Assembly: GCF_029872155.1 (NCBI RefSeq)
Contig: NZ_JARXLA010000002.1
Location: 496,001-560,000 of the forward strand
Length of the DNA: 64,000 nt
Source of the DNA: Hyphomicrobium sp. D-2
Lineage (GTDB): Bacteria > Pseudomonadota > Alphaproteobacteria > Rhizobiales > Hyphomicrobiaceae
Reading direction: 5' to 3'
The position numbers and the translations under genes were made by a program. The notes beneath the pieces are model-generated. The model was given only the letters and a program-made list of their open reading frames with translations. It did not search any database and had not been told where the DNA came from. Shown one piece after another: positions 1 to 64,000 of the stretch (the stretch's first letter is position 1; every line of letters begins with the position of its first letter).

Positions 1-290
1 AGCAACACCATCGGCGTTGCGTCATGGTGGGCGACATAAACACCGCTGGAAGCATTGGTGGCGCCGGGTGCGCGCGTGACGAAGGCGACGCCGGGGTTGC
101 CGGTGAGCTTGCCAGCCGCTTCCGCCATCATCGCCGCGCCGCCTTCGTGACGGCAGACGATAGCGCGGATGGTGCCGACATCGAACATGGCGTCGAGGGC
201 CGCAAGAAAGCTTTCGCCGGGCACGGTATAAACCGCGCGGCAGCCTTCAAGCACCAACTGGTCGACTAGGATCTTGCCCCCGGTACGCAT
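1..290 (-). CDS. Thiamine-diphosphate-dependent enzyme, acetolactate synthase-like (N-terminal part, cut by window edge)
   Basis: Reading the minus strand from an ATG at 288-290 gives an open frame to the window edge with no stop, so only about the first 96 residues are present. The start resembles the N-terminal PYR domain of the acetolactate synthase/benzoylformate decarboxylase superfamily: a 'YTVPGES' turn near residue 21, then 'RHEGGA' near residue 47 with the glutamate (about E49) that activates the thiazolium ring in this family, then 'AFVTRAPGATNA'. Members condense or decarboxylate 2-oxo acids using ThDP, and the substrate cannot be inferred from this part. The frame is open upstream of the ATG, but the alignment to the family begins at this methionine. 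It is divergent from the decarboxylase gene to its right. Confidence 0.85.
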   Translation of the reverse strand, partial: MRTGGKILVDQLVLEGCRAVYTVPGESFLAALDAMFDVGTIRAIVCRHEGGAAMMAEAAGKLTGNPGVAFVTRAPGATNASSGVYVAHHDATPMVL

Positions 291-752
291 TACGCTCGCA
301 TCTTTGCGGCCTTGCCGCCCTTCATGTTCAAGGCCGTTGTAGGCAGGTCGGGGCTTTGCGGACAGCCTTAAGCTATGGTTCGGTTACGATTGTAGCCCCG
401 GAAGCCATCCTATTGCGAGGGCTTGAGGAACGACGGTTGCAGATGAGAGCGTACCGCACCGTATATTGCCATCCGGTTGCTGGCCACACGCCCATGATGG
501 CGCATCTGGACCGTCATTTGGCGGAGAGCACCTGCCGCGCGCCAACGCCGGGCCCCACATGCAAAATTGATGGTTGAGGAGCAAAATGCAGCGGGCGAGC
601 CCTGAAACGCGCCGTTGTTTCGCGTGTTTGTCACAAGAAACATCTTTACAGGGGGGTGGACCGACCCTAAATGCAGCGCTCTTTTACGGTTGTGCGGTCT
701 TCTGCTTTTGGCTCAGACCCGCGTGTGCCGCGGGCGGTGGAGGTCCTATGCG
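291..752 (+). promoter_or_regulatory. Long leader of the decarboxylase gene with an overlapping upstream ORF; candidate polyamine-responsive leader
   Basis: There is no conventional gene in this 462-base stretch between two divergent genes. Two features stand out. A strong Shine-Dalgarno (gaggag, 574-579) precedes an ATG at 586, whose frame runs to a stop at 781-783 and so overlaps the decarboxylase start at 753. A hairpin at about 613-640 pairs TGTTTC with GAAACA around an inner GTG/CAC stem. A second ATG at 671 opens a 38-codon frame that also overlaps the start. Alphaproteobacterial ornithine decarboxylase genes are known to carry a structured leader (the Rfam speF motif). The link here is an inference from the position, the structure and the upstream ORF. 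Confidence 0.4.
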
Positions 753-1931
753 ATGGAGAAACTCTCTTCGGCATCTGCGCTGATTGAGAAGTGCCGGCCC
801 GAGCGGCCGGTGCGTGGCCTGCGGCCCCATGCCGCTGGGCGTGCTGCGCGTTGGTTTCTTGAGAATTTTCCCGGCGACGTTGCCTACGCCTACAAGGCGA
901 ACAGCTCAGTGTTTCTCATCGGCGCGCTTTATGGGGCTGGCATCCGCCATTTCGACGTAGCTTCGCTGCCCGAGATCGAAGACGCGGCGACGATCCCCGA
1001 CGCGCATCTGCACTTCATGCATCCGGTGAAATCGCGTCACGCGATCCGCCGCGCCTATGACATGGGCGTGCGCTCGTTCTCGCTCGATAGCGAAGATGAG
1101 CTACGCAAGATCATGGATTGCACCGGGAACGCCAAGGACCTGATCCTGTGGGTGCGCCTTGCTGTGTCCGCCATCAACAGCCGCATTCCGCTTGAGCACA
1201 AGTTCGGCATCTACGGTCAGCCGGCCGCCGACCTGCTGGTGAAGGCGCGTCAGGTGGCGCTGGAACTGGGCGTGACATTCCACGTCGGTTCGCAGACAGG
1301 GACACCCGATGCCTATTCGACGGCGCTGGGCGACGTGCATCGCCTGATCGTGCAGTCCGGCGTGATGATCGATCGTCTGGATATCGGCGGCGGCTTTCCG
1401 TCCCGCTATCCCGACAGCGATCCGGCACCCTTGCAGGATTTCATGAAGGTGATCATCGCCGGCATTGAGCAACTGCCGGTGAAGGACAACATCAAGCTGG
1501 CGTGTGAGCCGGGCCGGGCGCTGGTGGCCGAGGCCGAGAGCCTGATCGTGCGCGTCGACGCACGGCGCGGCAACAACCTCTACATCAACGACGGCTCCTA
1601 CGGGATGCTGTTCGACGCGGCGCACCTTGGCTTCATCTTCCCGACGAAGCTGCTGGGGCGCACCGTTGATCCGTCTGAGCCGCTGGTGCCGTTTGAGCTG
1701 TGGGGGCCGACGTGTGATTCCATCGATCACATGAAGGGGCCGTTCTTGCTGCCGGCCGCGATTGCCGAAGGTGATTATTTCGAGATCGGCAACATGGGTG
1801 CCTATGCGCGCGCAATCGCCGGCCGCTTCAACGGCTATGGCGAATACGACGAGGTGATCCTGCTCGATCCGCCGATGCTCAGCATGTATGGCGCGGATGC
1901 CGCCGAGATGCCGGCGGCCCGCAGCCGGTAA
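753..1931 (+). CDS. Fold-type III ornithine/lysine decarboxylase
   Basis: This 392-residue protein belongs to the alanine-racemase-fold PLP decarboxylases (Orn/DAP/Arg decarboxylase 2 family). It probably decarboxylates ornithine and/or lysine to putrescine or cadaverine in the cytoplasm, the first step of polyamine synthesis. Landmarks are the PLP-binding lysine in 'YAYKAN' (K48), 'HVGSQ' (177-181), the phosphate-binding 'GGGFP' (212-216), 'EPGR' (252-255), 'GPTCDS' with the active-site cysteine and aspartate (C321, D322), and 'GAYA' with the ring-facing tyrosine (Y351). All catalytic residues are present and the length is normal for the bacterial form. The ATG at 753 was chosen over an upstream start because the family alignment begins here and 'ggtggagg' lies about 10 bases upstream. 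Ornithine versus lysine preference is not decidable from sequence. A long leader precedes it. Confidence 0.93.
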   Translation: MEKLSSASALIEKCRPERPVRGLRPHAAGRAARWFLENFPGDVAYAYKANSSVFLIGALYGAGIRHFDVASLPEIEDAATIPDAHLHFMHPVKSRHAIRRAYDMGVRSFSLDSEDELRKIMDCTGNAKDLILWVRLAVSAINSRIPLEHKFGIYGQPAADLLVKARQVALELGVTFHVGSQTGTPDAYSTALGDVHRLIVQSGVMIDRLDIGGGFPSRYPDSDPAPLQDFMKVIIAGIEQLPVKDNIKLACEPGRALVAEAESLIVRVDARRGNNLYINDGSYGMLFDAAHLGFIFPTKLLGRTVDPSEPLVPFELWGPTCDSIDHMKGPFLLPAAIAEGDYFEIGNMGAYARAIAGRFNGYGEYDEVILLDPPMLSMYGADAAEMPAARSR

Positions 1932-2262
1932 CCGCTGATACAAGCCATCGATATCGAAGCAACGGCGCGAGGCAACTCGCGCCGTTGCTGTATCGGCATC
2001 CGATGTAAATCAGCAAGCGCGTCCAATGCGAACGCTATAGTCATGCGCTGCAACTCAGATTTGCATTGTCTGACGTCGGTCGGTTGAGACTTTGGTGGCG
2101 TGGCAAAGTCATGCATCCGCTGTCCTGGTAACTTTACTTAAGCTTAGGCTCCCGTGCGCGACAAGGAATGCGTCAGCGCACGGCGCGTGCTGATTTTTTG
2201 CCCCGCAAGGGCACGCGAGCGACGCGACAACAGGCCGAATGGGCCGGACAGGGGCAATATCC
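1932..2262 (+). terminator. Intergenic region with a perfect 13-bp hairpin after the decarboxylase gene
   Basis: Bases 1959-1988 form a perfect 13-bp inverted repeat (GCAACGGCGCGAG and its complement) closed by a GCAA tetraloop, 28 bases after the decarboxylase stop. GNRA loops are very stable, so the element should stop RNA decay or help termination. There is no U-tract after it, so it is not a classical intrinsic terminator. The rest of the stretch up to the chemoreceptor start shows no gene that I can support. Confidence 0.55.
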
Positions 2263-3759
2263 ATGGCGAATGCAGGGACGAGTGGCGGGCTGCAGGACCG
2301 GCTGGACTTCATGGGCTTTGATGGCGAGGCTCAGGCCGCATTGCGTGCGCTGAAGCCTTCCATTGCGTCGTTCATTGGCCCCGCGCTCGATGCATTTTAT
2401 GCGAAGGCTGCTGCTGCGCCTGAAACGGGCCGGATGTTCCGCGATCCCCGGCAGATGGAATCGGCGAAGAACCGACAGATTGCGCATTGGGAAGAAGTGG
2501 CGTCGGCTGAATTCGGTGCCGAGTATGCCGAGCGGGTGCGCACCATCGGGCGTACGCATGCGCGGCTCGGGCTTGAGCCGCGCTGGTATATTGGCGGCTA
2601 TGCGCTCATCACCGAGAAGCTGATTCATTCCGTGATCGCCGAACGCTGGCCGACGCTGATGCAACTTGCGCGCGGGCAGAAATCGGAGGGGATGGCTTCG
2701 GCTGTTTCGGCGCTGATGAAGGCTGTGATGCTCGATATGGATCTCGCCATCTCGACGTATCTGGACGCCCTTGATGAGCAGCGCCGCCAGGCGGAAGCAG
2801 CCAAGCAGGAAGCCGATCGCAACCAGACCGCAGCACTGAACGCACTGACCAGCGCGCTGGAGCGGCTTGCCGGTGGCGATCTGTGCGCTTCGATCGATCA
2901 GCAACTGGCGCCGGAATTCGACAAGCTGAAAGCCGACTTCGGCGCGACCGTCACCAAGCTGCGCAACGCGATGACGACTGTTCGTCAGAACGCCGAGGTG
3001 ATCTCATCGGGTACGCGCGAGATTTCGGAAGCGGCTGAGGATCTTTCGCAGCGTACCGAGCGGCAGGCGGCGAGCCTTGAGGAAACGGCAGCGGCGCTGG
3101 AGCAGATCACCACGACGGTGAAAAGCGCCGCCGAGGGCGCCTCGCATGCGCGCGATGTCGTGGCGACGGCCAAGCGCGATGCGGAGCAGGGCGGCACGGT
3201 CGCGCGCGCAGCCATCGATGCCATGGGCTCGATCGACAAATCGTCGGAGCAGATTTCGCGCATCATCGGCGTCATTGACGAGATTGCATTCCAGACCAAC
3301 CTGCTGGCTCTGAACGCGGGCGTTGAAGCCGCGCGTGCGGGCGAGGCCGGGCGTGGCTTTGCCGTTGTGGCTTCCGAAGTGCGCGCGCTTGCGCAGCGGT
3401 CGGCGGATGCCGCGAAGGAGATCAAGTCTCTCATCTCCACTTCTACCACGCAGGTGAAGGACGGCGTCGATCTGGTTGCGCAGACGGGGCAGTCGTTCGA
3501 GCGCATCGTGGCGCAGGTGGCTGACATCAACGGCGTGGTGGCGGACATCGCCAACGGCGCGGCCCAGCAGGTGCAGGCGTTGCAGGAAGTGAACGGCGCG
3601 GTGGGCGACATCGACCGGGTGACGCAGCAGAATGCGTCAATGGCGGAAGAGGCGACGGCGGCCAGTCATTCGCTGGCGGAGAAGGCGATGGAGCTGAACA
3701 TGCTGCTCGACGGCTTCCGACTTGAGGAAGCGCGGGCTAACACGCGTCGCCGCGCTTGA
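2263..3759 (+). CDS. Globin-coupled methyl-accepting chemotaxis protein (HemAT-like, soluble)
   Basis: This 498-residue protein has an N-terminal globin-coupled sensor domain (residues about 10-170) and a C-terminal MCP signalling domain (about 240-485). The sensor holds '[18 protein letters not shown]' with the likely proximal heme histidine (about H99). The signalling hairpin tip lies near residues 333-383 ('[20 protein letters not shown]', '[19 protein letters not shown]'), the segment that contacts CheA/CheW. No membrane segment is visible, so it is expected to be a cytoplasmic oxygen or redox receptor for aerotaxis. The ATG at 2263 was chosen over one eight codons upstream because an aggggc-type ribosome site sits just before it. 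No che genes lie nearby, so it must signal to a cluster elsewhere. Confidence 0.93.
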
Positions 3760-3975
3760 TTGACGGGCAGACCGGCCTCGCCCGTACTCTTCTGGCCAAA
3801 GAGCATAGGGAAGCTGGCGTGGATCCCCACCGCTGTCGGGATGGGATGACGTTATGGAGAAAGCCTGAGCGTGCCGTCGGCTGCGGGTGAGCGAGATGCC
3901 CGGAGGGCCGGGAGCAAGGCGACCCGCGGCCAGTGCCGCGTTCTTGCAGAGCGCCATCGGCGCGCAAAGAGAAAC
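3760..3975. other. Host sequence left of the integrated element, no gene seen
   Basis: This was presumably the sequence downstream of tRNA-Val before the element inserted. It contains a small inverted repeat (ACGGGC/GCCCGT, 3763-3785) just after the chemoreceptor stop that could aid termination. I see no credible coding frame. Confidence 0.5.
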
Positions 3976-4021
3976 ATGGTGGGCGGTACAAGGATTGAAC
4001 TTGTGACCCCACGCGTGTGAA
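3976..4021 (-). repeat. Left attachment site: displaced 3' end of tRNA-Val
   Basis: These 46 bases are identical to 18219-18264. They contain the CCA end, the acceptor 3' strand, the T-arm and the 3' half of the anticodon arm of tRNA-Val. They do not continue into a full tRNA: bases beyond 4021 match the tRNA only patchily (gtgctc, ccgct). This is the chromosomal remnant left after integration. Confidence 0.93.
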
Positions 4022-4178
4022 TTTTGTGCTCCGCTAAATTTGACATCACGTAAAATCACAAACAACAGGCATAAGCGACGAAAATAAAAGAAAATAACGC
4101 CGAGAGTGCTCAAAACGCTAGAAGTAGCTGTTGTTCCCAAAGCAGGCTGAGAATGTTACCTAGGCGTTACCTGGGATT

Positions 4179-5495
4179 TTGGGAAATAGAGCACACGTGG
4201 ATCTGAGAAGTCGAAAATCGCACCGGATTGAGCGTCTCACCAAGGCCGCCATCGAGTCCCTGCCACTTCCGCCTATTGATGCTGAGGGAAACCCTTCAGC
4301 GGTCGAAATTGCAGACCCCCTCCGCAAGAGTCTCTACCTGATCGTCCAGTCCAGCGGTCATAAGTCATGGGCTGTTCGCTATCGCCACAACGGTAAGACC
4401 CGCAAACTGACGCTCGGCTCATGGCCTGCCATTGATCTTGCTACTGCGCGTGATCTTGCGACCCGCGCCTTGCGTGCAGTGGCCGAGGGGCGTGACCCGC
4501 AAGCTGAAAAGCTGGAGGCACGCCGGCAGGCGCGCACTGACTTGTTCCCTGATGCAGCCCGGCAGTTCATCATCCGTTACGCCGAAGGCCGCAACAGATC
4601 GTGGGACGATCAACTGCGTCTGTTGGGGCTGCGGCTCAACCCCGAAAAGCCCGATGACATAGACCCGGCTGTTCGGCTTCTGGTTGCTGATGGTTTTGCT
4701 CAGCGCTGGGCAACCAAGCCAGCGCGCGACATAACCAAAAAGGACGTAATCGACGCGCTAGACGCGCTGAGCGACGACATATCGCCCATTGCCGCCAACA
4801 GACGACTGACGTTGCTCAAGACATTTTTCAACTGGGCTGTAAGTCGAGACATCTTACCGTTCAGCCCTGCGGCTGGGATCAAGCCGCCGGCTCCGGAAAG
4901 CTCCCGTGACCGGGTTCTGTCTGCTGAGGAAATGCGCTGGGTTTGGTCGGCGACGGACGCCATGGATGACCCGTGGCAGTCCTTTTTCAGGCTGTTGCTG
5001 CTGACAGCGCAGCGCCGGGATGAAGTCGCCGGCATTCGTAAGTCCGAGATACACGGCAACACGTGGGTGATCCCCGCAGAGCGCTCGAAAACCAAACAGG
5101 AGCATGCAGTTCCGCTGGTTGGTTCCGCAGCGGAGATTATCCAACGGCTCAGTGCATCGGCTGACGCAGATTGGTTGCTGACCACGACGGGGAGCGGCCC
5201 AATCAAGGGCTACAGTAAAGCGAAGGCCGCCCTGGATGCTGCCATTGCAGCAATCACAGCGAAGGAGCGTCCCGACATCACAATGCCAGGTTGGACGTTA
5301 CATGACTTGCGGCGCACCGCGACGTCAGGCATGGCGGCAATCGGTGTCGATCCGCACATTGCCGAGCTTGTGCTGGGGCACCGCGGCGCGCTCAAAGGTG
5401 TTGCGCGTGTATACAACCGTCATTCCTATTTGCCGGAGAAGCGCGCTGCGTTGGTGGCTTGGGATGCGCACATTGCGTACCTCCCGTTTGTGTGA
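4179..5495 (+). CDS. int: Tyrosine recombinase (P4-type phage integrase)
   Basis: This integrase of about 438 residues should catalyse site-specific insertion of the element into tRNA-Val. The N-terminal region ('LTKAAIESL', then 'SWAVRYRHNGKTRKLTLGSWP') matches the DUF4102/arm-binding domain of P4-type integrases, followed by a SAM-like core-binding domain and the catalytic domain. The catalytic residues are visible in order: the arginine in 'AQRRDEV', the lysine in the following beta-hairpin ('SKTKQEHAVPL'), 'LHDLRRT', 'LGHRG', and the nucleophilic tyrosine in 'RVYNRH'. It lies 158 bases from the left attachment repeat and reads inward. The first in-frame start is TTG at 4179, and GTG at 4197 is an equally possible start. 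The length is normal and no catalytic residue is missing. Confidence 0.93.
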   Translation: MGNRAHVDLRSRKSHRIERLTKAAIESLPLPPIDAEGNPSAVEIADPLRKSLYLIVQSSGHKSWAVRYRHNGKTRKLTLGSWPAIDLATARDLATRALRAVAEGRDPQAEKLEARRQARTDLFPDAARQFIIRYAEGRNRSWDDQLRLLGLRLNPEKPDDIDPAVRLLVADGFAQRWATKPARDITKKDVIDALDALSDDISPIAANRRLTLLKTFFNWAVSRDILPFSPAAGIKPPAPESSRDRVLSAEEMRWVWSATDAMDDPWQSFFRLLLLTAQRRDEVAGIRKSEIHGNTWVIPAERSKTKQEHAVPLVGSAAEIIQRLSASADADWLLTTTGSGPIKGYSKAKAALDAAIAAITAKERPDITMPGWTLHDLRRTATSGMAAIGVDPHIAELVLGHRGALKGVARVYNRHSYLPEKRAALVAWDAHIAYLPFV

Positions 5496-5508
5496 CCGGC
5501 GGCTATCG

Positions 5509-5724
5509 TCAGTCGCCTAACTGCTTCAGCTCGGCATCAATCGCCCCGATCCGTCTCTGATCTTCGGCCGTCGAGCTGTCCTTCGCTGGCGCTTGGCTCA
5601 CAATCGCATCCCTTTCTGCTCGAAGACGGGCGCGGCGTGTTGCCTTCGGCTCAAGTGATCCCGAGGGAGCTGGTCGGAAGGTTTTTCTCGGATCGCCAAT
5701 GCTGTGGTCGCTCATCTGTTTCAC
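5509..5724 (-). CDS. Small charged hypothetical protein
   Basis: This frame encodes about 68-71 residues on the minus strand, converging on the integrase stop with 13 bases between. The protein is hydrophilic, with an Arg-rich segment ('RRARLRAERD') and a C-terminal helix ('RRIGAIDAELKQLGD'). There is no signal peptide or membrane segment. I do not recognise a family. Small antisense genes beside integrases are often regulators or transfer-related, but nothing here shows that. An internal ATG at 5712-5714 ('MSDHS') is an alternative start. Confidence 0.5.
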   Translation of the reverse strand: MKQMSDHSIGDPRKTFRPAPSGSLEPKATRRARLRAERDAIVSQAPAKDSSTAEDQRRIGAIDAELKQLGD

Positions 5725-6194
5725 CTGTAAAACCGGCCAAAAACGAATTTCATTTATTGTTCTAAGGGTGTCTGTTCGGCAGAGTTATAATAATAAAGAA
5801 AACGTCCGAAATGATTAGTGCTTGTGAATCATCTTGCGAACATTGAGTGAATGCCGTAAATGCAAAAGGCCTGCCGTTTCGTCGACGGCAGGCCTTTGTT
5901 TGCTCGAACTGTTGGCTGCTGAACTGTTCGATGTCGAAATGAGAAATGCAGTTGGATTACCGTAGGTCCGGTGTCGCATTGTATAAAGGCTCGCTTTCTG
6001 TTCCGCAAGCCCTATTTGCGATGATCTCAACGCCTCAGGTTCGAGCAGCAAAGGCCAATGTTGGCTTATGTGCACGAATTATGAGGCTTTTCGTTTATGC
6101 AGAACGGTTCCTTTTGTTGTCGGTTTTGTACGGCACTTGTTTTTGTTTTGTTGACTGCTTTCACGCCTGAAATGGTCACCTCAGAGGTGGCGGC
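5725..6194. other. Non-coding stretch with a strong hairpin between integrase and DUF3987 gene
   Basis: There is no credible gene here, and base composition is visibly lower in GC than the host. A perfect 13-bp stem lies at 5865-5897 (AAAGGCCTGCCGT and its complement, 7-base loop) with T-rich sequence on both sides. It could terminate transcription in either direction and insulate the integrase from the rightward genes. The last 40 bases before 6195 are T-rich and hold the ribosome site 'gaggtggcgg'. Confidence 0.5.
5865..5897. terminator. Bidirectional intrinsic terminator candidate
   Basis: A 13-bp perfect stem with loop TTCGTCG is followed by ttgtttg on the plus strand and TTTTGCATTT on the minus strand. 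The stem itself begins and ends in A/T runs, as bidirectional terminators do. Confidence 0.7.
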
Positions 6195-8163
6195 ATGACG
6201 GGCGTGCATCAAGCCCGAGCGCGCTTTGATGCCGGCTCCGTTGCGCTCGACTACAGTGCTGCGCCGACTACGATTGAGGGTATTAGCGAATTTCTCGACG
6301 CTTATTCCGAGGACGGGTGGCCGGGGATGCCGCTGTCGTGGGATTCTATCGCTGCTGCGCTGACTGAGCTGCCACCTAGTTTCGGAGATCCTTACGGCTG
6401 TTTTGGCGTCGCAGAGCGCACCTACTTGCTGGTCGGGAGAGTGCTCCACTGGTGGGGCCATGCATGCGCTGACGCGTTAAGCGCGTGGACTAAATACACG
6501 GCGCAAGACCGTGTCCTCTTCTTGGACGCAGGAGGAGAGGTAGGGCTGCGCGCACAGTGGGAACAATTTGAAACGCACAGCACCGATGAACGGATGTACT
6601 GGGAGCTTGAGACGTTGCTCACGATGGCCTGCAACGCATGGCGCCTGGGCTACTCGATCAAACAGAACTCGGTCAGTCGTCCGGACGAGGTTGTTGGCGA
6701 CTGGTCAGAGCCGATTGATTTGTTCGGAACCGCTACCGCGAGCAAGCCGGCTACACTGACGCCTGATATGCTCCCTTTCGCTATCCGAGGGTATGCCGTC
6801 GACCAAAGCGAACGAATGGGCCTTGAGCTGGCCGCCATTGCAATTCCTGCACTCACTGTGGCGGCTGCAGCAATAACCGACGATCTCCAGATCCAGCATC
6901 TTCGCCATGATCACACATGGCTGGAAAGCGCGAGGCTGTGGAGCGTCATGATCGCTGAGCCAGGCAGCACAAAGACGCCAGCCATGAAGTCTACGATCAA
7001 GCCTCTGGAAGAGTTGCAGGCCACATGGAGCAAATCTTTCGCTAACGAGTGGGCGCGCTATCGAGCCGACAAAGACAAGGGGGGCGACCCAATTAAACCT
7101 GTCGAGCGGGCGCGCAATCGCCAACGAGTTTACAATCGAAGCGTTGGTGCCCGTGCTCAGCGAGAACTCTCGTGGCCTTCTCGTTTTCTGCGACGAGTTG
7201 TCGGGACTCGTGGGATCGTTTGATGCGTACAAGGCGCAGGGCGTGAAGAAGGATCGGGCTGCGATGCTAGAGCTTCATAACGGTGGCCCGAGGCGAGTGG
7301 ATCGAAAGTCGTCCGGCAACACGCTTGTTCCAAACTGGGGTGTCTCTCTCATGGGAGGCATTCAGCCGGACAAGCTGCAAGCGATGGCTAGCGGCCTTGT
7401 CGACGACGGCTTCCTTCAGCGTGCGCTGCTCTATGAGGGCCGGCAGACCGGAAAACGGTTAGACCGGCTGCCGGATGCTGCCGCCCTTGAAGCTTATCGG
7501 GTGCTCATTGGCAGGTTGGCAGCGATCAACGAAATGTCGTCGCCGGGATGCGTGGTAATGCACGAGGACGCCCATCAGCACCGCGAGCGCGTCGACATGC
7601 TGGTCGAAGCGTTTAAGAGCATGCCGACGACGCCAGCGGCTCTGAAGCAGCATTTTTCGAAGTGGCCGGGTCTCTTTGCTAGATTGGTGCTTACACTGCA
7701 TGCTGTCGAAACGGTCGACGCGGTCGGTGGAGTCGGGGCAGTGGTTTCCGAAGGTACTGCGAAGCGGGCGGCCGATCTGATGCTCTGCTTTTTTCTGCCC
7801 AATGCACTAACGATCTATCAGCAGTTCTTTGGAGGCTCAAACCCCCGTGCCGATCACGCGCGTTGGGTAGGTGACCATATCCTTGCGCACGGGCTCGCGA
7901 GTATTACGGCGCGGGATGTTTGCCGGGCCTATGGCAAGCTATCGAAAGATGAGAAGGCGCTAAAATTGACTATGGCGGATCTCCAAGCAGCAAATTGGCT
8001 CGGAGAGCCGGACTACTCGCATCGGGGCTCGGTGCGCTGGGCAGTAAACCCAGGCGTGCATGCCATTTTTGCTGAGCGAGCGAGAGTTGAGGGGCATCGC
8101 CGCGAGGCAGTAAAGCGGAAAATTCTGGAGAGCCGGGAAGTCATCAAACAAGCGCTGAACTAG
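6195..8163 (+). pseudogene. DUF3987 phage helicase/primase-like gene, split by a +1 frameshift
   Basis: Two overlapping frames (6195-7223 and about 7117-8163) together encode one DUF3987 protein of about 655 residues, a family common in mobile elements next to replication genes. The first part ends the family's nucleotide-binding segment ('EPGSTKTPA', a Walker-A-like motif near residue 259), and the second continues with 'LLVFCDELSGLVGSFDAYK' and 'ELHNGGP'. The reading switches near 7110-7120: skipping one base at about 7116 joins '..VERAR' to 'IANEFTIEALVP', which is the continuous family sequence. This is a one-base insertion, a programmed shift or a sequencing error. As read, the product is truncated at residue 342 in a wrong-frame tail. 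A ribosome site (gaggtggcgg) precedes the ATG at 6195. Confidence 0.82.
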
Positions 8164-8174
8164 AGCAGTGTCGT

Positions 8175-8274
8175 AACTGTCACTTGCGCGCGCGAAAGGA
8201 AGAGAGAAAAAGAGCAAGAGAGAGAAAATGGCGTTATTCTCTCTCATGCACGCAAGTGACAGTTTTGACAGTTT
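8175..8274. repeat. Nested inverted repeats plus tandem TGACAGTTT copies
   Basis: A 14-bp perfect inverted repeat (AACTGTCACTTGCG at 8175-8188, complement at 8251-8264) encloses a second perfect 9-bp inverted repeat (GAGAGAGAA at 8218-8226, complement at 8237-8245). The right outer arm merges into two tandem copies of TGACAGTTT (8257-8274). The cluster begins 12 bases after the DUF3987 stop. It could be a terminator, a protein-binding region or an origin with iterons. Confidence 0.6.
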
Positions 8275-8393
8275 GATCGTCCGTCGCCCACACCCGGTCA
8301 TACTGGGTTATAGGAGAGCGGCTGAGATCCAGCGGCGATCCCCGCTCCAAGCCGGACTTGCCGCCTAGTTTTTTATCAATTTGGATTTTTCGC

Positions 8394-9146
8394 ATGAACC
8401 CCAAATCTTGGCCGGTGCCGTTATGGTTCGGTATTATCCTCACCGCACTATGGCTGGTTATTTCAGTGGCCTACCTGTCTCAGAAGAATGTTTGGAGCCT
8501 TCAGCCCAATGAAGCCGGAGATCTTGCCGCGGGCATAAGCGCGCCGCTCGCATTTCTTTGGCTCGTGGTGGCAACGTTCTTACAAAAGGAAGAACTTAGC
8601 CTTCAGCGCAACGAGTTGAGGGAGAGTCGGGAGGCCCAACAAAAGCAGGCTCGAGAAACGGAAAATCTTGTCAGGCAGAACATGGCTGCCGTGGACGTCG
8701 CGAAGTCGACATTGTTTGAAAACCAGCAGCAATGGAAGGAGCAGCAACTTGCGCGACTGATCGATTCAATTGGTGAGTGGATTGTAGCAATTCGGTTGGA
8801 GGCATTACTTCAGAGAGGCGACCAGGAACTATATTTGCTTGGATATGGATCTGCGGAGGCTAACGAGGTGATTCGCAGAGCGGTGGATGCTCTGGCTTAC
8901 GCTATGCCTTTAAAAGCAAATGACTCGCTTGAGAATAGCGCGCTTATCCAACCAGCGTTGAGGAAGATTCTCAGCGCAATCGACGCGGTGCTGGTTGAGT
9001 TCGTCGACGAACCCTCTAACGACGGCAAGTCCAAGTTTCCGGACATCGAGATGCGCGTTGAATTCATTAAGCTGAGGCAGTTGAGGCGACAAATAGAAGA
9101 GCTGCTTATGTGGCTTGGTTTTGCAAGACCGTTGTTCGATCTCTAG
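8394..9146 (+). CDS. Two-TM membrane protein with long coiled coil, phage-exclusion-like architecture
   Basis: This 250-residue protein has two hydrophobic segments (about residues 6-28 and 47-64), then a highly charged amphipathic stretch ('LQKEELSLQRNELRESREAQQKQARE', residues about 63-120) that predicts a coiled coil, then a soluble helical region to the C-terminus. The layout, with two N-terminal helices followed by an 'LQ-EEL-L-R-EL-ESREA' heptad, is like that of putative phage abortive-infection (putAbiC-type) proteins. I make that comparison from memory of the family, without a search. The ATG at 8394 is preferred because the hydrophobic segment begins directly after it. It stands alone between the repeat cluster and the terminase-like gene, as accessory cargo genes often do. 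Confidence 0.7.
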   Translation: MNPKSWPVPLWFGIILTALWLVISVAYLSQKNVWSLQPNEAGDLAAGISAPLAFLWLVVATFLQKEELSLQRNELRESREAQQKQARETENLVRQNMAAVDVAKSTLFENQQQWKEQQLARLIDSIGEWIVAIRLEALLQRGDQELYLLGYGSAEANEVIRRAVDALAYAMPLKANDSLENSALIQPALRKILSAIDAVLVEFVDEPSNDGKSKFPDIEMRVEFIKLRQLRRQIEELLMWLGFARPLFDL

Positions 9147-9573
9147 TAGCCGTGTGTGTGTTTCTAATCGGCGCCAGTCTATCTTAAAGCAGCCCCGGTC
9201 GTTCCGGCGCAATCGCATGGAGAATGCGGCTGACGGGTCTGTATTTTCCATAAGATAGATTATGCGAATGGCCTAATGGCCTGAAAAACCCAGCATTTTC
9301 CGATGTTTTATGCGGCCATCCCTGAAGGGGTGGGCACCCCTCCCCAGCAACTATTGGCGCCGCTAGGCCCCATCTGAGTCGCGGCTCGCGCGGGGGCTGC
9401 ACTGTCCTTTTCTTGGCAGTTTTCAGCACAACTCCACTGGGCAACCCGAAGACTACTGGCCTGTGTTGCTGTGAACCAATCCGGTAAATCATTGAAAATA
9501 CTATAGTAAGAGAATAATTGCATTGACAACATCGTCTAGCGCGTGCCATAAAAGGGTTAATAGTCAAGTATAG
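9147..9573. other. Low-GC non-coding stretch upstream of the rightward phage-like operon
   Basis: I find no gene in this stretch. It contains a short G/C hairpin (AGGGGT/ACCCCT, 9326-9341), and its right third is A/T-rich and carries a good promoter (entered separately). It probably separates the accessory gene from the structural genes. Confidence 0.5.
9523..9552 (+). promoter_or_regulatory. Candidate sigma-70-type promoter for the terminase-like operon
   Basis: A consensus -35 box TTGACA (9523-9528) and a -10-like CATAAA (9547-9552) are separated by 18 bases in A/T-rich DNA just before the first gene of a tightly packed rightward cluster. Confidence 0.45.
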
Positions 9574-10074
9574 TTGCATTCGGTGTTGGTTGATATGTTT
9601 GATGCTGGCGATAATAGACATGAAGGTGAGGCGTTTAATCCTGATGAAGCGGCAAGAACACTTGGCTTGACCGCAAAGCAGCGTAAACTTGCTGACGCGA
9701 TACTGTCTGGCATGAGCCAAACGAAAGCGGCGATAGTCGCCGGTTATTCGGGCGAGCACACAACTGCAACCGCGTCGAAGGCGGCCAACTCAGAACGGGT
9801 CAGATCATATCTTGCCTGGGCCCGCGCAAGCGGCGCGGGCGTTCCGGATGAAGTCTGCTCTGACGACGAACTTCTGAGGCTTCTTTCCAGGAAAGCCCGC
9901 AACGGCGACGCCAACACGGCCATTAAAGCTGCTGAAGCGTTGGTGCGACTGAAACGGCAGGTACAGACGGAGGAAGCCGCGAAGCCCGTCGACCCTGTGA
10001 ACTTGATCGCGCGGATGGCGAACGTCGGCCCCCCGGGTGGATTAGGGCGAAACAGTCGCCCGTGTGTTGGCTGA
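9574..10074 (+). CDS. Small terminase subunit-like DNA-binding protein
   Basis: This protein of about 160-166 residues contains 'LTAKQRKLADAILSGMSQTKAAIVAGYS' near residues 32-60, the HTH segment typical of small terminase (Terminase_2/TerS) and related phage DNA-recognition proteins. In phages, TerS binds the packaging site and recruits the large subunit. The TTG at 9574, GTG at 9583 and ATG at 9595 are all possible starts, and none has a clear ribosome site. The expected partner, a large terminase, does not follow: the next frames are short unknowns. The C-terminal tail 'GPPGGLGRNSRPCVG' looks unlike a normal ending and may mark a deletion junction or frameshift. Confidence 0.75.
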   Translation: MHSVLVDMFDAGDNRHEGEAFNPDEAARTLGLTAKQRKLADAILSGMSQTKAAIVAGYSGEHTTATASKAANSERVRSYLAWARASGAGVPDEVCSDDELLRLLSRKARNGDANTAIKAAEALVRLKRQVQTEEAAKPVDPVNLIARMANVGPPGGLGRNSRPCVG

Positions 10075-10318
10075 GATGTGCTCGATCAACTGGTCGAAGA
10101 TCGAAAGCCGGCTAGCCCTGCACCCGATGCGCACGCCAGACGCGACGCGCATCAGCCGTGGCTATCCGAAGCCGGCAGACCAGCAAACAGCGGCACAGCC
10201 GCCCGACCTGTCGGAACGCCGCGAAGCCCGACCTGAACCTGCAACAGACTATTTCGAGCCCAACATTGTGGACCCCGACGGATCGCGTCGGATGCAAAGC
10301 GTTTTTGGAGAAAACTGA
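10064..10318 (+). CDS. Small hypothetical protein overlapping the terminase-like gene
   Basis: This frame of about 80-84 residues begins at GTG 10064 or ATG 10076 and overlaps or abuts the terminase-like stop (10072-10074), which suggests translational coupling. The product is Arg/Pro-rich and likely disordered in the middle. I do not recognise a family. It ends one base before the next start, so it fits the packed operon. It could also be the tail of a larger ancestral gene that lost its N-terminus when the packaging genes were deleted. Confidence 0.5.
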   Translation: MLAEMCSINWSKIESRLALHPMRTPDATRISRGYPKPADQQTAAQPPDLSERREARPEPATDYFEPNIVDPDGSRRMQSVFGEN

Positions 10319-10319
10319 G

Positions 10320-10577
10320 ATGGGAACTGCACCTCAGGGCATCCGCTTCCCAAAGCCGCTGGCGCCGCATCTGAACTTTGTTCCTGCCGGCCGCGGCCGA
10401 GTGCTGGGCGAGCTGACCGGCCCGGAAATTGTGGAACTGGGCCAGAAGCTGAAAGTCGCAGGCGTAAGTCACGAGCTGGGACGGCTCGGCAACGCTGAAA
10501 AGGTAGCCGCGCATCTTGGCGCAGTAGCTGATGAAGCAGGCCGCCGCGCGGTGGCCGAACTGATCAAGACGGTATGA
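10320..10577 (+). CDS. Small hypothetical phage-like protein, related to the 10588 product
   Basis: This 85-residue protein starts at ATG 10320, one base after the preceding stop, with 'tttttggagaaaactgag' supplying a ribosome site. Its core, 'RVLGELTGPEIVELGQKL' then 'VAGVSHELGRLGN', resembles the product of the next gene: LGE, a Glu-Leu/Ile helix start, LG, then a 'V-GV' turn, an Arg-x-x-N step and a C-terminal Ala-rich helix. The two look like products of an old tandem duplication. No known domain is recognised. It belongs to the same rightward transcription unit. Confidence 0.6.
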   Translation: MGTAPQGIRFPKPLAPHLNFVPAGRGRVLGELTGPEIVELGQKLKVAGVSHELGRLGNAEKVAAHLGAVADEAGRRAVAELIKTV

Positions 10578-10587
10578 GGCGCAAGCG

Positions 10588-10917
10588 ATGGCAGTGAAGT
10601 ACAAAAGCCGGCTGACGGAAACGGCCGTTTTCTCAGGTGGTGATCCCAGGGTTTCAACGGCAGCCGATATTCGCGGTCGCCGTGAAGCTGATCAGATCGG
10701 TGGCGATCTGGCGGGCATCGTGCTGCCGAACGGCAAAACGCTGGGCGAGTGCAGCAACAGCGAATTGATCGCGCTGGGGGCCGATCAGGGCGTTGATGGT
10801 GTTACCTCGGATGCGAGCCGAACGGCCAATCTGCAGGCATGGACCCGGTTTCTGGTCGACCTTGCAGCCCAGGGGCTGTCCAAGCGGACGCCCCGGAAGA
10901 AAGCGCCGAAGGGATGA
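10588..10917 (+). CDS. Small hypothetical phage-like protein with lysine-rich tail
   Basis: This 109-residue protein starts 10 bases after the preceding stop. It has an N-terminal basic stretch ('VKYKSRL'), a middle 'GIVLPNGKTLGECSNSELIALG' segment similar to the core of the 10320 product, and a strongly basic C-terminus ('SKRTPRKKAPKG') suited to nucleic-acid contact. No family is recognised. It is hydrophilic and soluble. It is probably a minor virion or DNA-associated protein, inferred only from its place in the operon. Confidence 0.6.
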   Translation: MAVKYKSRLTETAVFSGGDPRVSTAADIRGRREADQIGGDLAGIVLPNGKTLGECSNSELIALGADQGVDGVTSDASRTANLQAWTRFLVDLAAQGLSKRTPRKKAPKG

Positions 10918-10920
10918 CCG

Positions 10921-11187
10921 ATGGCGCCCACAACGTTGCAAGCAGCGCTATTCGAAGCAGATCTGCTCGACCGCGTTAGCAAGTTTGATCGCTCGTCCGC
11001 AGCCGAGTTCTGCGCCGCCGTGTACCGCGATTTGCATCGACTGAAACGGTCGGTTGCTTTGCTGGAACAGCGGGGCGACACTTCTGTTTACGCGGCGAAA
11101 ATTGATTTTCAATTCTGCAAGATCGAAGCCCAGGGCGCTTGTGATGCGGCGCTTGATTACTGGGCTCCAGACGGGAGGCCGCACTGA
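10921..11187 (+). CDS. Small hypothetical protein in phage-like operon
   Basis: This 88-residue protein starts three bases after the preceding stop, and its own stop overlaps the ATG of the next gene by one base. It is helical and charged ('AALFEADLLDRVSKFDRSSAAEF', 'VYRDLHRLKRSVALLEQRG') with three cysteines. I recognise no family. The tight spacing on both sides makes it a real gene of the operon. Confidence 0.65.
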   Translation: MAPTTLQAALFEADLLDRVSKFDRSSAAEFCAAVYRDLHRLKRSVALLEQRGDTSVYAAKIDFQFCKIEAQGACDAALDYWAPDGRPH

Positions 11188-12035
11188 TGGCCCTTGGAAC
11201 AATTGCCGGCGCGATTGCATCCGCTGGCGTAAGCGCTGCGGCGCAGAAACTACTCGGTGGGAAGAAAGCGGAACCCAACGTAGTTGCGACGAATCCATTC
11301 GCATTGCCGGAAGTGCAGTCGACGTTGAATCGACTGTCGAACCCGACTGTCGCCGGATTCTCAGGTGGTGGGCTCACTGGCTCGTTTGCAAACGGGCAGG
11401 CCAGCGTGACGGCTGACCCGACCCGAAGCGGCATCGTGAACAACATTGCGGGGCAGTTCGGGCTTCAGCTCGAACGCCTCAATGCGCTGGCCACACAGAT
11501 CGCTCCTGGCTATAGCAATATGCGGACGCAGGTTCTGGGCGATCTTGAGAACCAGCAAAAGAGCGCGATAGGCGATCTGCGCCAGAACCTTGCGAACCGG
11601 CGAGTGCTGGGATCGAGCTTTGCTCAAGACGCGCTCACTCGGGCTAACGCGACGTTCGCCAATCAGCGTTCGCAGGCGTCGGCGGATCTGTTCATGAAGG
11701 AACTGGAAACAACGCACGCGCTGATCACCGAACAGACGCAAGCCGGTGTGAACCAGTTCCAGACGCATCTGACCGAAGCCAATCTGGAAGCAGGCATCGC
11801 CGGTCAATTAGCGACTGAAGCGTCCAATGTCATGAACCAGGCCGCGCAGATTCAGGCCCAGCTCGTGGCGTCTCTTGCAGGTCAGTACACAACGGCGAGC
11901 ACGACAGCATCGGTCAAGAACGCGGACCTTGCTGCTCAATCAGCGACAGGCACCGGAACCTTTTGGAGCACACTTGCCCAGCCCGTTGCCGGCGCGGTTG
12001 GCGGTGAGATCACCAATCTGTTCGACAGGAAGTAA
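11187..12035 (+). CDS. Alanine-rich phage structural protein, internal virion/ejection-like
   Basis: This 282-residue protein begins with a Gly/Ala-rich hydrophobic stretch ('ALGTIAGAIASAGVSAAAQKLLGG'), continues with a long Gln/Ala-rich helical region and ends in another small-residue segment ('LAQPVAGAVGGEITNLF'). Short podophages carry internal core or DNA-ejection proteins with such small-residue, membrane-active ends and helical middles, followed by one or two larger helical proteins as here. The assignment rests on composition and gene order, not on a recognised domain. It overlaps the previous stop by one base and precedes the next gene by three bases. Confidence 0.6.
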   Translation: MALGTIAGAIASAGVSAAAQKLLGGKKAEPNVVATNPFALPEVQSTLNRLSNPTVAGFSGGGLTGSFANGQASVTADPTRSGIVNNIAGQFGLQLERLNALATQIAPGYSNMRTQVLGDLENQQKSAIGDLRQNLANRRVLGSSFAQDALTRANATFANQRSQASADLFMKELETTHALITEQTQAGVNQFQTHLTEANLEAGIAGQLATEASNVMNQAAQIQAQLVASLAGQYTTASTTASVKNADLAAQSATGTGTFWSTLAQPVAGAVGGEITNLFDRK

Positions 12036-12038
12036 GAC

Positions 12039-13133
12039 ATGGCTATGAACGGGCATGCTCTCGGTGGAGCCGCACAGGCGATCCAGGCGGATAACGTCCT
12101 GAAGTTAAAGCGAGACGAACAGGCACAACAGACCGCGCATCAGAATGCAACGCTGGCGCTTGAAGAACGCAAGCTGGGCGCATCTCAGCGGGGCGCACTG
12201 TTGAAACAGGCCGCAGGCGTTGTCGATGGTTTGCTCAAAACGATTGGCGACACTGCCACAGCGTTCAGGAACGCAGGCCATGGCACGGACAAGACCACGG
12301 CGGCCGTTGCACCGATGGTTGAACAACTGAAGGGGATCTATGCCAGCGCCGGCATGGACCCGGCGCCCGCGCTGTCACAGATACAGGCGATTGTCGGAAT
12401 GCCAGTGCAGCCCGGGACCGGCGACCAGAAAGACTATCTGTTTTACCAGCAGCAGGAACAGGCAGCCGGCCGTCCGGCGATGTCGTTCAACGAGTTCACT
12501 ACGCAACAGAAGAAAGCAGGCGCGTCGTCAACAAACGTCACTGTTGGCGGCGAAGCTGCATTTGCGAAGACGCTAGGTGAAGGCGCTGCAAAGGATCTGA
12601 TGGCGCGCCGAGAAGGTGCGCAGGATGCAGCGAAGTCGCTTGAAAGCACATATCAAGCGACTTTGCTGCTCGATAGCGGTGTGATTACGGGCACTGGCGC
12701 TGATTGGCTGTTGAAGGCTGGAAAGACGCTGCAGCAAGTCGGGATCAATCTTGCTCCTGATGCCATAGCAAATACCGAAGCGTTCGCAGCGCAGCGTGCC
12801 CAAGAGGTTGGGCGCGTCATCAAATTGTTCGGTGCAGGCACAGGTCTGTCAGATGCTGACCGAGAATATGCGCTGCAGGCTGCGGCCGGCAAGATCACGC
12901 TCAACGAGCAATCAATCCGACGCATTCTCGATATCAACAGTCGCGCGGCTCGCAACGTGCTGACGTCATACAATGCGGACGCGTCGCGAGTTGACACCAA
13001 CATCGTGCCTTTCGACTTGCGCGTCGCAGAGCCTCCTGAGCCGGCCAAGCCGCCTGTTACCAAGGTGATCAACGGAAAGACCTACTGGCAACACGATGGC
13101 AAATGGTTTGATGCGCCTCCGGGGAGCCAGTGA
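12039..13133 (+). CDS. Helical phage structural protein, internal virion-like
   Basis: This 364-residue protein is predicted to be mostly alpha-helical, rich in Ala and Gln ('KLKRDEQAQQTAHQNATLALEERKL' near the N-terminus). A folded middle carries 'GAGTGLSDADREYALQAAAG', a motif frequent in phage virion and structural proteins. It ends with a short 'VINGKTYWQHDGKWFDAPPGS' segment that looks like a small beta-hairpin. No signal or membrane segment is visible. It lies between the 11187 and 13137 genes with gaps of only three bases on each side. Its role is inferred from position. Confidence 0.62.
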   Translation: MAMNGHALGGAAQAIQADNVLKLKRDEQAQQTAHQNATLALEERKLGASQRGALLKQAAGVVDGLLKTIGDTATAFRNAGHGTDKTTAAVAPMVEQLKGIYASAGMDPAPALSQIQAIVGMPVQPGTGDQKDYLFYQQQEQAAGRPAMSFNEFTTQQKKAGASSTNVTVGGEAAFAKTLGEGAAKDLMARREGAQDAAKSLESTYQATLLLDSGVITGTGADWLLKAGKTLQQVGINLAPDAIANTEAFAAQRAQEVGRVIKLFGAGTGLSDADREYALQAAAGKITLNEQSIRRILDINSRAARNVLTSYNADASRVDTNIVPFDLRVAEPPEPAKPPVTKVINGKTYWQHDGKWFDAPPGSQ

Positions 13134-13136
13134 CCG

Positions 13137-14990
13137 ATGGCGGAAATCACTGATCCCGAACTTCTGGAACAGCTCAACAGCCCGGTTGAAGTCACAGATC
13201 CCAAACTGTTGGCACAGTTGAACGGCGAGCTACCGCCACCGCCAACAACAACAGGCGATGAGCCGGAAGCCTTCACTGCAACGTTCCTGCCTTTCAGCTT
13301 CGATCCGGCGAAGGACAGGGGTCACGACGAAGCCGTGAAAGCATCGGGAATGGCTGGTCCAACTGCGGGGCGTTTACCTGCCTACCTTGCTGCGCGCGGG
13401 CTTTCGCTGGCAGTTCCGAAGTTTATTACCGACACACTGGAAGCAAATGACCGCGGCATCGCCGGCGGCTATGCAACCGGTGAAGACGGCAACCGTCAGC
13501 GCGCGCAGGATGCGTTGACGGTTGCCGGTTCGATGATCGGTTTGCCGCCCGGCGCATCGGCAGCCGCAAAAGTAATACCGGCAGCTGTGAAAGAGATTCC
13601 CGCGGTAGCAGGTGGACCGGCGACGCACGGCGCCGTCCCTGTTGCTGCGGGTGTTGGAAGCCGTGAAGCTGCCTTACAGGCAGCCGAGCGAATTGGTGTC
13701 GACGTGCCACGGGCTGCTGCTGGCGGTTACGTTGCGCGTTCGACAGGTGCCGCGCTACGCGATGTGCCGGTTGTCGGAGATCCGCTTGTTAAGGCAAGCG
13801 AACGTGCGCTCGTCCAGATCGAAGGCGTGGCAAACAAGGTCGCTGACGATCTTGGCGGTAGCAGCACGTTGTCGGCAGGCTATGCTGCGAAAGACGCCAT
13901 CACGGGATGGATCGAAGCCGGTAGTAAAGCGGATGCAGCGGAAATTTACGCACCTGTTCGGGCGCTGATTAGCGACACGAAAGGGCCGCTGACGAGTGCA
14001 TCGTTTGTTGCGCAACAGATCCGCTCTCACGCTGAAGAGATAGGGCTCAAGGCACCGTCTGTTGTGCAAGAGATCGAACGCGCTGCCGCTATGGGGGAAC
14101 GCAGCTTCGATCAGATCCAGCGGCTGCGAACTGAGATTGGCGACCGGATGTCCGGCGCCATTGTTCCGGAGCCTGGGCAGAACGAAAAGGCGCTCAAGGC
14201 GCTGTACGGTGCGCTTAGCGAAGATCTTGATGGCCTGGCTGCGAAAGCCGGCGACAAAGCGAAAGCGGCTTGGAGCCAGGCCAATGACGTGTTTCGCCGG
14301 CAGATTGCCGACAAACGCAAGAAGCTCGTCAAAATCGTGGACGTCGACGGCGAGGCAAACGCTGAAACGGTTGCTCAGCGTCTGACGCAGATGGCAGCCG
14401 CAAAGCGTGGCGCTGACATCGAGCGGTTACGTGCTGCACGCGAAACGATGGGCGATGACGCCTGGGGCGAACTGGGCAGTGCGGTTGTAGCCAACATGGG
14501 CCGATCCAAAGACGGTTTCTCGCTGGCACGCTTCCGCACCGACTACGCGAAGCTCAGTGGTGACGGCAAGGCGCTGTTGTTCACCCCGGAACACCGGCAA
14601 GCGCTCGACGATATTGCGACTGTCAGCAAGAGCTTCGAACAGCTCGACCGTCTGGCCAACCATTCCCGCACAGCGGTAAGCGGTTCGATTTTCGGCGCTG
14701 GGTATGCCGCTATCACCAGCCCGATGCAGGTGCTGGCCAGCATGCTTGGCGGGCGTGCACTCGCGACCGTTCTTGCCCGCCCAGCAACGGCAAAGTCGAC
14801 GGCAGCTTACGCCAGAAGTTGGGCCGCTGCTGAAAAGACGCCAACGGAAGAAACCTATCTTGCGCTGGGCGCTGCATCGCGACGTCTGCGAGACGCTTTG
14901 GAGCGTGAACGCATCCCAGTCTATCCGGGTGTGAATGCTCTTCTGACTGATCGGGTCACTGCGACGGACGACGCAGACGAAACACAATGA
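13137..14990 (+). CDS. Large phage structural protein with N-terminal 'TDPxLLxQLN' repeats
   Basis: This 617-residue protein is the largest product of the element. Residues 3-30 hold two copies of a short motif, (I/V)TDP(E/K)LL(E/A)QLN, followed by a Pro/Thr-rich linker. After that come long Ala-rich helical regions and a segment of about 300 residues ('DAITGWIEAGSKADAAEIYAPVR', 'DRMSGAIVPEPGQNEKALKALYGALSEDLDGLA') resembling helical parts of large internal virion proteins. A hydrophobic stretch near residue 525 ('GSIFGAGYAAITSPMQVLASMLGG') could insert in a membrane during DNA ejection. I see no lysozyme or transglycosylase motif. The assignment as an ejection/internal protein is an inference. 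Confidence 0.6.
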   Translation: MAEITDPELLEQLNSPVEVTDPKLLAQLNGELPPPPTTTGDEPEAFTATFLPFSFDPAKDRGHDEAVKASGMAGPTAGRLPAYLAARGLSLAVPKFITDTLEANDRGIAGGYATGEDGNRQRAQDALTVAGSMIGLPPGASAAAKVIPAAVKEIPAVAGGPATHGAVPVAAGVGSREAALQAAERIGVDVPRAAAGGYVARSTGAALRDVPVVGDPLVKASERALVQIEGVANKVADDLGGSSTLSAGYAAKDAITGWIEAGSKADAAEIYAPVRALISDTKGPLTSASFVAQQIRSHAEEIGLKAPSVVQEIERAAAMGERSFDQIQRLRTEIGDRMSGAIVPEPGQNEKALKALYGALSEDLDGLAAKAGDKAKAAWSQANDVFRRQIADKRKKLVKIVDVDGEANAETVAQRLTQMAAAKRGADIERLRAARETMGDDAWGELGSAVVANMGRSKDGFSLARFRTDYAKLSGDGKALLFTPEHRQALDDIATVSKSFEQLDRLANHSRTAVSGSIFGAGYAAITSPMQVLASMLGGRALATVLARPATAKSTAAYARSWAAAEKTPTEETYLALGAASRRLRDALERERIPVYPGVNALLTDRVTATDDADETQ

Positions 14991-14999
14991 GGAAAACGG

Positions 15000-15221
15000 A
15001 TGTCCGACGATAATTCTGAATCCGCAACTGCCAAGAACGCCGTTTCTTCGGCCATCGAACAGATGAGCGACGAACATGCGGCCGAGGTTGCAAAGCTGGT
15101 TGCCGAAGATCAGGCGCGCCGCCATCAGGACGTGCGCGACCGCGAAACGGTCTCACACGGCAGTGACAACGAAGCGCGTGAGACGATCAGACGGCGCTTT
15201 GGTTACACGCCTTCATTCTGA
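15000..15221 (+). CDS. Small acidic protein ending in GYTPSF
   Basis: This 73-residue, highly charged and probably disordered or helical protein starts at ATG 15000, preceded by 'gaggaaaac'. Its C-terminus 'RRRFGYTPSF' matches the end of the next gene product ('RDKHGYTPHF'), suggesting a shared docking peptide. No family is recognised. It is co-directional and closely spaced with its neighbours. Confidence 0.62.
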   Translation: MSDDNSESATAKNAVSSAIEQMSDEHAAEVAKLVAEDQARRHQDVRDRETVSHGSDNEARETIRRRFGYTPSF

Positions 15222-15230
15222 GGATTGCGC

Positions 15231-16007
15231 ATGACAGATCAGAACACTCAGTCGAGCGACGTCGCGGCTGAAGCGCCGGGAGCATCCATTAATCCCGTCG
15301 ACGACTTTGCTGCGCTGCTCAACGAATATGATCGTTCCGTTGAAAGCTCAACGGCGGGTGCTGCTGCATCGGCGCCGATGCCTACTCAGTCAACGGAATC
15401 AGCTGCTGACGCTAGCCAAGTCACCGGCAAGGCAAGTGGTGGTGCCGCCGACCCAGTTCAGCAACAGTTCCGAGACATGATCGAGCGAGGTGAGTTCGAT
15501 GAACGAAACGCCCGTATCAGTCAGCTTGAAGGATTTGCACACGAAGCCGCGGCTTTCATGCAGACGCAGCATCAAGCACAGGTCGAAGCGGCGTTGCGCG
15601 CTCGGGACAAGGCCGACGCGGAGGCCGTTTTCTCGGAAGCTGAGACGATTATGGCGGACTTCCCACACGTCAACATGGACGTTCGAGCGTGGCTGAAGAA
15701 CGAGTTGGATCTGAACGCAGAATTAGCTCGGGCGTGGGAAGGCAGACATGAGAGTAATGAAGCAATGCGGCACGCGCGTTCAGCTGTAGACCGCGCTCTC
15801 AAGAAACTGCATCTGGCCGCGAAGCGGGAAGGGGAGCGTATCGCTGGATTGCAAGACACAGAAGATCGCGCGGTTGTCACGGCGTCGGTTGTCCGTGGCG
15901 GCGAAAGTGGGCCTCCGTTGGATAAGCCCGTAAGAGTCGGAAAGCTATCTGACGATGATTTGAAAAAGCACATGCGCGACAAGCACGGCTACACGCCGCA
16001 CTTCTGA
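15231..16007 (+). CDS. Scaffold-like helical protein ending in GYTPHF
   Basis: This 258-residue, acidic protein has a low-complexity Ala/Ser N-terminal third and a helical middle ('FAHEAAAFMQTQHQAQVEAALRARDKADAEAVFSEAE'). The C-terminus is 'KLSDDDLKKHMRDKHGYTPHF'. The composition and layout resemble phage scaffolding or head-assembly proteins whose C-terminus binds the capsid or portal, but no capsid gene is present. It starts 9 bases after the preceding stop. The C-terminal motif is shared with the product of that gene. Confidence 0.58.
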   Translation: MTDQNTQSSDVAAEAPGASINPVDDFAALLNEYDRSVESSTAGAAASAPMPTQSTESAADASQVTGKASGGAADPVQQQFRDMIERGEFDERNARISQLEGFAHEAAAFMQTQHQAQVEAALRARDKADAEAVFSEAETIMADFPHVNMDVRAWLKNELDLNAELARAWEGRHESNEAMRHARSAVDRALKKLHLAAKREGERIAGLQDTEDRAVVTASVVRGGESGPPLDKPVRVGKLSDDDLKKHMRDKHGYTPHF

Positions 16008-16103
16008 CCGAAGGCCGCGCATCTGCAGACCAAACGGGGCGCAAAGCGGTTGCAGCCGCCCGGCGCCCCTTGATCAGCACCTATGATGGTAGGAGCTAAC
16101 CCG

Positions 16104-17153
16104 GTGAAGAATTTTCGTTCATTTAGCGACACACGCCAAGATAAAAATTGCCGACACAACCAATCCAAGTGTTTAGGCAGCCGTAGTTCATACGGCGACA
16201 CAGCTTCCCGACTTCTCGTTGTCTCTGCTGCCGTGCTTCTGGTTGTCGCCAGCGCGGGTTTCGGAGCGCTGTTTGCGTGGCAGACCGGTAGCCGAAATGG
16301 CATCGCGCTCGGTGTGCTCTCGGTTGCGATGGCTCTAGGCCTCGAAATGGCCAAGCCGTTTGCGGTGAGCGGAGCATTGGGCTCGTTTCGAAGGTTCCGC
16401 ATCATAACAGGCATCGCGCTGTTATCGGTCGGGCTGTTGGCTGTGGGTTATTCGCTGCAAGCCGAGTTGACATATATGTCGGCGGCCCGCGGAGATCTGG
16501 CTGCAGCGCGGGCCACGGACGCGGCAGCCGTATCCCGTGCCGAGGCGCGTTACATGGCGGCTGTCGACGCGTTGGCCGAACTGAAGCCGGCCGGCACTTC
16601 CAAGAGCGCCACGGCGGCGTATCTGGCGCGCCGGGAAGCACTGGTCACTGAAGTGAGAAATGCTGAAGTGGACCGCAGGGCGGCGCCGGCAGAGATCGTG
16701 GCGGACCCAGGGGCAGATGCATTGGCAACTTACTCGGCTGCGCTGGGCTTCCAGTGGGATGCTCAGCAGCTGGGAAAATGGTTGCCGCTTGTCGGTGTGC
16801 TGGCTCTTGAGATCGGCGCGGCATTTGCCGTTGTGTTGGTCCAATCAGTGGCGCCGGCTGGATCAGGCGCTGGGCCAGCGGTGACGCAACAGGTGGGCCA
16901 ACAGACTATCGGCAGTCCGGATGTTGCGGTCCAGGACCAGCCGGCGGGGTCTGCCGAAACAGCCCGTGAACCGGGTAATGACGGCCCTGGCGGACCAGCT
17001 GCCCGGCGCGGGCTTACTGAGGTGCTGGCTGCTCTTCAGACTGGTGTGCATCAAGGTTCACAGCGGACCATTGCCCGAGCGCTGGGAACCTCGAAGTCAA
17101 CGGTATTGCGAGCCCAGCGTATGCTTGAGACACAGCAACTGAGAACCGCATGA
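16104..17153 (+). CDS. Four-TM membrane protein with C-terminal helix-turn-helix
   Basis: This 349-residue protein has four hydrophobic segments in its first 240 residues ('LLVVSAAVLLVVASAGFGALFAW', 'GIALGVLSVAMALGLEMAK', 'ITGIALLSVGLLAVGYSL', 'LPLVGVLALEIGAAFAVVLV'). A charged Ala-rich loop of about 90 residues lies between the third and fourth. It then has a Gln/Pro linker and a C-terminal HTH ('SQRTIARALGTSKSTVLRAQRML'). Such proteins may link a membrane signal to DNA or anchor replication. The GTG at 16104 was chosen because AGGAG lies eight bases upstream, and an ATG at 16083 is also in frame. No family name is recognised. It is separated from the structural genes by 96 bases. Confidence 0.72.
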   Translation: MKNFRSFSDTRQDKNCRHNQSKCLGSRSSYGDTASRLLVVSAAVLLVVASAGFGALFAWQTGSRNGIALGVLSVAMALGLEMAKPFAVSGALGSFRRFRIITGIALLSVGLLAVGYSLQAELTYMSAARGDLAAARATDAAAVSRAEARYMAAVDALAELKPAGTSKSATAAYLARREALVTEVRNAEVDRRAAPAEIVADPGADALATYSAALGFQWDAQQLGKWLPLVGVLALEIGAAFAVVLVQSVAPAGSGAGPAVTQQVGQQTIGSPDVAVQDQPAGSAETAREPGNDGPGGPAARRGLTEVLAALQTGVHQGSQRTIARALGTSKSTVLRAQRMLETQQLRTA

Positions 17154-17397
17154 CGTTTTGGGACGTCGCAAGCGGTTCAGCTCCCGATACGCCATTTTCG
17201 AATCGGGTTGCGGTTGTGATTTGAACAACGGATCGAAGCGGCGTTGCTGCGGCGTCAACAACGCAAGAGCGATGGGGCTGCTGTTGCTGAAATCGCAACG
17301 AATTGCGGGCAATAACGCAACCGCATGATTGTAGAAAAATCAATAAAAACAGTGCATTATGGCGTTATGTTAAATCAGACAAGAGAGAGCATGAGCC
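17154..17397. promoter_or_regulatory. Non-coding control region before the excision genes
   Basis: No gene is seen. It holds several related short words (aacgcaa at two places, gttgcgg, tcgcaacg) and an imperfect inverted repeat GCGTTG...CAACGC near 17241-17264. Such words could be binding sites for the HTH proteins encoded on either side or arm-type sites for the integrase. The right end is A/T-rich (17330-17370), as expected for a promoter. Confidence 0.35.
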
Positions 17398-17601
17398 ATG
17401 GCTTCAATCTTCCAGTGCCGCCTTGTAGACGTTGAGATCCTGTCTTTCACTTCGATCCTCGATACACCGCTCCGTGATCTGCCGGGTACTGTGTTTGCTA
17501 TCCGCTTGTTTGCGGGTCTCGACAACGAAACGGGTCTCCAGATTGGTCCTGTGTCGATCTACTTCTCGCGGGCCGAAGCTGACGCCTTGGCTTCACTCTG
17601 A
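17398..17601 (+). CDS. Small hypothetical protein
   Basis: This 67-residue protein has alternating hydrophobic residues typical of beta strands ('FQCRLVDVEILSFTSI', 'GTVFAIRLFAGLDNETGLQIGPVSIYFSRAEADAL'). The last part looks like a compact alpha/beta fold. There is no signal peptide. It follows an A/T-rich promoter-like region with 'agagagagc' upstream of the ATG and lies 82 bases before the excisionase-like gene. No family is recognised. Confidence 0.5.
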   Translation: MASIFQCRLVDVEILSFTSILDTPLRDLPGTVFAIRLFAGLDNETGLQIGPVSIYFSRAEADALASL

Positions 17602-17683
17602 CTTTTCGGTATCTCACCCTTACGGCATCGCGCCAACCTACCTCAGCATCCGGCTGGGGTGGACGCTTCAGGGGGAGAGTCCC

Positions 17684-18124
17684 ATGCGCGATCACGAATT
17701 GGATTCCGCTTCAAGTACGGCGGATTTGGTTGCGGAAGTCGAAGGTGTCGTTGCCGCCCTGCGAGGAGCCGCGGTCACCTTGGAGAAGTTGGCCCAGCTT
17801 CTGAAAGACCGGCCTGCCGCCAATCCGCTCTATGAAGTGTTTTTGACCGGCGAAGAGTTGTCGGCACGGTGGCGCCTCAAAGAACAGACGCTGGCAAACC
17901 AGCGAGCCGCCGGAGAAGGCATCCCCTACACGAAGCTGCCCAGTGGCTCCATTCGCTACAAGCTGGCTGACATTCTGGAAGCCGAGCGGGAGGGGCATAA
18001 GGGTTTTACCTGGTTCGCCCTCGAAAAGACTATTCGGAGGTTCCCCGGACTGGGCCCGAACACCCGTATCGCCCTTTGCAATTTTCTGCGGATAGAGAAC
18101 CGGCCACGGTTGCCGCGGCGGTAG
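17684..18124 (+). CDS. Excisionase-like HTH DNA-binding protein
   Basis: This 146-residue protein has an N-terminal acidic helix followed at about residues 53-105 by 'LTGEELSARWRLKEQTLANQRAAGEGIPYTKLPSGSIRYKLADILEAE'. That is the winged-helix pattern of the MerR-like excisionase/AlpA group (a helix with 'T-EELS-RW', a second helix, then a wing 'GIPY-KLPSG-IRYKLADI'). These proteins direct excision or control integrase expression. It is the last gene before the right attachment site, mirroring the integrase at the other end. The ATG at 17684 was chosen because 'gggggagag' lies just upstream; the frame is open further upstream but lacks family similarity. Confidence 0.75.
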   Translation: MRDHELDSASSTADLVAEVEGVVAALRGAAVTLEKLAQLLKDRPAANPLYEVFLTGEELSARWRLKEQTLANQRAAGEGIPYTKLPSGSIRYKLADILEAEREGHKGFTWFALEKTIRRFPGLGPNTRIALCNFLRIENRPRLPRR

Positions 18125-18218
18125 CATTCCAGAAGGATCAGCTGTTACCTGTATCAGTTTCCAGGTAACAAAACGCTGCCAGGAAGCTTGAGAAAAACGC
18201 CGTAAGTCATTGAAAACA

Positions 18219-18264
18219 ATGGTGGGCGGTACAAGGATTGAACTTGTGACCCCACGCGTGTGAA
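18219..18264 (-). repeat. Right attachment site within intact tRNA-Val
   Basis: These 46 bases are identical to 3976-4021. They cover the 3' half of the tRNA-Val gene and its CCA end, so the element restores a whole tRNA after insertion. Confidence 0.93.
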
Positions 18265-18294
18265 GCGTGTGCTCTACCGCTGAGCTAACCGCCC
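18220..18294 (-). tRNA. tRNA-Val(CAC)
   Basis: On the minus strand the sequence folds as a full cloverleaf: acceptor GGGCGGT with ACCGCCC, D-arm GCTC/GAGC, anticodon stem CACGC/GCGTG with loop TTCACAC (anticodon CAC, valine GUG codons), and T-arm CAAG-loop-CTTG. An encoded CCA follows discriminator A. Its 3' half is the integration target of the 14.2-kb element and was supplied by the element. Confidence 0.95.
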
Positions 18295-18458
18295 ATCCCG
18301 GCTGGATAAATCGCGATGCCGGTGCGCGAAGCACTCAACGTCGGCCGGGCGGCTCTTATGCGAGCCACGGGGCTCGACTGTCAAGCCTCTGTAAAAAAGA
18401 GGCTGTTGCCCGGCGCGTTAGGCGCCATTTGACGACGCCCGCGGGTTAGTGACCCTAG

Positions 18459-19466
18459 TTAGGGCAGCAGCTCGAACGAGCGCGCGATCTTGGGGAACTC
18501 GCCATCCACAACAGCGGCATCCTTCGGCGTGGCGATGCCAATCAGGCGATAATAGCCGCCATCGGGGCCGAGCAGCAGCGCTTGGTAAAGCTGAATTGGG
18601 CGCCCGTTGTCAGCGTCTGTCGCCGAGGCGGTCAGTTCGAATCCGCTGAGACCGCCGATGGTAACCGGGGTGGGCTTGCCGGGTTTGAAGTCGGCGAAGC
18701 CCGGCAAACTGCCCAGTAGTGCTACCGACTGCTTTGCAGGCTCCTGCAGCACGCGTTTATCGAGCGACGGCGCCACCATGAAGGCCGTGCGGGTTTCGCC
18801 AACCCGCTCCGGTTCCAGCCGACCGTCGAGCGTATAAAGCTTGCTGGTGCCGACCACGCGCCCGGCCTCCTTGAACGGCCCCAGATAGGAGAGCGCGTAA
18901 AGATCGCGGACGGCTGGCTTTTCGGTTGTCTTGGCGGTGGCGAGAACCTGTTCGATCTCTTTCGGCTTGATGCTGCCGTTGTCGAGCGAGCGCTGGGGGA
19001 CATTCACCGAGACGAGCACGGTCTGATCGTCGGTGCGGAATAGCACGAAGAACTTGGCATAGTTGCCCGCCTCCGACTTCTGCTGCGCGCGCATATAAAC
19101 ATGAGGCCCGCTGCGAGCCAGATTGCCGGAGGTGACGTCAGTGATGCCGCGCTTGAGCAACTCCTGCGCAGTGAAGCCCTGCGCCATCTTGTCATACTCT
19201 TTCGCAGGCGCCTCAAGGATGACGTAGGTCACGCCGGAGCGCTCGTTCTGGAAGCCAGCGAACAGCGGCGAGGGCGTATATTCTTCCGGCAGGTCGAGAA
19301 CGACACGGCTGTTTGGCGCCTGCTGCGGGGTGGCGTTTGCTGAAACCGCAGCAAAAAAGGCGCTCGACGTTATCACAAGCGCGATCAAAGCGTTGCGCGC
19401 GTGCCACGGATAAGCACGCCGAATACGATAAAGAGGCTGCGTAAAAGGCAGTGCTTTTGGAAGCAT
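18459..19466 (-). CDS. Exported protein of unknown function
   Basis: This protein of about 335 residues has a signal peptide: after a basic start ('YRIRRAYPWHARN') comes the hydrophobic stretch 'ALIALVITSSAFFAAVSANA', cleaved probably after ANA near residue 45. The mature part is beta-rich, with 'VVLDLPEEYTPSPLFAGFQNE', a 'KEIEQVLATAK' helix, and a second half-repeat of similar look ('RTAFMVAPSLDKRVL', 'LPGFADFKPGKPTPVTIGGLSGFELTASA'). I recognise no named family. It is likely periplasmic. The ATG at 19466 was chosen because upstream codons add a segment without signal-peptide character. It is divergent from the RND transporter gene, with a 241-base intergenic region. Confidence 0.75.
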   Translation of the reverse strand: MLPKALPFTQPLYRIRRAYPWHARNALIALVITSSAFFAAVSANATPQQAPNSRVVLDLPEEYTPSPLFAGFQNERSGVTYVILEAPAKEYDKMAQGFTAQELLKRGITDVTSGNLARSGPHVYMRAQQKSEAGNYAKFFVLFRTDDQTVLVSVNVPQRSLDNGSIKPKEIEQVLATAKTTEKPAVRDLYALSYLGPFKEAGRVVGTSKLYTLDGRLEPERVGETRTAFMVAPSLDKRVLQEPAKQSVALLGSLPGFADFKPGKPTPVTIGGLSGFELTASATDADNGRPIQLYQALLLGPDGGYYRLIGIATPKDAAVVDGEFPKIARSFELLP

Positions 19467-19707
19467 GGAAGAGTATCCGACCCGATTTCTCGGGCGAAAG
19501 GAACGGTTTGTTGCGGCCATAATGGGGCGCGGCAAGCGGATTGTGCGGGCTGCACTGGGGCCTTCACAGGGTATCCGGCAAATGCAACCATCCGCCCGCG
19601 CCGCTTGATTCCGCACGGTGCCCAGCCGACTTTCCTGGACGGAACAACACACCGGCGCAGCTGAGCGTAGCCAAAGAAGAGCGATAGCAAGCGCCGACGG
19701 GGGAACC

Positions 19708-22101
19708 ATGGATAGCGACAGGGAAGAGCCGCGTCGGTTTATGTATTCGTTCGGGATTGATCGTCTCGGACTGGTCGCACTTAAGGCGCCATATGTTTCG
19801 GCGTTTCTCATTGCGGTGCTGACGGCGCTGGCCGCCTGGAGTGCGATGAATCTGAAGGTGGATGATTCCCTTTCGGAGCTGTTCCGCACCAATACCGAAG
19901 AATTCCGCCGTTATGAGGAGATCGATCGGCGCTTCCCTTCCAGCGAATATGACGTGCTGGTTGTAGTTGAGGGCAAGGATCTGCTGACCCGCGAGCGGCT
20001 GGAGACCTTTGGTGGATTGACCACCGAGCTCCAGCTTGTCGACGGCGTTTCCGGTCTCGTGTCGATGATGTCGGCGCGCGACAAGCCGGATGCAAATGGC
20101 TATGCGCCGCCGCTGGTGCCGGATGAGATGCCCGAGGATGACGCGGCATTCGCCGGCATCGTCAATGCGCTCAAATCGAACGACATCGTGAAGGGCAAGT
20201 TCCTCTCCGACGACGGTGAGCTGGCGATGATCGTCATCGCGCTCGACCGCAAGATCGTTGAGGAGCGTGGTTCCGCTGCCGTGATTGGCGAAATCAATGA
20301 AGCCGCCTCGCGCGAGCTTGAGGGCACGGGGCTTTCGGCCAAGCTCACCGGTGCGCCGGTGATGCAACTTGAAATCCGCAACGCGGTGGAGCGCGACCGC
20401 TTTGTCTATAACGGTCTGGGCTTTCTGGTCGGCATCGGCATTGCGTATCTGTTCTTCCGCCGCCTGTCGCTGACGTTGATTGTGGTAGCGGGGCCCGCCA
20501 TCGCGATCCTGTGGACGCTGGGCATGATCGGGGCGATGGACTTCCGCCTCAACCTGTTCATCAACGTCATCACGCCGCTGATCCTGGTCTCGGGTTTTTC
20601 AGACTCCATGCACCTCGTCATGTCGATCCGGCGTGACGTGCTGGCCGGGATGAACCGCTTTCAGGCTGCGCGCAATGCGGTGCTGGATGTGGCGCCTGCG
20701 TGTTTGCTGACGGCGATGAATGCCTGTCTTGCGATCATTTCGTTCCAGTTTGCGGATAGCGCGCTGATCCGCACCTTCGGCATCGCCGCGCTGATGGCGG
20801 TGTGCATTTCCTATCTGGCGGTTGCGGTGGTGGTGCCGACGCTGGCGGCGCTGCTGGTGCGCGAGGAAAAGCAGCCGGTTGCCGCCGTCGCCGATACGCA
20901 CGGCGACGAAACCGGCGGTGTCGGCAAGCTGCAGCACATCACCGATGGCATCGTGCGCACTGTGGCCAACAACGCCACGGCGTTCTTCGCCGCGTCGGTG
21001 ATTACGGTGATCCTGTGCGGCATCGCCTATACACAACTCAAGCCGCATTACCGCCTCGCCGATCAGGTTCCCGACAAGGAGCAGGCGCTGGCTGCGACCG
21101 GCCGCATCGACGAAAAGCTGACCGGCGCCAATCCCGTGCACATCATGATCCGCTGGACGGGGGATCAGTCGCTGTACGATCCTTCGACGCTGGAGGCGAT
21201 TGCGCAGGCCCATACCGCGGTGGAGCAGCGCGTCGGCCTTGGCAACGTGTGGTCGCTGGAAAGTCTGCGTCGCTGGTTGGCGGCTGCGGGTGATGCCAGC
21301 ATCGAGAACGTGAAGAAATACGTCGGCATTCTGCCCGATCACCTCGTGCGGCGGTTCATCTCCGCCGACGAGAAGGCTGTGCTGGTAACGGCGCGTCTGC
21401 CGGACGTTGATGCCAGTGAGATCCTGCCCGTGGTGGACCGGCTCGACGCCGAGCTGGAGCCGGTTCGGTTGGCCAATCCCGGTTATGAGTTTTCAGTGAC
21501 CGGCCTGCCAGCCATCGCGGCGCGCAACTCTGCCGGGCTGATCTGGGAGCTGAACTGGGGCCTCGTCGGCGACATGTTCGTGATCTTCGTGTTCTTGGGC
21601 TTTGCGCTGCGGTCGGTGCTGGTGGGCTTCTCAGCTGTTATGCCGTCGCTGTTCCCGATTTTCGCGACGGGAGCCATTTTGTGGGCCACGGGACAGGGAT
21701 TGCAGTTCGCGTCGATTGTGGCGATCACGGTAGCGTTCTCGCTGGCGATCGACTCCACCATTCACTTCCTCAACCGTTACTGCCTTGAGGAAGACCGCAT
21801 GGGGCCGAGCGCAACGCCCTACCAGGTGCTGATGAGCGCTGCCCATCACATCGGGCCGCCCGTGGTTCTGACCACCATCGTGCTGGCGCTTGGCCTCGGC
21901 GTAACGATGCTCTCGCACCTGCCGTCGCTGCGCCTGTTTGGTGAACTGGCGGCGGTGTGTCTGTTCGCGTCGCTGATCGGTCAGCTTGTCATTTTGCCGG
22001 CGGCGCTGATGGTGGGTCGCAAGCTGTTTCCGCGCCGGGATCGCGACGGCGCCGCGCCGCAGTCAGATGAAGCGGCGACGTCGGGCTCGGTCAGCTCGTA
22101 A
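19708..22101 (+). CDS. RND/MMPL-superfamily transporter
   Basis: This 797-residue inner-membrane protein has the two-fold RND layout: TM1 at about residues 29-48, a large periplasmic domain (50-230), a five-helix bundle with the sterol-sensing-like segment 'NLFINVITPLILVSGFSDSMHLVM', then a second half with TM7 near 430, a second periplasmic domain and a helix bundle containing 'ASIVAITVAFSLAIDSTIHFLNRY'. Such proton-driven exporters move hydrophobic substrates or lipids. The substrate is unknown, and no periplasmic adaptor or outer-membrane channel gene lies beside it, which fits the single-gene MMPL type rather than AcrB. It has the ATG at 19708 with 'gggggaacc' in front. The divergent exported protein may share its control region. 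Confidence 0.88.
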   Translation: MDSDREEPRRFMYSFGIDRLGLVALKAPYVSAFLIAVLTALAAWSAMNLKVDDSLSELFRTNTEEFRRYEEIDRRFPSSEYDVLVVVEGKDLLTRERLETFGGLTTELQLVDGVSGLVSMMSARDKPDANGYAPPLVPDEMPEDDAAFAGIVNALKSNDIVKGKFLSDDGELAMIVIALDRKIVEERGSAAVIGEINEAASRELEGTGLSAKLTGAPVMQLEIRNAVERDRFVYNGLGFLVGIGIAYLFFRRLSLTLIVVAGPAIAILWTLGMIGAMDFRLNLFINVITPLILVSGFSDSMHLVMSIRRDVLAGMNRFQAARNAVLDVAPACLLTAMNACLAIISFQFADSALIRTFGIAALMAVCISYLAVAVVVPTLAALLVREEKQPVAAVADTHGDETGGVGKLQHITDGIVRTVANNATAFFAASVITVILCGIAYTQLKPHYRLADQVPDKEQALAATGRIDEKLTGANPVHIMIRWTGDQSLYDPSTLEAIAQAHTAVEQRVGLGNVWSLESLRRWLAAAGDASIENVKKYVGILPDHLVRRFISADEKAVLVTARLPDVDASEILPVVDRLDAELEPVRLANPGYEFSVTGLPAIAARNSAGLIWELNWGLVGDMFVIFVFLGFALRSVLVGFSAVMPSLFPIFATGAILWATGQGLQFASIVAITVAFSLAIDSTIHFLNRYCLEEDRMGPSATPYQVLMSAAHHIGPPVVLTTIVLALGLGVTMLSHLPSLRLFGELAAVCLFASLIGQLVILPAALMVGRKLFPRRDRDGAAPQSDEAATSGSVSS

Positions 22102-22151
22102 GGGCTGTCACGCTGCACACACAGGGCAGCTCCATGAAGCGATAGACAAAC

Positions 22152-22191
22152 GAACGGGCGCCGCAGATGCTGCAGCGCCCGTTCGGCGTTC
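22152..22191. terminator. Hairpin between convergent RND transporter and gph genes
   Basis: A 10-bp perfect inverted repeat (GAACGGGCGC and its complement) encloses a second small CGCA/TGCA-type stem. It lies 50 bases after the RND stop. It lacks a U-tract, so intrinsic termination is uncertain. Confidence 0.4.
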
Positions 22192-22247
22192 TAATGGTCG
22201 ATGTGAAACGTCAGCGGTGTCGCTCTGTCCGGCGCACCGCGCCGAGC

Positions 22248-22271
22248 CCCATTGAGCGCGCGCTCAATGGG
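22248..22271 (-). repeat. 24-bp perfect palindrome across the gph stop codon
   Basis: CCCATTGAGCGC followed directly by its complement forms an uninterrupted 24-bp palindrome. The stop codon of the gph gene lies within the right arm. It could be a dyad-binding site or an mRNA 3'-end structure. Confidence 0.6.
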
Positions 22272-23004
22272 CGACGGCGCGCGCCAGACGTGAGCGTTCG
22301 TCAGCGTCGGCGGTGGCAACGTTCGTCTGCTGCCTGCGGGAAACCAGCATCCCGATGGCCTGTTCCAGCTCGGCAAAGTGTTCGATCACGGCATCGGGGC
22401 TGAAGGCCTGCACCGGCGTTTCCGTGTAGCCGAAGGTGACACCGATAACCGGAACGCTGGCAGCTTTGGCGGCCGCGATGTCGACGTTGGTGTCGCCGAC
22501 CATGATGGCGTGCGATCTGTCACCACCGGCCAGAGCAATGGTGCCGAGCAGTGCGCCGGGATCGGGCTTGGAAACCGGAAACGTGTCGCGTCCGGCAATG
22601 GCGGTGAAGTAATGCGTCATGTCGAGGGCATCGAGCAGGCGCTGCGCCATGCCTTCCATCTTGTTGGTGCACACAGCCAGCCGCACGCCTTCCGCGCGCA
22701 ATTTCTGCAACGCCGGCACGACGCCCGCAAACGGCCGGCTGTCGGTGGCGATATTGGCGCTGTAGAAATCGAGATAGCGTTTCAGCAGTTCTGCGCGCTC
22801 AGCTTCGCTCAGCTTTTCGCAGGCGGGCCCGATGGCCTTTTCGATCATGTGTTTGGCGCCGTGGCCGACAAACGGGCGCAGCGTGGCCGCATCAACCCGA
22901 GGCAGCCCCAAATGGTCCAGCACGTGATTGGTGGAGGCGATGAGATCGGGGGCGCTGTCAACCAGCGTGCCGTCAAGGTCGAAAACAAGGGTTAAATCGG
23001 TCAT
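22264..23004 (-). CDS. gph: Phosphoglycolate phosphatase (HAD family)
   Basis: This 246-residue HAD hydrolase removes phosphate from 2-phosphoglycolate, a product of DNA repair and Rubisco-type chemistry. HAD motif I 'FDLDGTLVDSAPDL' (residues 8-21, nucleophile D9, acid/base D11) is complete. Motif II is 'AVCTNK' near 117, motif III the lysine in 'FPVSKPDPGAL', and motif IV 'MVGDTNVDIAAAK' near 177. The cap domain inserted after motif I fits the Gph/PGP group. Substrate assignment is by family resemblance, and broad-specificity HAD phosphatases look similar. The ATG at 23004 is at the family start, just before the motif. It is divergent from the gabD-like gene. Confidence 0.85.
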   Translation of the reverse strand: MTDLTLVFDLDGTLVDSAPDLIASTNHVLDHLGLPRVDAATLRPFVGHGAKHMIEKAIGPACEKLSEAERAELLKRYLDFYSANIATDSRPFAGVVPALQKLRAEGVRLAVCTNKMEGMAQRLLDALDMTHYFTAIAGRDTFPVSKPDPGALLGTIALAGGDRSHAIMVGDTNVDIAAAKAASVPVIGVTFGYTETPVQAFSPDAVIEHFAELEQAIGMLVSRRQQTNVATADADERSRLARAVAH

Positions 23005-23130
23005 GGACCCTCGGTTGACAGAATTCTGCGGCGCCGGTGCGGCGAAGCGACGGGGCTGTTCACCTTGCAACCCCGGGGGGTGCATCCTAGACAATGCTTT
23101 CCCAGCCTGCTGTTGCTAATCGGTGCCGCC

Positions 23131-24576
23131 ATGGACAAAAAGGTCATCACGCTTCTCAGGACACAATGCTTCATCGACGGGGCGTGGGTCGGTGAGCCGC
23201 GTATGCCGGTCATTGATAAGGCCACAGGCGCAGAAATCGCGCGTGTGCCGGACCTGGGCGCAGCGGACGCGGAGCGCGCCGTCGAGGCTGCCCACCGCGC
23301 ATTTCCCGCATGGTCGAAGCTGCTGGCCAAGGAACGCTCGGCGATCCTGCGGCGCTGGTTTGAGCTGATCGTGGAACATGCCGACGAACTTGGTCTGCTG
23401 CTGAGCCAGGAGCAGGGCAAGCCGCTGGCGGAAGCGCGCAGCGAAATCCGCTATGGCGCGGCCTATGTTGAGCTGTTCGCCGAAGAGGCAAAGCGCGTGT
23501 GCGGCGAGGTGATCGCCACACACAAGAAGGATGCGCGCGTGCTGGTGTTGCGGCAGCCCATCGGTGTCGTCGGTGCAATCACGCCGTGGAATTTTCCCTC
23601 GGCCATGATCACGCGCAAGGTTTCGCCCGCGCTTGCTGCCGGGTGCACCGTGGTGGTGAAGCCCGCCGAGGACACGCCGCTTTCAGCTCTCGCACTGGCG
23701 GAACTGGCGCAGCGTGCCGGTGTGCCGAAGGGCGTGTTTAACGTCGTGACGACAAGCGATCCAGCACCCGTTGGTCGTGTGCTGACGGAAAGCCCGCTGG
23801 TGCGCATGATCACGTTCACCGGTTCTACCGAGGTGGGCAAGATCCTGATGCGGCAGGCGGCCAGTACGGTGAAGCGTGTCGGCATGGAGCTGGGCGGCAA
23901 CGCGCCGTTTATCGTGTTCGATGATGCGGATCTCGACCGCGCGATAGCGGGCGCGATGGCGTCGAAGTTCCGCAACGCCGGCCAGACTTGCGTGTGCGCC
24001 AACCGCATTCTGGTGCAGGACGGCATCTATGATGCATTCGCAGCCAGGCTTACCGAAGCTGTGCGCGAGCTTCGCGTCGGGCCGGGCACTGAGACCGGTG
24101 TAACGGTTGGCCCGCTCATCAGCAGCGACGCGGTGCGCAAGGTCGAGCAGCACGTGGCCGATGCGGTGGCGCACGGTGCAAAGGTTGTGATTGGCGGCAA
24201 GCCTGCTCCGATCGGCGGCAATTTCTTCGAGCCAACCGTGATGACCGGCTGCACGACGGACATGCGTATCGCGCACGAGGAAACGTTCGGGCCGGTGGCG
24301 CCTCTGTTTCGTTTCTCCACCGAGGAGGAAGCGCTGCGGATCGCCAACGATACGCCGTTCGGGCTCGCCGCCTACTTCTTCTCGCGCGACATGGGCCGCT
24401 GCTGGCGCGTGGCGGAGGCCCTGGAATACGGCATCGTGGGTGTCAACGAGGGCATCACCTCGACCGAGATTGCGCCGTTTGGCGGCCTGAAGGAAAGCGG
24501 CATCGGCCGCGAGGGCTCGCACCACGGCATCGAGGAGTTCCTTGAGATGAAGTACACGCTGATGGGCGGCCTCTGA
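23131..24576 (+). CDS. gabD: NAD(P)+-dependent succinate-semialdehyde dehydrogenase-like
   Basis: This 481-residue aldehyde dehydrogenase resembles GabD, which oxidises succinate semialdehyde to succinate in GABA and related catabolism. It shows 'GVVGAITPWNFPSAMITRK' (cofactor-binding loop with the catalytic asparagine), 'FTGSTEVGKILM', the general base glutamate in 'GMELGGNAPF' (about E253), the nucleophile cysteine in 'NAGQTCVC' (about C287) and 'HEETFGPVAPLF'. The C-terminal 'GGLKESGIGREGSHHGIEEFLEMKYT' is typical of GabD. Relatives acting on glutarate semialdehyde cannot be excluded. The start at 23131 was chosen because the family alignment begins there. The following gene (rpiA) is separated by 183 bases. 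Confidence 0.88.
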   Translation: MDKKVITLLRTQCFIDGAWVGEPRMPVIDKATGAEIARVPDLGAADAERAVEAAHRAFPAWSKLLAKERSAILRRWFELIVEHADELGLLLSQEQGKPLAEARSEIRYGAAYVELFAEEAKRVCGEVIATHKKDARVLVLRQPIGVVGAITPWNFPSAMITRKVSPALAAGCTVVVKPAEDTPLSALALAELAQRAGVPKGVFNVVTTSDPAPVGRVLTESPLVRMITFTGSTEVGKILMRQAASTVKRVGMELGGNAPFIVFDDADLDRAIAGAMASKFRNAGQTCVCANRILVQDGIYDAFAARLTEAVRELRVGPGTETGVTVGPLISSDAVRKVEQHVADAVAHGAKVVIGGKPAPIGGNFFEPTVMTGCTTDMRIAHEETFGPVAPLFRFSTEEEALRIANDTPFGLAAYFFSRDMGRCWRVAEALEYGIVGVNEGITSTEIAPFGGLKESGIGREGSHHGIEEFLEMKYTLMGGL

Positions 24577-24759
24577 CGGCGCGTTTTGGCGCAACGTCGG
24601 TGCGGTGTATTTGCCGGGGAATTAACAGTTTGCAGGGATAGGCAACTCAGGCGTCGGCGGCTTTGCCTGGCGGCGCCCGCTGACGCGTTTTCCTTGCCTA
24701 TTGAGCGCGGGCCGCGTACGGCAGCGCAATGCAAACGCCAATCTCTGGGGAGAGCCACG

Positions 24760-25473
24760 ATGAGCCAGGATGCCTTGAAAGTCGCAGCGGCTGAGCAGGC
24801 GCTGGAATACATCGAAGAGGGCATGCGCGTCGGCCTGGGCACCGGTTCGACGGCGGCAAAGTTTGTTGAAGCTCTCGGCCGCAAGGTGGCGCAGGGCTTC
24901 AAGGTGACGTGCGTGGCGACCTCGGAAGTCACGCAGGCTCAGGCGCTGGCACTGGGCATTCCGATGTCGACGCTGGACGATCAGCCCTATCTCGACATTA
25001 CCGTTGATGGCGCCGACGAGATCGATGGCGCGTTGCGTCTCATCAAGGGCGGTGGTGGTGCGTTGCTGCGCGAGAAGATCGTTGCGGCGGCATCGGGCGG
25101 CATGATCGTGATCGCGGACGCATCCAAGCAGGTTGAAACGCTGGGCGCATTTCCGCTGCCGCTGGAGGTGGTGCCGTTCGGTCTGGCCGCAACGCGCAAC
25201 ATGATCTCGGCGCTGGCGATGGATGTCGGCTGCGAGGGTGATATCCGCATGCGCACGCTGTCGGATGGCGCGCCGTTTCGCACCGATAGCGGCAATCTCA
25301 TTCTCGACTGCCATTTTGGCCGCATCCCTACGCCGGAAGAACTGGACGAGGCGCTGAAGCTGGTGCCGGGCGTGGTGGAAAATGGCCTGTTCATTGGCAT
25401 CGCCGATCTTGCCATCATTGCAGGCAGCGACGGCTTGACGGTTATCGGCGCTGAGGAAAGCGACTTCCCATGA
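24760..25473 (+). CDS. rpiA: Ribose-5-phosphate isomerase A
   Basis: This 237-residue enzyme interconverts ribose 5-phosphate and ribulose 5-phosphate in the non-oxidative pentose phosphate pathway. Family motifs are complete: 'GLGTGSTA' (phosphate binding, residues 25-32), 'TVDGADEID' with the catalytic aspartates (81-89), and '[11 protein letters not shown]' with the catalytic glutamate and lysine (96-106). The C-terminal '[20 protein letters not shown]' is typical. The start is fixed by 'ctggggagagccacg' immediately before the ATG. Its stop codon overlaps the first possible start of the next gene (ATGA), so the two are probably translationally coupled. Confidence 0.95.
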
Positions 25474-26000
25474 TCTCCAGCAAATTCCGCGCTTCAGGTT
25501 TTGAGATGCGTCGTTCACTGACGGCGTACGTGGTTGCGCTCGGCGTGTTGGTTAGCGCTGCAATGATCGCGGGCGTTCCGGCCTATGCCGAGGACGCCGC
25601 CGCTGGCCTTGAAGCACAGCGCATCGCCGCCGCCCATGAGTTGATGGAAGTGACGGGCGTTAATGCGCAGCTCGACGGCATGGTCGATATCATGTCGCAA
25701 GGCTTCCGCAAGGGAGCTGGCGATGCGGGTGGTAAAACTGCCGCCGATAAAGCGGGTGAGGAATTCGACCGCTTCATGCAGCGGATGCTTTCCTATCGTC
25801 AGGCGATGCTTGATGACTTTGCCAAGATGTACGCGGATCGCTTCACGCTGGAAGAACTGCGCGCCGTGACCGAGTTCTATCGCTCGGATGCGGGACAGAA
25901 ATTCATCAAGGCGATGCCGGAACTGATGCAGCAGGGTGGCCAGCTTGGCATCAAGTACAGCCAGAAGGCGCTGCAGGACATGAAGGACGCCAAGCCCTGA
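25470..26000 (+). CDS. Exported DUF2059 protein
   Basis: This 176-residue protein (or 164, from ATG 25506) carries a signal peptide '[27 protein letters not shown]', then a helical DUF2059 domain ('[55 protein letters not shown]'). DUF2059 proteins are periplasmic with unknown function and typically lie between rpiA and gor in this bacterial group. The first ATG overlaps the rpiA stop, which argues for coupling. The second ATG gives a more standard signal peptide. It ends 40 bases before the gor start. Confidence 0.85.
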
Positions 26001-26040
26001 GCGGCAGGTGACGGCACCAGGCGAAAGATGGCGGGCAAGC

Positions 26041-27426
26041 ATGACGACGCAATATGATTACGACCTGTTCGTCATCGGTGCCGGATCGGGCGGTGTCCGC
26101 GCCGGCCGTATCGCTGCGGGATATGGCGCGCGCGTTGCCATCGCCGAGGAATATCGCATCGGTGGCACGTGCGTGATCCGCGGCTGCGTACCGAAGAAAC
26201 TTTATGTTTATGCCAGCCGCTTTGCCGATGAGTTTGAGGACGCGCGCGGCTTTGGCTGGAACGTCGGCGAGGTTTCGTTTGACTGGCCAACGCTGGTTGC
26301 CGCCAAAAACCGTGAGTTGAACCGGCTGGAGGAGGCCTATCGCGGCACGCTTGGCCGGGCGGGTGTTGAGGTCATTCCTGAGCGCGCAACCGTTGCGGGA
26401 CCGAACGCCGTGCGGCTGGAAACGTCCGGCCGTACCGTAACGGCGGGCAAGATCCTGATCGCGACCGGTGCAACGCCGTGGCTGGGCCCGGACATTCCGG
26501 GGCTTGAGCATGTCATCACCTCTAACGAGGCGTTCGATCTGCCAGAGTTGCCAAAGAGCATCGTGATTGCCGGCGGCGGTTACATCGCGCTTGAGTTCGC
26601 CGGCATCTTCGCGCGGCTGGGCGTCGAGACGACGATTGTCTATCGTGGTGACAAGGTACTGCGCGGTTTCGACGAAGATCTGCGCGACCGTCTGATGGAC
26701 GCTTACGCCAAGAGCGGCATCCGCTTCTGTCTCGGCCATATCTTTACGCGCATCGAGAAAACCGATGCTGGCGTCGTCGGGCATCTGTCGAACGGCGAGA
26801 CTGTAACGGCCGACCACATCATGTTCGCCATTGGCCGCACGCCCAACACGCGCGGGCTGGGGCTTGAAAATGTGGGTGTCGAGCGCGGCTGGAACGGACA
26901 TATCGTCGTCGATGAATATTCCAGAACGTCGGTCGAAAGCATCTTCGCGGTTGGTGATGTGACGGACCGTCTGGCGCTGACACCGGCTGCAATTCGCGAA
27001 GGACACGCGTTTGCCGACACCGAGTTTGGTGGCAACCCGCGCATGGTCGAACACACGATGATCCCGACGGCGGTATTTTCGACGCCTGAGGTTGCAAGCG
27101 TCGGATTGCCGGAGCATCTGGCGCGGGAGCGCTGTGCTGAACTGCACATTTACAAGGCGTCGTTCCGGCCGATGAAGGCAACGCTGTCGGGTCGCGATGA
27201 GCGCATGTTCATGAAGCTGATCGTCGATGGCGAAAGCAACAAGGTGATCGGCTGTCACGTGCTGGGTGAAGACGCGGGCGAGATCATTCAGATGGCGGCG
27301 ATTGCGCTGCGCATGGGCGCAACCAAGGCCGACTTTGACAACACCATGCCCTTGCATCCAAGCAGCGCCGAAGAGCTTGTGACCATGCGCGAGAAATGGA
27401 TTGCGCCGACGGAAGCCGCCGGTTGA
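26041..27426 (+). CDS. gor: Glutathione-disulfide reductase
   Basis: This 461-residue flavoprotein reduces oxidised glutathione with NADPH in the cytoplasm. The FAD-binding 'VIGAGSGGVRAGR' (11-23), the redox-active disulfide 'GTCVIRGCVPKK' (C44 and C49), the second Rossmann motif 'IAGGGYIALEFAG' (NADPH site) and the C-terminal 'MPLHPSSAEELVTM' with the catalytic histidine and glutamate are all present. The C-x4-C spacing and the tail separate Gor from dihydrolipoamide dehydrogenase and mercuric reductase. It lies in a rpiA-DUF2059-gor-SDR run, all rightward. The ATG at 26041 was chosen over an in-frame start 11 codons upstream on family alignment. Confidence 0.95.
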   Translation: MTTQYDYDLFVIGAGSGGVRAGRIAAGYGARVAIAEEYRIGGTCVIRGCVPKKLYVYASRFADEFEDARGFGWNVGEVSFDWPTLVAAKNRELNRLEEAYRGTLGRAGVEVIPERATVAGPNAVRLETSGRTVTAGKILIATGATPWLGPDIPGLEHVITSNEAFDLPELPKSIVIAGGGYIALEFAGIFARLGVETTIVYRGDKVLRGFDEDLRDRLMDAYAKSGIRFCLGHIFTRIEKTDAGVVGHLSNGETVTADHIMFAIGRTPNTRGLGLENVGVERGWNGHIVVDEYSRTSVESIFAVGDVTDRLALTPAAIREGHAFADTEFGGNPRMVEHTMIPTAVFSTPEVASVGLPEHLARERCAELHIYKASFRPMKATLSGRDERMFMKLIVDGESNKVIGCHVLGEDAGEIIQMAAIALRMGATKADFDNTMPLHPSSAEELVTMREKWIAPTEAAG

Positions 27427-27456
27427 TTTGATATCCGATAGTTGGAGAGTTTCTGA

Positions 27457-28212
27457 ATGGCCCGTTTGAAGGACAAGATTGCGCTCGTCACCGGTTCGGC
27501 TGCGGGTATCGGACTTGCAACGATTGAGCGCCTCGCCGCTGAGGGCGCGCATGTCTATGTTACCGATGTTGACGGTGCGGGCGCTGAAAAGGCCGCTGCT
27601 GCGCTCGTAGCCAAGGGCCTGCACGCGACGGCGATGACGGTTGACGTTTCACGCGGGCAGGACGTTACGGCGCTGGTGCGCGCGATTGAGCAACAGCACG
27701 GCCAGCTTGACGTTGTGGTGAACAACGCGGGCATCAACGTGCGCACTGATTTCCGCAACATGTCGGATGCCGACTGGGTGAGACTGCGCGAAGTGAACCT
27801 TGATGGCATGGTTCGCATCGCACGTGACACGTTTCCGCTGATGAAGGCGTCGGGCAAGGCGTCGCTGATCAATCTGGCGTCGATCATGGGCCATCGCGGC
27901 ATGCGCACGCTGGCAGCCTATGGCGCCACCAAGGGGGCGATGTCGGCGCTGACGCGTGGGCTGGCGGTCGAATATGCCCCGTTCGGCATCCGCGTGAATG
28001 CGCTGGCGCCGGGCTTCATCGAAACCGCGCTGACCGAGCGCGTGCTGCGCATCGAGGCGTTTTCGAAGGCATTGCTGGAGCAGACGCCGCTGCGCCGCTT
28101 CGGTTCGGGCGAGGATGTCGCCAACGCGGTGCTGTTCTTTGCGTCCGACGAAAGCGCGTACATTACCGGAGCGGAACTCGCGATCGACGGCGGCATGCAG
28201 GCGGCGCTTTAA
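27457..28212 (+). CDS. Short-chain dehydrogenase/reductase
   Basis: This 251-residue classical SDR contains the nucleotide-binding 'TGSAAGIG' (residues 12-19), 'NNAG' (89-92), and the catalytic serine, tyrosine and lysine (S142 and 'YGATK' with Y155 and K159). The C-terminal 'ITGAELAIDGGMQAAL' is the common SDR end. It probably oxidises or reduces a hydroxyl or keto group using NAD(P). The first beta-alpha turn keeps an aspartate after strand two ('VTDVDG'), favouring NAD. The substrate is unknown. It starts 30 bases after gor behind 'ttggagag', and it ends 33 bases from the convergent ligase gene. Confidence 0.9.
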   Translation: MARLKDKIALVTGSAAGIGLATIERLAAEGAHVYVTDVDGAGAEKAAAALVAKGLHATAMTVDVSRGQDVTALVRAIEQQHGQLDVVVNNAGINVRTDFRNMSDADWVRLREVNLDGMVRIARDTFPLMKASGKASLINLASIMGHRGMRTLAAYGATKGAMSALTRGLAVEYAPFGIRVNALAPGFIETALTERVLRIEAFSKALLEQTPLRRFGSGEDVANAVLFFASDESAYITGAELAIDGGMQAAL

Positions 28213-28245
28213 TCTGGCCGCGGCGCAGGCACGCCGCTTCGCTCT

Positions 28246-29385
28246 TCACACGTCGCAGCCTTCCACCGTTTCGGCGATGAGACCATCGACGACGCCGACG
28301 AGAGCTTCCGCCTGCGTTGCGCCCAGCGATTGCAGATGGCGATAGCGCGTCACCTGGCGGTCGGCGCTGGTGCCGCCGGTGGCGATGTTCAGCGCGTGGC
28401 GCACTTCGCGTTCGCAGCCGAGTGCGGCGGCATCTTCGGCCAGCAATCCGACGAGTTCCGTAATCAGTGTCGCGAACGGCACCAGCTTGCCCTGGCCGAA
28501 ATCGAACAGGGTTTCGGAGACACCATAGCGCTGCGCGCGCCAGCGGTTTTCCTCGATCAGGAACGCGGGGTATGAGCGCCATTTCTGATTGGCGCGGCGC
28601 AGGCGATACAGCATCCGCAGCGTGCAGGCATAGAGCGCGGCGATGCTCAGAGCATCGTCCAGCCGCGTGCACACGTCGGTGACGCGCATCTCCAGCGTCG
28701 GGAAGCGGGCGGAGGGCCGCAGATCCCACCAGATCTTGGTCGCGTCCTCGATCACGCCGTTGCGCAGCAGCACATCGATGGTGCGCTCATACTCGGTGAA
28801 GCTTTCAAAGCGCTGCGGCAGGCCGGTGCGCGGTAGCTCATGGAACACCGCGAGGCGGTAGCTCTTGAGGCCGGTGTCTTCGCCCTGCCAGAACGGCGAT
28901 GAGGTGGAAAGCATCAGAAAGTGGGGCAGGAAGTATCGCACCTGATTCATCAGGTCTATGCGCATGTCCGGGTCGTCGATGGCCACATGCACATGCATGC
29001 CGCAGATCGCCAGCCGCCGCCCGATGCCGCCGAAATCTTCCGCCAGCGCCTGATAGCGGGGCTTGGGGGTGGTCTCCAGTCCTGAGCGATCGGCGAAGGG
29101 ATGGGTGGAGGCGGCGATGGGGGCCATGCCGAAACGCGCAGCAATCCGCGCGATGGTGCCCCGCAGCCGCGCCAGCTCCTTCCGCGCCGCCGCAAAATCA
29201 TTGTGAACGCTGGTGCCGACCTCGATCTGGGAGCGGAAAAACTCCGGGGCAACCTGCTTGCCCAGCTCCGCCTCGCTGATCCGCATCAGTTCTTCCGGGG
29301 CGGGTGCGAAGTGGCGCGATTCCAGGTCGACGAGGTGGTATTCTTCCTCGATCCCAAAGGTAAACGAAGGTGCCATGGTGCCCAT
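28246..29385 (-). CDS. YbdK-type carboxylate-amine ligase (glutamate-cysteine ligase 2 family)
   Basis: This protein of 379 residues belongs to the GCS2/YbdK group of glutamate-cysteine ligase-like proteins. N-terminal 'FGIEEEYHLVDL' and middle 'CGMHVHVAI' are the metal and ATP-binding signatures, followed by 'LRPSARFPTLEMRVTDVCTRL'. Members catalyse ATP-dependent amide-bond formation, and E. coli YbdK has weak gamma-glutamylcysteine synthetase activity. The actual substrate here is not known. Its position beside gor suggests thiol metabolism, though the two genes converge. AAGGAG lies just before the ATG at 29385, which fixes the start. The N-terminus and all landmark residues are intact. 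Confidence 0.88.
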   Translation of the reverse strand: MGTMAPSFTFGIEEEYHLVDLESRHFAPAPEELMRISEAELGKQVAPEFFRSQIEVGTSVHNDFAAARKELARLRGTIARIAARFGMAPIAASTHPFADRSGLETTPKPRYQALAEDFGGIGRRLAICGMHVHVAIDDPDMRIDLMNQVRYFLPHFLMLSTSSPFWQGEDTGLKSYRLAVFHELPRTGLPQRFESFTEYERTIDVLLRNGVIEDATKIWWDLRPSARFPTLEMRVTDVCTRLDDALSIAALYACTLRMLYRLRRANQKWRSYPAFLIEENRWRAQRYGVSETLFDFGQGKLVPFATLITELVGLLAEDAAALGCEREVRHALNIATGGTSADRQVTRYRHLQSLGATQAEALVGVVDGLIAETVEGCDV

Positions 29386-29533
29386 GCAGTGCTCCTTGAA
29401 CCTATGCGATCGGAGCATGGCCGGAATACTGGTCAGGCCGCCCGAGGTAGCTTATATGCTGCGACTACTGGCATAATGATTTAAAACCGATGCGCTTGCG
29501 TTACCGCGCTGGCGCGCCGAAGGAGTTTTGGAA

Positions 29534-30934
29534 ATGGCGGCAAACTGGTCTCCGGACAGTTGGAGGAGCAAGCCGATCGTTCAGGTTCCGGATTACCCGG
29601 ATCTGGCGGCTTTGGCTGATGTCGAGGCTAAGATCGCTTCTTTTCCGCCGCTGGTGTTCGCCGGTGAGGCAGACAAGCTGAAGCGCGCACTGGGTGAAGT
29701 GGCCCAGGGCAAGGCCTTCCTGTTGCAGGGCGGCGACTGCGCTGAAAGCTTCGCTGAGCATGGCGCCAACCATATCCGCGAGCTGTTCCGCGTCTTCCTG
29801 CAGATGGCGGTTGTGCTGACCTATGCCGGCGGCGTGCCGGTGGTGAAGGTTGGCCGCATCGCGGGCCAGTTCGCCAAGCCACGTTCCTCGTCCACCGAGA
29901 CGCGTGACGGTGTGGAACTGCCCAGCTATCGCGGCGACATCATCAACGGTGGCGGCTTCACCGAGGCAGAGCGCATCCCCGATCCGCAGCGCCAGCTTGA
30001 GGCCTATCGCCAGTCGGCAGCGACGCTGAACCTGTTGCGCGCGTTCTCCGAGGGTGGCTATGCCAGCCTGGACAACGTGCTGCGCTGGCTGCTCGACTTC
30101 GAGCACAAGAGCCCGTTCGGCCAGAAGTATCACGAGATGGGCGAGCAGATTCACACCGCGCTGCGGTTCATGGAATCGTGCGGCGTCACTCCAGAAACCG
30201 TGCCTGCGCTGGGTCGGACGGCATTTTACACCAGCCACGAAGCGCTGCTGCTCGGCTATGAGCAGGCGCTTGTGCGCCGGGACGAGGCTGGCGGCAGCCA
30301 GGCGCCCTATGCAACTTCGGGCCATATGCTCTGGATCGGCGACCGCACGCGGCAGCCCGATCACGCGCATATCGAGTTCTGTCGTGGCGTGCGCAATCCG
30401 ATCGGCATCAAGGTCGGCCCGTCGCTGGATGCCGATGGCTTGCTGCGCCTGATCGACATTCTGAACCCGACCGACGAGCCGGGCCGTCTGACGCTGATCT
30501 GCCGCTTCGGCGCCGACAAGGTCGAGAAGCATCTGCCGGGGCTGATCCGTGCCGTGGAGCGTGATGGCCGCATAGTGCTGTGGTCGTGCGATCCGATGCA
30601 CGGCAACACGATCAGCGCCACCAATGGCTTCAAGACGCGTCCGTTCGAGCGCATTCTGAAGGAGGCCGAGAGCTTCTTCGACATCCACCGCGCCGAGGGC
30701 ACCTATGCCGGCGGCATCCATGTCGAGATGACCGGCTCACCGGTGACGGAATGCACGGGCGGCGCCGCGGCCAACATCTCCGAGGCGCAGCTGAAGGAGC
30801 GTTACGACACGCTCTGCGATCCGCGTCTCAATGCCGATCAGTCGCTGGAGCTGGCTTTCCTGATCGCCGAGCGGCTGAAGCAGGAGCGTGAAGAGGCTTT
30901 GCGCGCACCTGAGCCGCTGGTCGCGCTGGGCTGA
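29534..30934 (+). CDS. aroG: 3-deoxy-7-phosphoheptulonate synthase, class II
   Basis: This 466-residue class II DAHP synthase condenses phosphoenolpyruvate and erythrose 4-phosphate, the first step of aromatic amino-acid synthesis. '[11 protein letters not shown]' holds the metal-ligand cysteine (C69), and the family blocks '[14 protein letters not shown]', '[28 protein letters not shown]', '[16 protein letters not shown]', '[12 protein letters not shown]' and '[15 protein letters not shown]' follow in order. Length and blocks are normal for the class. An ATG at 29534 follows 'aaggag' at about ten bases. TTG at 29528 is an alternative. An intrinsic terminator follows the stop. The divergent ligase gene shares the 148-base upstream region. 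Confidence 0.95.
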
Positions 30935-30986
30935 GCTAAGATATGAGCGGCGGCAGTGGGCCGTCGCAACGAAGAAAATGCGATGC

Positions 30987-31024
30987 AACGGCCGGTGAGG
31001 AAACTCGTCGGCCGTTTTGCTTTG
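30987..31024 (+). terminator. Intrinsic terminator after the DAHP synthase gene
   Basis: AACGGCCG and CGGCCGTT form an 8-bp stem, extended by an inner GAG/CTC around a GAAA loop, and end in ttgctttg. It lies 53 bases after the stop codon, on the plus strand. Confidence 0.75.
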
Positions 31025-31107
31025 CCCATTGAAGTACGCGCGCGCGAAGATGTGTGCCGGCGACAAGCGAAGAAGGTTCGGGCTGAGCGACGGCGTGCAA
31101 GCACGCG

Positions 31108-31150
31108 GCACCATAGGTGGGATTCGAACCTGCGATCGCCGAGCAGTCGC
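31108..31150 (-). other. tRNA 3'-end-like fragment
   Basis: The minus strand reads GCAGGTTCGAATCCCACC followed by TATGGTGCC, which has the look of a T-arm and acceptor end with the invariant TTCGAAT loop. The T-stem has only three of five pairs, and no D-arm or anticodon arm can be found upstream. I read it as a degenerate tRNA remnant, or chance. Confidence 0.3.
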
Positions 31151-31217
31151 CCGTGTTGTTTGTCGTGGTTAGCCGCCAAACTCCTGCACACATTGATCGC
31201 GTCACACAGCGCTTGGC

Positions 31218-33335
31218 CTAGGCGGCGCGGAACAGGCGCACGGCTTCATCGCATTCGAAGATGTACAGCAGCGTGCGCAGCGCCTGACCGCGCGGCGTCG
31301 ACAACATCGGATCGGCGGCCAAAAGCATGCGGGCGTCATCGCGCGCGGCTTCCAGCAGATCGGCAAAGCCCGGCACCTCTGCAACGCGAAAACCGGGCGT
31401 GCCGCTCTGGCGTGCGCCCAGCACCTCGCCGCCGCCGCGCAGCTCCAGATCCTTTTCGGCGATGAGAAAGCCGTCTTCGGTTTCTTCCATCATCTCCAGT
31501 CGTGCGCGCGCGGTCTCGCCCAGCGGCGCCTTGTACAGCAGCATGCAGAAGCTTTCACGCTGACCGCGCCCGACGCGACCGCGCAACTGATGCAACTGCG
31601 CCAGACCGAAACGCTCGGCGTGCTCGATCACCATGATGTTGGCGTTGGGCACGTTGACGCCGACCTCGATCACGGTAGTGGCGACGAGAATTTTTAGCTG
31701 GCCGTCCGCGAACGCAGCCATCGCCGCATCCTTAGCCGTGGCGGCCATTGCGCCGTGCAACAGGCCGACATTCTCCGCGCCAAATATCTGCGCCAGATGC
31801 GCGTGGCGTTCCTCAGCGGCGGCAAGATCGGAAACGTCGGACGATTCAATCAGCGGGCAGACCCAATAAACCTGCGCACCCTCGGCCAGCTGAGAGCGTA
31901 AGCGCTCTATCAGCTTTTCCATCGAATCCGTCGGCAGCTTGCGCGTCACGATTGGTTTGCGGCCCGGCGGCTTTTCCGTCAGACGCGAAACGTCGAGATC
32001 GCCGTAATGCGTCATCACCAGCGTGCGCGGAATGGGCGTTGCGGTCATCACCAGCACGTCGGTGCCCTTGGCGCCGCCCTTCGACTGCAACGACAGACGC
32101 TGATGCACGCCGAAACGGTGCTGCTCGTCGATAACCGCGAAGGCGAGGTCGTGGAACAGTACATCGGGCTGGAACAGCGCGTGCGTGCCGATGATGATGT
32201 CGATCTCGCCCGACGCCAGCCGCTTCAGAATTTCGGTGCGGATGCGGCCCTTTTCGCGTCCCGTCAGCAGACCGATGCGCAAACCGGCCTGCTCCGCCAG
32301 TGGCGCCATGGTTTCCAGATGCTGACGTGCGAGCACTTCCGTTGGCGCCATCAACGCCGCCTGCGCACCCGATTCCACCGCGATCGCCATCGCCATCAGT
32401 GCGACTACGGTTTTGCCGGAGCCAACGTCGCCCTGTAGCAGGCGCAGCATGCGGCGCGGCGCGGCCATGTCGGCCTCAATCTCGCGCAGGGCATCGCGTT
32501 GCGAGTTGGTGAGCTTGAAGGGCAGGGCGGCGCTTACGCGCGTGCGCACGCTGCCATCGCCGGTGACGCTGCGGCCGGGGCGGTTCTTGAAGTTCTGCCG
32601 CACCAGCGCCAGAGCAATCTGCCCCGCCAGCAGTTCATCATAGGCGAGACGCTGACACGGTGGGCCGGAAGCGGAAATGTCTTCGGCATCTTGGGGACGG
32701 TGCAGCCGTTGCAGTGCCTCATCGAACGTCGGCCAGGCGCGCTTTACCAGCCACGTCGGCTCCTGCCATTCCGGCACCGGCGCCAGCTTGTCGACAGCCT
32801 GGCGCGCGGCCTTCTGCACAATCTTGCCGGAAAGGCCCGCCGTCAGCGGATACACCGGCTCCAGCAACGGCAGATCATCGCGCGCTTCCGGCGGCACGAT
32901 GTAATCGGGATGCGTCATCTGCAGCTTGTCGGTGTAGCGCTCCACGCGGCCCGAAACATAGCGCTCCTCACCGACGGGAAGCTGCCGCTCGATGAACTTG
33001 CGCTCGGCATGGAAGAACACCAGATCCAGCTTGCCGGTGTCGTCCTCAACGCGCACCCGATAAGGCGCGCGGGATTTGCCCCGGGGTGGCGCGGCATGTT
33101 TCAGCACCCGCACTTTCAGCGTGGCGATGCTGCCCGGAACGGCATCGGCGATGGAGGGCTCTGCGCGGCGATCGACAACGCCGGTCGGCAGATGCCACAA
33201 CAGATCCATCACCCGCGGCTCGGTGATGCCTGCGGGCAGGTTGACGCACTTCTTCATAAGCAGAAGCAGGCGCGGCCCAATCCCGGAAAGGGATTGCAGC
33301 GAAGCGAACAGGGGCGTCAACTCATGGGGCCGCAT
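31218..33335 (-). CDS. recG: ATP-dependent DNA helicase RecG
   Basis: This 705-residue SF2 helicase remodels stalled replication forks and D-loops. The N-terminal wedge/OB domain ('GVVDRRAEPSIADAV', 'PPRGKSRAPYRVRVEDDTGKLDLVFF') is followed by the helicase core: 'LLQGDVGSGKTVVAL' (Walker A, near residue 300), 'FAVIDEQHRFGVHQR' (motif II DEQH, near 400), 'TATPIPRTL' (motif III), 'QLRGRVGRGQRESFC' (motif VI). The Phe/Arg-rich C-terminal part is intact. It is divergent from sdhE-mfd with 189 bases between the starts. The ATG at 33335 was chosen over one five codons upstream on family alignment. Confidence 0.96.
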   Translation of the reverse strand: MRPHELTPLFASLQSLSGIGPRLLLLMKKCVNLPAGITEPRVMDLLWHLPTGVVDRRAEPSIADAVPGSIATLKVRVLKHAAPPRGKSRAPYRVRVEDDTGKLDLVFFHAERKFIERQLPVGEERYVSGRVERYTDKLQMTHPDYIVPPEARDDLPLLEPVYPLTAGLSGKIVQKAARQAVDKLAPVPEWQEPTWLVKRAWPTFDEALQRLHRPQDAEDISASGPPCQRLAYDELLAGQIALALVRQNFKNRPGRSVTGDGSVRTRVSAALPFKLTNSQRDALREIEADMAAPRRMLRLLQGDVGSGKTVVALMAMAIAVESGAQAALMAPTEVLARQHLETMAPLAEQAGLRIGLLTGREKGRIRTEILKRLASGEIDIIIGTHALFQPDVLFHDLAFAVIDEQHRFGVHQRLSLQSKGGAKGTDVLVMTATPIPRTLVMTHYGDLDVSRLTEKPPGRKPIVTRKLPTDSMEKLIERLRSQLAEGAQVYWVCPLIESSDVSDLAAAEERHAHLAQIFGAENVGLLHGAMAATAKDAAMAAFADGQLKILVATTVIEVGVNVPNANIMVIEHAERFGLAQLHQLRGRVGRGQRESFCMLLYKAPLGETARARLEMMEETEDGFLIAEKDLELRGGGEVLGARQSGTPGFRVAEVPGFADLLEAARDDARMLLAADPMLSTPRGQALRTLLYIFECDEAVRLFRAA

Positions 33336-33524
33336 TGGCCAGCGCCTCAACGAAAACAGACAGAAATGCCAAAGCGCCGCAGTGGATAGGGAAGTGCGGT
33401 TCCGCGCGCCCTTTGCGCAATAGAAAACGGGCGTTATATCAACGCCCGAGGCCGCTGCGAGGGTGGCGGCCGCTCAGCGCGGCGTCAAGCCTTGCGCGCC
33501 GGTTATCCAAGAAAGCGGTTGTTC

Positions 33525-33824
33525 ATGCACGACGATCTTCAAATCCGCCGCCGCCGTGCTGCCTATCGGGCTGCACACCGGGGCACCAAGGAGATGGACA
33601 TCGTGCTGGGGCGCTATGCGGATGCACACCTTGAAAGCATGACCGCCGAGGCGCTGACGGTGTTTGAAGAACTGCTGGCTGAGGCCGATCCCATCATCAC
33701 GCGCTGGTTTACAGCCGGGACGGACGGTGAGGAAGCCGGGCAACTGACGGCGCTTGTCGCGGACCTGCGCGCCTTTCACGGACTGGAGCACGGCGTCTCC
33801 GGTGTTTTTCTGGAGACGAGATGA
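33525..33824 (+). CDS. sdhE: Succinate dehydrogenase assembly factor SdhE
   Basis: This 99-residue protein of the SdhE/DUF339 family helps attach FAD covalently to succinate dehydrogenase. The family motif 'RGTKEMD' (residues 19-25, with the RGxxE core) sits in the first helix pair and is followed by 'GRYADAHLE' and 'FEELLAEADPIITRWF'. The small all-helical size is normal. The ATG at 33525 was chosen on family length. Its stop overlaps the mfd start (ATGA at 33821), a common arrangement in Hyphomicrobiales, so the two genes are probably cotranscribed and coupled. Confidence 0.92.
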   Translation: MHDDLQIRRRRAAYRAAHRGTKEMDIVLGRYADAHLESMTAEALTVFEELLAEADPIITRWFTAGTDGEEAGQLTALVADLRAFHGLEHGVSGVFLETR

Positions 33825-36800
33825 CGACGGCCGAAGCCAATAAAGGCGCAACGAAGGGCGACCACAGCGCACGCATTATCGCAGGTGTGCCCGAAGGCCT
33901 GGACGCGCTTGTGCTGGCGCAACTCATCAATGAGGCTGCTGCTGAAACAGCGCCCGGCACGCTGCTGCACATCGCGCGCGATGACCGCCGCGTTGAAGCG
34001 CTGGAGCAGGGGCTTGCATTCTTCGCACCGCAGGTGCGCGTGCTGCCGTTCCCGGCGTGGGATACGGTGCCGTATGACCGCATCGGTCCGCGCCCCGATG
34101 TCGTTGCGCAGCGGATGGCGACGCTGGCCAAGCTGGCGCTGGGCGGACGCAAGCATCCAACCGTCATTCTGACGACGGTGAATGCCGTACTGCAGCGCAT
34201 CCCGACACGCAGTTTCATGAAGCGCACCGTCAAGGCGCTGGCGCCGGGGCAGCGGGTCGACATGGCCCGGCTGATGAAGCGCCTGGCGCTGATGGGCTAC
34301 ACGCGTTCGGGCACGGTGATGGAGCCGGGCGAATATGCGGTGCGCGGCGGCATCCTCGACATCTTTCCGCCGGGGCGGTCGCAGCCGGTGCGCCTCGACT
34401 TTTTCGGCGACACGCTGGAAACCATCAAGGCGTTCGATGTACAGACGCAGCGCTCGCAGAAGGCGGTGCAGAAGTTTGCGTTGATGCCGGTGAGCGAAGT
34501 TGAATTCGGCTCCGATGCGGAAAAGCTTTTCCGCACGCGCTATGTCGAGCTGTTCGGCGGCGCGACCGGTGATGATCCGCTGTACGAGGCGGTCAGCTCC
34601 GGGCATCGCTATCCCGGTCAGGAGCACTGGCTGCCTCTGTTCCACGAAGAGCTTGAGACGCTGTTCGACTATGTGCCGGGAGTGATGATCAGCTTCGATC
34701 ATCGCGCCGATGAAACCATCAAGAGCCGCCTCGATCAGATATCGGAACACTACGACGCCCGTCTTGAGGCGCTGGAGGAAGCCAAGTTCGGCGGCCCGCC
34801 CTACAAACCTGTGCCGCCGGATCGGATGTTCCTCAATCAGGCGGAATTCGAAACGCTGCTGACGCGGCATCGCACCAATCATCTGACGCCGTTCGAAGCG
34901 GGTGAAGCACCGCACGTGCGTTCGTGGCGCGGCCGCGGCGGTCGTACGTTCACCGCTGAACGCGCGCAGGGCGATGTCAACGTGTTCGATTCCGTTGTCG
35001 GTCACATCCGCCGGCTGCAGGACGATCAGCGGCGCATCATTCTGACGACGTGGACGCCGGGCGCGCGGGAGCGGCTGGCCAGTCTGTTGAGCGATCACGG
35101 CCTCAAGGACATTGCGCGCGTTGAATCCTATGCCGAAGCGCTGGCGTTGCCGGGCAAGCAGGTGAGCATCGGCGTGCTGGGCATGGAGCAGGGCTTCGAG
35201 ACGCCGGAGCTGGTCATCATCGGCGAGCAGGATATTCTCGGCGACCGGCTTGTGCGTCCGCGCCGCAAGAAGCGCTCGGCCGTTGATGTGCTGACCGAGG
35301 CGACCAGCCTTTCGGTTGGTGATCTCGTTGTGCACTCCGATCACGGTATTGGCCGCTTCTGCGGACTGAAGACCATCGAAGTTCTGGGCGCGGCGCACGA
35401 CTGTCTGGAATTGCATTACGCGGGCGGCGACAAGCTGTTTCTGCCGGTCGAGAATATCGAGCTTTTGTCCCGTTACGGCGCCGATGAATCCGACGCACAA
35501 CTCGACAAGCTGGGCGGCGTCGGCTGGCAGTCGCGCAAGGCCAAGCTGAAGAAGCGGCTGCTTGAGATCGCCTCGGAGCTGATCAAGCTTGCAGCGCTGC
35601 GCCAGCTCAAGGAAGCACCTGCCATTACGGTGCAGGAAGGTCCGTACGAAGAGTTCGTTGCCCGCTTCCCGTATGAAGAAACCGAAGATCAGGGCGCCAG
35701 CATCGAAGCGGTGCTGGAGGATCTCGGCGCTGGCCGTCCGATGGATCGCCTGGTATGCGGCGATGTCGGCTTCGGCAAGACGGAAGTTGCCTTGCGCGCT
35801 GCATTTGCCGGCGCGATGGGCGGTCTGCAGGTTGCCGTCGTCGTGCCGACAACGCTGCTCGCGCGCCAGCACTTCAAGACCTTTACCGAGCGGTTCCGTG
35901 GCTTGCCGATCAACGTCGCGCAGGCTTCGCGCATGGTCGGCACCAAGGAACTGGCCGAGGTGAAGGAGGGCGTGAAAAACGGCACCGTCGATATCGTTGT
36001 CGGCACACACGCGCTGCTGGGCAAGACTATCGATTTCAAGCGGCTCGGCCTGTTGATTATCGACGAGGAGCAGCACTTCGGCGTCGGCCACAAGGAACGG
36101 CTGAAGAAGATGAAGGAGGACGTGCACGTTCTCACGCTGTCGGCGACGCCTATTCCGCGTACGCTGCAATTGGCGTTGACAGGCGTGCGCGAACTTTCGC
36201 TCATCACCACGCCGCCGGTCGATCGCCTTGCTGTGCGCACGTACATCTCGCCGTTCGATCCGATGATCATCCGCGACGCGCTGCTGCGCGAGCGTTACCG
36301 TGGCGGCCAAAGCTTCTACGTCGCGCCGCGCATTTCCGATCTCGACGAGATCGCCGACTTCCTGCGCGAAGCGGTGCCGGAGCTGACATTCGCCCGTGCG
36401 ACAGGACAGCTTGCGCCCAGCGAGTTGGAAGATGTGATGACCGCGTTCTACGACGGCAAGTATGATGTGCTGCTGTCTACGGCCATCGTTGAATCTGGCC
36501 TCGATCTGCCGAACGCGAATACGCTGATCGTGCACCGCGCGGACATGTTCGGTCTGGCGCAACTCTATCAGTTGCGTGGTCGCGTCGGTCGTTCGAAGAC
36601 GCGCGCCTACGCCTATTTCACCACGCCGATCGGCAAGGCGCTGACAGAAGGTGCCGACAAGCGGCTGAAGGTGCTGCAGTCGCTCGATACGCTGGGCGCG
36701 GGCTTCTCGCTGGCATCGCACGATCTCGATATCCGCGGTTCGGGCAACCTTTTGGGCGAGGAACAGTCCGGCCACATCCGCGAAGTTGGCTTCGAACTCT

Positions 36801-37339
36801 ATCAGTCGATGCTGGAAGAGGCCGTCGCCTCGATGAAGGAAGGCGACATTGAAGGCACCAACACACGCGACCAGTGGAGCCCGCAGATTTCGCTCGGCAC
36901 GTCGGTGCTGATTCCGGAAAGCTACGTCGCCGACCTGCAACTTCGCCTCGGTCTCTATCGCCGCCTGTCGACGCTGGAAACGCGCGAGGAGATCGACAAC
37001 TTTGCCTCCGAGCTGGTCGATCGCTTCGGTCCGTTGCCGGAGGAAGTGGAGCACCTGCTCGACGTGATGGAGATCAAGGGGCTGTGCCGTCAAGCGGGCG
37101 TTTCGCAGGTGGATGCCGGGCCGCGCGGTGCGGTCGTTGCGTTCCACAAGAACGCGTTCGCCAATCCCGAAGGGCTGGTTGCGTTTGTGCAGGCATCACG
37201 CGGCATGGTGAAGGTGCAGCCGGATCAGAAGCTTGTGTTCCGCGCCGGATGGGATCTGCCGAACGAGCGCCTCAAAGGCGTGCGCGGCTTCGTTGGCCAG
37301 CTTGCCGACGTTGCTGCTCGGGCAAGGAAAGCCGCTTAG
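33821..37339 (+). CDS. mfd: Transcription-repair coupling factor
   Basis: This 1172-residue protein displaces stalled RNA polymerase and recruits UvrA at template lesions. The order is: N-terminal UvrB-like domain (about 1-340, with 'GGILDIFPPGRSQPVRLDFFGDTLE'), an RNA-polymerase interaction domain ('LSVGDLVVHSDHGIGRFCGL' near residue 500), then the RecG-like translocase: Walker A 'CGDVGFGKTEVA' near residue 645, motif II 'IIDEEQHFGVGHKE' near 746, 'SATPIPRTLQLAL', and motif VI 'QLRGRVGRSKTRAYAYF'. The C-terminal TRCF domain is present ('LGLYRRLSTLETREEIDNFASELVDRFGPLPEEVEHLL'). The length is typical. ATG overlaps the sdhE stop. Confidence 0.97.
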   Translation: MTTAEANKGATKGDHSARIIAGVPEGLDALVLAQLINEAAAETAPGTLLHIARDDRRVEALEQGLAFFAPQVRVLPFPAWDTVPYDRIGPRPDVVAQRMATLAKLALGGRKHPTVILTTVNAVLQRIPTRSFMKRTVKALAPGQRVDMARLMKRLALMGYTRSGTVMEPGEYAVRGGILDIFPPGRSQPVRLDFFGDTLETIKAFDVQTQRSQKAVQKFALMPVSEVEFGSDAEKLFRTRYVELFGGATGDDPLYEAVSSGHRYPGQEHWLPLFHEELETLFDYVPGVMISFDHRADETIKSRLDQISEHYDARLEALEEAKFGGPPYKPVPPDRMFLNQAEFETLLTRHRTNHLTPFEAGEAPHVRSWRGRGGRTFTAERAQGDVNVFDSVVGHIRRLQDDQRRIILTTWTPGARERLASLLSDHGLKDIARVESYAEALALPGKQVSIGVLGMEQGFETPELVIIGEQDILGDRLVRPRRKKRSAVDVLTEATSLSVGDLVVHSDHGIGRFCGLKTIEVLGAAHDCLELHYAGGDKLFLPVENIELLSRYGADESDAQLDKLGGVGWQSRKAKLKKRLLEIASELIKLAALRQLKEAPAITVQEGPYEEFVARFPYEETEDQGASIEAVLEDLGAGRPMDRLVCGDVGFGKTEVALRAAFAGAMGGLQVAVVVPTTLLARQHFKTFTERFRGLPINVAQASRMVGTKELAEVKEGVKNGTVDIVVGTHALLGKTIDFKRLGLLIIDEEQHFGVGHKERLKKMKEDVHVLTLSATPIPRTLQLALTGVRELSLITTPPVDRLAVRTYISPFDPMIIRDALLRERYRGGQSFYVAPRISDLDEIADFLREAVPELTFARATGQLAPSELEDVMTAFYDGKYDVLLSTAIVESGLDLPNANTLIVHRADMFGLAQLYQLRGRVGRSKTRAYAYFTTPIGKALTEGADKRLKVLQSLDTLGAGFSLASHDLDIRGSGNLLGEEQSGHIREVGFELYQSMLEEAVASMKEGDIEGTNTRDQWSPQISLGTSVLIPESYVADLQLRLGLYRRLSTLETREEIDNFASELVDRFGPLPEEVEHLLDVMEIKGLCRQAGVSQVDAGPRGAVVAFHKNAFANPEGLVAFVQASRGMVKVQPDQKLVFRAGWDLPNERLKGVRGFVGQLADVAARARKAA

Positions 37340-37370
37340 AACCGTAGCGGAGCGGCTTCAGAAAACAAAA

Positions 37371-37393
37371 GCGCGCAGATTTAATCTGCGCGC
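37371..37393 (-). terminator. Intrinsic terminator between mfd and the convergent membrane-protein gene
   Basis: A perfect 10-bp stem (GCGCGCAGAT and its complement, 3-base loop) is followed on the minus strand by TTTTGTTTT. It therefore serves the minus-strand gene ending at 37432, and it may also stop mfd transcripts. Confidence 0.8.
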
Positions 37394-37431
37394 TGATCGA
37401 TCTGGGTGATGCAGTTTGCAGGCGTCCGCGA

Positions 37432-37782
37432 TCAGGTCGTCTTGCGCTTGTTGAAGTATGCGCGCGGGCCCGGCGAACGGCGCGAGCGCTGCTCCGGCGA
37501 CATCGCTTCCATCAGTTTGATCGCCTGTGTGAAGATGATTGGGAACACAACGATCAGGAACAGCCCGATCAGCATCAGGTCGCGCATGTCGGCCTGATAG
37601 CCGCGATAGAGCACTAGCAGTCCCGAGCCGATACCCGCCGCCGTCAGCAGCGTGATGAGAACGGCTTCAAGGTGATGCGAGATCACATACCAGAGCCCGA
37701 CGACCGCCAGCACCGCCGTGATGCCGATGGCAGTCAGCACGCCGGGATGCGCGGCAAGATATTGCGTGAGTTCGTCGAACAT
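37432..37782 (-). CDS. Small membrane protein of unknown function
   Basis: This 116-residue protein has three hydrophobic segments ('VLTAIGITAVLAVVGLWYVI', 'AVLITLLTAAGIGSGLLVLY', 'LMLIGLFLIVVFPIIFTQA') followed by a basic, Pro-rich C-terminal tail ('RSRRSPGPRAYFNKRKTT') expected to be cytoplasmic. The ATG at 37782 has AAGGAGG about six bases upstream, which fixes the start. I recognise no named family. It converges on mfd with a shared terminator. Its promoter lies in the 131-base region next to the ligase/synthetase gene. Confidence 0.72.
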   Translation of the reverse strand: MFDELTQYLAAHPGVLTAIGITAVLAVVGLWYVISHHLEAVLITLLTAAGIGSGLLVLYRGYQADMRDLMLIGLFLIVVFPIIFTQAIKLMEAMSPEQRSRRSPGPRAYFNKRKTT

Positions 37783-37913
37783 GATCGCCTCCTTGCATGC
37801 CACCAACGCGGCGGCCAACAGCAACGAGAGCTGATACCACTTTCAAACCCGTCTGTGCGTGACGTCAGGGCGGAATCGCAGCGCGGCGCGGCGCACAGGA
37901 CACAGATCGGCGG

Positions 37914-39476
37914 TCAGCTTGTGGATAACTCGGGATGGCGCAACGCCTTGCGCATCACCTTGCCGTTTGCTGTGCGCGGCAGTGCGTCGATGAACACAAT
38001 CGAACGCGGCCGTTTGTATCCAGCCAGCCGGTCGGCGGCGAATGCTTCGATGTCGGACACTTCAACACTTGCACCCGGCTGACGCACGATGAATGCGGCG
38101 ATGATGCTGACGTCTGCGCGCACGCGTACTTCCGCGCACGCTACTTCGGCGACGGCGGGATGTTCCGCAATCGCGGCTTCTACTTCGAGCGGCGACACGC
38201 GATAGCCGAGCGCCTTCATCAGATCGTTGGCGCGACCGTGATGGAACACATATCCGTCGGCGTCGATGCGGGCGAGATCGCCACCGATGAACCACTCGCC
38301 ACGCATCACCGCGGATTCTTCGTCAGGCCGGTTCCAGTAGCCAAGCATCAAACCCGGATCGGAGCGGTGCACGGCCAGCAAACCTTCCTCGCCTGCAGGT
38401 AACGGTTCATCGCCGCCGTCAACCGGCAGCACGGCAATGCGACGGCCGGGCTGGGCTTGGCCAACAGCGCCTGCACGCCGAACCATCTCCGGCCCGGTTG
38501 AAATGTAGGTGGAGATTTCACTCATGCCGAGCGCTTCGTAAATCGGACGACCGGTGCGCGCTTCCCATTCCTCGAACAGCCCCGGCGGCGGGCTTTCACC
38601 GGCCATCAGGCCATGGCGCAGCACGCCCAGATCATCGCGCGTTGGCTGCGCGTATTTCAGGATCTGGCGGAAAACGCCGGGCACGCCCGCGAACAGTGTG
38701 GCACCGGTCTGCCGGATCAGTTGCGGCCAGACGGTGGGATCTTTCTCGCCGGTGAAGATGATGGATGTCGCGCCGTTGGCCCACGGATCGGTGAGGCCGG
38801 TGCCAAGTGTGAACGTCCAGTTGAACGCTCCGGCATGTAGCATGCGGTCATCCGGGCCGATGCCGTACCAGCCGCGATACATCGGACTACGACCGAAAGC
38901 GGCGCGCTGTGCGTGCAGCACGCCTTTGGGCGATGCTGTGGTGCCGGAGGTGTAGATCAGGAATGCGGGATCGTCGGCGGCGGTGTCGGCATAGTGCGCG
39001 CGCGGCGCTTCGCGCATCATGCGCTCAACGGCAGCCGCATCCAGAACCATAACGCTGCCCGGCAGTTCGCCCATCTCCATGCCAGCGCCGCTGCCTAGGG
39101 CAATGGCTTGCGCACCGCTATCCTCAAGCATGAAGCGCGCTTCGGTGGCGGTGAGCTGCGTTGACGTTGGCAGCGGAACATAGCCGCCCGCGATTGCGCC
39201 AAAGAACAGCAGCGCATAGGTGCTGGTGTTTTCCAGCCGGATGAGAATGCGTGCGCCGGGCTTCAGGCCGGTTGCTTGCAACCCACCGGCGATGCGCAAC
39301 ACCGCGTCTTCGATGGCTGCGAACGTCCATGCTTCGGCGGGGGCGGCGGCGTTGACGTCATCATAGACCAGCAGCGCCGGTGTATCGGGGCGCGCAGTGG
39401 CGGCGCGACCGATGGCGTAAGCGGCCATGTTGAAGCGTGCGGGGAGAGAGGTAACGGGCGCGAGCTGGTTCATCAT
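37914..39476 (-). CDS. Acyl-CoA synthetase / AMP-dependent ligase
   Basis: This 520-residue protein is in the ANL superfamily, activating a carboxylic acid as an acyl-AMP and transferring it to CoA. The P-loop 'LIYTSGTTASPKG' (about residues 173-185), the 'YEALGMSEISTYIS' block, 'GYWNRPDEES', 'GGDLARIDADGYVFHHGRANDLMKALGYRVSP' and the C-terminal 'LPRTANGKVMRKAL' with the catalytic lysine are present. Chain length and substrate are unclear. The MM start at 39476 overlaps the stop of the upstream gene (ATGA), so the two are likely coupled. Its partner is an orphan solute-binding protein, which suggests that the substrate may be imported, an inference only. Confidence 0.85.
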   Translation of the reverse strand: MMNQLAPVTSLPARFNMAAYAIGRAATARPDTPALLVYDDVNAAAPAEAWTFAAIEDAVLRIAGGLQATGLKPGARILIRLENTSTYALLFFGAIAGGYVPLPTSTQLTATEARFMLEDSGAQAIALGSGAGMEMGELPGSVMVLDAAAVERMMREAPRAHYADTAADDPAFLIYTSGTTASPKGVLHAQRAAFGRSPMYRGWYGIGPDDRMLHAGAFNWTFTLGTGLTDPWANGATSIIFTGEKDPTVWPQLIRQTGATLFAGVPGVFRQILKYAQPTRDDLGVLRHGLMAGESPPPGLFEEWEARTGRPIYEALGMSEISTYISTGPEMVRRAGAVGQAQPGRRIAVLPVDGGDEPLPAGEEGLLAVHRSDPGLMLGYWNRPDEESAVMRGEWFIGGDLARIDADGYVFHHGRANDLMKALGYRVSPLEVEAAIAEHPAVAEVACAEVRVRADVSIIAAFIVRQPGASVEVSDIEAFAADRLAGYKRPRSIVFIDALPRTANGKVMRKALRHPELSTS

Positions 39477-41326
39477 GGTTTGTCGGTGGTCCACCAAGTA
39501 TCGACATTGGAGCCGAACAGGGGTGTCTTTTCTGGATGTTTCATGCGGGTCCAATAGGCGACCCACTGCTTGGGGATGTAGAACAGCGGAATGACGTAGT
39601 CACCGGAAAGCAGCACGCGGTCGAGGGCCCGCACGGCAGACACGAAGTTCTGTTCGTCCTTTGCCGCCAGCATTGCGCCGATCATCGCGTCGACGGCTTC
39701 GTTCTCAACGCCGGCGAAATTGAATGTGCCGGGTGTTTTGGCTGCGTTCGCCGACCAACGGAACAACTGCTCGTTGCCCGGCGAAAGCGACGAGATCCAT
39801 GTGTTCTGCATCATGTCGTAGTCATAGTTCGTCAGCCGCTGCTGATACTGCGCGCTATCGACAACCCGTACTCTGGCATCGATGCCGAGACGTTCGACAT
39901 CGCGCACGAACGACAGCAACAAGCCTTCCTGCGTGGTGGCTGCGGCGAGGATTTCAAAGCTGAGCTGACGGCCGGTCTTTGCATGCACGAGCTTGCCACC
40001 ACGCAATTCGTAGCCCGCGTCTTGCAGCAGATGAAATGCCCGTTCCTGATTGTCGCGACTGCGCCCCGAGCCATCGGTCGATGGGAAGCGATAGGTGCCC
40101 TTCATAATGTCCGGCTTCACGGCATCGGGGTAGAGGGCCAGCAATTCGCGTTCACGGGCGTCGGCGGGTGTGCCCGTCGATGCCAGCGTGGAGCGTTCGA
40201 AATAACTTTGTGTGCGGCTGTAAAGGCCGGAATAAAGCGTGCGATTTATCCATTCGAAGTCGAACAGCAGGATCAGCGCTTCGCGCACCTTCGGATCGGC
40301 GAACACGGGGCGGCGGGTGTTGAACACCAGCGCGGACATGCCTGCGGGTAAACCGATCTCGAACTGGCCCTTGACGACCTTGCCGGCGCGGACTGCCGGA
40401 AAATCATAACCGTTGGCCCAGCGGCGAGGATCGTCCTCCGGCCAGCGGTCGGTTTGGCCTGACTTGAAGGCGTCAAACAGCACCGAGCCATCGCGGAAGT
40501 AATCGAAGCGGATCTCATCAAAGTTGAAGCGGCCGCGATTGACGGGCAGGTCGCGGCCCCAATAGTTGGGATCGCGCACATATGTCAGCGCCCGGCCGGG
40601 ATCGACGCGGCCGATGCGGTAAGGGCCCGACCCAATCGGCGGCGTAAGCGATGTGTGATCGAAGGTTGCCGGGTCGATGGCGTGCTTGGGCAGCACCGGC
40701 ATCAGGCCCAGGATGAACGGAATTTCGCGGTCGCCGCTATCGTCGAAGGTGAAACGCACGCTGTGATCGCTCAGCCGCTCGGTCTTTGTCACCTTCTCGA
40801 AGTAGGTGCGATAATTCGGGCGGCCCTTTTTCATCAGAATTTCATAGGAAAAAATGATGTCGTCGGCGGTAATCGGTGTGCCGTCGGAGAAGCGTGCCCT
40901 GGGATTGAGATGAAAGGTGATCGAGGAGCGATCGTCCGGCATCTCGACCGTTTCGGCGATCAGGCCATAGAGGGTGAACGGTTCGTCCATTCCCCGCGCC
41001 ATCAGGCTCTCGATCGTGAAATCGCGGATGCCGACAGCGGGCACGCCCCGGACAATCAGCGGGTTCAGGCTGTCGAAGGAGCCGTAGGCGCCCAGCACGA
41101 GGCGCCCGCCCTTGGGTGCGTCCGGCTCGACGTAGGAGAAATGCGAAAAACCGGCGGGCTGCTTCGGCTCACCATGCAGGGCAATGCCGTGCACCGCATT
41201 GGGGCCGGCTGCTGCTGGCTGAGGTTCCGGTTTCTGCTCCTGTGCATCGGCAGGCAGTGCGCATGCGACTAAAAAAAATAGCGCCGCACAAGCCACCCGA
41301 ACTGCAATCAAATACAAGTCTGGCAT
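39473..41326 (-). CDS. Extracellular solute-binding protein, family 5 (YejA-like)
   Basis: This 617-residue periplasmic protein of ABC importers (SBP_bac_5) resembles YejA, which binds oligopeptides or related compounds. The N-terminus 'YLIAVRVACAALFFLVACALPADA' is a signal peptide with a possible lipobox (LVAC) or cleavage after ADA. The mature part has 'YGSFDSLNPLIVRG', 'ARFSDGTPITADDIIFSYEILM', 'TPPIGSGPYRIGRVDPG' and 'KVREALILLFDFEWINRTLYSGLY', which are family blocks. No permease or ATPase gene follows: the next gene downstream is the acyl-CoA synthetase, overlapping by four bases. The ATG at 41326 gives the cleanest signal peptide. Confidence 0.87.
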   Translation of the reverse strand: MPDLYLIAVRVACAALFFLVACALPADAQEQKPEPQPAAAGPNAVHGIALHGEPKQPAGFSHFSYVEPDAPKGGRLVLGAYGSFDSLNPLIVRGVPAVGIRDFTIESLMARGMDEPFTLYGLIAETVEMPDDRSSITFHLNPRARFSDGTPITADDIIFSYEILMKKGRPNYRTYFEKVTKTERLSDHSVRFTFDDSGDREIPFILGLMPVLPKHAIDPATFDHTSLTPPIGSGPYRIGRVDPGRALTYVRDPNYWGRDLPVNRGRFNFDEIRFDYFRDGSVLFDAFKSGQTDRWPEDDPRRWANGYDFPAVRAGKVVKGQFEIGLPAGMSALVFNTRRPVFADPKVREALILLFDFEWINRTLYSGLYSRTQSYFERSTLASTGTPADARERELLALYPDAVKPDIMKGTYRFPSTDGSGRSRDNQERAFHLLQDAGYELRGGKLVHAKTGRQLSFEILAAATTQEGLLLSFVRDVERLGIDARVRVVDSAQYQQRLTNYDYDMMQNTWISSLSPGNEQLFRWSANAAKTPGTFNFAGVENEAVDAMIGAMLAAKDEQNFVSAVRALDRVLLSGDYVIPLFYIPKQWVAYWTRMKHPEKTPLFGSNVDTWWTTDKP

Positions 41327-41686
41327 ATGGCCGTTCCGCCGACAAAGCATGTGGACAGGCGCGCGAACCATCACCTGATTGCCGTACTTGGCCGCTATGG
41401 CTGTCAGATATTGAGGCATACGACGGCTCTTATCACAGGAAATATGTTCCACCATGGCGCGTGCCGATTTCTCGCACAGACACTCCTGCGTTGCGGGTTT
41501 GCCACGATCGATTGAGTGGTTATCATGAATGTGAGAATGCTAAAAACTACGGCCACGGGATTGCCGCAATCGGGGCATTACTGCCGGTCAATGGGCGCCG
41601 AGGGGCGTCATAAGGGCGCGCAGATTTTGTTCGCTCGGCGAGGGGCGAGCTGGAAGGGCCAGCTCACTAAGAAAGGTTTGTATTCC

Positions 41687-42535
41687 ATGACAAATTCCGT
41701 TGCGCACCTCCTGGTAAAGGGGCGGAGCGGCCGCGGGGTGGCTGCTGTGTGCGCTGCTCTTGGGCTGGCCGCCATGGTTTCTGCTGTGCCTGCCCTTGCG
41801 CAGGAAGCAAAGAAGGCAGCGCCCGCCAAAGCAGCTCCCGCCGCCAAGGCTCCGGCCAAGGGCGCCGCTGCTGGCGACCAGAAGAGCAGCGCCTGGGTCA
41901 AGCTTTGCGAGAAGGCGCCGTTCAACACCAAGGACAAGGACGGCAAGGAAGTTAAGAGCGAAAAGAACATCTGCCTGACGCATCACGAGCGTCTGGATGG
42001 CAACACCGGCATGGTCATGGTGTCGGCGGCTATCCGTGAGGTGGAAGGCGCTCCCAAGAAGAGCATGATGGTCATGGTGCCGCTTGGCATGGCGTTGCCG
42101 CCAGGGCTGCGCGCTGCGGTCTATTCCAAGGAGCAGTGGGAAAAAGCCGCGAAGAACGAAAAGATCGACGAGAACACGCTGAAGCCGATCTCGTTGACCT
42201 ATTCGCTGTGCCATGCCGCTGGCTGCACTGCCGAGATCGAAGCCACGCCGGACCTCGTCGAGCAGATGAAGAAGGGTGGCGGCATCATGGTCATCGCCAT
42301 GAATGCGGGCGCTCAGCCGATTGGCTTCCCGGTGCCGCTCGACGGCTTCACCGAGGCCTATGCCGGCAAGCCGATCGACAACGAAGAATATGCCAAGGCC
42401 CGTGGTCAGCTGATGGCGCAGATTCGTGAACGTCAGCAGGCCGCGCTTGAGAAGTACAAGGCCGAGCAGATGAAGAATCTGCCGCCGCCGCCGGATGCTG
42501 CCGCCGCCGCTGCACCGGCTGCCAAGAAGAAGTAA
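41687..42535 (+). CDS. IalB-family exported protein
   Basis: This 282-residue protein belongs to the invasion-associated locus B family, periplasmic proteins widespread in Hyphomicrobiales. A signal peptide ends at 'PALA' (residue 38), followed by a Lys/Ala/Pro linker ('AKKAAPAKAAPAAKAPAKG'). The IalB domain has paired cysteines ('VKLCEKAPFN..KNICLTHHE', then 'YSLCHAAGCTAEIEA'), likely disulfide-bonded, and ends in a long charged helix and a Pro/Ala/Lys tail. The role of IalB in non-pathogens is not defined. The ATG at 41687 was chosen because the signal peptide begins there and 'aagaaagg' precedes it. A terminator follows. Confidence 0.88.
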   Translation: MTNSVAHLLVKGRSGRGVAAVCAALGLAAMVSAVPALAQEAKKAAPAKAAPAAKAPAKGAAAGDQKSSAWVKLCEKAPFNTKDKDGKEVKSEKNICLTHHERLDGNTGMVMVSAAIREVEGAPKKSMMVMVPLGMALPPGLRAAVYSKEQWEKAAKNEKIDENTLKPISLTYSLCHAAGCTAEIEATPDLVEQMKKGGGIMVIAMNAGAQPIGFPVPLDGFTEAYAGKPIDNEEYAKARGQLMAQIRERQQAALEKYKAEQMKNLPPPPDAAAAAAPAAKKK

Positions 42536-42570
42536 TCGCTTCTCTTCGCAGTGACGTTTTGAATTGTTGG

Positions 42571-42602
42571 CCGCTCGGCGATTGTATCGCCGGGCGGTTT
42601 TT
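42571..42602 (+). terminator. Intrinsic terminator after the IalB-family gene
   Basis: CCGCTCGGCGA pairs with TCGCCGGGCGG (11 bp with one G-T pair, 5-base loop), followed by tttttcg. It lies 35 bases after the stop. Confidence 0.82.
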
Positions 42603-42953
42603 CGTTGCGGATCGGGATAGCGTCGGCGCGAAAGGGATCGTCAGGTGCGACCGATATTTAGCAGTTCAACGATCGCCACGCATGTTGCGCAAGCCGAGCG
42701 TGAGATCGTCGCGCGATCGTTTCACGGGGCTGCAGATTGCTGGCAAGCTAGCGCACGTGAGTTGCCTTGTTCGTGGCTGAGCCCGCCGGGCTCGCTTCAG
42801 TATCGGCTGTCAGGAGTTGTGTATACCTATGGCGACGGCATCTGCTGCGCGCATTGATAGCGGCTATGGGAAACGGCGGACGGAAGATACAACCTTCCAT
42901 CCGCGCTTCTCATCCAACGGCGGGATGCGCCGCTCCGATCTTCAGTCTGCCGA
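42603..42953. other. Non-coding stretch between the IalB-family gene and purL, no gene seen
   Basis: The region has ordinary base composition and several short frames, none with both a ribosome site and a plausible product. The best of them, a 44-codon frame at 42829-42963 with AGGAG upstream, overlaps the purL stop and has no recognisable feature. No terminator for purL is visible here. Confidence 0.5.
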
Positions 42954-45167
<2,214 letters not shown>

Positions 45168-46071
45168 GCTTGGCTTTGGCATCCATGCGTGCGGGAGAAA
45201 AGCCCGCTATCGGGTGGCGAACTGGTTGCGCTTATAGCCGCCGTCAGCGGAATTGTCGCCCCGGATGCGGCTTCGTGCGCACCTGAGCTGCCAGGGCCTG
45301 TTGATGGCAGTGCAACGCGGCCCAGCCAGCCTGCTGAGGTGTTGGGTGAAGCCGCTGCAGCCGGAGCGAGGGCGGGCAAATGCCGGCGCTGTCGGCACGG
45401 TGATTCCAGCTTCCAAGCGTGTCGACGGCGGCAACTGTCAGCCATGCGCTGAGCGGGCGCGTGCGCATCCACTATGGCACGCCGTCGCGGTGTCCTGCGG
45501 CCGGACGGCACAAGGCGCGCTTCCGCCTCACCCGTGCTTGGTAATGGGTTATGCGAGCAGCGCTTGGGAGGAAATAGCTGCAATAACAATGCAGTAGATG
45601 AAGCGCCTCAAGTTTGAAGCTCGCAGGTGCCCCATCAGGGCACGAAGCCCCGGTCGGGTAGGACTGCACCTGTCCTGCGGCCGGACGGCGCTGCACAATA
45701 CGCACTGCTGCGATGCAACATTCTGCGTTTTCGGTTCTGCTTCCGAGGCTTAGTCTTTCCCTTAGTCGATCGGCGCCGTTCCCCCAGTAGGCCGCGACAC
45801 CCCTCATGCAGAGAAGACCTGGCCCATGCCCGGGACCAAGACAGCCATGATGATCGCAGCCATCCTTGCCGGTGTTTTCGGCATTGGCGCGCGCAAAAGC
45901 GCCGTCGAAATCTCGGAGGTGCCGACCGTACCGCAGAACAGCGGCAGCCGCACCAAGGCCGCTTCCGGCCCTGGACTGATCTGATCTTATTGGGAAGCGC
46001 GGCGGGCCAACCATGATCGCTTCGGACCCTATCAGCCCGAAGCGTGAATCATCAGTCGATCATCAGCGTAA
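45168..46071. other. 900-base gap between purQ and purL; structured, one small candidate gene
   Basis: No known gene is found. A 19-base sequence (tgtcctgcggccggacggc) occurs exactly at 45491-45509 and 45671-45689, 180 bases apart, each with an inner GTCC/GGAC dyad. A second hairpin, GTGCCC/GGGCAC, lies at about 45627-45643. The composition is compatible with structured RNA. Long frames on either strand have compositions unlike proteins (many Cys, Arg, His) and are not supported. A 52-codon frame (45826-45984) is listed separately. I see no match to 6S RNA, RNase P or SRP RNA. Confidence 0.4.
45826..45984 (+). CDS. Possible 52-residue membrane-anchored protein
   Basis: The frame starts with 'MPGTKTAMMIAAILAGVFGIGARKSA', a basic start followed by one hydrophobic helix and a positive stop, then a hydrophilic tail. 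That layout suits a small single-pass protein or a cleaved signal. A weak 'gagaag' lies upstream. No homologue is known to me, and the opposite strand of this region carries no supported gene. Its orientation opposes the pur genes. Confidence 0.35.
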   Translation: MPGTKTAMMIAAILAGVFGIGARKSAVEISEVPTVPQNSGSRTKAASGPGLI

Positions 46072-46776
46072 TCAGACCATCGGTTCAACGGCGGCGAGCA
46101 GGGCGCTTTCAAACATACGCCGACCACCCGTGCCACCGAGCGCGCGCTCAAACAGACGCTCGGGATGCGGCATCAGGCCGACCACGCGGCCGGATGCATC
46201 GCAGATGCCGGCGATATTGCGCTGGGCGCCGTTGGGATTGCCGGCTTCGTTCGCTTCGCCGTTCTCGTCGCAATAGCGGAACACGACGCGGCCTTCGCCC
46301 TCAAGTCGATCAAGCGTGTCGGCATCGGCGAAATAATTGCCTTCAGCATGTGCCACCGGCATGCGCACAATTTCGCCCTTGCGATAGCAGCGCGTGAAAA
46401 ATGAGCTGTCGTTATCGACGCGCAGGGTGACATCGCGGCAGATGAACTTGAGCGAAGCGTTGCGCATCAGTATGCCCGGCAACAGGCCGGATCTGCACAG
46501 CACCTGGAAGCCATTGCAGATGCCGAGCACCGGCGTGCCAGCTTTCGCCTTGGCGATCACGTCACGCATGATCGGTGAATGGGCCGCCATGGCGCCGCAC
46601 CGCAGATAATCGCCGTAGGAGAAGCCGCCGGGCAGCACAATGAGATCTGACGCGGGCACCGAGGCGTCGCCATGCCAGACCATATTGACCGGAAATCCGG
46701 TGATCCGCTCCAGTGCAACCTTCACGTCGCGGTCGCAGTTGGAGCCGGGAAAAACGATGACGGAGGCGCGCAACAT
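46072..46776 (-). CDS. purQ: Phosphoribosylformylglycinamidine synthase subunit I (glutaminase)
   Basis: This 234-residue class I glutamine amidotransferase supplies ammonia to PurL. The catalytic cysteine is in '[14 protein letters not shown]', the His-Glu pair in '[10 protein letters not shown]', and the oxyanion motif in '[23 protein letters not shown]'. The ATG at 46776 is a clear start. It follows the exported protein gene by 131 bases and is followed by a large gap before purL. PurL and PurS in this window complete the three-part enzyme. Confidence 0.97.
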
Positions 46777-46907
46777 TGGGGCTTCAACTCCTGTTCGTGT
46801 GGCTCCGGAACATCCAGTTCGTGGGGCCGTATGGGCAACGGGCTCCGGGGGTTCCGGATATATGGTGATCGGCGTTCGGGGCGTGAAGCACGATCGATTT
46901 AGCGACG

Positions 46908-47408
46908 CTAATGCGGCGACTGAAGCGGAGATCGCTGACTATTACGCTGCTCAACCTCGTCACGCGATGCGTCGGTTAGCGCCTTGTCGCCCGCTTTCAT
47001 CTCGGCGGCAAGAGCGGCAGTCTTGTCAGCGCCGCTGTAACCACAGACCTTGCTGTCGGCGGTCCAGACGCCGGTCACCTGCAGGCGCAGGGTCCGCAGG
47101 GTCACTGCCGGGTGCGCCGGGTGCCAGGGCGTGGTGAAGCCGAGTTCAGCGCGCCAGGGTGGCGTGTGGCCGGCGGGCGAATTGATACGAACGACCTCGA
47201 AGCCGTTTTCCTCGGCCGAGCCAGAGGCGCCAGCCATATTGAAGGCGGCAATGCGCAACGTGTCAAAGCCGTTGGCGCAGTCAATCTGGGGTGGCTTCGA
47301 AGCATCCTGCGCAAGAGCGCCGCTGGCGGCGAGCAGCGCTGCAACGGAAAGGGCGGCAATGGAGGCGGCGCCAGATTGCATTGCTGCCATCCAGGGCGAT
47401 CGCATCAT
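46908..47408 (-). CDS. Exported protein of unknown function inserted in the pur operon
   Basis: This protein of up to 166 residues has a signal peptide ('[20 protein letters not shown]', cleaved after ALA). The mature domain of about 130 residues is beta-rich with one possible disulfide ('[10 protein letters not shown]' and '[10 protein letters not shown]'), plus a charged, perhaps disordered tail. I do not recognise a family. Its ATG at 47408 is two bases after the purS stop, so it is in the same transcript and translationally coupled. A periplasmic product inside a purine operon is unusual. Internal ATG codons (47390, 47381) are alternative starts. Confidence 0.75.
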
Positions 47409-47410
47409 TT

Positions 47411-47653
47411 TCAGGGCGCCAGTTCGTAAGCGTAATTTTCAATGACCGAGTTGGCGAGCAGATCCCGGCACATCCGCTCGACCGTTTCGCGAGCGCGCTC
47501 TTCGCTGGTATCGGCCAGCTGCACTTCGATGTACTTGCCTTGCCGCACGTCATCCACGCCGGTGATGCCGAGCGCGGACAGCGCATTCTGGATCGCCTTG
47601 CCCTGCGGATCGAGGACACCGTTTTTCAGAGTAATGCGAATGCGAGCTTTCAT
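47411..47653 (-). CDS. purS: Phosphoribosylformylglycinamidine synthase subunit PurS
   Basis: This 80-residue protein forms the dimer that bridges PurL and PurQ in the three-part FGAM synthase. 'KARIRITLKNGVLDPQGKAIQNALSALG' is the N-terminal beta-strand and helix of the family, followed by 'VDDVRQGKYIEVQLA' and 'CRDLLANSVIENYAYEL'. Length is normal. The ATG at 47653 is preferred to an upstream one on family alignment. The downstream exported-protein gene starts two bases after its stop. Confidence 0.95.
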   Translation of the reverse strand: MKARIRITLKNGVLDPQGKAIQNALSALGITGVDDVRQGKYIEVQLADTSEERARETVERMCRDLLANSVIENYAYELAP

Positions 47654-47788
47654 AGCCGTCCCGGGCAAATAGTGTTGGTGACACGTACTGAGCCAGTATG
47701 TGTCCGATGGAAGAGGGGAGCGACCGCTCCGTGGAGCCGTTCGCTACACCCTATTCACCGATGGCACAAACAAATCAGTTCGGCCAAA

Positions 47789-48583
47789 TCAATTAGGTTT
47801 GCCGTTGGCCGAGGGGTTCGAGGCCACGAGCACGGGACCAAGACCCTTCACCGGGCGGTTGTCAGTGAACACGCCGAGGCGGCGGGCAACTTCCTGATAG
47901 GCTTCCAGCAGGCCGCCAAGATCGCGACGGAAGCGATCCTTGTCGAGCTTGTTGGAGGTGGCGATGTCCCACAGGCGACAACAGTCGGGGCTGATCTCGT
48001 CCGCGAGGACGATCCGCATCTGGTCGTTCTCCCACAGGCGTCCGAACTCGACCTTGAAGTCGACGAGGCGGATGCCGATGCCGAGGAACAGACCGACGAG
48101 GAAGTCGTTGATGCGCAGCGCAAGCTGCATGATCTCGTCGATCTCCTGCGGAGCAGCCCAGCCGAATGCTGTGATGTGCTCTTCGGAAACCATCGGATCG
48201 CCGAGCGCGTCGTCCTTGTAGTAGAACTCGATGATCGAACGCGGCAGCTGCGTGCCTTCCTCAAGGCCGAGACGCGTTGCAAGCGAGCCCGCTGCAACGT
48301 TGCGTACGACGACCTCAAGCGGAACGATCTCGACTTCGCGGATCAACTGCTCGCGCATGTTCAGACGGCGCATGAAATGCGTCGGCACACCGATCTCTCC
48401 CAGACGCAGGAAGATGTATTCGGAGATGCGATTGTTGAGTACGCCCTTGCCATCGATCAGCGCATGCTTCTGCGCGTTGAACGCGGTGGCATCGTCCTTG
48501 AAGTGCTGAATGAGCGTGCCGGGTTCGGGCCCTTCGTAGAGCACCTTTGCCTTGCCCTCATAGATGCGACGACGCCTGTTCAT
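47789..48583 (-). CDS. purC: Phosphoribosylaminoimidazole-succinocarboxamide synthase
   Basis: This 264-residue ATP-dependent ligase makes SAICAR from CAIR and aspartate in purine synthesis. '[11 protein letters not shown]' (ATP-binding start), '[18 protein letters not shown]', '[21 protein letters not shown]', 'DFKVEFGRL' and '[14 protein letters not shown]' are family blocks. The C-terminus is somewhat longer than in E. coli, as usual in this group. It is the first gene of the leftward purC-purS-exported-purQ-purL run and faces the zeta-subunit gene with a 334-base intergenic region. Confidence 0.96.
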
Positions 48584-48917
48584 CGAGACTGTGTCCTTTG
48601 ACTTGAATTACGTGTCCTGCACGGATGCGAGCGACCCCTGGGCAGGCTCCAAGTTGTTGAAACTACAGAATATAAGGTCTGCAGGTGCCGCATTTGAGTG
48701 ATGGCTGGCACGGTCGGTCACCCGGGGCTGACACTAGCCGAAGCCGCCCTCGGAAACAATCTTCAGGATGGGAAAGGTCTAAGTGTCGCTAAACGAATGC
48801 CCCGACCGTGGAATAACTGGGGTTAGCCCACTGCGGGGGGCTGATTCTGTGTTAGCGGATGCAACCTTTCCCCCTGCCGCGAGGTTTTGCGGCGTCCTTT
48901 TGTGATGGAGAACTTTG
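48584..48917. promoter_or_regulatory. Divergent intergenic region of purC and the zeta-subunit gene
   Basis: Two promoters facing away from each other must lie here, but no clear -35/-10 pair or purine-responsive operator can be identified. The right end holds a good ribosome site (tggagaac) for the zeta gene. Several G/C-rich runs and a short A/T tract near 48655-48680 are the only notable features. No gene is seen. Confidence 0.5.
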
Positions 48918-49241
48918 ATGACGACTTTCGACGAGCGCGAGAAGGGTTACGAGAAGAAATTCGCGCTGGATCAAGATCTTAAGTTCAAGGCAGAAGCCCG
49001 TCGCAACAAGCTGCTGGCGGAATGGGCGGCCGAAAAGCTTGGAATCTCTGCCGATGGGGTTGCCGATTATGCCCGGTCAGTCGTTCGCGCCGACCTGCAG
49101 GAAAAGGGCGACGATGACGTTTTCCGTAAGCTTCACAAGGACTTCGCCGATGCCGGCGTGAGCGTCGACGATCAGGACATCCGGGCCAAGATGTCGGAAT
49201 TTCTGGCTCAGGCGGTCACGGATATCGAAGGCAGCCGTTAA
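48918..49241 (+). CDS. F1FO-ATPase inhibitor, zeta subunit (DUF1476)
   Basis: This 107-residue protein belongs to DUF1476, which in alphaproteobacteria was identified as the zeta subunit that blocks ATP hydrolysis by F1FO-ATP synthase. The N-terminal 'TTFDEREKGYEKKFALDQDLKFKAEARRNKLLAEWAAEKLG' is the inhibitory region, followed by a four-helix bundle. It is soluble and helical, with no odd residues. It lies opposite purC, a conserved pairing in Hyphomicrobiales. The ATG at 48918 is preceded by 'ggagaac' (TTG one codon earlier is not favoured). Confidence 0.93.
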   Translation: MTTFDEREKGYEKKFALDQDLKFKAEARRNKLLAEWAAEKLGISADGVADYARSVVRADLQEKGDDDVFRKLHKDFADAGVSVDDQDIRAKMSEFLAQAVTDIEGSR

Positions 49242-49255
49242 GGCTGAACCTGCTG

Positions 49256-49290
49256 GCCGCACAGGGCATTCCATTTGTGCTCTGTGCGGC
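49256..49290 (+). terminator. Hairpin after the zeta-subunit gene
   Basis: GCCGCACAGGGC and GCTCTGTGCGGC form a 12-bp stem with one G-T pair. It lies 14 bases after the stop but has no U-tract, so its role as a terminator is uncertain. Confidence 0.5.
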
Positions 49291-49350
49291 AATAAGGTCT
49301 GGTGGCTAAACGAGGATTATCTCAACCACGCCGTTATGCTCGGTCTGATC

Positions 49351-49932
49351 TTAAGGGTTCAGGCCAGCAAGGAATTTTCCGAACTTGAGCAGCCCGTCCG
49401 GCCAGGGGCCAAACCCGTGTTCCTCGGCGATGTGGCCCGCCTGCCCCACATCCACAAATTTCGCGCCCCAGGTCTCGGCCATCGCTTCAGCCCGTGCCTG
49501 TGAGCAATAGGGGTCGTCATTGGCCGCCAGCACGAGTGTTGGGAAGCCGAGCGGCTGAGTTGGCACCGGCGCAAAGCCGAAGCTGTCCGCGGGCCACTTG
49601 TGGCCATTGTTCTCCGGCCAGTCTGCTGAATTGTCGACGTCGGCGGGGGCCACAAGAAAAGCTCCGGCGACGCGCCCCGCGGGCAACTGCGCTGCGGCAT
49701 AAGCCACTGCAATCACACCCAAACTGTGCGCGATCAGAATAGCCGGGCGCTCTGTCTGTTCGACGGCGGTGACGATGCTTTTCACCCACACGTCGCGGTT
49801 GGGCGTCTTCCAGTCCGGCTGGTGAATGCGTCGCGCGGTTTTGAGATTTTTCTCCCAGCGGGTCTGCCAGTGCCCAGGGCCGGAATCGAGCCAGCCGGGC
49901 ACGATGAGGATGTCGACGTCAGATGATTTCAT
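49351..49932 (-). CDS. RBBP9/YdeN-type alpha/beta hydrolase
   Basis: This 193-residue protein matches the short serine-hydrolase family of RBBP9 and YdeN. 'DILIVPGWLDSGPGHWQTRWEK' is the family start, 'AHSLG' carries the nucleophile (S70), 'NDDPYCS' the aspartate (139/140) and 'GHIAEEHGFGPW' the histidine (H167). The small size lacks a lid domain. The natural substrate is not known in most bacteria. It is cytoplasmic by sequence. It is convergent with the zeta-subunit gene and divergent from the barrel protein to its right. Confidence 0.9.
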   Translation of the reverse strand: MKSSDVDILIVPGWLDSGPGHWQTRWEKNLKTARRIHQPDWKTPNRDVWVKSIVTAVEQTERPAILIAHSLGVIAVAYAAAQLPAGRVAGAFLVAPADVDNSADWPENNGHKWPADSFGFAPVPTQPLGFPTLVLAANDDPYCSQARAEAMAETWGAKFVDVGQAGHIAEEHGFGPWPDGLLKFGKFLAGLNP

Positions 49933-50050
49933 GGGATCGGCCTCATCGGATCAGGGGAGTTTCAGAACTCGTCGTGGCGGGGCGCGATGCGAACAAAGCG
50001 CGACTCAGATTAAGGGTAGGTTCCCGCACTGAACAATCGGTGGAGACGTG

Positions 50051-50881
50051 ATGGACACGCTGTGGACTTTGGTTCAGCCGATGCGCCGGAACATCCGCCG
50101 CTTGGGTCGCGCATCCTTTTCAGTTGCAGCATTGGCAGCCATCCTGGCCAGCACCGCAACACACACGCCCGCCAACGCCGATGGCTACATACCCGGCGCA
50201 GTGTGGACCGATTCCCAATACGTCACCGACTGGAGCGGGTTCTACGTCGGCGGAAAATTCGGCGGCACCTGGGGCGACATCGGCTGGGCGCAGCACTACA
50301 CGGAATTCGTTCTGCCCGGCGCGGCAGGGCAGGAAGCTTCGTTCTCGCCCGGCGGCGTTGCTGGCGGCATCATGGGCGGCGCCAACCTGCAGATGGGCTA
50401 CTGGATATTCGGTCTCGAAATCGGCTTCGTTGGCACCGGCCTGTCGCAATCGACAGCCAGTCCGTCCTTTCCTGCAACCGACACCTTCAAGACCGACATC
50501 GACTGGCTGCTGAGCATCGAGCCGCGTCTTGGCTACACGTTTGATCGCACGATGGTGTTCATCAAAGGCGGTTGGGTCGGTGGTAATGCCTCGCTGTCCG
50601 TAGCAGGTGTTGGCACCGGTGGCGCCTACAAGACATTCAAGACGGATGAGTTCGTCGATGGCTGGAGCCTTGGTGCGGGCGTCGAATATGCCTGGTGGCC
50701 AAGCTTTATCGTCGGCCTCGAATATCAGTATGTGCACCTGAACCTTAGCACTGCGGGATCGTGCGACCTGTGCCTGATCGGCATTCCGATCGGCACCGAG
50801 GCGGCCATCACCGGCGGCGCGGATATTTCATCGGTCATGCTGCGCGCCAGCTACCTGTTCCGGCCTGAGGACGGCTTCTGA
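50051..50881 (+). CDS. Outer-membrane beta-barrel protein (porin/OmpA-like surface-antigen type)
   Basis: This 276-residue protein has a signal peptide ('FSVAALAAILASTATHTPANA') and then alternating amphipathic strands typical of the 8-stranded barrels seen in alphaproteobacteria: 'WSGFYVGGKFGGTWGDIGW' is the common start, with 'GGIMGGANLQMGYWIFGLEIGFVGTG', 'LLSIEPRLGYTFDRTMVFIKGGWVGG' and 'WSLGAGVEYAWWPSFIVGLEYQYVHL'. It ends 'SSVMLRASYLFRPEDGF' with an aromatic C-terminal residue as needed for barrel assembly. Function is probably structural or permeability-related. ATG 50051 follows 'tggagacgtg', and GTG at 50048 or ATG at 50081 are alternatives. A terminator follows. Confidence 0.87.
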   Translation: MDTLWTLVQPMRRNIRRLGRASFSVAALAAILASTATHTPANADGYIPGAVWTDSQYVTDWSGFYVGGKFGGTWGDIGWAQHYTEFVLPGAAGQEASFSPGGVAGGIMGGANLQMGYWIFGLEIGFVGTGLSQSTASPSFPATDTFKTDIDWLLSIEPRLGYTFDRTMVFIKGGWVGGNASLSVAGVGTGGAYKTFKTDEFVDGWSLGAGVEYAWWPSFIVGLEYQYVHLNLSTAGSCDLCLIGIPIGTEAAITGGADISSVMLRASYLFRPEDGF

Positions 50882-50917
50882 GCGACGCGCAATCGCAACG
50901 ATCACGTCAGAACAAGA

Positions 50918-50950
50918 AACGCCGGGGTGCAAGCTCCGGCGTTTTGCTTT
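50918..50950 (+). terminator. Intrinsic terminator after the beta-barrel gene
   Basis: AACGCCGG and CCGGCGTT form an 8-bp stem with further weak pairs inside, followed by ttgcttt. It lies about 37 bases after the stop codon and is shared with the convergent SecY-like gene. Confidence 0.75.
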
Positions 50951-50960
50951 CCAGTGCGGT

Positions 50961-52031
50961 TCACGCGTCGGCGGCCTTGCGCGCGCGATCGACCAACCCC
51001 GCCGCAATGGCGATGGCAGCAGCGATCGTAACGGCGATGACGAGCGGGCTGCGGTCAAACGGAAGGGCAATCGCAAAGCGCTGCAGCAACATCCCGCCGC
51101 CAAACACAGCAAAGACGGCGAGGGCGACTACAACGGGCGGCACGGGTGTCGCAATGTCAGCGCGCGCAAAGCTGCGGGTGTAGCCAGCGGCGATCAAGCC
51201 AAGCATCAGCACCATCATCAAAACGATCTGCAGTATCGTCGGAGCGGTGAAGGCGGAACCAGCGCCGCCGCCGTTCGATATCCAGCCCAAGGCCAGCAAA
51301 CCGTAGGGCAGCCAGATGCTGGCGAGCAGCGGCGTCCATATACAGGTTTCAATCGTCGCCTTGGCGGCGGGGGGCGCCCCGGAGGCTCGTCCTGCCAGCA
51401 TGATGGCAACAATGCCTGCAGTGGCCAGAACGACAAACGCCGCGCCGATCAAAAACGCCAGCGTTGGATAGTGCCCCGACAACACCAGATTGATTTGCGT
51501 GGCATAGGCCTTCGGCAATTCCAGCAATGTCGGCAGCAGGAACAGAAACCAGACGCCGAAGCCGAGGCCCGCACGGTCTATGATGGACGCGAGTGCGATG
51601 GCGAGAACGGTGCCTGACACTAACGTTGCAACAGCGGTGAACCTGAAACCGGCGCCCGGTTCAAACACCAGACCGCTGATGTCTTCCAGCGCCAGCGTCA
51701 GCCCCACCGCCTGAGCCAGCGCGAGGGCCAGCGCCAGAATGATGCTGATGCGCGCTAAGCTGGCGCCGTTTTCAGGCGTGGCTTGCTGCCAGTGCATCAA
51801 GGATGGGAATGCGAGCTTGGCGGTCTCGATCAGCACCAGCGCTGACACCAGCGGCATGATGCCGACGGCAATAATGGACGCCGCATCGATGGAGGAGGCG
51901 TTTGCCCCCGACATGCGCGCCAGCAGGGCGACATCGACGCCGCTGAGCGGCAGATGGGCCGCGAGACGATAGGCAGCCAATGCTGCCAGCGTAACGAGGA
52001 CACGGCGGAGCAGGGCTTGATCGAGCGGCAT
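50961..52031 (-). CDS. Reduced SecY-family membrane protein
   Basis: This protein of 356 residues aligns along most of SecY, the pore of the Sec translocon, but is about 85 residues shorter. Matches include 'YRLAAHLPLSGVD' (SecY 'FRIGSFIPIPGID'), 'ASIIAVGIMPLVSA' (SecY 'ASIFALGIMPYISA'), and 'GLVFEPGAGFRFTAVATLVSGTVL' (SecY '[23 protein letters not shown]'). It is clearly homologous, with about ten TM helices. Differences: the segment between TM1 and TM2 is about 12 residues shorter, so the plug is largely missing; the 'TERGIGNG' loop is 'DRAGLGFG'; and the cytoplasmic loops that bind ribosomes and SecA are reduced to short 'AGRASGAPPAA' and 'TRSFARADIATPVPP'. It is unlikely to be the main SecY. 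Function unknown. Confidence 0.82.
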   Translation of the reverse strand: MPLDQALLRRVLVTLAALAAYRLAAHLPLSGVDVALLARMSGANASSIDAASIIAVGIMPLVSALVLIETAKLAFPSLMHWQQATPENGASLARISIILALALALAQAVGLTLALEDISGLVFEPGAGFRFTAVATLVSGTVLAIALASIIDRAGLGFGVWFLFLLPTLLELPKAYATQINLVLSGHYPTLAFLIGAAFVVLATAGIVAIMLAGRASGAPPAAKATIETCIWTPLLASIWLPYGLLALGWISNGGGAGSAFTAPTILQIVLMMVLMLGLIAAGYTRSFARADIATPVPPVVVALAVFAVFGGGMLLQRFAIALPFDRSPLVIAVTIAAAIAIAAGLVDRARKAADA

Positions 52032-52136
52032 TAAGCGCAAATCCAGATTATGATGTGGAGAGCATAACAGGGCCGATCGGCGGTTGATATGCTTTGCACC
52101 GGTCGGCATCAATACATGCCGGTGTGTCAGGATATT

Positions 52137-52466
52137 ATGGCAACGTGGATTGCGGCAGATGTGTGCGGGGTGATGCTGATAGCGTTGCGATTGATGGTAG
52201 CCGGCGCATGGGTGTTGGGTTCAGGAGCGGCGGCTCTGGCCTTCGATTGCCAGAAGAGGTACTGCCGCGAGATGTCGAGCTGTGCCGAAGCCCGTTATCA
52301 ATTTTCCGTATGCGGTTATACTAATCTTGATCGCGACAAGGATGGCATTCCCTGCGAAGTTGTTTGCGGTTCTGGTAAGCGGCCATCGAAACCGGCGCCC
52401 GAACGCAACGTCGAGAAGGTTGACGACACCAATGCGCCTGATCCGGCGTCATCTGGCAGCGATTGA
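52137..52466 (+). CDS. Excalibur-type calcium-binding exported protein
   Basis: This 109-residue protein has an N-terminal hydrophobic segment ('VMLIALRLMVAGAWVLGSGAAALAF') that acts as a signal peptide or anchor, then a cysteine-rich module 'CREMSSCAEARYQFSVCGYTNLDRDKDGIPCE'. Its 'DRDKDGIPCE' is the Excalibur loop, related to EF-hands and likely to bind calcium. A Lys/Pro-rich tail follows. Excalibur proteins are extracytoplasmic with little-known function. The ATG at 52137 follows 'caggatatt'; earlier in-frame starts add no conserved sequence. It is divergent from the SecY-like gene, with 105 bases between. Confidence 0.78.
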   Translation: MATWIAADVCGVMLIALRLMVAGAWVLGSGAAALAFDCQKRYCREMSSCAEARYQFSVCGYTNLDRDKDGIPCEVVCGSGKRPSKPAPERNVEKVDDTNAPDPASSGSD

Positions 52467-52598
52467 CCGAAGCCCGGCCGGGGGCGGCGAACGAACAACG
52501 CGGCGATAAAGGGTCAAGGTCTTCTCTTCGGGATCTTCTCGGTGGGCGGTGCGTTCCAGTCTGGCACGCCCTACCAATCCAACAGGCAGAGAGCGGCG

Positions 52599-52748
52599 AT
52601 GAATTTTCTGATGCGCGTTTTTGTTGGTGTAGTGGCGGCGTGGATTACGCCGGACGCCACGCCGCAGAGGTCGCATCACGGGTCATCGGAATGCGCCTAT
52701 GAGGATCGCTGTCAGGATATGCGCAGCCGCCTGCGTATAGTGCGCTGA
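52599..52748 (+). CDS. Possible 49-residue protein
   Basis: The frame reads 'MNFLMRVFVGVVAAWITPDATPQRS', a short hydrophobic start followed by a hydrophilic region with two cysteines and a basic tail. An 'agagagc' ribosome-like site precedes the ATG. A small exported peptide is possible. Support is weak, since neither family nor conservation can be judged. Confidence 0.3.
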   Translation: MNFLMRVFVGVVAAWITPDATPQRSHHGSSECAYEDRCQDMRSRLRIVR

Positions 52749-52872
52749 CGCCGCGGGTGCGCGGTTCGTTGCCCGATTAGTGAAACTTATCGGTTGCAGC
52801 AGGAAAGACGATTTTACTTAGCAGGTCTCGGCAGGCTCCTTGGCGCTTCCCTCAGCCATCCGGGAGCTAATG

Positions 52873-54351
52873 ATGACCGACACGAAAACTCCAAATAATA
52901 TTCTCACCACAACCGCCGGCGCGCCGATCGCCGACAACCAGAATTCAATGACGGCAGGCCCGCTGGGGCCGCTGCTTATCCAGGACTATCAACTCGTCGA
53001 AAAGCTGGCGCATCAGAACCGCGAGCGCGTACCGGAGCGCACGGTACATGCGAAGGGCTGGGGTGCTTACGGCACCTTCACTGTCACGGGCGACATCACG
53101 CAGTACTCCAAGGCGGACATTTTCTCCGCTGTTGGCAAGAAGACCGAAATGCTGGCGCGCTTCTCAACCGTCGCTGGCGAGCAGGGCGCCGCCGATCATG
53201 AGCGCGACGTGCGCGGTTTCGCGCTGAAGTTTTACACCGGTGAGGGCAACTGGGATCTGGTCGGCAACAACACGCCGGTCTTCTTCGTGCGCGATCCTTA
53301 CAAGTTCCCGGACTTCATCCACACACAGAAGCGGCACCCGAAAACCAACATGCGCTCGCCCACCGCGATGTGGGATTTCTGGTCGCTATCGCCGGAGAGC
53401 CTGCATCAGGTGACGATCCTGATGTCGGATCGCGGCATTCCGCAGAGCCCGCGCTTCATGCATGGTTTCGGCTCGCACACCTATTCGTTCATCAACGATG
53501 CCGGCGAACGCTTCTGGGTGAAGTTCCACTTCAAGGGCCAGCAAGGCATCAAGAACCACACCAACCGCGAGGCTGAAACGATCATCGGCAAGAACCGCGA
53601 GTCGTATCAGGCCGATCTTTTCAGTGCGATCGAAGAGGGCGATTTCCCGCAGTGGAAGCTCTATGTGCAGGTGATGCCGGAAACTGATGTCGGCAAGCAC
53701 TGGTACAATCCGTTCGACCTCACCAAGGTGTGGCCGCACGCTGACTATCCGCTGATCGAGGTTGGCGTGATGGAGCTTAATCGCAATCCGGAAAACTACT
53801 TCAACGAGATCGAGCAGGCAGCGTTCGCGCCCAAGAACATCGTGCCGGGTATTGGCTTCTCGCCGGACAAGATGCTGCAGGCTCGCATCTTCGCGTATGC
53901 GGACGCGCACCGCTATCGCATCGGCACGCACTATGAGCACCTGCCGGTGAATGCACCGAAATGCCCGATGCACCACTACAACAAGGATGGCTCCATGCGC
54001 TTCTTCGGTCAGCAGACCGGCGCGCAGAATGCCTACTATGAGCCGAACTCATTCGGTGGCGCGAAGGAGGATGCCCGGTACGCTGAGCCGCCTTTGCAGA
54101 TTGCCGGCAATGCTGATCGCTACAACCATCGTGATGGCAATGATGACTATCGGCAGCCGGGCGATCTGTTCCGTCTGATGACCGCTGATGAGCAGGGCCG
54201 CTTGATGGACAACATCGCTGAAGCGATGACGGGCGTTCCTGAGGAAATCGCACGGCGGCAGATCGAGCACTTTTACAAGGCTGACCCCGCGTACGGGCGC
54301 GGCGTTGCCGAGCGCTTGGGCGTCAGCATCACTGCAATGGCTGCCGAATAA
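52873..54351 (+). CDS. katA: Catalase (small-subunit, clade 3 type)
   Basis: This 492-residue monofunctional heme catalase converts hydrogen peroxide to water and oxygen. The distal histidine is in '[16 protein letters not shown]' (H59), the distal asparagine side in '[22 protein letters not shown]', and the proximal heme tyrosine in '[14 protein letters not shown]' (Y342). The length is that of the small-subunit class, which retains NADPH. The start was chosen among two adjacent ATGs because 'cgggagc' sits seven bases before the second. A clear terminator follows. No OxyR gene lies next to it, so the regulator must be elsewhere. Confidence 0.97.
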
Positions 54352-54377
54352 AGTCGTTTGGTGATTTCAGATAAAGC

Positions 54378-54412
54378 AAAGGCGCGGAGGGGACTTCCGC
54401 GCCTTTGTTTTA
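54378..54412 (+). terminator. Intrinsic terminator after the catalase gene
   Basis: AAAGGCGCGGA and TCCGCGCCTTT form an 11-bp stem with a 7-base loop, followed by tgttttag, 27 bases after the stop. Confidence 0.88.
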
Positions 54413-54465
54413 GGAGAGCGCTCCGGGACGGGGGAACCAGAGCGCATCAGTCAAATGAGGGATCG

Positions 54466-54549
54466 CTACACCACGCCAACAACGATTGCAGCGATCAGGC
54501 CGAATGAAAGAAGAGCGGCAAGAACATTTAATCGGACCATCAGTTCCAT
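54466..54549 (-). CDS. 27-residue single-pass membrane peptide
   Basis: The minus strand carries a near-perfect ribosome site, TTGGAGGCGACA, directly before an ATG at 54549. The frame is 27 codons, starting 'MELMVRLNVLAALLSFGLIAAI', a short charged start followed by one hydrophobic helix. Small membrane peptides of this look are known regulators or stress proteins in other bacteria, but no specific family is recognised here. It is divergent from the acuI gene and convergent with catalase. Its mRNA would need its own terminator, which I do not see. Confidence 0.55.
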   Translation of the reverse strand: MELMVRLNVLAALLSFGLIAAIVVGVV

Positions 54550-54930
54550 TGTCGCCTCCAATTCTCGCGCGGCATGAGCAACTTCAAACCAAGTGATGCC
54601 ATCCGCCCGATTTGTAGCACCGGTCAACGCGGAACTTAGAACGCACAACACGCTGCTACGGTTGCAAGGGTATGTTTCCTTTTTATCGCTGCCAATCGAA
54701 ATCGTTTTTGCGGCGCGTGCGTCAATGCAATTTGCATAAGATGCCAACAACTCGTCCACATCCGCATTCGTGCCACACGCTGTGTGACACCTTTGTACAA
54801 TCGACCGAATGTGCGCGATGTTTCCTGATGCTAGATGTGCGTGCAAACGGCCTCACCGGGCGAAGTTCCGTGCCGATGTAAAATGCCGACTGTTGATGCG
54901 CTGCGATAAAAGAAATTGAGGAGCAAATTG
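54550..54930. other. Intergenic region upstream of the small peptide and acuI
   Basis: This stretch separates the 27-residue peptide gene from the AcuI-like gene. I see no further gene. It contains A/T-rich parts near 54664-54720 and 54900-54915 that could be promoters in either direction. No repeat or hairpin stands out. Confidence 0.4.
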
Positions 54931-55917
54931 ATGGATGAGTGCTTTGCACTGGTAGCGACGCGCGGCGAAGGCGGTGTAAGTGCGAGCTGGCAGTCTGTTT
55001 CTGATGCTTCGCTCGGCGATGGCGATGTGACGGTGCGGATCACCCATTCAACCATCAACTACAAGGACGGACTGATCCTGACCGGGCGCTTTCCCGGATT
55101 GCTGCGCTATCCAATCGTGCCAGGCATCGACTTCGCCGGCGAAGTAATCGCGTCACACGATAGTGGATTGGCGCCGGGCGACAGGGTCATCCTCAACGGC
55201 TGGGGTTGCGGCGAGCGGCGCCCGGGCGGCTATGCGCAACGCGCGCGGGTTCCGGCGGAATGGCTGATCAAATGTCCGCCGCAGTTCACCACCGCTCAAG
55301 CAATGGCGATCGGCACCGCAGGCTACACGGCGATGCTGTCAGTTCTGGCGCTGGAAGATTACGGCATCACCCCTGATCGCGGTGATGTGCTGGTGACGGG
55401 CGCAGCGGGCGGCGTCGGCAGTGTCGCTGTCGCGCTGTTGCATCGGCTGGGCTACCGCGTGATTGCCTCGACGGGACGGCTGGAGGAAGCGGATTATCTG
55501 CGCAGTCTCGGCGCCAGCGAAATCATTGCGCGCGCGGATCTATCTGAACCGGCAAGGCCGTTGGGCAAGGAGCGCTGGGCCGGTGCCATCGACGTTGCCG
55601 GGTCGCACACGCTGGCCAACGTTTTGAGCATGACCGCCTATGGCGGCTGCGTCGCGGCCAGCGGTCTGGCGCACGGCCTTGATCTGCCGGCGTCGGTTGC
55701 GCCGTTCATTCTGCGTGGCGTGACGCTGGCCGGGATCGACAGCGTGATGGCACCGAGTGCGCAGCGGGTGCGTGCATGGGCGCGGCTGGCAACGGATCTG
55801 GATGTGGCCAAGCTTGCGGAAATGACGGTTACACGGCCGCTACTTGATGTCGTCGAACTGGCACCGGAAATTCTGGCCGGCAAGGTGCGCGGTCGCATCG
55901 TGTTTGATGTGCCGTGA
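54931..55917 (+). CDS. acuI: Acryloyl-CoA reductase / YhdH-type quinone oxidoreductase
   Basis: This 328-residue NADPH-dependent medium-chain dehydrogenase/reductase resembles AcuI/YhdH, which reduces acryloyl-CoA to propionyl-CoA. 'STINYKDGLILTG' and 'PGIDFAGEVIASHD' are family blocks, and 'DVLVTGAAGGVGSVAVALLHRLGY' is the nucleotide-binding site. The zinc ligands of alcohol dehydrogenases are absent, as in the quinone-reductase branch. 'FSTGSNR'-type phosphate-binding is replaced here by 'ASTGRLEE'. GAGGAG eight bases upstream fixes the ATG. It is followed closely by a convergent GNAT gene. Confidence 0.9.
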   Translation: MDECFALVATRGEGGVSASWQSVSDASLGDGDVTVRITHSTINYKDGLILTGRFPGLLRYPIVPGIDFAGEVIASHDSGLAPGDRVILNGWGCGERRPGGYAQRARVPAEWLIKCPPQFTTAQAMAIGTAGYTAMLSVLALEDYGITPDRGDVLVTGAAGGVGSVAVALLHRLGYRVIASTGRLEEADYLRSLGASEIIARADLSEPARPLGKERWAGAIDVAGSHTLANVLSMTAYGGCVAASGLAHGLDLPASVAPFILRGVTLAGIDSVMAPSAQRVRAWARLATDLDVAKLAEMTVTRPLLDVVELAPEILAGKVRGRIVFDVP

Positions 55918-55920
55918 GCG

Positions 55921-56442
55921 TCAGTCGGTAAGCCGCTTGCGGAACAGCAGTTCAATGCGATCGTCATAGGCAAGGCCGTCAAACGCCGCAGCCTGATGGA
56001 AGCCGGCGCGTTCGTAAAATCGGATGCCGCCGGTGTTGATCTGTGATGCAGCAACCCAGAGATTGCGCTCGCCAGCCGCGCGCGCTTCACTCTCAAGCCA
56101 CGCCAGCAACGCGCCGCCGATGCCGCGATTTTGCGCAACCGGTTCGAGTGCCAGAAACCGTAGATAGGGCCCGCGCAACCACAGCGGCTGGATGAGGATG
56201 ACGCCGATGACGTTGCCATCCAGGCGGATGGCGAAGCAGGGAATGCCAGGCTCGTTGGCGGTCATCATGGGCTGTAGCTGCCCGGCCGGATATCCATACG
56301 AATGCCACGGGTCCATCGCAGCGAAGACGATGCTGAGGCGCTCGGCGTCCGTGGCGTCGAGGGGCGTCAGTTCCAGCACAGCACCGTCGGCGAACGGCGG
56401 TAATGCATAGCTGGAAGCGGCGTAGCGAGCCGGTGCGCTCAT
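55921..56442 (-). CDS. GNAT-family N-acetyltransferase
   Basis: This 173-residue protein has the GNAT acetyl-CoA-binding segment 'LEPVAQNRGIGGALLAWLESEARAAGERNLWVAAS' (motif A, with R/Q-x-x-G-x-G/A) and the following 'NTGGIRFYERAGFHQ'. The N-terminal part is unique. The acceptor is unknown. The ATG at 56442 was chosen because the upstream 12 codons lack family similarity. It converges on acuI with four bases between. Confidence 0.85.
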   Translation of the reverse strand: MSAPARYAASSYALPPFADGAVLELTPLDATDAERLSIVFAAMDPWHSYGYPAGQLQPMMTANEPGIPCFAIRLDGNVIGVILIQPLWLRGPYLRFLALEPVAQNRGIGGALLAWLESEARAAGERNLWVAASQINTGGIRFYERAGFHQAAAFDGLAYDDRIELLFRKRLTD

Positions 56443-56523
56443 CGGATCAGTTCCATCTGATAGTTTGCGTAGGTGCAAATCGTTGCTGATGGGAACGGCG
56501 GCCGCGTAAAATGCAACGCCAGT

Positions 56524-57096
56524 TTATTTTGCTGTCGCGCCCCACACTGTTGCCTCGCTCCAGCCGAGGGCGTTGAATTCCTCAGCACGCAGCGGCGCTT
56601 CAGCTATCGAAAAGAACTCATCCAGTTGCGGCGGTTTCACCGATGTACCGGACAGCATTGCGTGCGCCTGGCCGCGGTGGTGGATCTGATGCTGGAACAG
56701 ATGCATCAGCAGGCGGTCACGGCGCTCCCGTTGCACACGCGCGCCACGATTGACCAGCGCGTCTCCGTCCAGCAGTTCCGGCGTCAAAGCATTGCACACT
56801 TCGATCAGGCGGCGGTCCATGGCGGCCTGCTCAGGCGCGAGCGTTGCCACGCTGGGATGGGGCACGTGGTCTTCCCACACTTTCGGCCCCAGCCACCCAC
56901 CTTCAAGCGCGTCGATGTAAAACAGGTCAGCGACGTAGACGTGGTTCAGCGTTGTCTGCAGCGAGGGAAAGAAGCTGGTGCGCGTCGCTTCAAACTGTTC
57001 CTGGCTCAGTTCCGCGCAGGCCTGATGAAGGCGGCGATTGGCCCACGCGTTGTTGTAAGCAAACGCGCGAAAGGTCTGAACGAGCGCCGCAGGCAT
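56524..57096 (-). CDS. DinB-family protein
   Basis: This 190-residue DinB/YfiT-like four-helix protein has the typical 'AYNNAWANRRLHQAC' first helix and 'LNHVYVADLFYIDALEGG' second helix. The likely metal-binding histidines are in 'TLNHVYVA' and 'HLFQHQIHHRGQAHAM'. Such proteins are metal-dependent and often transfer thiol groups (bacillithiol or mycothiol S-transferases), but the thiol in this organism is presumably glutathione, so the exact function is open. The ATG at 57096 starts the domain; the open frame upstream has no similarity. Confidence 0.88.
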   Translation of the reverse strand: MPAALVQTFRAFAYNNAWANRRLHQACAELSQEQFEATRTSFFPSLQTTLNHVYVADLFYIDALEGGWLGPKVWEDHVPHPSVATLAPEQAAMDRRLIEVCNALTPELLDGDALVNRGARVQRERRDRLLMHLFQHQIHHRGQAHAMLSGTSVKPPQLDEFFSIAEAPLRAEEFNALGWSEATVWGATAK

Positions 57097-57202
57097 GGCA
57101 CATCCCGATGGTGATATTTGTTCAACGTACCGCGTCAGATTAGCAAGCGTGGGAGTTCGCAGGCATCGGCGTGATGTTGGCAGCCGTATGGCAACGAACG
57201 CG

Positions 57203-58003
57203 TTAGCGGCCTTTGAATTGCGGCTTGCGCTTTTCCATGAATGCCAGACGGCCCTCGGCGTAGTCTTCGCTCTTGAAGCAGGCGTCCACCATGGCATCGA
57301 GCGTCGCGATATCCGGCGTCTGCGGATTGCGTGTCAGTTCGTCGATGGTGCGCTTAGCGGTGCGCACGGTCATCGGCGCATTGGCGGCAATTTCCGCAGC
57401 CAGCGTGCGCGTGGTTTCATCCAAGGTATTCGCTGGCACCACGCTATTCACCAGCCCCATGCCATGGGCCTCTGCAACCTTGAACCGGCGCCCCGTGAAC
57501 AGCATCTCCTTCGCCCTAGCGGCCGGCACGGCGGCCAGCAGCGGACGCATCCAGCGGGCGTTGTAGCCCAGCCCAAGCTTGGCGGCTGGAATGGCGAACT
57601 GGGCGGCCTCATCGGCCAGACGGATGTCGGTGCACAGGGCGACAGCCAGCCCGCCGCCCAGACAGAAGCCATGGATCATCGAGATCGTAGGCTTGCTGCA
57701 GCCGGAAAGGGCCAGGAATGCATTGTCGTTGAGTGCGTCATAGGCGGCGGCTGAAGCGCCGGAACGGGCATTTTCAAACTCGGATATATCGGCGCCGGCC
57801 GAGAAGGCTTTCTCGCCCGCTCCGCGCAGAACTATGACGCGAATTTCCGGATCGGCTTCTGCTTCGGCGATCACGTCCGGAACCTGGCCCCACATACCGG
57901 CAGTGAAGGCGTTCATGCGCGCCGGGTTGGAAATGATGACAAAACCGATTTGCCCCTCACGCTCCAGACGCAAAGAGGGAGTGTCGCAAGAGGTGTCAGC
58001 CAT
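57203..58003 (-). CDS. Enoyl-CoA hydratase/isomerase family protein
   Basis: This 266-residue crotonase-fold protein has the oxyanion-hole segments 'GAGEKAFSAGADISEFE' and 'HGFCLGGGLAVALCTDIRLA', and the following 'PAAKLGLGYNARWMRPL'. The usual catalytic glutamates of enoyl-CoA hydratase are not both at their standard places: the second position in 'PAAKLGLGY' has lysine-leucine where hydratases have a glutamate. It may therefore be an isomerase, decarboxylase or hydrolase branch member. The ATG at 58003 is supported by family start. It is divergent from cysE. Confidence 0.87.
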   Translation of the reverse strand: MADTSCDTPSLRLEREGQIGFVIISNPARMNAFTAGMWGQVPDVIAEAEADPEIRVIVLRGAGEKAFSAGADISEFENARSGASAAAYDALNDNAFLALSGCSKPTISMIHGFCLGGGLAVALCTDIRLADEAAQFAIPAAKLGLGYNARWMRPLLAAVPAARAKEMLFTGRRFKVAEAHGMGLVNSVVPANTLDETTRTLAAEIAANAPMTVRTAKRTIDELTRNPQTPDIATLDAMVDACFKSEDYAEGRLAFMEKRKPQFKGR

Positions 58004-58240
58004 GGGGGATCCTCGTGTGAAGGCGCCAATAGAGCAATGAACGGCATTTGGCCGCAACGGGTCAGGTCGTCTCAAGGGGAATGGAACGGGCGGTGAGAAT
58101 GCTGGAGGGTCGCATCAAATTCTTGGGAAGGTTATACCCTTAGAAGCCGTTGACGGGGCGGCGCCATATTTGTACCCCCATTGAGCTGATGGCTCCGGGC
58201 CCGGCAAGGCGATGCGCAAAAGCAGCGCGAGGAACGCGAC

Positions 58241-59077
58241 ATGGCAGCCAGGACGATGCGGACTGCGGCTGACGGCAAGACATTGAACTACGATCCCATC
58301 TGGTCGGAAATTCTGCGTGAGGCAGAGAGCGCCATGGCGGCGGAGCCCGCCCTCGGCAGCTTCATCTATGCCACGCTGCTTAGCCATGACCGGCTGGAGG
58401 AAGCAATCTGCCACCGGTTGGCGCAGCGGCTCAACCATTCCGATGTCGATGCGGTGCTGATCAATCAGACCTTCCGGACTCTGCTGCAGGCGGAGCCCGA
58501 AATCGGCGGCATCTTCCGCGCCGATCTGGCGGCGGTGTTCGACCGTGATCCAGCCTGCAACCGCTACATCGAACCGCTGCTGTATTCGAAGGGTTTCCAT
58601 GCGCTGGCGACGCATCGTTTCGCGCATGCGCTCTGGAACCAGGGACGCCGGGACTTCTCGCTGTTTCTGCAAAGCCAGTCATCGCGCACCTTCGCGGTCG
58701 ATATCCATCCGGCGGCGGATTTCGGTCAGGGCATCATGCTCGACCACGCAACCGGCATCGTCGTCGGTGAGACTGCGCGCGTGGGCAACAACTGCTCGTT
58801 CCTGCATGGCGTCACGCTGGGCGGCAGCGGCAAGGAAACCGGCGATCGCCATCCCAAGATCGGTGAGGGTGTTCTGATCGGAGCGGGCGCCAAGGTGCTC
58901 GGCAATATTGTTGTCGGTGACGGGTCGCGCATTGCGGCTGGCAGTGTGGTGCTGAAGGAAGTGCCGCCGCACGTGACGGTGGCGGGTGTACCCGCAAAGA
59001 TCGTCGGCTCATCGGGCAGCGCCGAGCCAGCGCTCGAAATGGAGCAGACCTGGGTCGATGATTTCGGCGGCCTGTAA
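58241..59077 (+). CDS. cysE: Serine O-acetyltransferase
   Basis: This 278-residue enzyme makes O-acetylserine, the first step of cysteine synthesis. The N-terminal helical domain (to about residue 145, 'LNYDPIWSEILREAESAMAAEP') is followed by left-handed beta-helix hexapeptide repeats ('HPAADFGQGIMLDHATGIVVGETARVGNNCSFLHGVTLGG') holding the catalytic His-Asp pair, and ends in a feedback-control tail. It ends 'MEQTWVDDFGGL', where CysE tails that dock into cysteine synthase usually end in Ile. The DUF3126 gene starts 45 bases later behind 'aggagagg'. Confidence 0.96.
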   Translation: MAARTMRTAADGKTLNYDPIWSEILREAESAMAAEPALGSFIYATLLSHDRLEEAICHRLAQRLNHSDVDAVLINQTFRTLLQAEPEIGGIFRADLAAVFDRDPACNRYIEPLLYSKGFHALATHRFAHALWNQGRRDFSLFLQSQSSRTFAVDIHPAADFGQGIMLDHATGIVVGETARVGNNCSFLHGVTLGGSGKETGDRHPKIGEGVLIGAGAKVLGNIVVGDGSRIAAGSVVLKEVPPHVTVAGVPAKIVGSSGSAEPALEMEQTWVDDFGGL

Positions 59078-59122
59078 AAATTCGCGGCGGCATGGAGCTG
59101 CGGCGCCTAGGAGAGGTAGAAA

Positions 59123-59338
59123 GTGGATCCCAAAGAAATAGCCCAGCTTCAGTCTTATCTGCGCAAGACGTTCGGCTCCAAGAATCTTGAAGTACGCGCC
59201 CGTCCCAAAAAGAAGGACAGCGCCGAAGTTTTCGTCGACGGCGAGTTCATTGCGGTGCTGTTCCGCGAGGAAGAAGACGGCGAGACGTCGTATCAGTTCC
59301 AGATGGCCATCCTCGACGTCGATCTTGAGCAGGCTTGA
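59123..59338 (+). CDS. DUF3126 protein
   Basis: This 71-residue small protein of DUF3126 is conserved in Hyphomicrobiales. The sequence 'AQLQSYLRKTFGSKNLEVRARPKKKDSAEVFVDGEFIAVLFREEEDGETSYQFQMAILDVDLEQA' covers the whole family domain, an alpha helix followed by beta strands. No function is known. It starts with GTG (59123) behind 'aggagagg', and the next gene starts seven bases after its stop, so cysE-DUF3126-gamma-carbonic-anhydrase form one operon. Confidence 0.9.
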   Translation: MDPKEIAQLQSYLRKTFGSKNLEVRARPKKKDSAEVFVDGEFIAVLFREEEDGETSYQFQMAILDVDLEQA

Positions 59339-59345
59339 TCGCGGA

Positions 59346-59882
59346 ATGGGGCTTTACGAGCTTGATGGCGTTCGTGTCGAAACGCCGGGCGAAGGGCGCT
59401 ACTGGGTAGCACCCAACGCATTTCTGATCGGCAAGGTTATTCTCGAAGAGGATGCCAGTGTTTGGTTTGGCAGTGTTCTGCGCGGCGACAATGAGGCGGT
59501 GCGAGTAGGCGCGCGGTCGAACGTGCAGGAAAACTGCGTGCTGCACACCGATCCGGGTTATCCGCTGTCGATCGGTGAGGACTGCACCATCGGCCATATG
59601 GTGATGCTGCATGGCTGCACCATTGGTCGTGGCAGCCTGATCGGTATCGGATCGATCGTCCTCAATGGTGCGCAGATCGGCGAGGAATGCCTGATCGGGG
59701 CGAACACGCTGATTCCGGAAAACAAGGTCATCCCGCCGCGTTCGATGGTGCTTGGATCGCCGGGAAAAATCGTGCGTCAACTCACTGATGAAGATGTCGC
59801 GCGCTTCGGTGCGGGCGCTGGGCGCTATGTGAAAAACTGGAAGCGGTTTGCGGCGGGCATGAAACCGCAGCAGCAGGACTGA
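59346..59882 (+). CDS. Gamma-carbonic anhydrase family protein
   Basis: This 178-residue protein has the left-handed beta-helix of gamma-class carbonic anhydrases and related acyltransferases. The metal-binding histidines are in 'NCVLHTDPGYP' and 'IGHMVMLHGCTIG', and the repeats 'GRGSLIGIGSIVLNGAQIGEECLIGANTLI' continue the helix. Whether it is an active carbonic anhydrase or another hexapeptide enzyme cannot be told. It follows DUF3126 by seven bases in the cysE run. The ATG at 59346 is the family start; the open frame upstream is a shadow of the DUF3126 gene. Confidence 0.9.
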   Translation: MGLYELDGVRVETPGEGRYWVAPNAFLIGKVILEEDASVWFGSVLRGDNEAVRVGARSNVQENCVLHTDPGYPLSIGEDCTIGHMVMLHGCTIGRGSLIGIGSIVLNGAQIGEECLIGANTLIPENKVIPPRSMVLGSPGKIVRQLTDEDVARFGAGAGRYVKNWKRFAAGMKPQQQD

Positions 59883-60000
59883 GCAGGCGCCAGGTGCGTG
59901 AGCCTGTGGAGCCGCGTGTTGTTGCTTCAGATCGGGCGCGCATAGCAATGCATCAGCCCCAGGCAACGCTAAAACAAAACACCCGGGGCTGAACAACAGA

Positions 60001-60025
60001 GCGCGGCGCCCATAGGACGCCGCGC
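60001..60025 (-). terminator. Hairpin between the convergent carbonic-anhydrase-like and peptidase genes
   Basis: GCGCGGCG and CGCCGCGC form an 8-bp stem with a 9-base loop. On the minus strand it is followed by TCTGTTGTTC, so it could terminate the peptidase gene. Confidence 0.45.
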
Positions 60026-60051
60026 AATTCATATCGGCATGCGACTGGAAT

Positions 60052-60732
60052 TTATTCAGTGCTGCGATCAATGCGGCCGGAGATGGTTGTCGCCAGCGGA
60101 CCGTGCCGCGTGTCGAGAGCAACCCAAACCTTCGGGTTCAGATACGACTGACGCATCACGAATTGATAGGGCGCCTTATGCCACAGGCGAACGTCCTCAA
60201 GCTTGTTGTCGAGGATGAAGTCGCCCTGCGTCGTGCGAGCAGTGAGAATGGCGTGACCTTCGCCCTTCTCATCACGCACAACGGTCATCAGCACGGAGCT
60301 GACCGGCCAGCCTTTTTCGATCAGACGCTTGCGCTTCAGCAGTGCATAGTCTTCGCAATCGCCACGTGTGGTGGGCAGCGTCCAGTACTCATTGACGCCG
60401 TACACTTCGAGGTCGGTTGCAGGCGCGATCTCGCGGTTGATGGTGCGATTGATGTCGTCCAGTTCCATCAGGCGCTCAGCGGTCGCTTCAAAACGCGCTT
60501 CCTGTCCGTGGTCGGGATCGCACTCCTTCGGGTTGGCCTCGCAAAAACGTACGAAACCATGCGGAGGCTGCGCCGGACCAAAAATCCGCATGAAGGAAGA
60601 CGCCTTCACGGACTTCTCGATCTTCTGACCCTTCTCCGGCTTCTGGATGTTCGACACGGTTTGCGCGCCGGCTGCCGTGGAGGCAATCAAGCCGCCGATG
60701 AGGACGAAAGCGCTAAGCTGAACACGCTGCAT
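60052..60732 (-). CDS. Transglutaminase-like cysteine peptidase (BTLCP/LapG-like)
   Basis: This 226-residue protein has a signal peptide ('SAFVLIGGLIASTAAGA') and a bacterial transglutaminase-like cysteine protease domain. The catalytic triad is visible: C126 in 'TRGDCEDYALLK', H160 in 'GEGHAILTARTTQGDFILDN' and D175 in its last part. In Pseudomonas LapG this fold cuts a large adhesin and is controlled by cyclic-di-GMP through LapD. No adhesin or LapD-like gene is seen in the window, so the substrate is open. The adjoining PilZ gene, whose products bind cyclic-di-GMP, makes a link possible. Confidence 0.9.
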   Translation of the reverse strand: MQRVQLSAFVLIGGLIASTAAGAQTVSNIQKPEKGQKIEKSVKASSFMRIFGPAQPPHGFVRFCEANPKECDPDHGQEARFEATAERLMELDDINRTINREIAPATDLEVYGVNEYWTLPTTRGDCEDYALLKRKRLIEKGWPVSSVLMTVVRDEKGEGHAILTARTTQGDFILDNKLEDVRLWHKAPYQFVMRQSYLNPKVWVALDTRHGPLATTISGRIDRSTE

Positions 60733-60831
60733 GACCCAAACCCCGTTACTCTTTCCCTGAAGCTACCCGACAGAACTCGAATTACGCTGAAACTGTGCCC
60801 GCGGATTTGAACTGAAAAACTAGGCGATCGT

Positions 60832-61473
60832 TTACCTTCGTGATTGAGGCCTTAAACTCGAGCCGAACTCCGCAGTGATGAAGCGTTCGTGGAACTTCAC
60901 AGCGATGCCGCGCTCGTGATGGCGCACGACAGTTGCAGGCCGTTTATCGAGCATCACCTGCGATCCCAGCGGTGGGCGCTCAGGCGTCACAATTGCAGCA
61001 CCGGACATCGAGAGATCGTGCAGAGGGCAAACGAAACTTGATCCGTCTTCGAGCACAAGAAGTGCGGAATCATTGGCTGAAACGCGCGGATAGGTCCGCA
61101 CCTCGCCATCTGGAATTTCGGTTTCAGCGGCAAGCCGGGGCAACTGCACCGCGAGCTTGTCGCGTTTGCGTTGAGTGCCGCTGATAGCCATGGCGAAGCT
61201 GCCCGGAAACAGGCGCACCACACTGCCTTCAAGGCCACCCAGTCGCGTGAGATAAACAATAAGATGTTCGCCCACCCGAAGCGGAACGGGCGTGGTCATC
61301 GCAGCGCTTTCAACGGAAATATCTATAAGCTGGCACGGATAATCCAGCTTGTCGGAGCGCATGAAGCGGCCGGGCAGGCTTACTGAAAAGCGCGGGAAGC
61401 GCCTTTGTGATCGCCCGGTGGGGCCGGAATTTTCCGGCTCAGGCTGCTTGAAGACTTCCGAACCCGTTGACAT
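60832..61473 (-). CDS. Tandem PilZ-domain protein
   Basis: This 213-residue protein contains two PilZ domains. The second has the cyclic-di-GMP-binding pattern 'RTYPRVS' followed by 'LHDLSMSGAAI' (D-x-S-x-x-G). The first has 'RRFPRFS' but 'LIDISVESAAM', where the glycine of D-x-S-x-x-G is missing, so it may bind poorly. No enzyme domain is attached. It is probably a stand-alone adaptor for the second messenger. The start at ATG 61473 has 'aggaacgccc' upstream, better than the TTG further out. Confidence 0.85.
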   Translation of the reverse strand: MSTGSEVFKQPEPENSGPTGRSQRRFPRFSVSLPGRFMRSDKLDYPCQLIDISVESAAMTTPVPLRVGEHLIVYLTRLGGLEGSVVRLFPGSFAMAISGTQRKRDKLAVQLPRLAAETEIPDGEVRTYPRVSANDSALLVLEDGSSFVCPLHDLSMSGAAIVTPERPPLGSQVMLDKRPATVVRHHERGIAVKFHERFITAEFGSSLRPQSRR

Positions 61474-61784
61474 GGGCGTTCCTGCGCTTGGTCCAGCCGA
61501 TGCCGGTCCTGTGCCGCGAGCCAAGTCAAAACGCACACAATAAAGGCTCTGTTCCTGAGCCAACTATTGAGTGATCGGGTTTAACGAACAGCTAATTTGC
61601 GCTCCATTTCTGTATGGAACGGGAAGCGAGGGCCGCCGTTGGGTATTGTTGGCGCGTTGGCCATCGCAAAGATAACGCTGTGGCGTTGCGATGAAACGCT
61701 TCGTTATTCGTGACAGACGAGAGCATGTCGTCGGTCACTGTTGGCTAAAAAAGGTGGTTTGTGGGAATTGCGACTGCGCCGGCT
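61474..61784. other. Non-coding stretch between two minus-strand genes
   Basis: I see no gene here. The stretch must hold the PilZ promoter and the end of the PAS_5 transcript. No strong hairpin or repeat is visible. Confidence 0.4.
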
Positions 61785-62453
61785 TCAGGTCTTGTCGGCG
61801 TTGTTGTTGCCAAGCCCGCCTTCGAAAACCCTGAACTGCCGCCGCTCAGAACGCACAACGCGGGTGTGTGCGGTAGGCAGCAGTACTGGCGCGGTCAGTG
61901 AGGCCTTCAAGGCAACCGGCCGATGAGGATCGTTAGTGTCGGTGGCTGAAACGCCGGCAGGGAAAGACAGTTCATGGGAAATGACGCGCTTGGAGGTGAT
62001 AGGCAACTCACCCAGCCAGGGGGGCGTGTCCAGGGGCGTTAGCGCACCCAGAATTCGGTCGATTTTGTCGTCGGTGTGCCGGAGCGGCAGAAGGAGGGCT
62101 TCAAACTGCGATGACGCCCGCGCGACCGGGGCGGCTTCCAGGTAGATGCTGAGAACGGCGCTGTGCTTGGTCAGGGCCGCCAAGTGGCGGACAATGGCCA
62201 GCCGGTCCAGGCTTGACCATCCATCGAGGAAATTTGAACCCCGTAGCTCAACACCGAAGCTATCGCAGACGTGGGTGCCCGCCAGCCGGAAACGAAAGGC
62301 ATCGGAGTCGATACGCTCCAGAATGAACGTCCACGGCAGGATCGCGGCGATTTTCGCCGGCTCAATCTCGAAGCGGCGGGGCGTGGCGCGGTTTCCCCGG
62401 ACGGTGTTCCAGTATGAATAGAGAACGCGACTGGTCTTGTGTTTCAATTCCAT
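61785..62453 (-). CDS. PAS_5/DUF1457 protein
   Basis: This 222-residue protein matches the PAS_5 family of small sensory proteins, mostly found in alphaproteobacteria. 'LYSYWNTVRGNRATPRRFEIEPAKIAAILPWTFILERIDSDAFRFRLAGTHVCDSFGVELRGSNFLDGW' is the family domain (residues about 10-80), followed by 'EALLLPLRHTDDKIDRILGALTPLDTPPWLG'. There is no output domain. The C-terminal tail is variable and basic. The start at 62453 follows the family; the upstream in-frame codons lack similarity. It is divergent from the rhomboid gene. Confidence 0.85.
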   Translation of the reverse strand: MELKHKTSRVLYSYWNTVRGNRATPRRFEIEPAKIAAILPWTFILERIDSDAFRFRLAGTHVCDSFGVELRGSNFLDGWSSLDRLAIVRHLAALTKHSAVLSIYLEAAPVARASSQFEALLLPLRHTDDKIDRILGALTPLDTPPWLGELPITSKRVISHELSFPAGVSATDTNDPHRPVALKASLTAPVLLPTAHTRVVRSERRQFRVFEGGLGNNNADKT

Positions 62454-62758
62454 ATTCGAACTGGCCGCCCCCTCAGTGCCTTCTGACTTTATGAATGGTT
62501 GTCCCGGAATGGCACGATGGTACGTCCGTTCAATCCGGATTGAGGTTGAGAAAGCAGCAACCGTGCCATCGGGGTTGTTGGATGCCGGCATTGCGGGTCG
62601 GTCCGGACGGGGAGCGCTCTAGAGCGCCGCCAGGAGACGCATCGAGGGGCAAATACCGGAGTTGTTCCGGCTGTAGCTCAGCGTTAACTCTGGTTCAGGC
62701 CTGATCGGGTCTTCGTTCTGAACACGCATTGACCAAGCCGCGCAAAAGGGAAGCCCTC
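62454..62758. promoter_or_regulatory. Divergent control region of the PAS_5 and rhomboid genes
   Basis: No gene is seen. A perfect 14-bp palindrome, GCGCTCTAGAGCGC (62614-62627), lies near the middle and could be an operator. The rhomboid ribosome site 'aaagggaag' is at the right end. Confidence 0.4.
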
Positions 62759-63496
62759 GTGAGCCAAAACCGGCATGAGCCGATGTTCAACCTGCACAAC
62801 GCCGTGTTCGGTGTTCTGCTTGTGATGATTGCGGTGCAGGTCATTCGCTCGCTGCTGCCCGAAATGTGGGATGGCTGGGTGACGCTGGCGCTCGCATTCA
62901 TTCCGGCGCGCTATTCGGGTGATGCATCGCTGCTGCCGGGCGGTGACCTTACGGCCGTCACGTCGTTCGTCACGCACACCATGGTGCACGGTGACTGGAT
63001 GCATCTGGCATTCAACGGTGCGTGGCTGATTGCGTTCGGCGCCGCTATTGCAAATCGCGTCGGCGCTTTGCGTTTTATTTTGCTGTTCTTCGTTTGCGGT
63101 ATCGCAGGAGCGGCGACATTTCTGCTTTTCAATCCCGCACTGATGGCGCCGATGGTGGGCGCATCGGGCGCTATTTCCGGCCTGATGGGAGCAACGATGC
63201 GCTTCATGTTTACAGCTGTGGATAGGGGCGGTTTCACTGCACTGCGGGAAAACCCTCGCGCCGCGCCGTTGATGTCGTTGCGTGCCGCGCTGCAAGATAA
63301 ACGCGTTTTGACAGTCACCGCGGTGTTTCTTTTCGCCAATGTTTTAGCGGTGTTTGGCTTCGGCAGTGTGGGTGAGAGCGGCATCGCTTGGGAAGCGCAC
63401 ATCGGTGGCTATTTCGCCGGATTTTTAGCGTTTGGTTTTTTTGATGCACCGCAAAACACAAACAACGCAGGAACTCACAATACGCTTTTGCATTGA
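62759..63496 (+). CDS. Rhomboid-family intramembrane serine protease
   Basis: This 245-residue membrane protease has six or more TM helices. The catalytic serine is in 'VGASGAISG' (S136 from this start) and the histidine in 'AHIGGYFAG' (H214). The conserved 'HGDWMHLAFN' block before TM2 with His and Asn for the oxyanion site is present. Rhomboids cleave other membrane proteins, and the substrate is unknown. GTG 62759 was chosen because 'aaagggaag' precedes it, whereas TTG at 62729 has no such site. It is followed by the CBS-domain gene after 152 bases. Confidence 0.87.
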   Translation: MSQNRHEPMFNLHNAVFGVLLVMIAVQVIRSLLPEMWDGWVTLALAFIPARYSGDASLLPGGDLTAVTSFVTHTMVHGDWMHLAFNGAWLIAFGAAIANRVGALRFILLFFVCGIAGAATFLLFNPALMAPMVGASGAISGLMGATMRFMFTAVDRGGFTALRENPRAAPLMSLRAALQDKRVLTVTAVFLFANVLAVFGFGSVGESGIAWEAHIGGYFAGFLAFGFFDAPQNTNNAGTHNTLLH

Positions 63497-63648
63497 TAGG
63501 TCTTGCACGGTGCGATTTCTTGCATCACGATATCGATACGCCGATAGAAGCAACCGATGACGGTTTGGTAGCTTTGCGTCGACTGGCGGTGGGCTAAGGT
63601 TGCCATCCGATGGTTCCTTAGCTGTTCACGAACAGTGGAGGAGATGCA

Positions 63649-64000
63649 ATGAATATCGGGCAGGTTTTGAAAGCGAAGGGTCGGACAGTTGCTACTGCGC
63701 GTCCTGATGCAACGCTTCTCGACATCATCACCAAACTGACCCAGAAGCGAATTGGCGCGATTGTTATCGTTGGCGACAACGGCGATGTCGCGGGCATCAT
63801 TTCTGAGCGCGACGTCGTTCGCAAATTGGGTGAGCGCGGAGCTGACGTTCTCAGTGAGCCGGTGTCGAAGACGATGACCACCAACGTCATCACGTGCCAG
63901 GAACACACCACGCTCGATGAGCTGATGGAAGTGATGACGCAAGGTCGCTTCCGTCACGTTCCGGTCATTGAAGACGGCGCGCTCGTGGGCATCGTTTCCA
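63649..64000 (+). CDS. CBS-domain protein (N-terminal part, cut by window edge)
   Basis: The frame starts at ATG 63649 behind 'gtggaggag' and runs to the window edge with no stop, giving 117 residues. It contains one complete CBS motif ('LDIITKLTQKRIGAIVIVGDNGDVAGIISERDVVRKL') and the start of a second ('TTLDELMEVMTQGRFRHVPVIEDGALVGIVS'). Two CBS motifs form a Bateman module that senses adenosyl nucleotides or ionic strength. Proteins with this start in alphaproteobacteria usually have only the CBS pair and no enzyme domain, so it is probably a stand-alone regulator. Confidence 0.9.
   Translation, partial: MNIGQVLKAKGRTVATARPDATLLDIITKLTQKRIGAIVIVGDNGDVAGIISERDVVRKLGERGADVLSEPVSKTMTTNVITCQEHTTLDELMEVMTQGRFRHVPVIEDGALVGIVS

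Follow-up and report, generated by a model that had tools for sequence, protein, structure and literature searches.

A tRNA-integrated element of Hyphomicrobium combines terminase small subunit, ejection-cassette and scaffold-type genes and is probably a satellite of short-tailed phages

Known phage satellites mostly alter which DNA is packaged and the size of the capsid, or bring a whole capsid of their own. Satellite P4 makes a scaffold, Sid, that shrinks the capsid of its helper, and to our knowledge neither P4 nor the PLE of Vibrio cholerae carries ejection proteins. The PLE likewise produces a scaffold, TcaP, which reduces the capsid of its helper to T=4 (PMC10945586). SaPI1 encodes CpmB, a capsid-size-redirecting, scaffold-like protein of 72 residues that has a C-terminal motif in common with the scaffold of the helper (PMC5644958, PMC6092414), and the features of PICIs include phage-dependent induction and phage interference (PMC6092414). 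Genes for capsid, portal and both terminase subunits are present in capsid-forming PICIs and in MulchRoom and MiniFlayer, two satellites of Streptomyces, and MiniFlayer has a tail fibre gene within a putative adsorption module (PMC10690885); the words injection and ejection are absent from the main text of that paper. Among the titles and abstract beginnings listed by a narrow search of the open-licence literature, none mentions a satellite with ejection or injection proteins, and the text of PMC6893505 contains "ejection proteins" once, in a reference title.

The window, the whole 64,000-nucleotide stretch of Hyphomicrobium sp. D-2 DNA that was analysed, contains a mobile element, E1, which is inserted at a tRNA-Val gene and occupies positions 3978–18264 (Table 1). 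It is 14,243 bp long and is bounded by identical 44-nt repeats. The corresponding site is empty in the same-genus genome G001, where the flanks of E1 overlap by exactly 44 nt and E1 itself has no match; this comparison covered E1 among the four elements described here. Phage satellites range from about 7 to 20 kb (PMC13376191), and E1 is a discrete integrated element within that range, with an integrase, attL and attR, and without the genes for a complete virion. E2, a diverged element in the same genome, is collinear with E1 (15.51 kb, tRNA-Thr, 45-nt att repeat). E3, from the Hyphomicrobiaceae MAG G055, is collinear with E1 except for the lack of g5 (14.93 kb, tRNA-Thr, 63-nt att repeat). 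E4, in genome G470, keeps TerS, the small genes, g8 and g9, and has a tail-spike gene in place of the ejection genes (14.76 kb, tRNA-Ser, att repeat of only 14 nt). Its spike is 39% identical to a Pam5 protein at the position annotated as tail spike. Together with E1 (14.24 kb), the elements span 14.2–15.5 kb.

The virion-type gene set is only one part of E1. The tRNA-integrated unit with both att repeats and its relatives lies beyond the scope of the preliminary description of this DNA, which concerned a rightward operon at 9574–16007 said to begin with a TerS-like gene, to be filled by small genes and to lack packaging motor, portal, capsid and tail genes. The operon is present as described: open reading frames taken as genes cover 98% of it, and PF03592, with a score just above the curated cut-off, and phrog_51 support the assignment of TerS, which is 35–43% identical to TerS of E2, E3 and E4. 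For g2, the in-frame ATG at 10320 was taken as the start, the listed reading frame beginning at GTG 10158. Profile searches of 17 ORF products of E1 gave no significant match to TerL, portal, capsid or tail families. Among 29 chosen proteins of E2–E4, a set without integrases, replication genes, ParA or a number of small reading frames, there was no TerL, portal or capsid, and a single tail-fibre family match, in E4. The preliminary description also considered that the same operon might occur in prophages; an incomplete survey found no prophage with the whole order TerS–small genes–g5–g6–g7–g8–g9, and the phage homologs of the operon genes lie in virion gene clusters. The internal virion and scaffold-like proteins that it had noticed correspond to g7 and g9, respectively, by the homologies given below.

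Table 1 Features of element E1 (positions in the window)
Feature	Position	Strand	Basis
attL	3978..4021	.	44-nt copy, 3' part of tRNA-Val; same sequence as 18221-18264
Tyrosine integrase	4179..5495	+	PF13356 6e-20, PF00589 5e-14, phrog_1 2e-56
Replication gene DUF3987/helicase, first piece (broken)	6195..7223	+	PF13148 profile positions 4-84
Replication gene DUF3987/helicase, second piece, different frame	7144..8163	+	PF13148 profile positions 139-361
Membrane protein (by eye), no assigned role	8358..9146	+	phrog_9267 7e-14, unknown function; PADLOC: no match
Terminase small subunit (TerS)	9574..10074	+	PF03592 E 8.5e-6, phrog_51 E 6.4e-11, phrog_641
Small ORF, 84 aa, possible gene	10064..10318	+	ORF only; no family match
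Small protein g2	10320..10577	+	C-terminal part matches small proteins in E2 and E4
Small protein g3	10588..10917	+	Same-place weak matches: E3 (E 0.005), E4 (E 1e-4)
Small protein g4, 88 aa	10921..11187	+	Position only; small ORF at same place by eye in E2, E3, E4
g5, first ejection-cassette protein	11187..12035	+	Homologs in L086 and L087; E2 36%
g6, second ejection-cassette protein	12039..13133	+	Phage contig L030, hhalign, E2/E3
g7, third ejection-cassette protein (DNA transfer/injection type)	13137..14990	+	Phage homologs, phrog_36512 6e-16, tree
g8, 73-aa protein, C-terminal tail as in g9	15000..15221	+	0/2000 shuffles reach score
g9, scaffolding-protein homolog	15225..16007	+	Profile and hhalign to L083:15922-16620
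Membrane protein (by eye), weak C-terminal HTH match	16083..17153	+	Kept in E2 (51%)
Excisionase/AlpA-like HTH protein	17432..18124	+	PF12728 E 0.005 (below its cut-off), phrog_7735 excisionase E 0.006
attR	18221..18264	.	Within intact tRNA-Val(cac) 18220-18294, minus strand

The ejection cassette is composed of g5, g6 and g7, of which g7 and g6 correspond to P22-type ejection proteins (gp7/gp20/gp16) by homology and cassette order, and g5 through phage contigs L086 and L087 only. Over 66% of its length, the g7 protein shares 34% identity with a "putative injection protein" of a Rhizobium phage, and g7 of E2 and E3 match phrog_770, "DNA transfer protein". A Foldseek search with the g7 model gave 61 matches at E 0.001 in a viral library, with one named injection protein among the 50 of them listed and TM-scores of 0.51 at most, and nothing at E 0.001 in the PDB. 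The g6 protein is 43% identical to those of E2 and E3; its residues 165–332 are 59% identical to phage contig L030, and hhalign relates it to second ejection proteins of phages (prob 99.8). Homologs of g5 occur at the same place in L086 (E 3e-15) and in L087 (E 2e-9), and E3 has no match. We assign g5 to the cassette on the basis of these two homologs; against profiles of gp7-type phage proteins, hhalign gave it no match (prob 0.2 and 0.6). The two genes downstream of g5 in L086 do not match g6 or g7. Searches of solved-structure sequences with profiles of g7, g6, g5 and g9 returned nothing, or weak matches that we take as chance. The order g5-g6-g7 resembles, by position and homology, the cassettes of podoviruses RHph_Y1_10, VSN-002, Pam5 and ct7QV12 and of contig L086, and in RHph_Y1_10 and ct7QV12 genes at the cassette position are annotated as injection protein. 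Whereas in the phages portal and coat genes accompany the cassette within a virion cluster, that of E1 adjoins only TerS and the scaffold gene.

The g9 profile matches L083:15922-16620 (E 1.2e-12; hhalign prob 98.4), and g9 is regarded as scaffold-like because this homolog is located between portal-like and major capsid genes. The E1 protein alone did not match the phage scaffold significantly (E 0.22). Direct tblastn of the satellite g9 proteins against the scaffolds of L084–L087 gave no match at E 0.01; the link passes through genome G564, which has no g7 match. Weak g9 matches were found in G612 (E 5e-4) and G871 (E 8e-4), none in viral-contig scans, and neither g9 nor the G564 scaffold matched any of 50,697 phage records. 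The low-confidence structure model of g9 (mean pLDDT 59) is all helical. Unlike TcaP and Sid, which are external scaffolds, g9 has its relative in the position of an internal scaffold, the interval between portal and coat genes. The likeness between the tails of g8 and g9, which none of 2000 shuffles equalled in E2 either, is weak in E3 (49/2000) and E4 (13/2000), and the g9 profile picks up g8 of E2 (E 4.9e-5). At the level of sequence, g8 is a short protein with the C-terminal motif of a scaffold. It repeats the tail of g9, presumed to bind coat protein, as CpmB of SaPI1 does that of the helper scaffold. Of the TerL, portal, capsid and tail families, the nearest to any of the 17 ORF products is the tail-chaperone model PF21822, on g8 (E 0.14, below its cut-off).

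Like SaPI1 and other PICIs, which are islands with an integrase, att sites, a replication gene and, in some, TerS, E1 has an integrase, a replication gene and TerS identified by general family searches. The E1 family differs from them in that one island encodes a full-length scaffold-type g9 as well as a short g8, together with ejection-cassette proteins or a tail spike. Its homologs are from podoviruses, its hosts are Alphaproteobacteria, and the AlpA-like gene lies at the distal end. The integrase of E1 is 42–43% identical to those of E2, E3 and another element of the same genome. The AlpA-like protein is 44% identical to that of E2 over 86 aa, and its true start is probably ATG 17684. A scan of viral contigs with the membrane protein gave no match. 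Capsid-forming PICIs, MulchRoom and MiniFlayer carry virion genes, as E1–E4 do, and the MiniFlayer tail fibre gene parallels the spike of E4, but the E1–E4 family is without recognised capsid, portal and TerL genes, and E1 has no capsid, portal and packaging set of its own of the capsid-forming PICI kind. We did not find the combination of packaging choice, scaffold and ejection proteins without the rest of the virion described.

Parts encoded by E1 would enter the helper particle, and known satellites hinder their helpers by scaffold-type proteins, CpmB (PMC5644958) and TcaP (PMC10945586). E1 could accordingly be imagined as an anti-phage island, whose dominant-negative scaffold and ejection proteins poison an infecting podovirus, with little or no transfer of its own. 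We consider this quite unlikely, as TerS, the integrase, the excisionase-like gene and the att sites are retained and fit transfer, and PADLOC gave no defence match for 10 proteins from E1–E3.

A helper within the same genome was sought and, as far as the genome was searched, rejected: the two TerL matches belong to a GTA-like cluster (C2:313.9 kb) and to another 16-kb element, and a P22_portal search had no match. Besides TerL, the cluster has genes that look like those for portal, protease and capsid, and by its gene order we take it to be GTA/siphovirus-like. With these genes at hand, E1 could have another role, for example as a DNA-delivery device that uses particles of the resident cluster. 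This is very improbable: the homologs of g5–g9 lie in podovirus-type clusters, and the E1 proteins have no match at E 0.01 in the 20-kb stretch that holds the GTA-like cluster. Among phages, a single lineage (L084, L086, L087 and ct7QV12) includes relatives of TerS and g5 and of the scaffold and the E4 spike. The closest phage relatives of g6 and g7 are in different phages from those of g9 and g5, so a single helper lineage is not established.

The element family is rare among the genomes searched. Relatives of g7 occur in 8 of 199 relative genomes, including its own; the own genome and G055 carry elements, and the stretches in the other six held at most g7 of the element's genes. Plasmids searched with g7 and a genome-contig scan using g7 alone gave none. 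A genome-contig scan with the g6 profile found three loci, E3 among them, and the order sample five weak g6 matches (E 7e-10 to 9e-7). In a tree of 30 rows, satellite g7 sequences form one clade separate from phages (100/100, stem 0.91), and the g6 tree does not resolve a satellite clade (53/79); the trees exclude matches that cover less than 250 (g7) or 130 (g6) residues of the query, as well as L065, a duplicate of E3. Agreement at fourfold-degenerate sites is at the shuffled level: 81 of 249 are the same in E1 and E3 (shuffled mean 79.5), 78 of 233 in E1 and E2 (70.3) and 75 of 203 in E3 and E2 (75.2). Although silent sites are saturated, the proteins are 32–51% identical across elements, and protein-level constraint has acted on the family over the long term.

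These comparisons bear on the possibility that E1 is a decayed prophage, the eroding remains of a podovirus lysogen from which deletions removed the head genes and most of those for the tail. Three observations would suit decay: one gene is broken in E1 (replication) and one in E2 (g7), podoviruses have homologs of the ejection-cassette and scaffold-type genes, and the own genome yielded no helper. Yet E1–E3 have the same gene subset in the same order (E3 without g5), TerS, the small genes, g8 and g9 recur in E4, and all four elements are of closely bounded length. The conserved proteins with saturated silent sites, the g7 clade, the clean att and empty-site structure, and the presence in E1–E3 of replication genes of three unrelated types in the same position (DUF3987, D5-type and AAA_25) also speak against it. 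The gene set recurs in E2 and E3, and in part in E4, and is not a one-off remnant; simple prophage decay accounts poorly for this recurrence, and we regard it as unlikely.

Of the three readings left open by the preliminary description, the one with most support is the satellite that uses a helper's capsid, because the collinear tRNA elements of 14.2–15.5 kb differ in replication genes and have the g7 clade and the g8/g9 pair, whereas the decayed prophage fits poorly and another role is improbable. E1 is probably a tRNA-integrated phage satellite, one of four related elements, that depends on short-tailed (podovirus) helpers. Mobilisation, capsid shrinking and the identity of the helper we infer as follows. 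When a helper podovirus infects the cell, the integrase and the AlpA-like protein would excise the island, and it would replicate by its own replication gene, which is broken in E1. The island TerS would steer the helper TerL onto island DNA, and g9 together with g8, as a copy of the presumed coat-binding tail of g9, would cause the helper coat to form small capsids. These would fit 14–15.5 kb, about one third of a podovirus genome of ~42.7 kb. The particle would be loaded with g5–g7 of the island, or in E4 with its own tail spike, for delivery on the island's terms, and the helper would provide the portal, the coat, the motor and the greater part of the tail. Since the island brings TerS, scaffold, and ejection or spike proteins, it would supply the specifying parts of the virion and the helper the rest. 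Whether this family of podovirus satellites re-specifies a stolen virion in this way, by its own TerS, its own capsid size (through a scaffold and a CpmB-like short copy of the scaffold's tail) and an exchangeable ejection or spike module, is evenly balanced in our judgement.

If the satellite reading is true, satellites can parasitise the delivery step alone, by ejection proteins of their own or, in a sister element, by its own tail spike. Scaffold-type satellites would then extend to podoviruses and to Alphaproteobacteria, and the g8/g9 pair, with both proteins in one island, would represent the CpmB solution in a second and apparently separate instance. The E1 family would also make it possible to test directly whether ejection proteins have to suit the capsid into which they are packed, the length of the genome or the host entered.

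The tRNA-Val element of the window (E1, 3978–18264) and its relatives E2–E4 represent a family of putative phage satellites without capsid genes. The preliminary description had recognized a terminase small subunit gene (TerS) and structural-like genes without large terminase (TerL), portal, capsid or tail genes in a rightward operon. The operon is borne out, with TerS, small genes, three larger genes (g5–g7), a 73-aa gene (g8) and a 260-aa gene (g9) packed head to tail, and 98% of its length is covered by ORFs taken as genes. It forms the middle part of E1, an inserted unit of 14,243 bp with a G+C content of 57.7%, compared with 62.6–62.9% in the flanks. E1 is delimited by an exact 44-nt repeat, the right copy of which lies within a minus-strand tRNA-Val(cac). 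In the stretch fetched from G001, a genome of the same genus, the left flank aligns to 1031–3075 and the right flank to 3032–4363. The overlap of exactly 44 nt is an empty site, and E1 itself has no match in this stretch. G006 and G002 likewise have the tRNA but not the element; both flanks align in G006, and in G002 the att part alone of the left flank aligns.

Coordinates of features of E1, its relatives and other loci
Feature	Coordinates	Remark
44-nt repeat of E1	window 3978–4021 and 18221–18264	exact
Tyrosine integrase	window 4179–5495	left end of E1
DUF3987 replication gene of E1	window 6195–8163	two overlapping frames
Operon of E1	window 9574–16007	rightward
Gene weakly similar to excisionase/AlpA-type HTH families		far right of E1
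LP-G-x-L-x-GVPG small proteins	window 10320–10917; L005 ~10931–12100; L075 19181–19887; L075/L076 joint 19890–20153	by eye
E2 g7	L005 14123–16050	two frames
E3 ParA-like gene	L015 15686–16375
ParA-like relative, own genome	G000 C2:266677–267285
tRNA-Arg(tct) element, own genome	G000 C2:251310–267576	L070/L071
GTA-like cluster, own genome	G000 C2:313.7–319.6 kb	L007
g6-like domain and preceding stretch	L030 8972–10666	phage

A search with g7 identified a further copy of this gene in the own genome; it belongs to E2, an element collinear with E1 on contig C8. E2 (15.51 kb, tRNA-Thr, 45-nt att repeats) is composed of an integrase, a D5-type replication gene, TerS, small genes, g5, g6, g7, g8, g9, a membrane/HTH gene and an excisionase-like gene. 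E3 (14.93 kb, tRNA-Thr, 63-nt att repeats), from the Hyphomicrobiaceae MAG G055 (contig JAEUMD010000024.1), has the gene order of E1 and E2 with an AAA_25 replication gene; g5 has no match within E3. E4 of G470 (14.76 kb, tRNA-Ser, a repeat of just 14 nt) contains an integrase, a gene reading as a replication ATPase, TerS, three small genes, g4-like and g8-like genes, g9, and a tail-spike relative and tail-fibre match, which replace g5–g7. The small genes between TerS and the ejection cassette encode proteins that resemble diverged copies of one family, with the pattern LP-G-x-L-x-GVPG by eye.

The g7 protein matches a protein of phage RHph_Y1_10 annotated as a putative injection protein (34% identity over 66% of g7 length), and also Pam5 (37% over 60%) and VSN-002 (30% over 36%), in which the gene upstream of the match carries the annotation 'DNA/protein translocase of phage P22 injectosome'. 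Phrog_770 ('DNA transfer protein') is matched by E2 g7, E3 g7 and the RHph_Y1_10 protein; the sole phrog matched by E1 g7 is phrog_36512, a family of unknown function that the RHph_Y1_10 protein matches too. The g6 protein is up to 59% identical to phage-contig proteins over residues 165–332, and its profile matches second proteins of phage ejection cassettes with a probability of 99.8, partly by construction, because some of these proteins were found through g6. Homologs of g6 and g7 adjoin on contigs L048 and L057, which are identical to each other here. In phage L030, the g6-like domain is preceded by a stretch matching phage endolysin/transglycosylase families; the match of E1 g6 is confined to residues 165–332. 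The g5 protein has no match among gp7-type proteins or in 50,697 phage records. Its homologs are located on two phage contigs, L086 (E = 3e-15) and L087 (E = 2e-9). On L086, the homolog lies directly upstream of two cassette-sized genes, which have no BLAST match to g6 and g7 (E = 0.66 and 0.35), and a tail-spike-like gene.

Scaffold genes are usually located between the portal and major capsid genes. The g9 profile detects a protein of genome G564 (E = 1.2e-12) whose gene has a portal-like gene (phrog_332, E = 2.4e-7) on one side and the gene for a major capsid protein (phrog_1357, E = 5e-38) on the other. Profile comparison of the two gives a probability of 98.4; pairwise, E1 g9 alone is not significantly similar to the G564 protein. 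Homologs of the latter occupy the position between portal and capsid genes on phage contigs L084, L085 and L086. In phage ct7QV12 (42,697 bp), a 231-aa gene weakly similar to E4 g9 (E = 0.004) lies upstream of a capsid gene of the same kind. The g8 protein repeats the tail of g9, with scores of 48 in E1 and 93 in E2 that none of 2000 shuffles reach; the score is weak in E3 (49 of 2000 shuffles) and E4 (13 of 2000, tied with the tail of G564). In E1 and E2, g8 pairs best with the g9 of its own element, as it does in E3 by a margin of one point, and E2 g8 is also detected by the g9 profile on its own (E = 4.9e-5). PMC5644958 describes SaPI1 CpmB (72 residues) as sharing a C-terminal motif with the helper scaffold and binding coat through it, which results in T=4 shells; the likeness of g8 to CpmB is one of anatomy. 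We infer a mechanism of the satellite family in which, by this analogy, g8 and g9 would redirect capsid size. The element sizes of 14.2–15.5 kb correspond to 0.33–0.36 of 42.7 kb, similar to the 'capsids 1/3 the size' reported for some PICIs with small capsids in PMC6092414.

The own genome yielded no podovirus prophage in searches for TerL, which led to a GTA-like cluster and one other element, or for P22_portal, which gave no match. In the GTA-like cluster, the genes that follow TerL (PF03237, E = 6e-41) resemble, by eye, those for a portal, a prohead protease and a capsid. Our best guess is that the capsid-related phages of the L084–L087/ct7QV12 lineage may act as helpers, since relatives of TerS (L084), the scaffold link (L084–L087), g5 (L086, L087) and the E4 spike (L086, ct7QV12) occur there. 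The other element with a TerL hit in the own genome, an integrated element of ~16.2 kb at tRNA-Arg(tct) with a 27-nt repeat, contains an integrase 43% identical to that of E1, an excisionase-like gene, a replication initiator, TerL (phrog_2, E = 8e-18) and a long gene resembling a tape-measure protein by reading; no capsid gene was recognized in it by eye. This element could be a shortened prophage or a satellite of a different kind. Close to its edge lies a ParA-like gene 38% identical to that of E3.

A g7 tree of 30 rows groups the three satellite sequences as a single clade (100/100), the stem of which measures 0.91 changes per column; in the g6 tree, the satellite clade is not resolved (53/79). 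E2 and E3 are sisters apart from E1 in the g7 tree (99/97), though their hosts differ, and therefore the tree of the elements does not track the present hosts. Between-element pairs agree at 81 of 249, 78 of 233 and 75 of 203 fourfold sites, no more than when shuffled (79.5, 70.3 and 75.2), while the proteins are 32–51% identical. Such saturated sites in genes of conserved proteins are consistent with a function kept for a long time; separate recent decays do not fit this combination. Counting against such a function, the replication gene of E1 is broken and lacks profile positions 85–138 between its two pieces, and E2 g7 is also broken. These two copies may therefore rely on complementation or be decaying, or the breaks may come from errors in the assembly.

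Among 199 genomes of relatives, g7 is present in eight, including the own. Stretches from the six g7-positive genomes other than the own and G055 contain, of the genes of the element, g7 at most; in G074 it lies within the ejection cassette of what reads as a prophage. In the order sample (397 genomes), g9 occurs in the own genome and G470, and the g6 profile matches six, the own and five much weaker. In the class sample (385 genomes), g6 is found in the own genome only and g9 in three (own, G564 and, weakly, G612). Two of 198 genomes of the family of G470 contain g9 (G470 and, weakly, G871). Thus, the satellite family recurs, yet is rare among the genomes searched. As far as we found, the combination of TerS and a scaffold pair with either ejection proteins or a tail spike, in the absence of capsid genes, is new.
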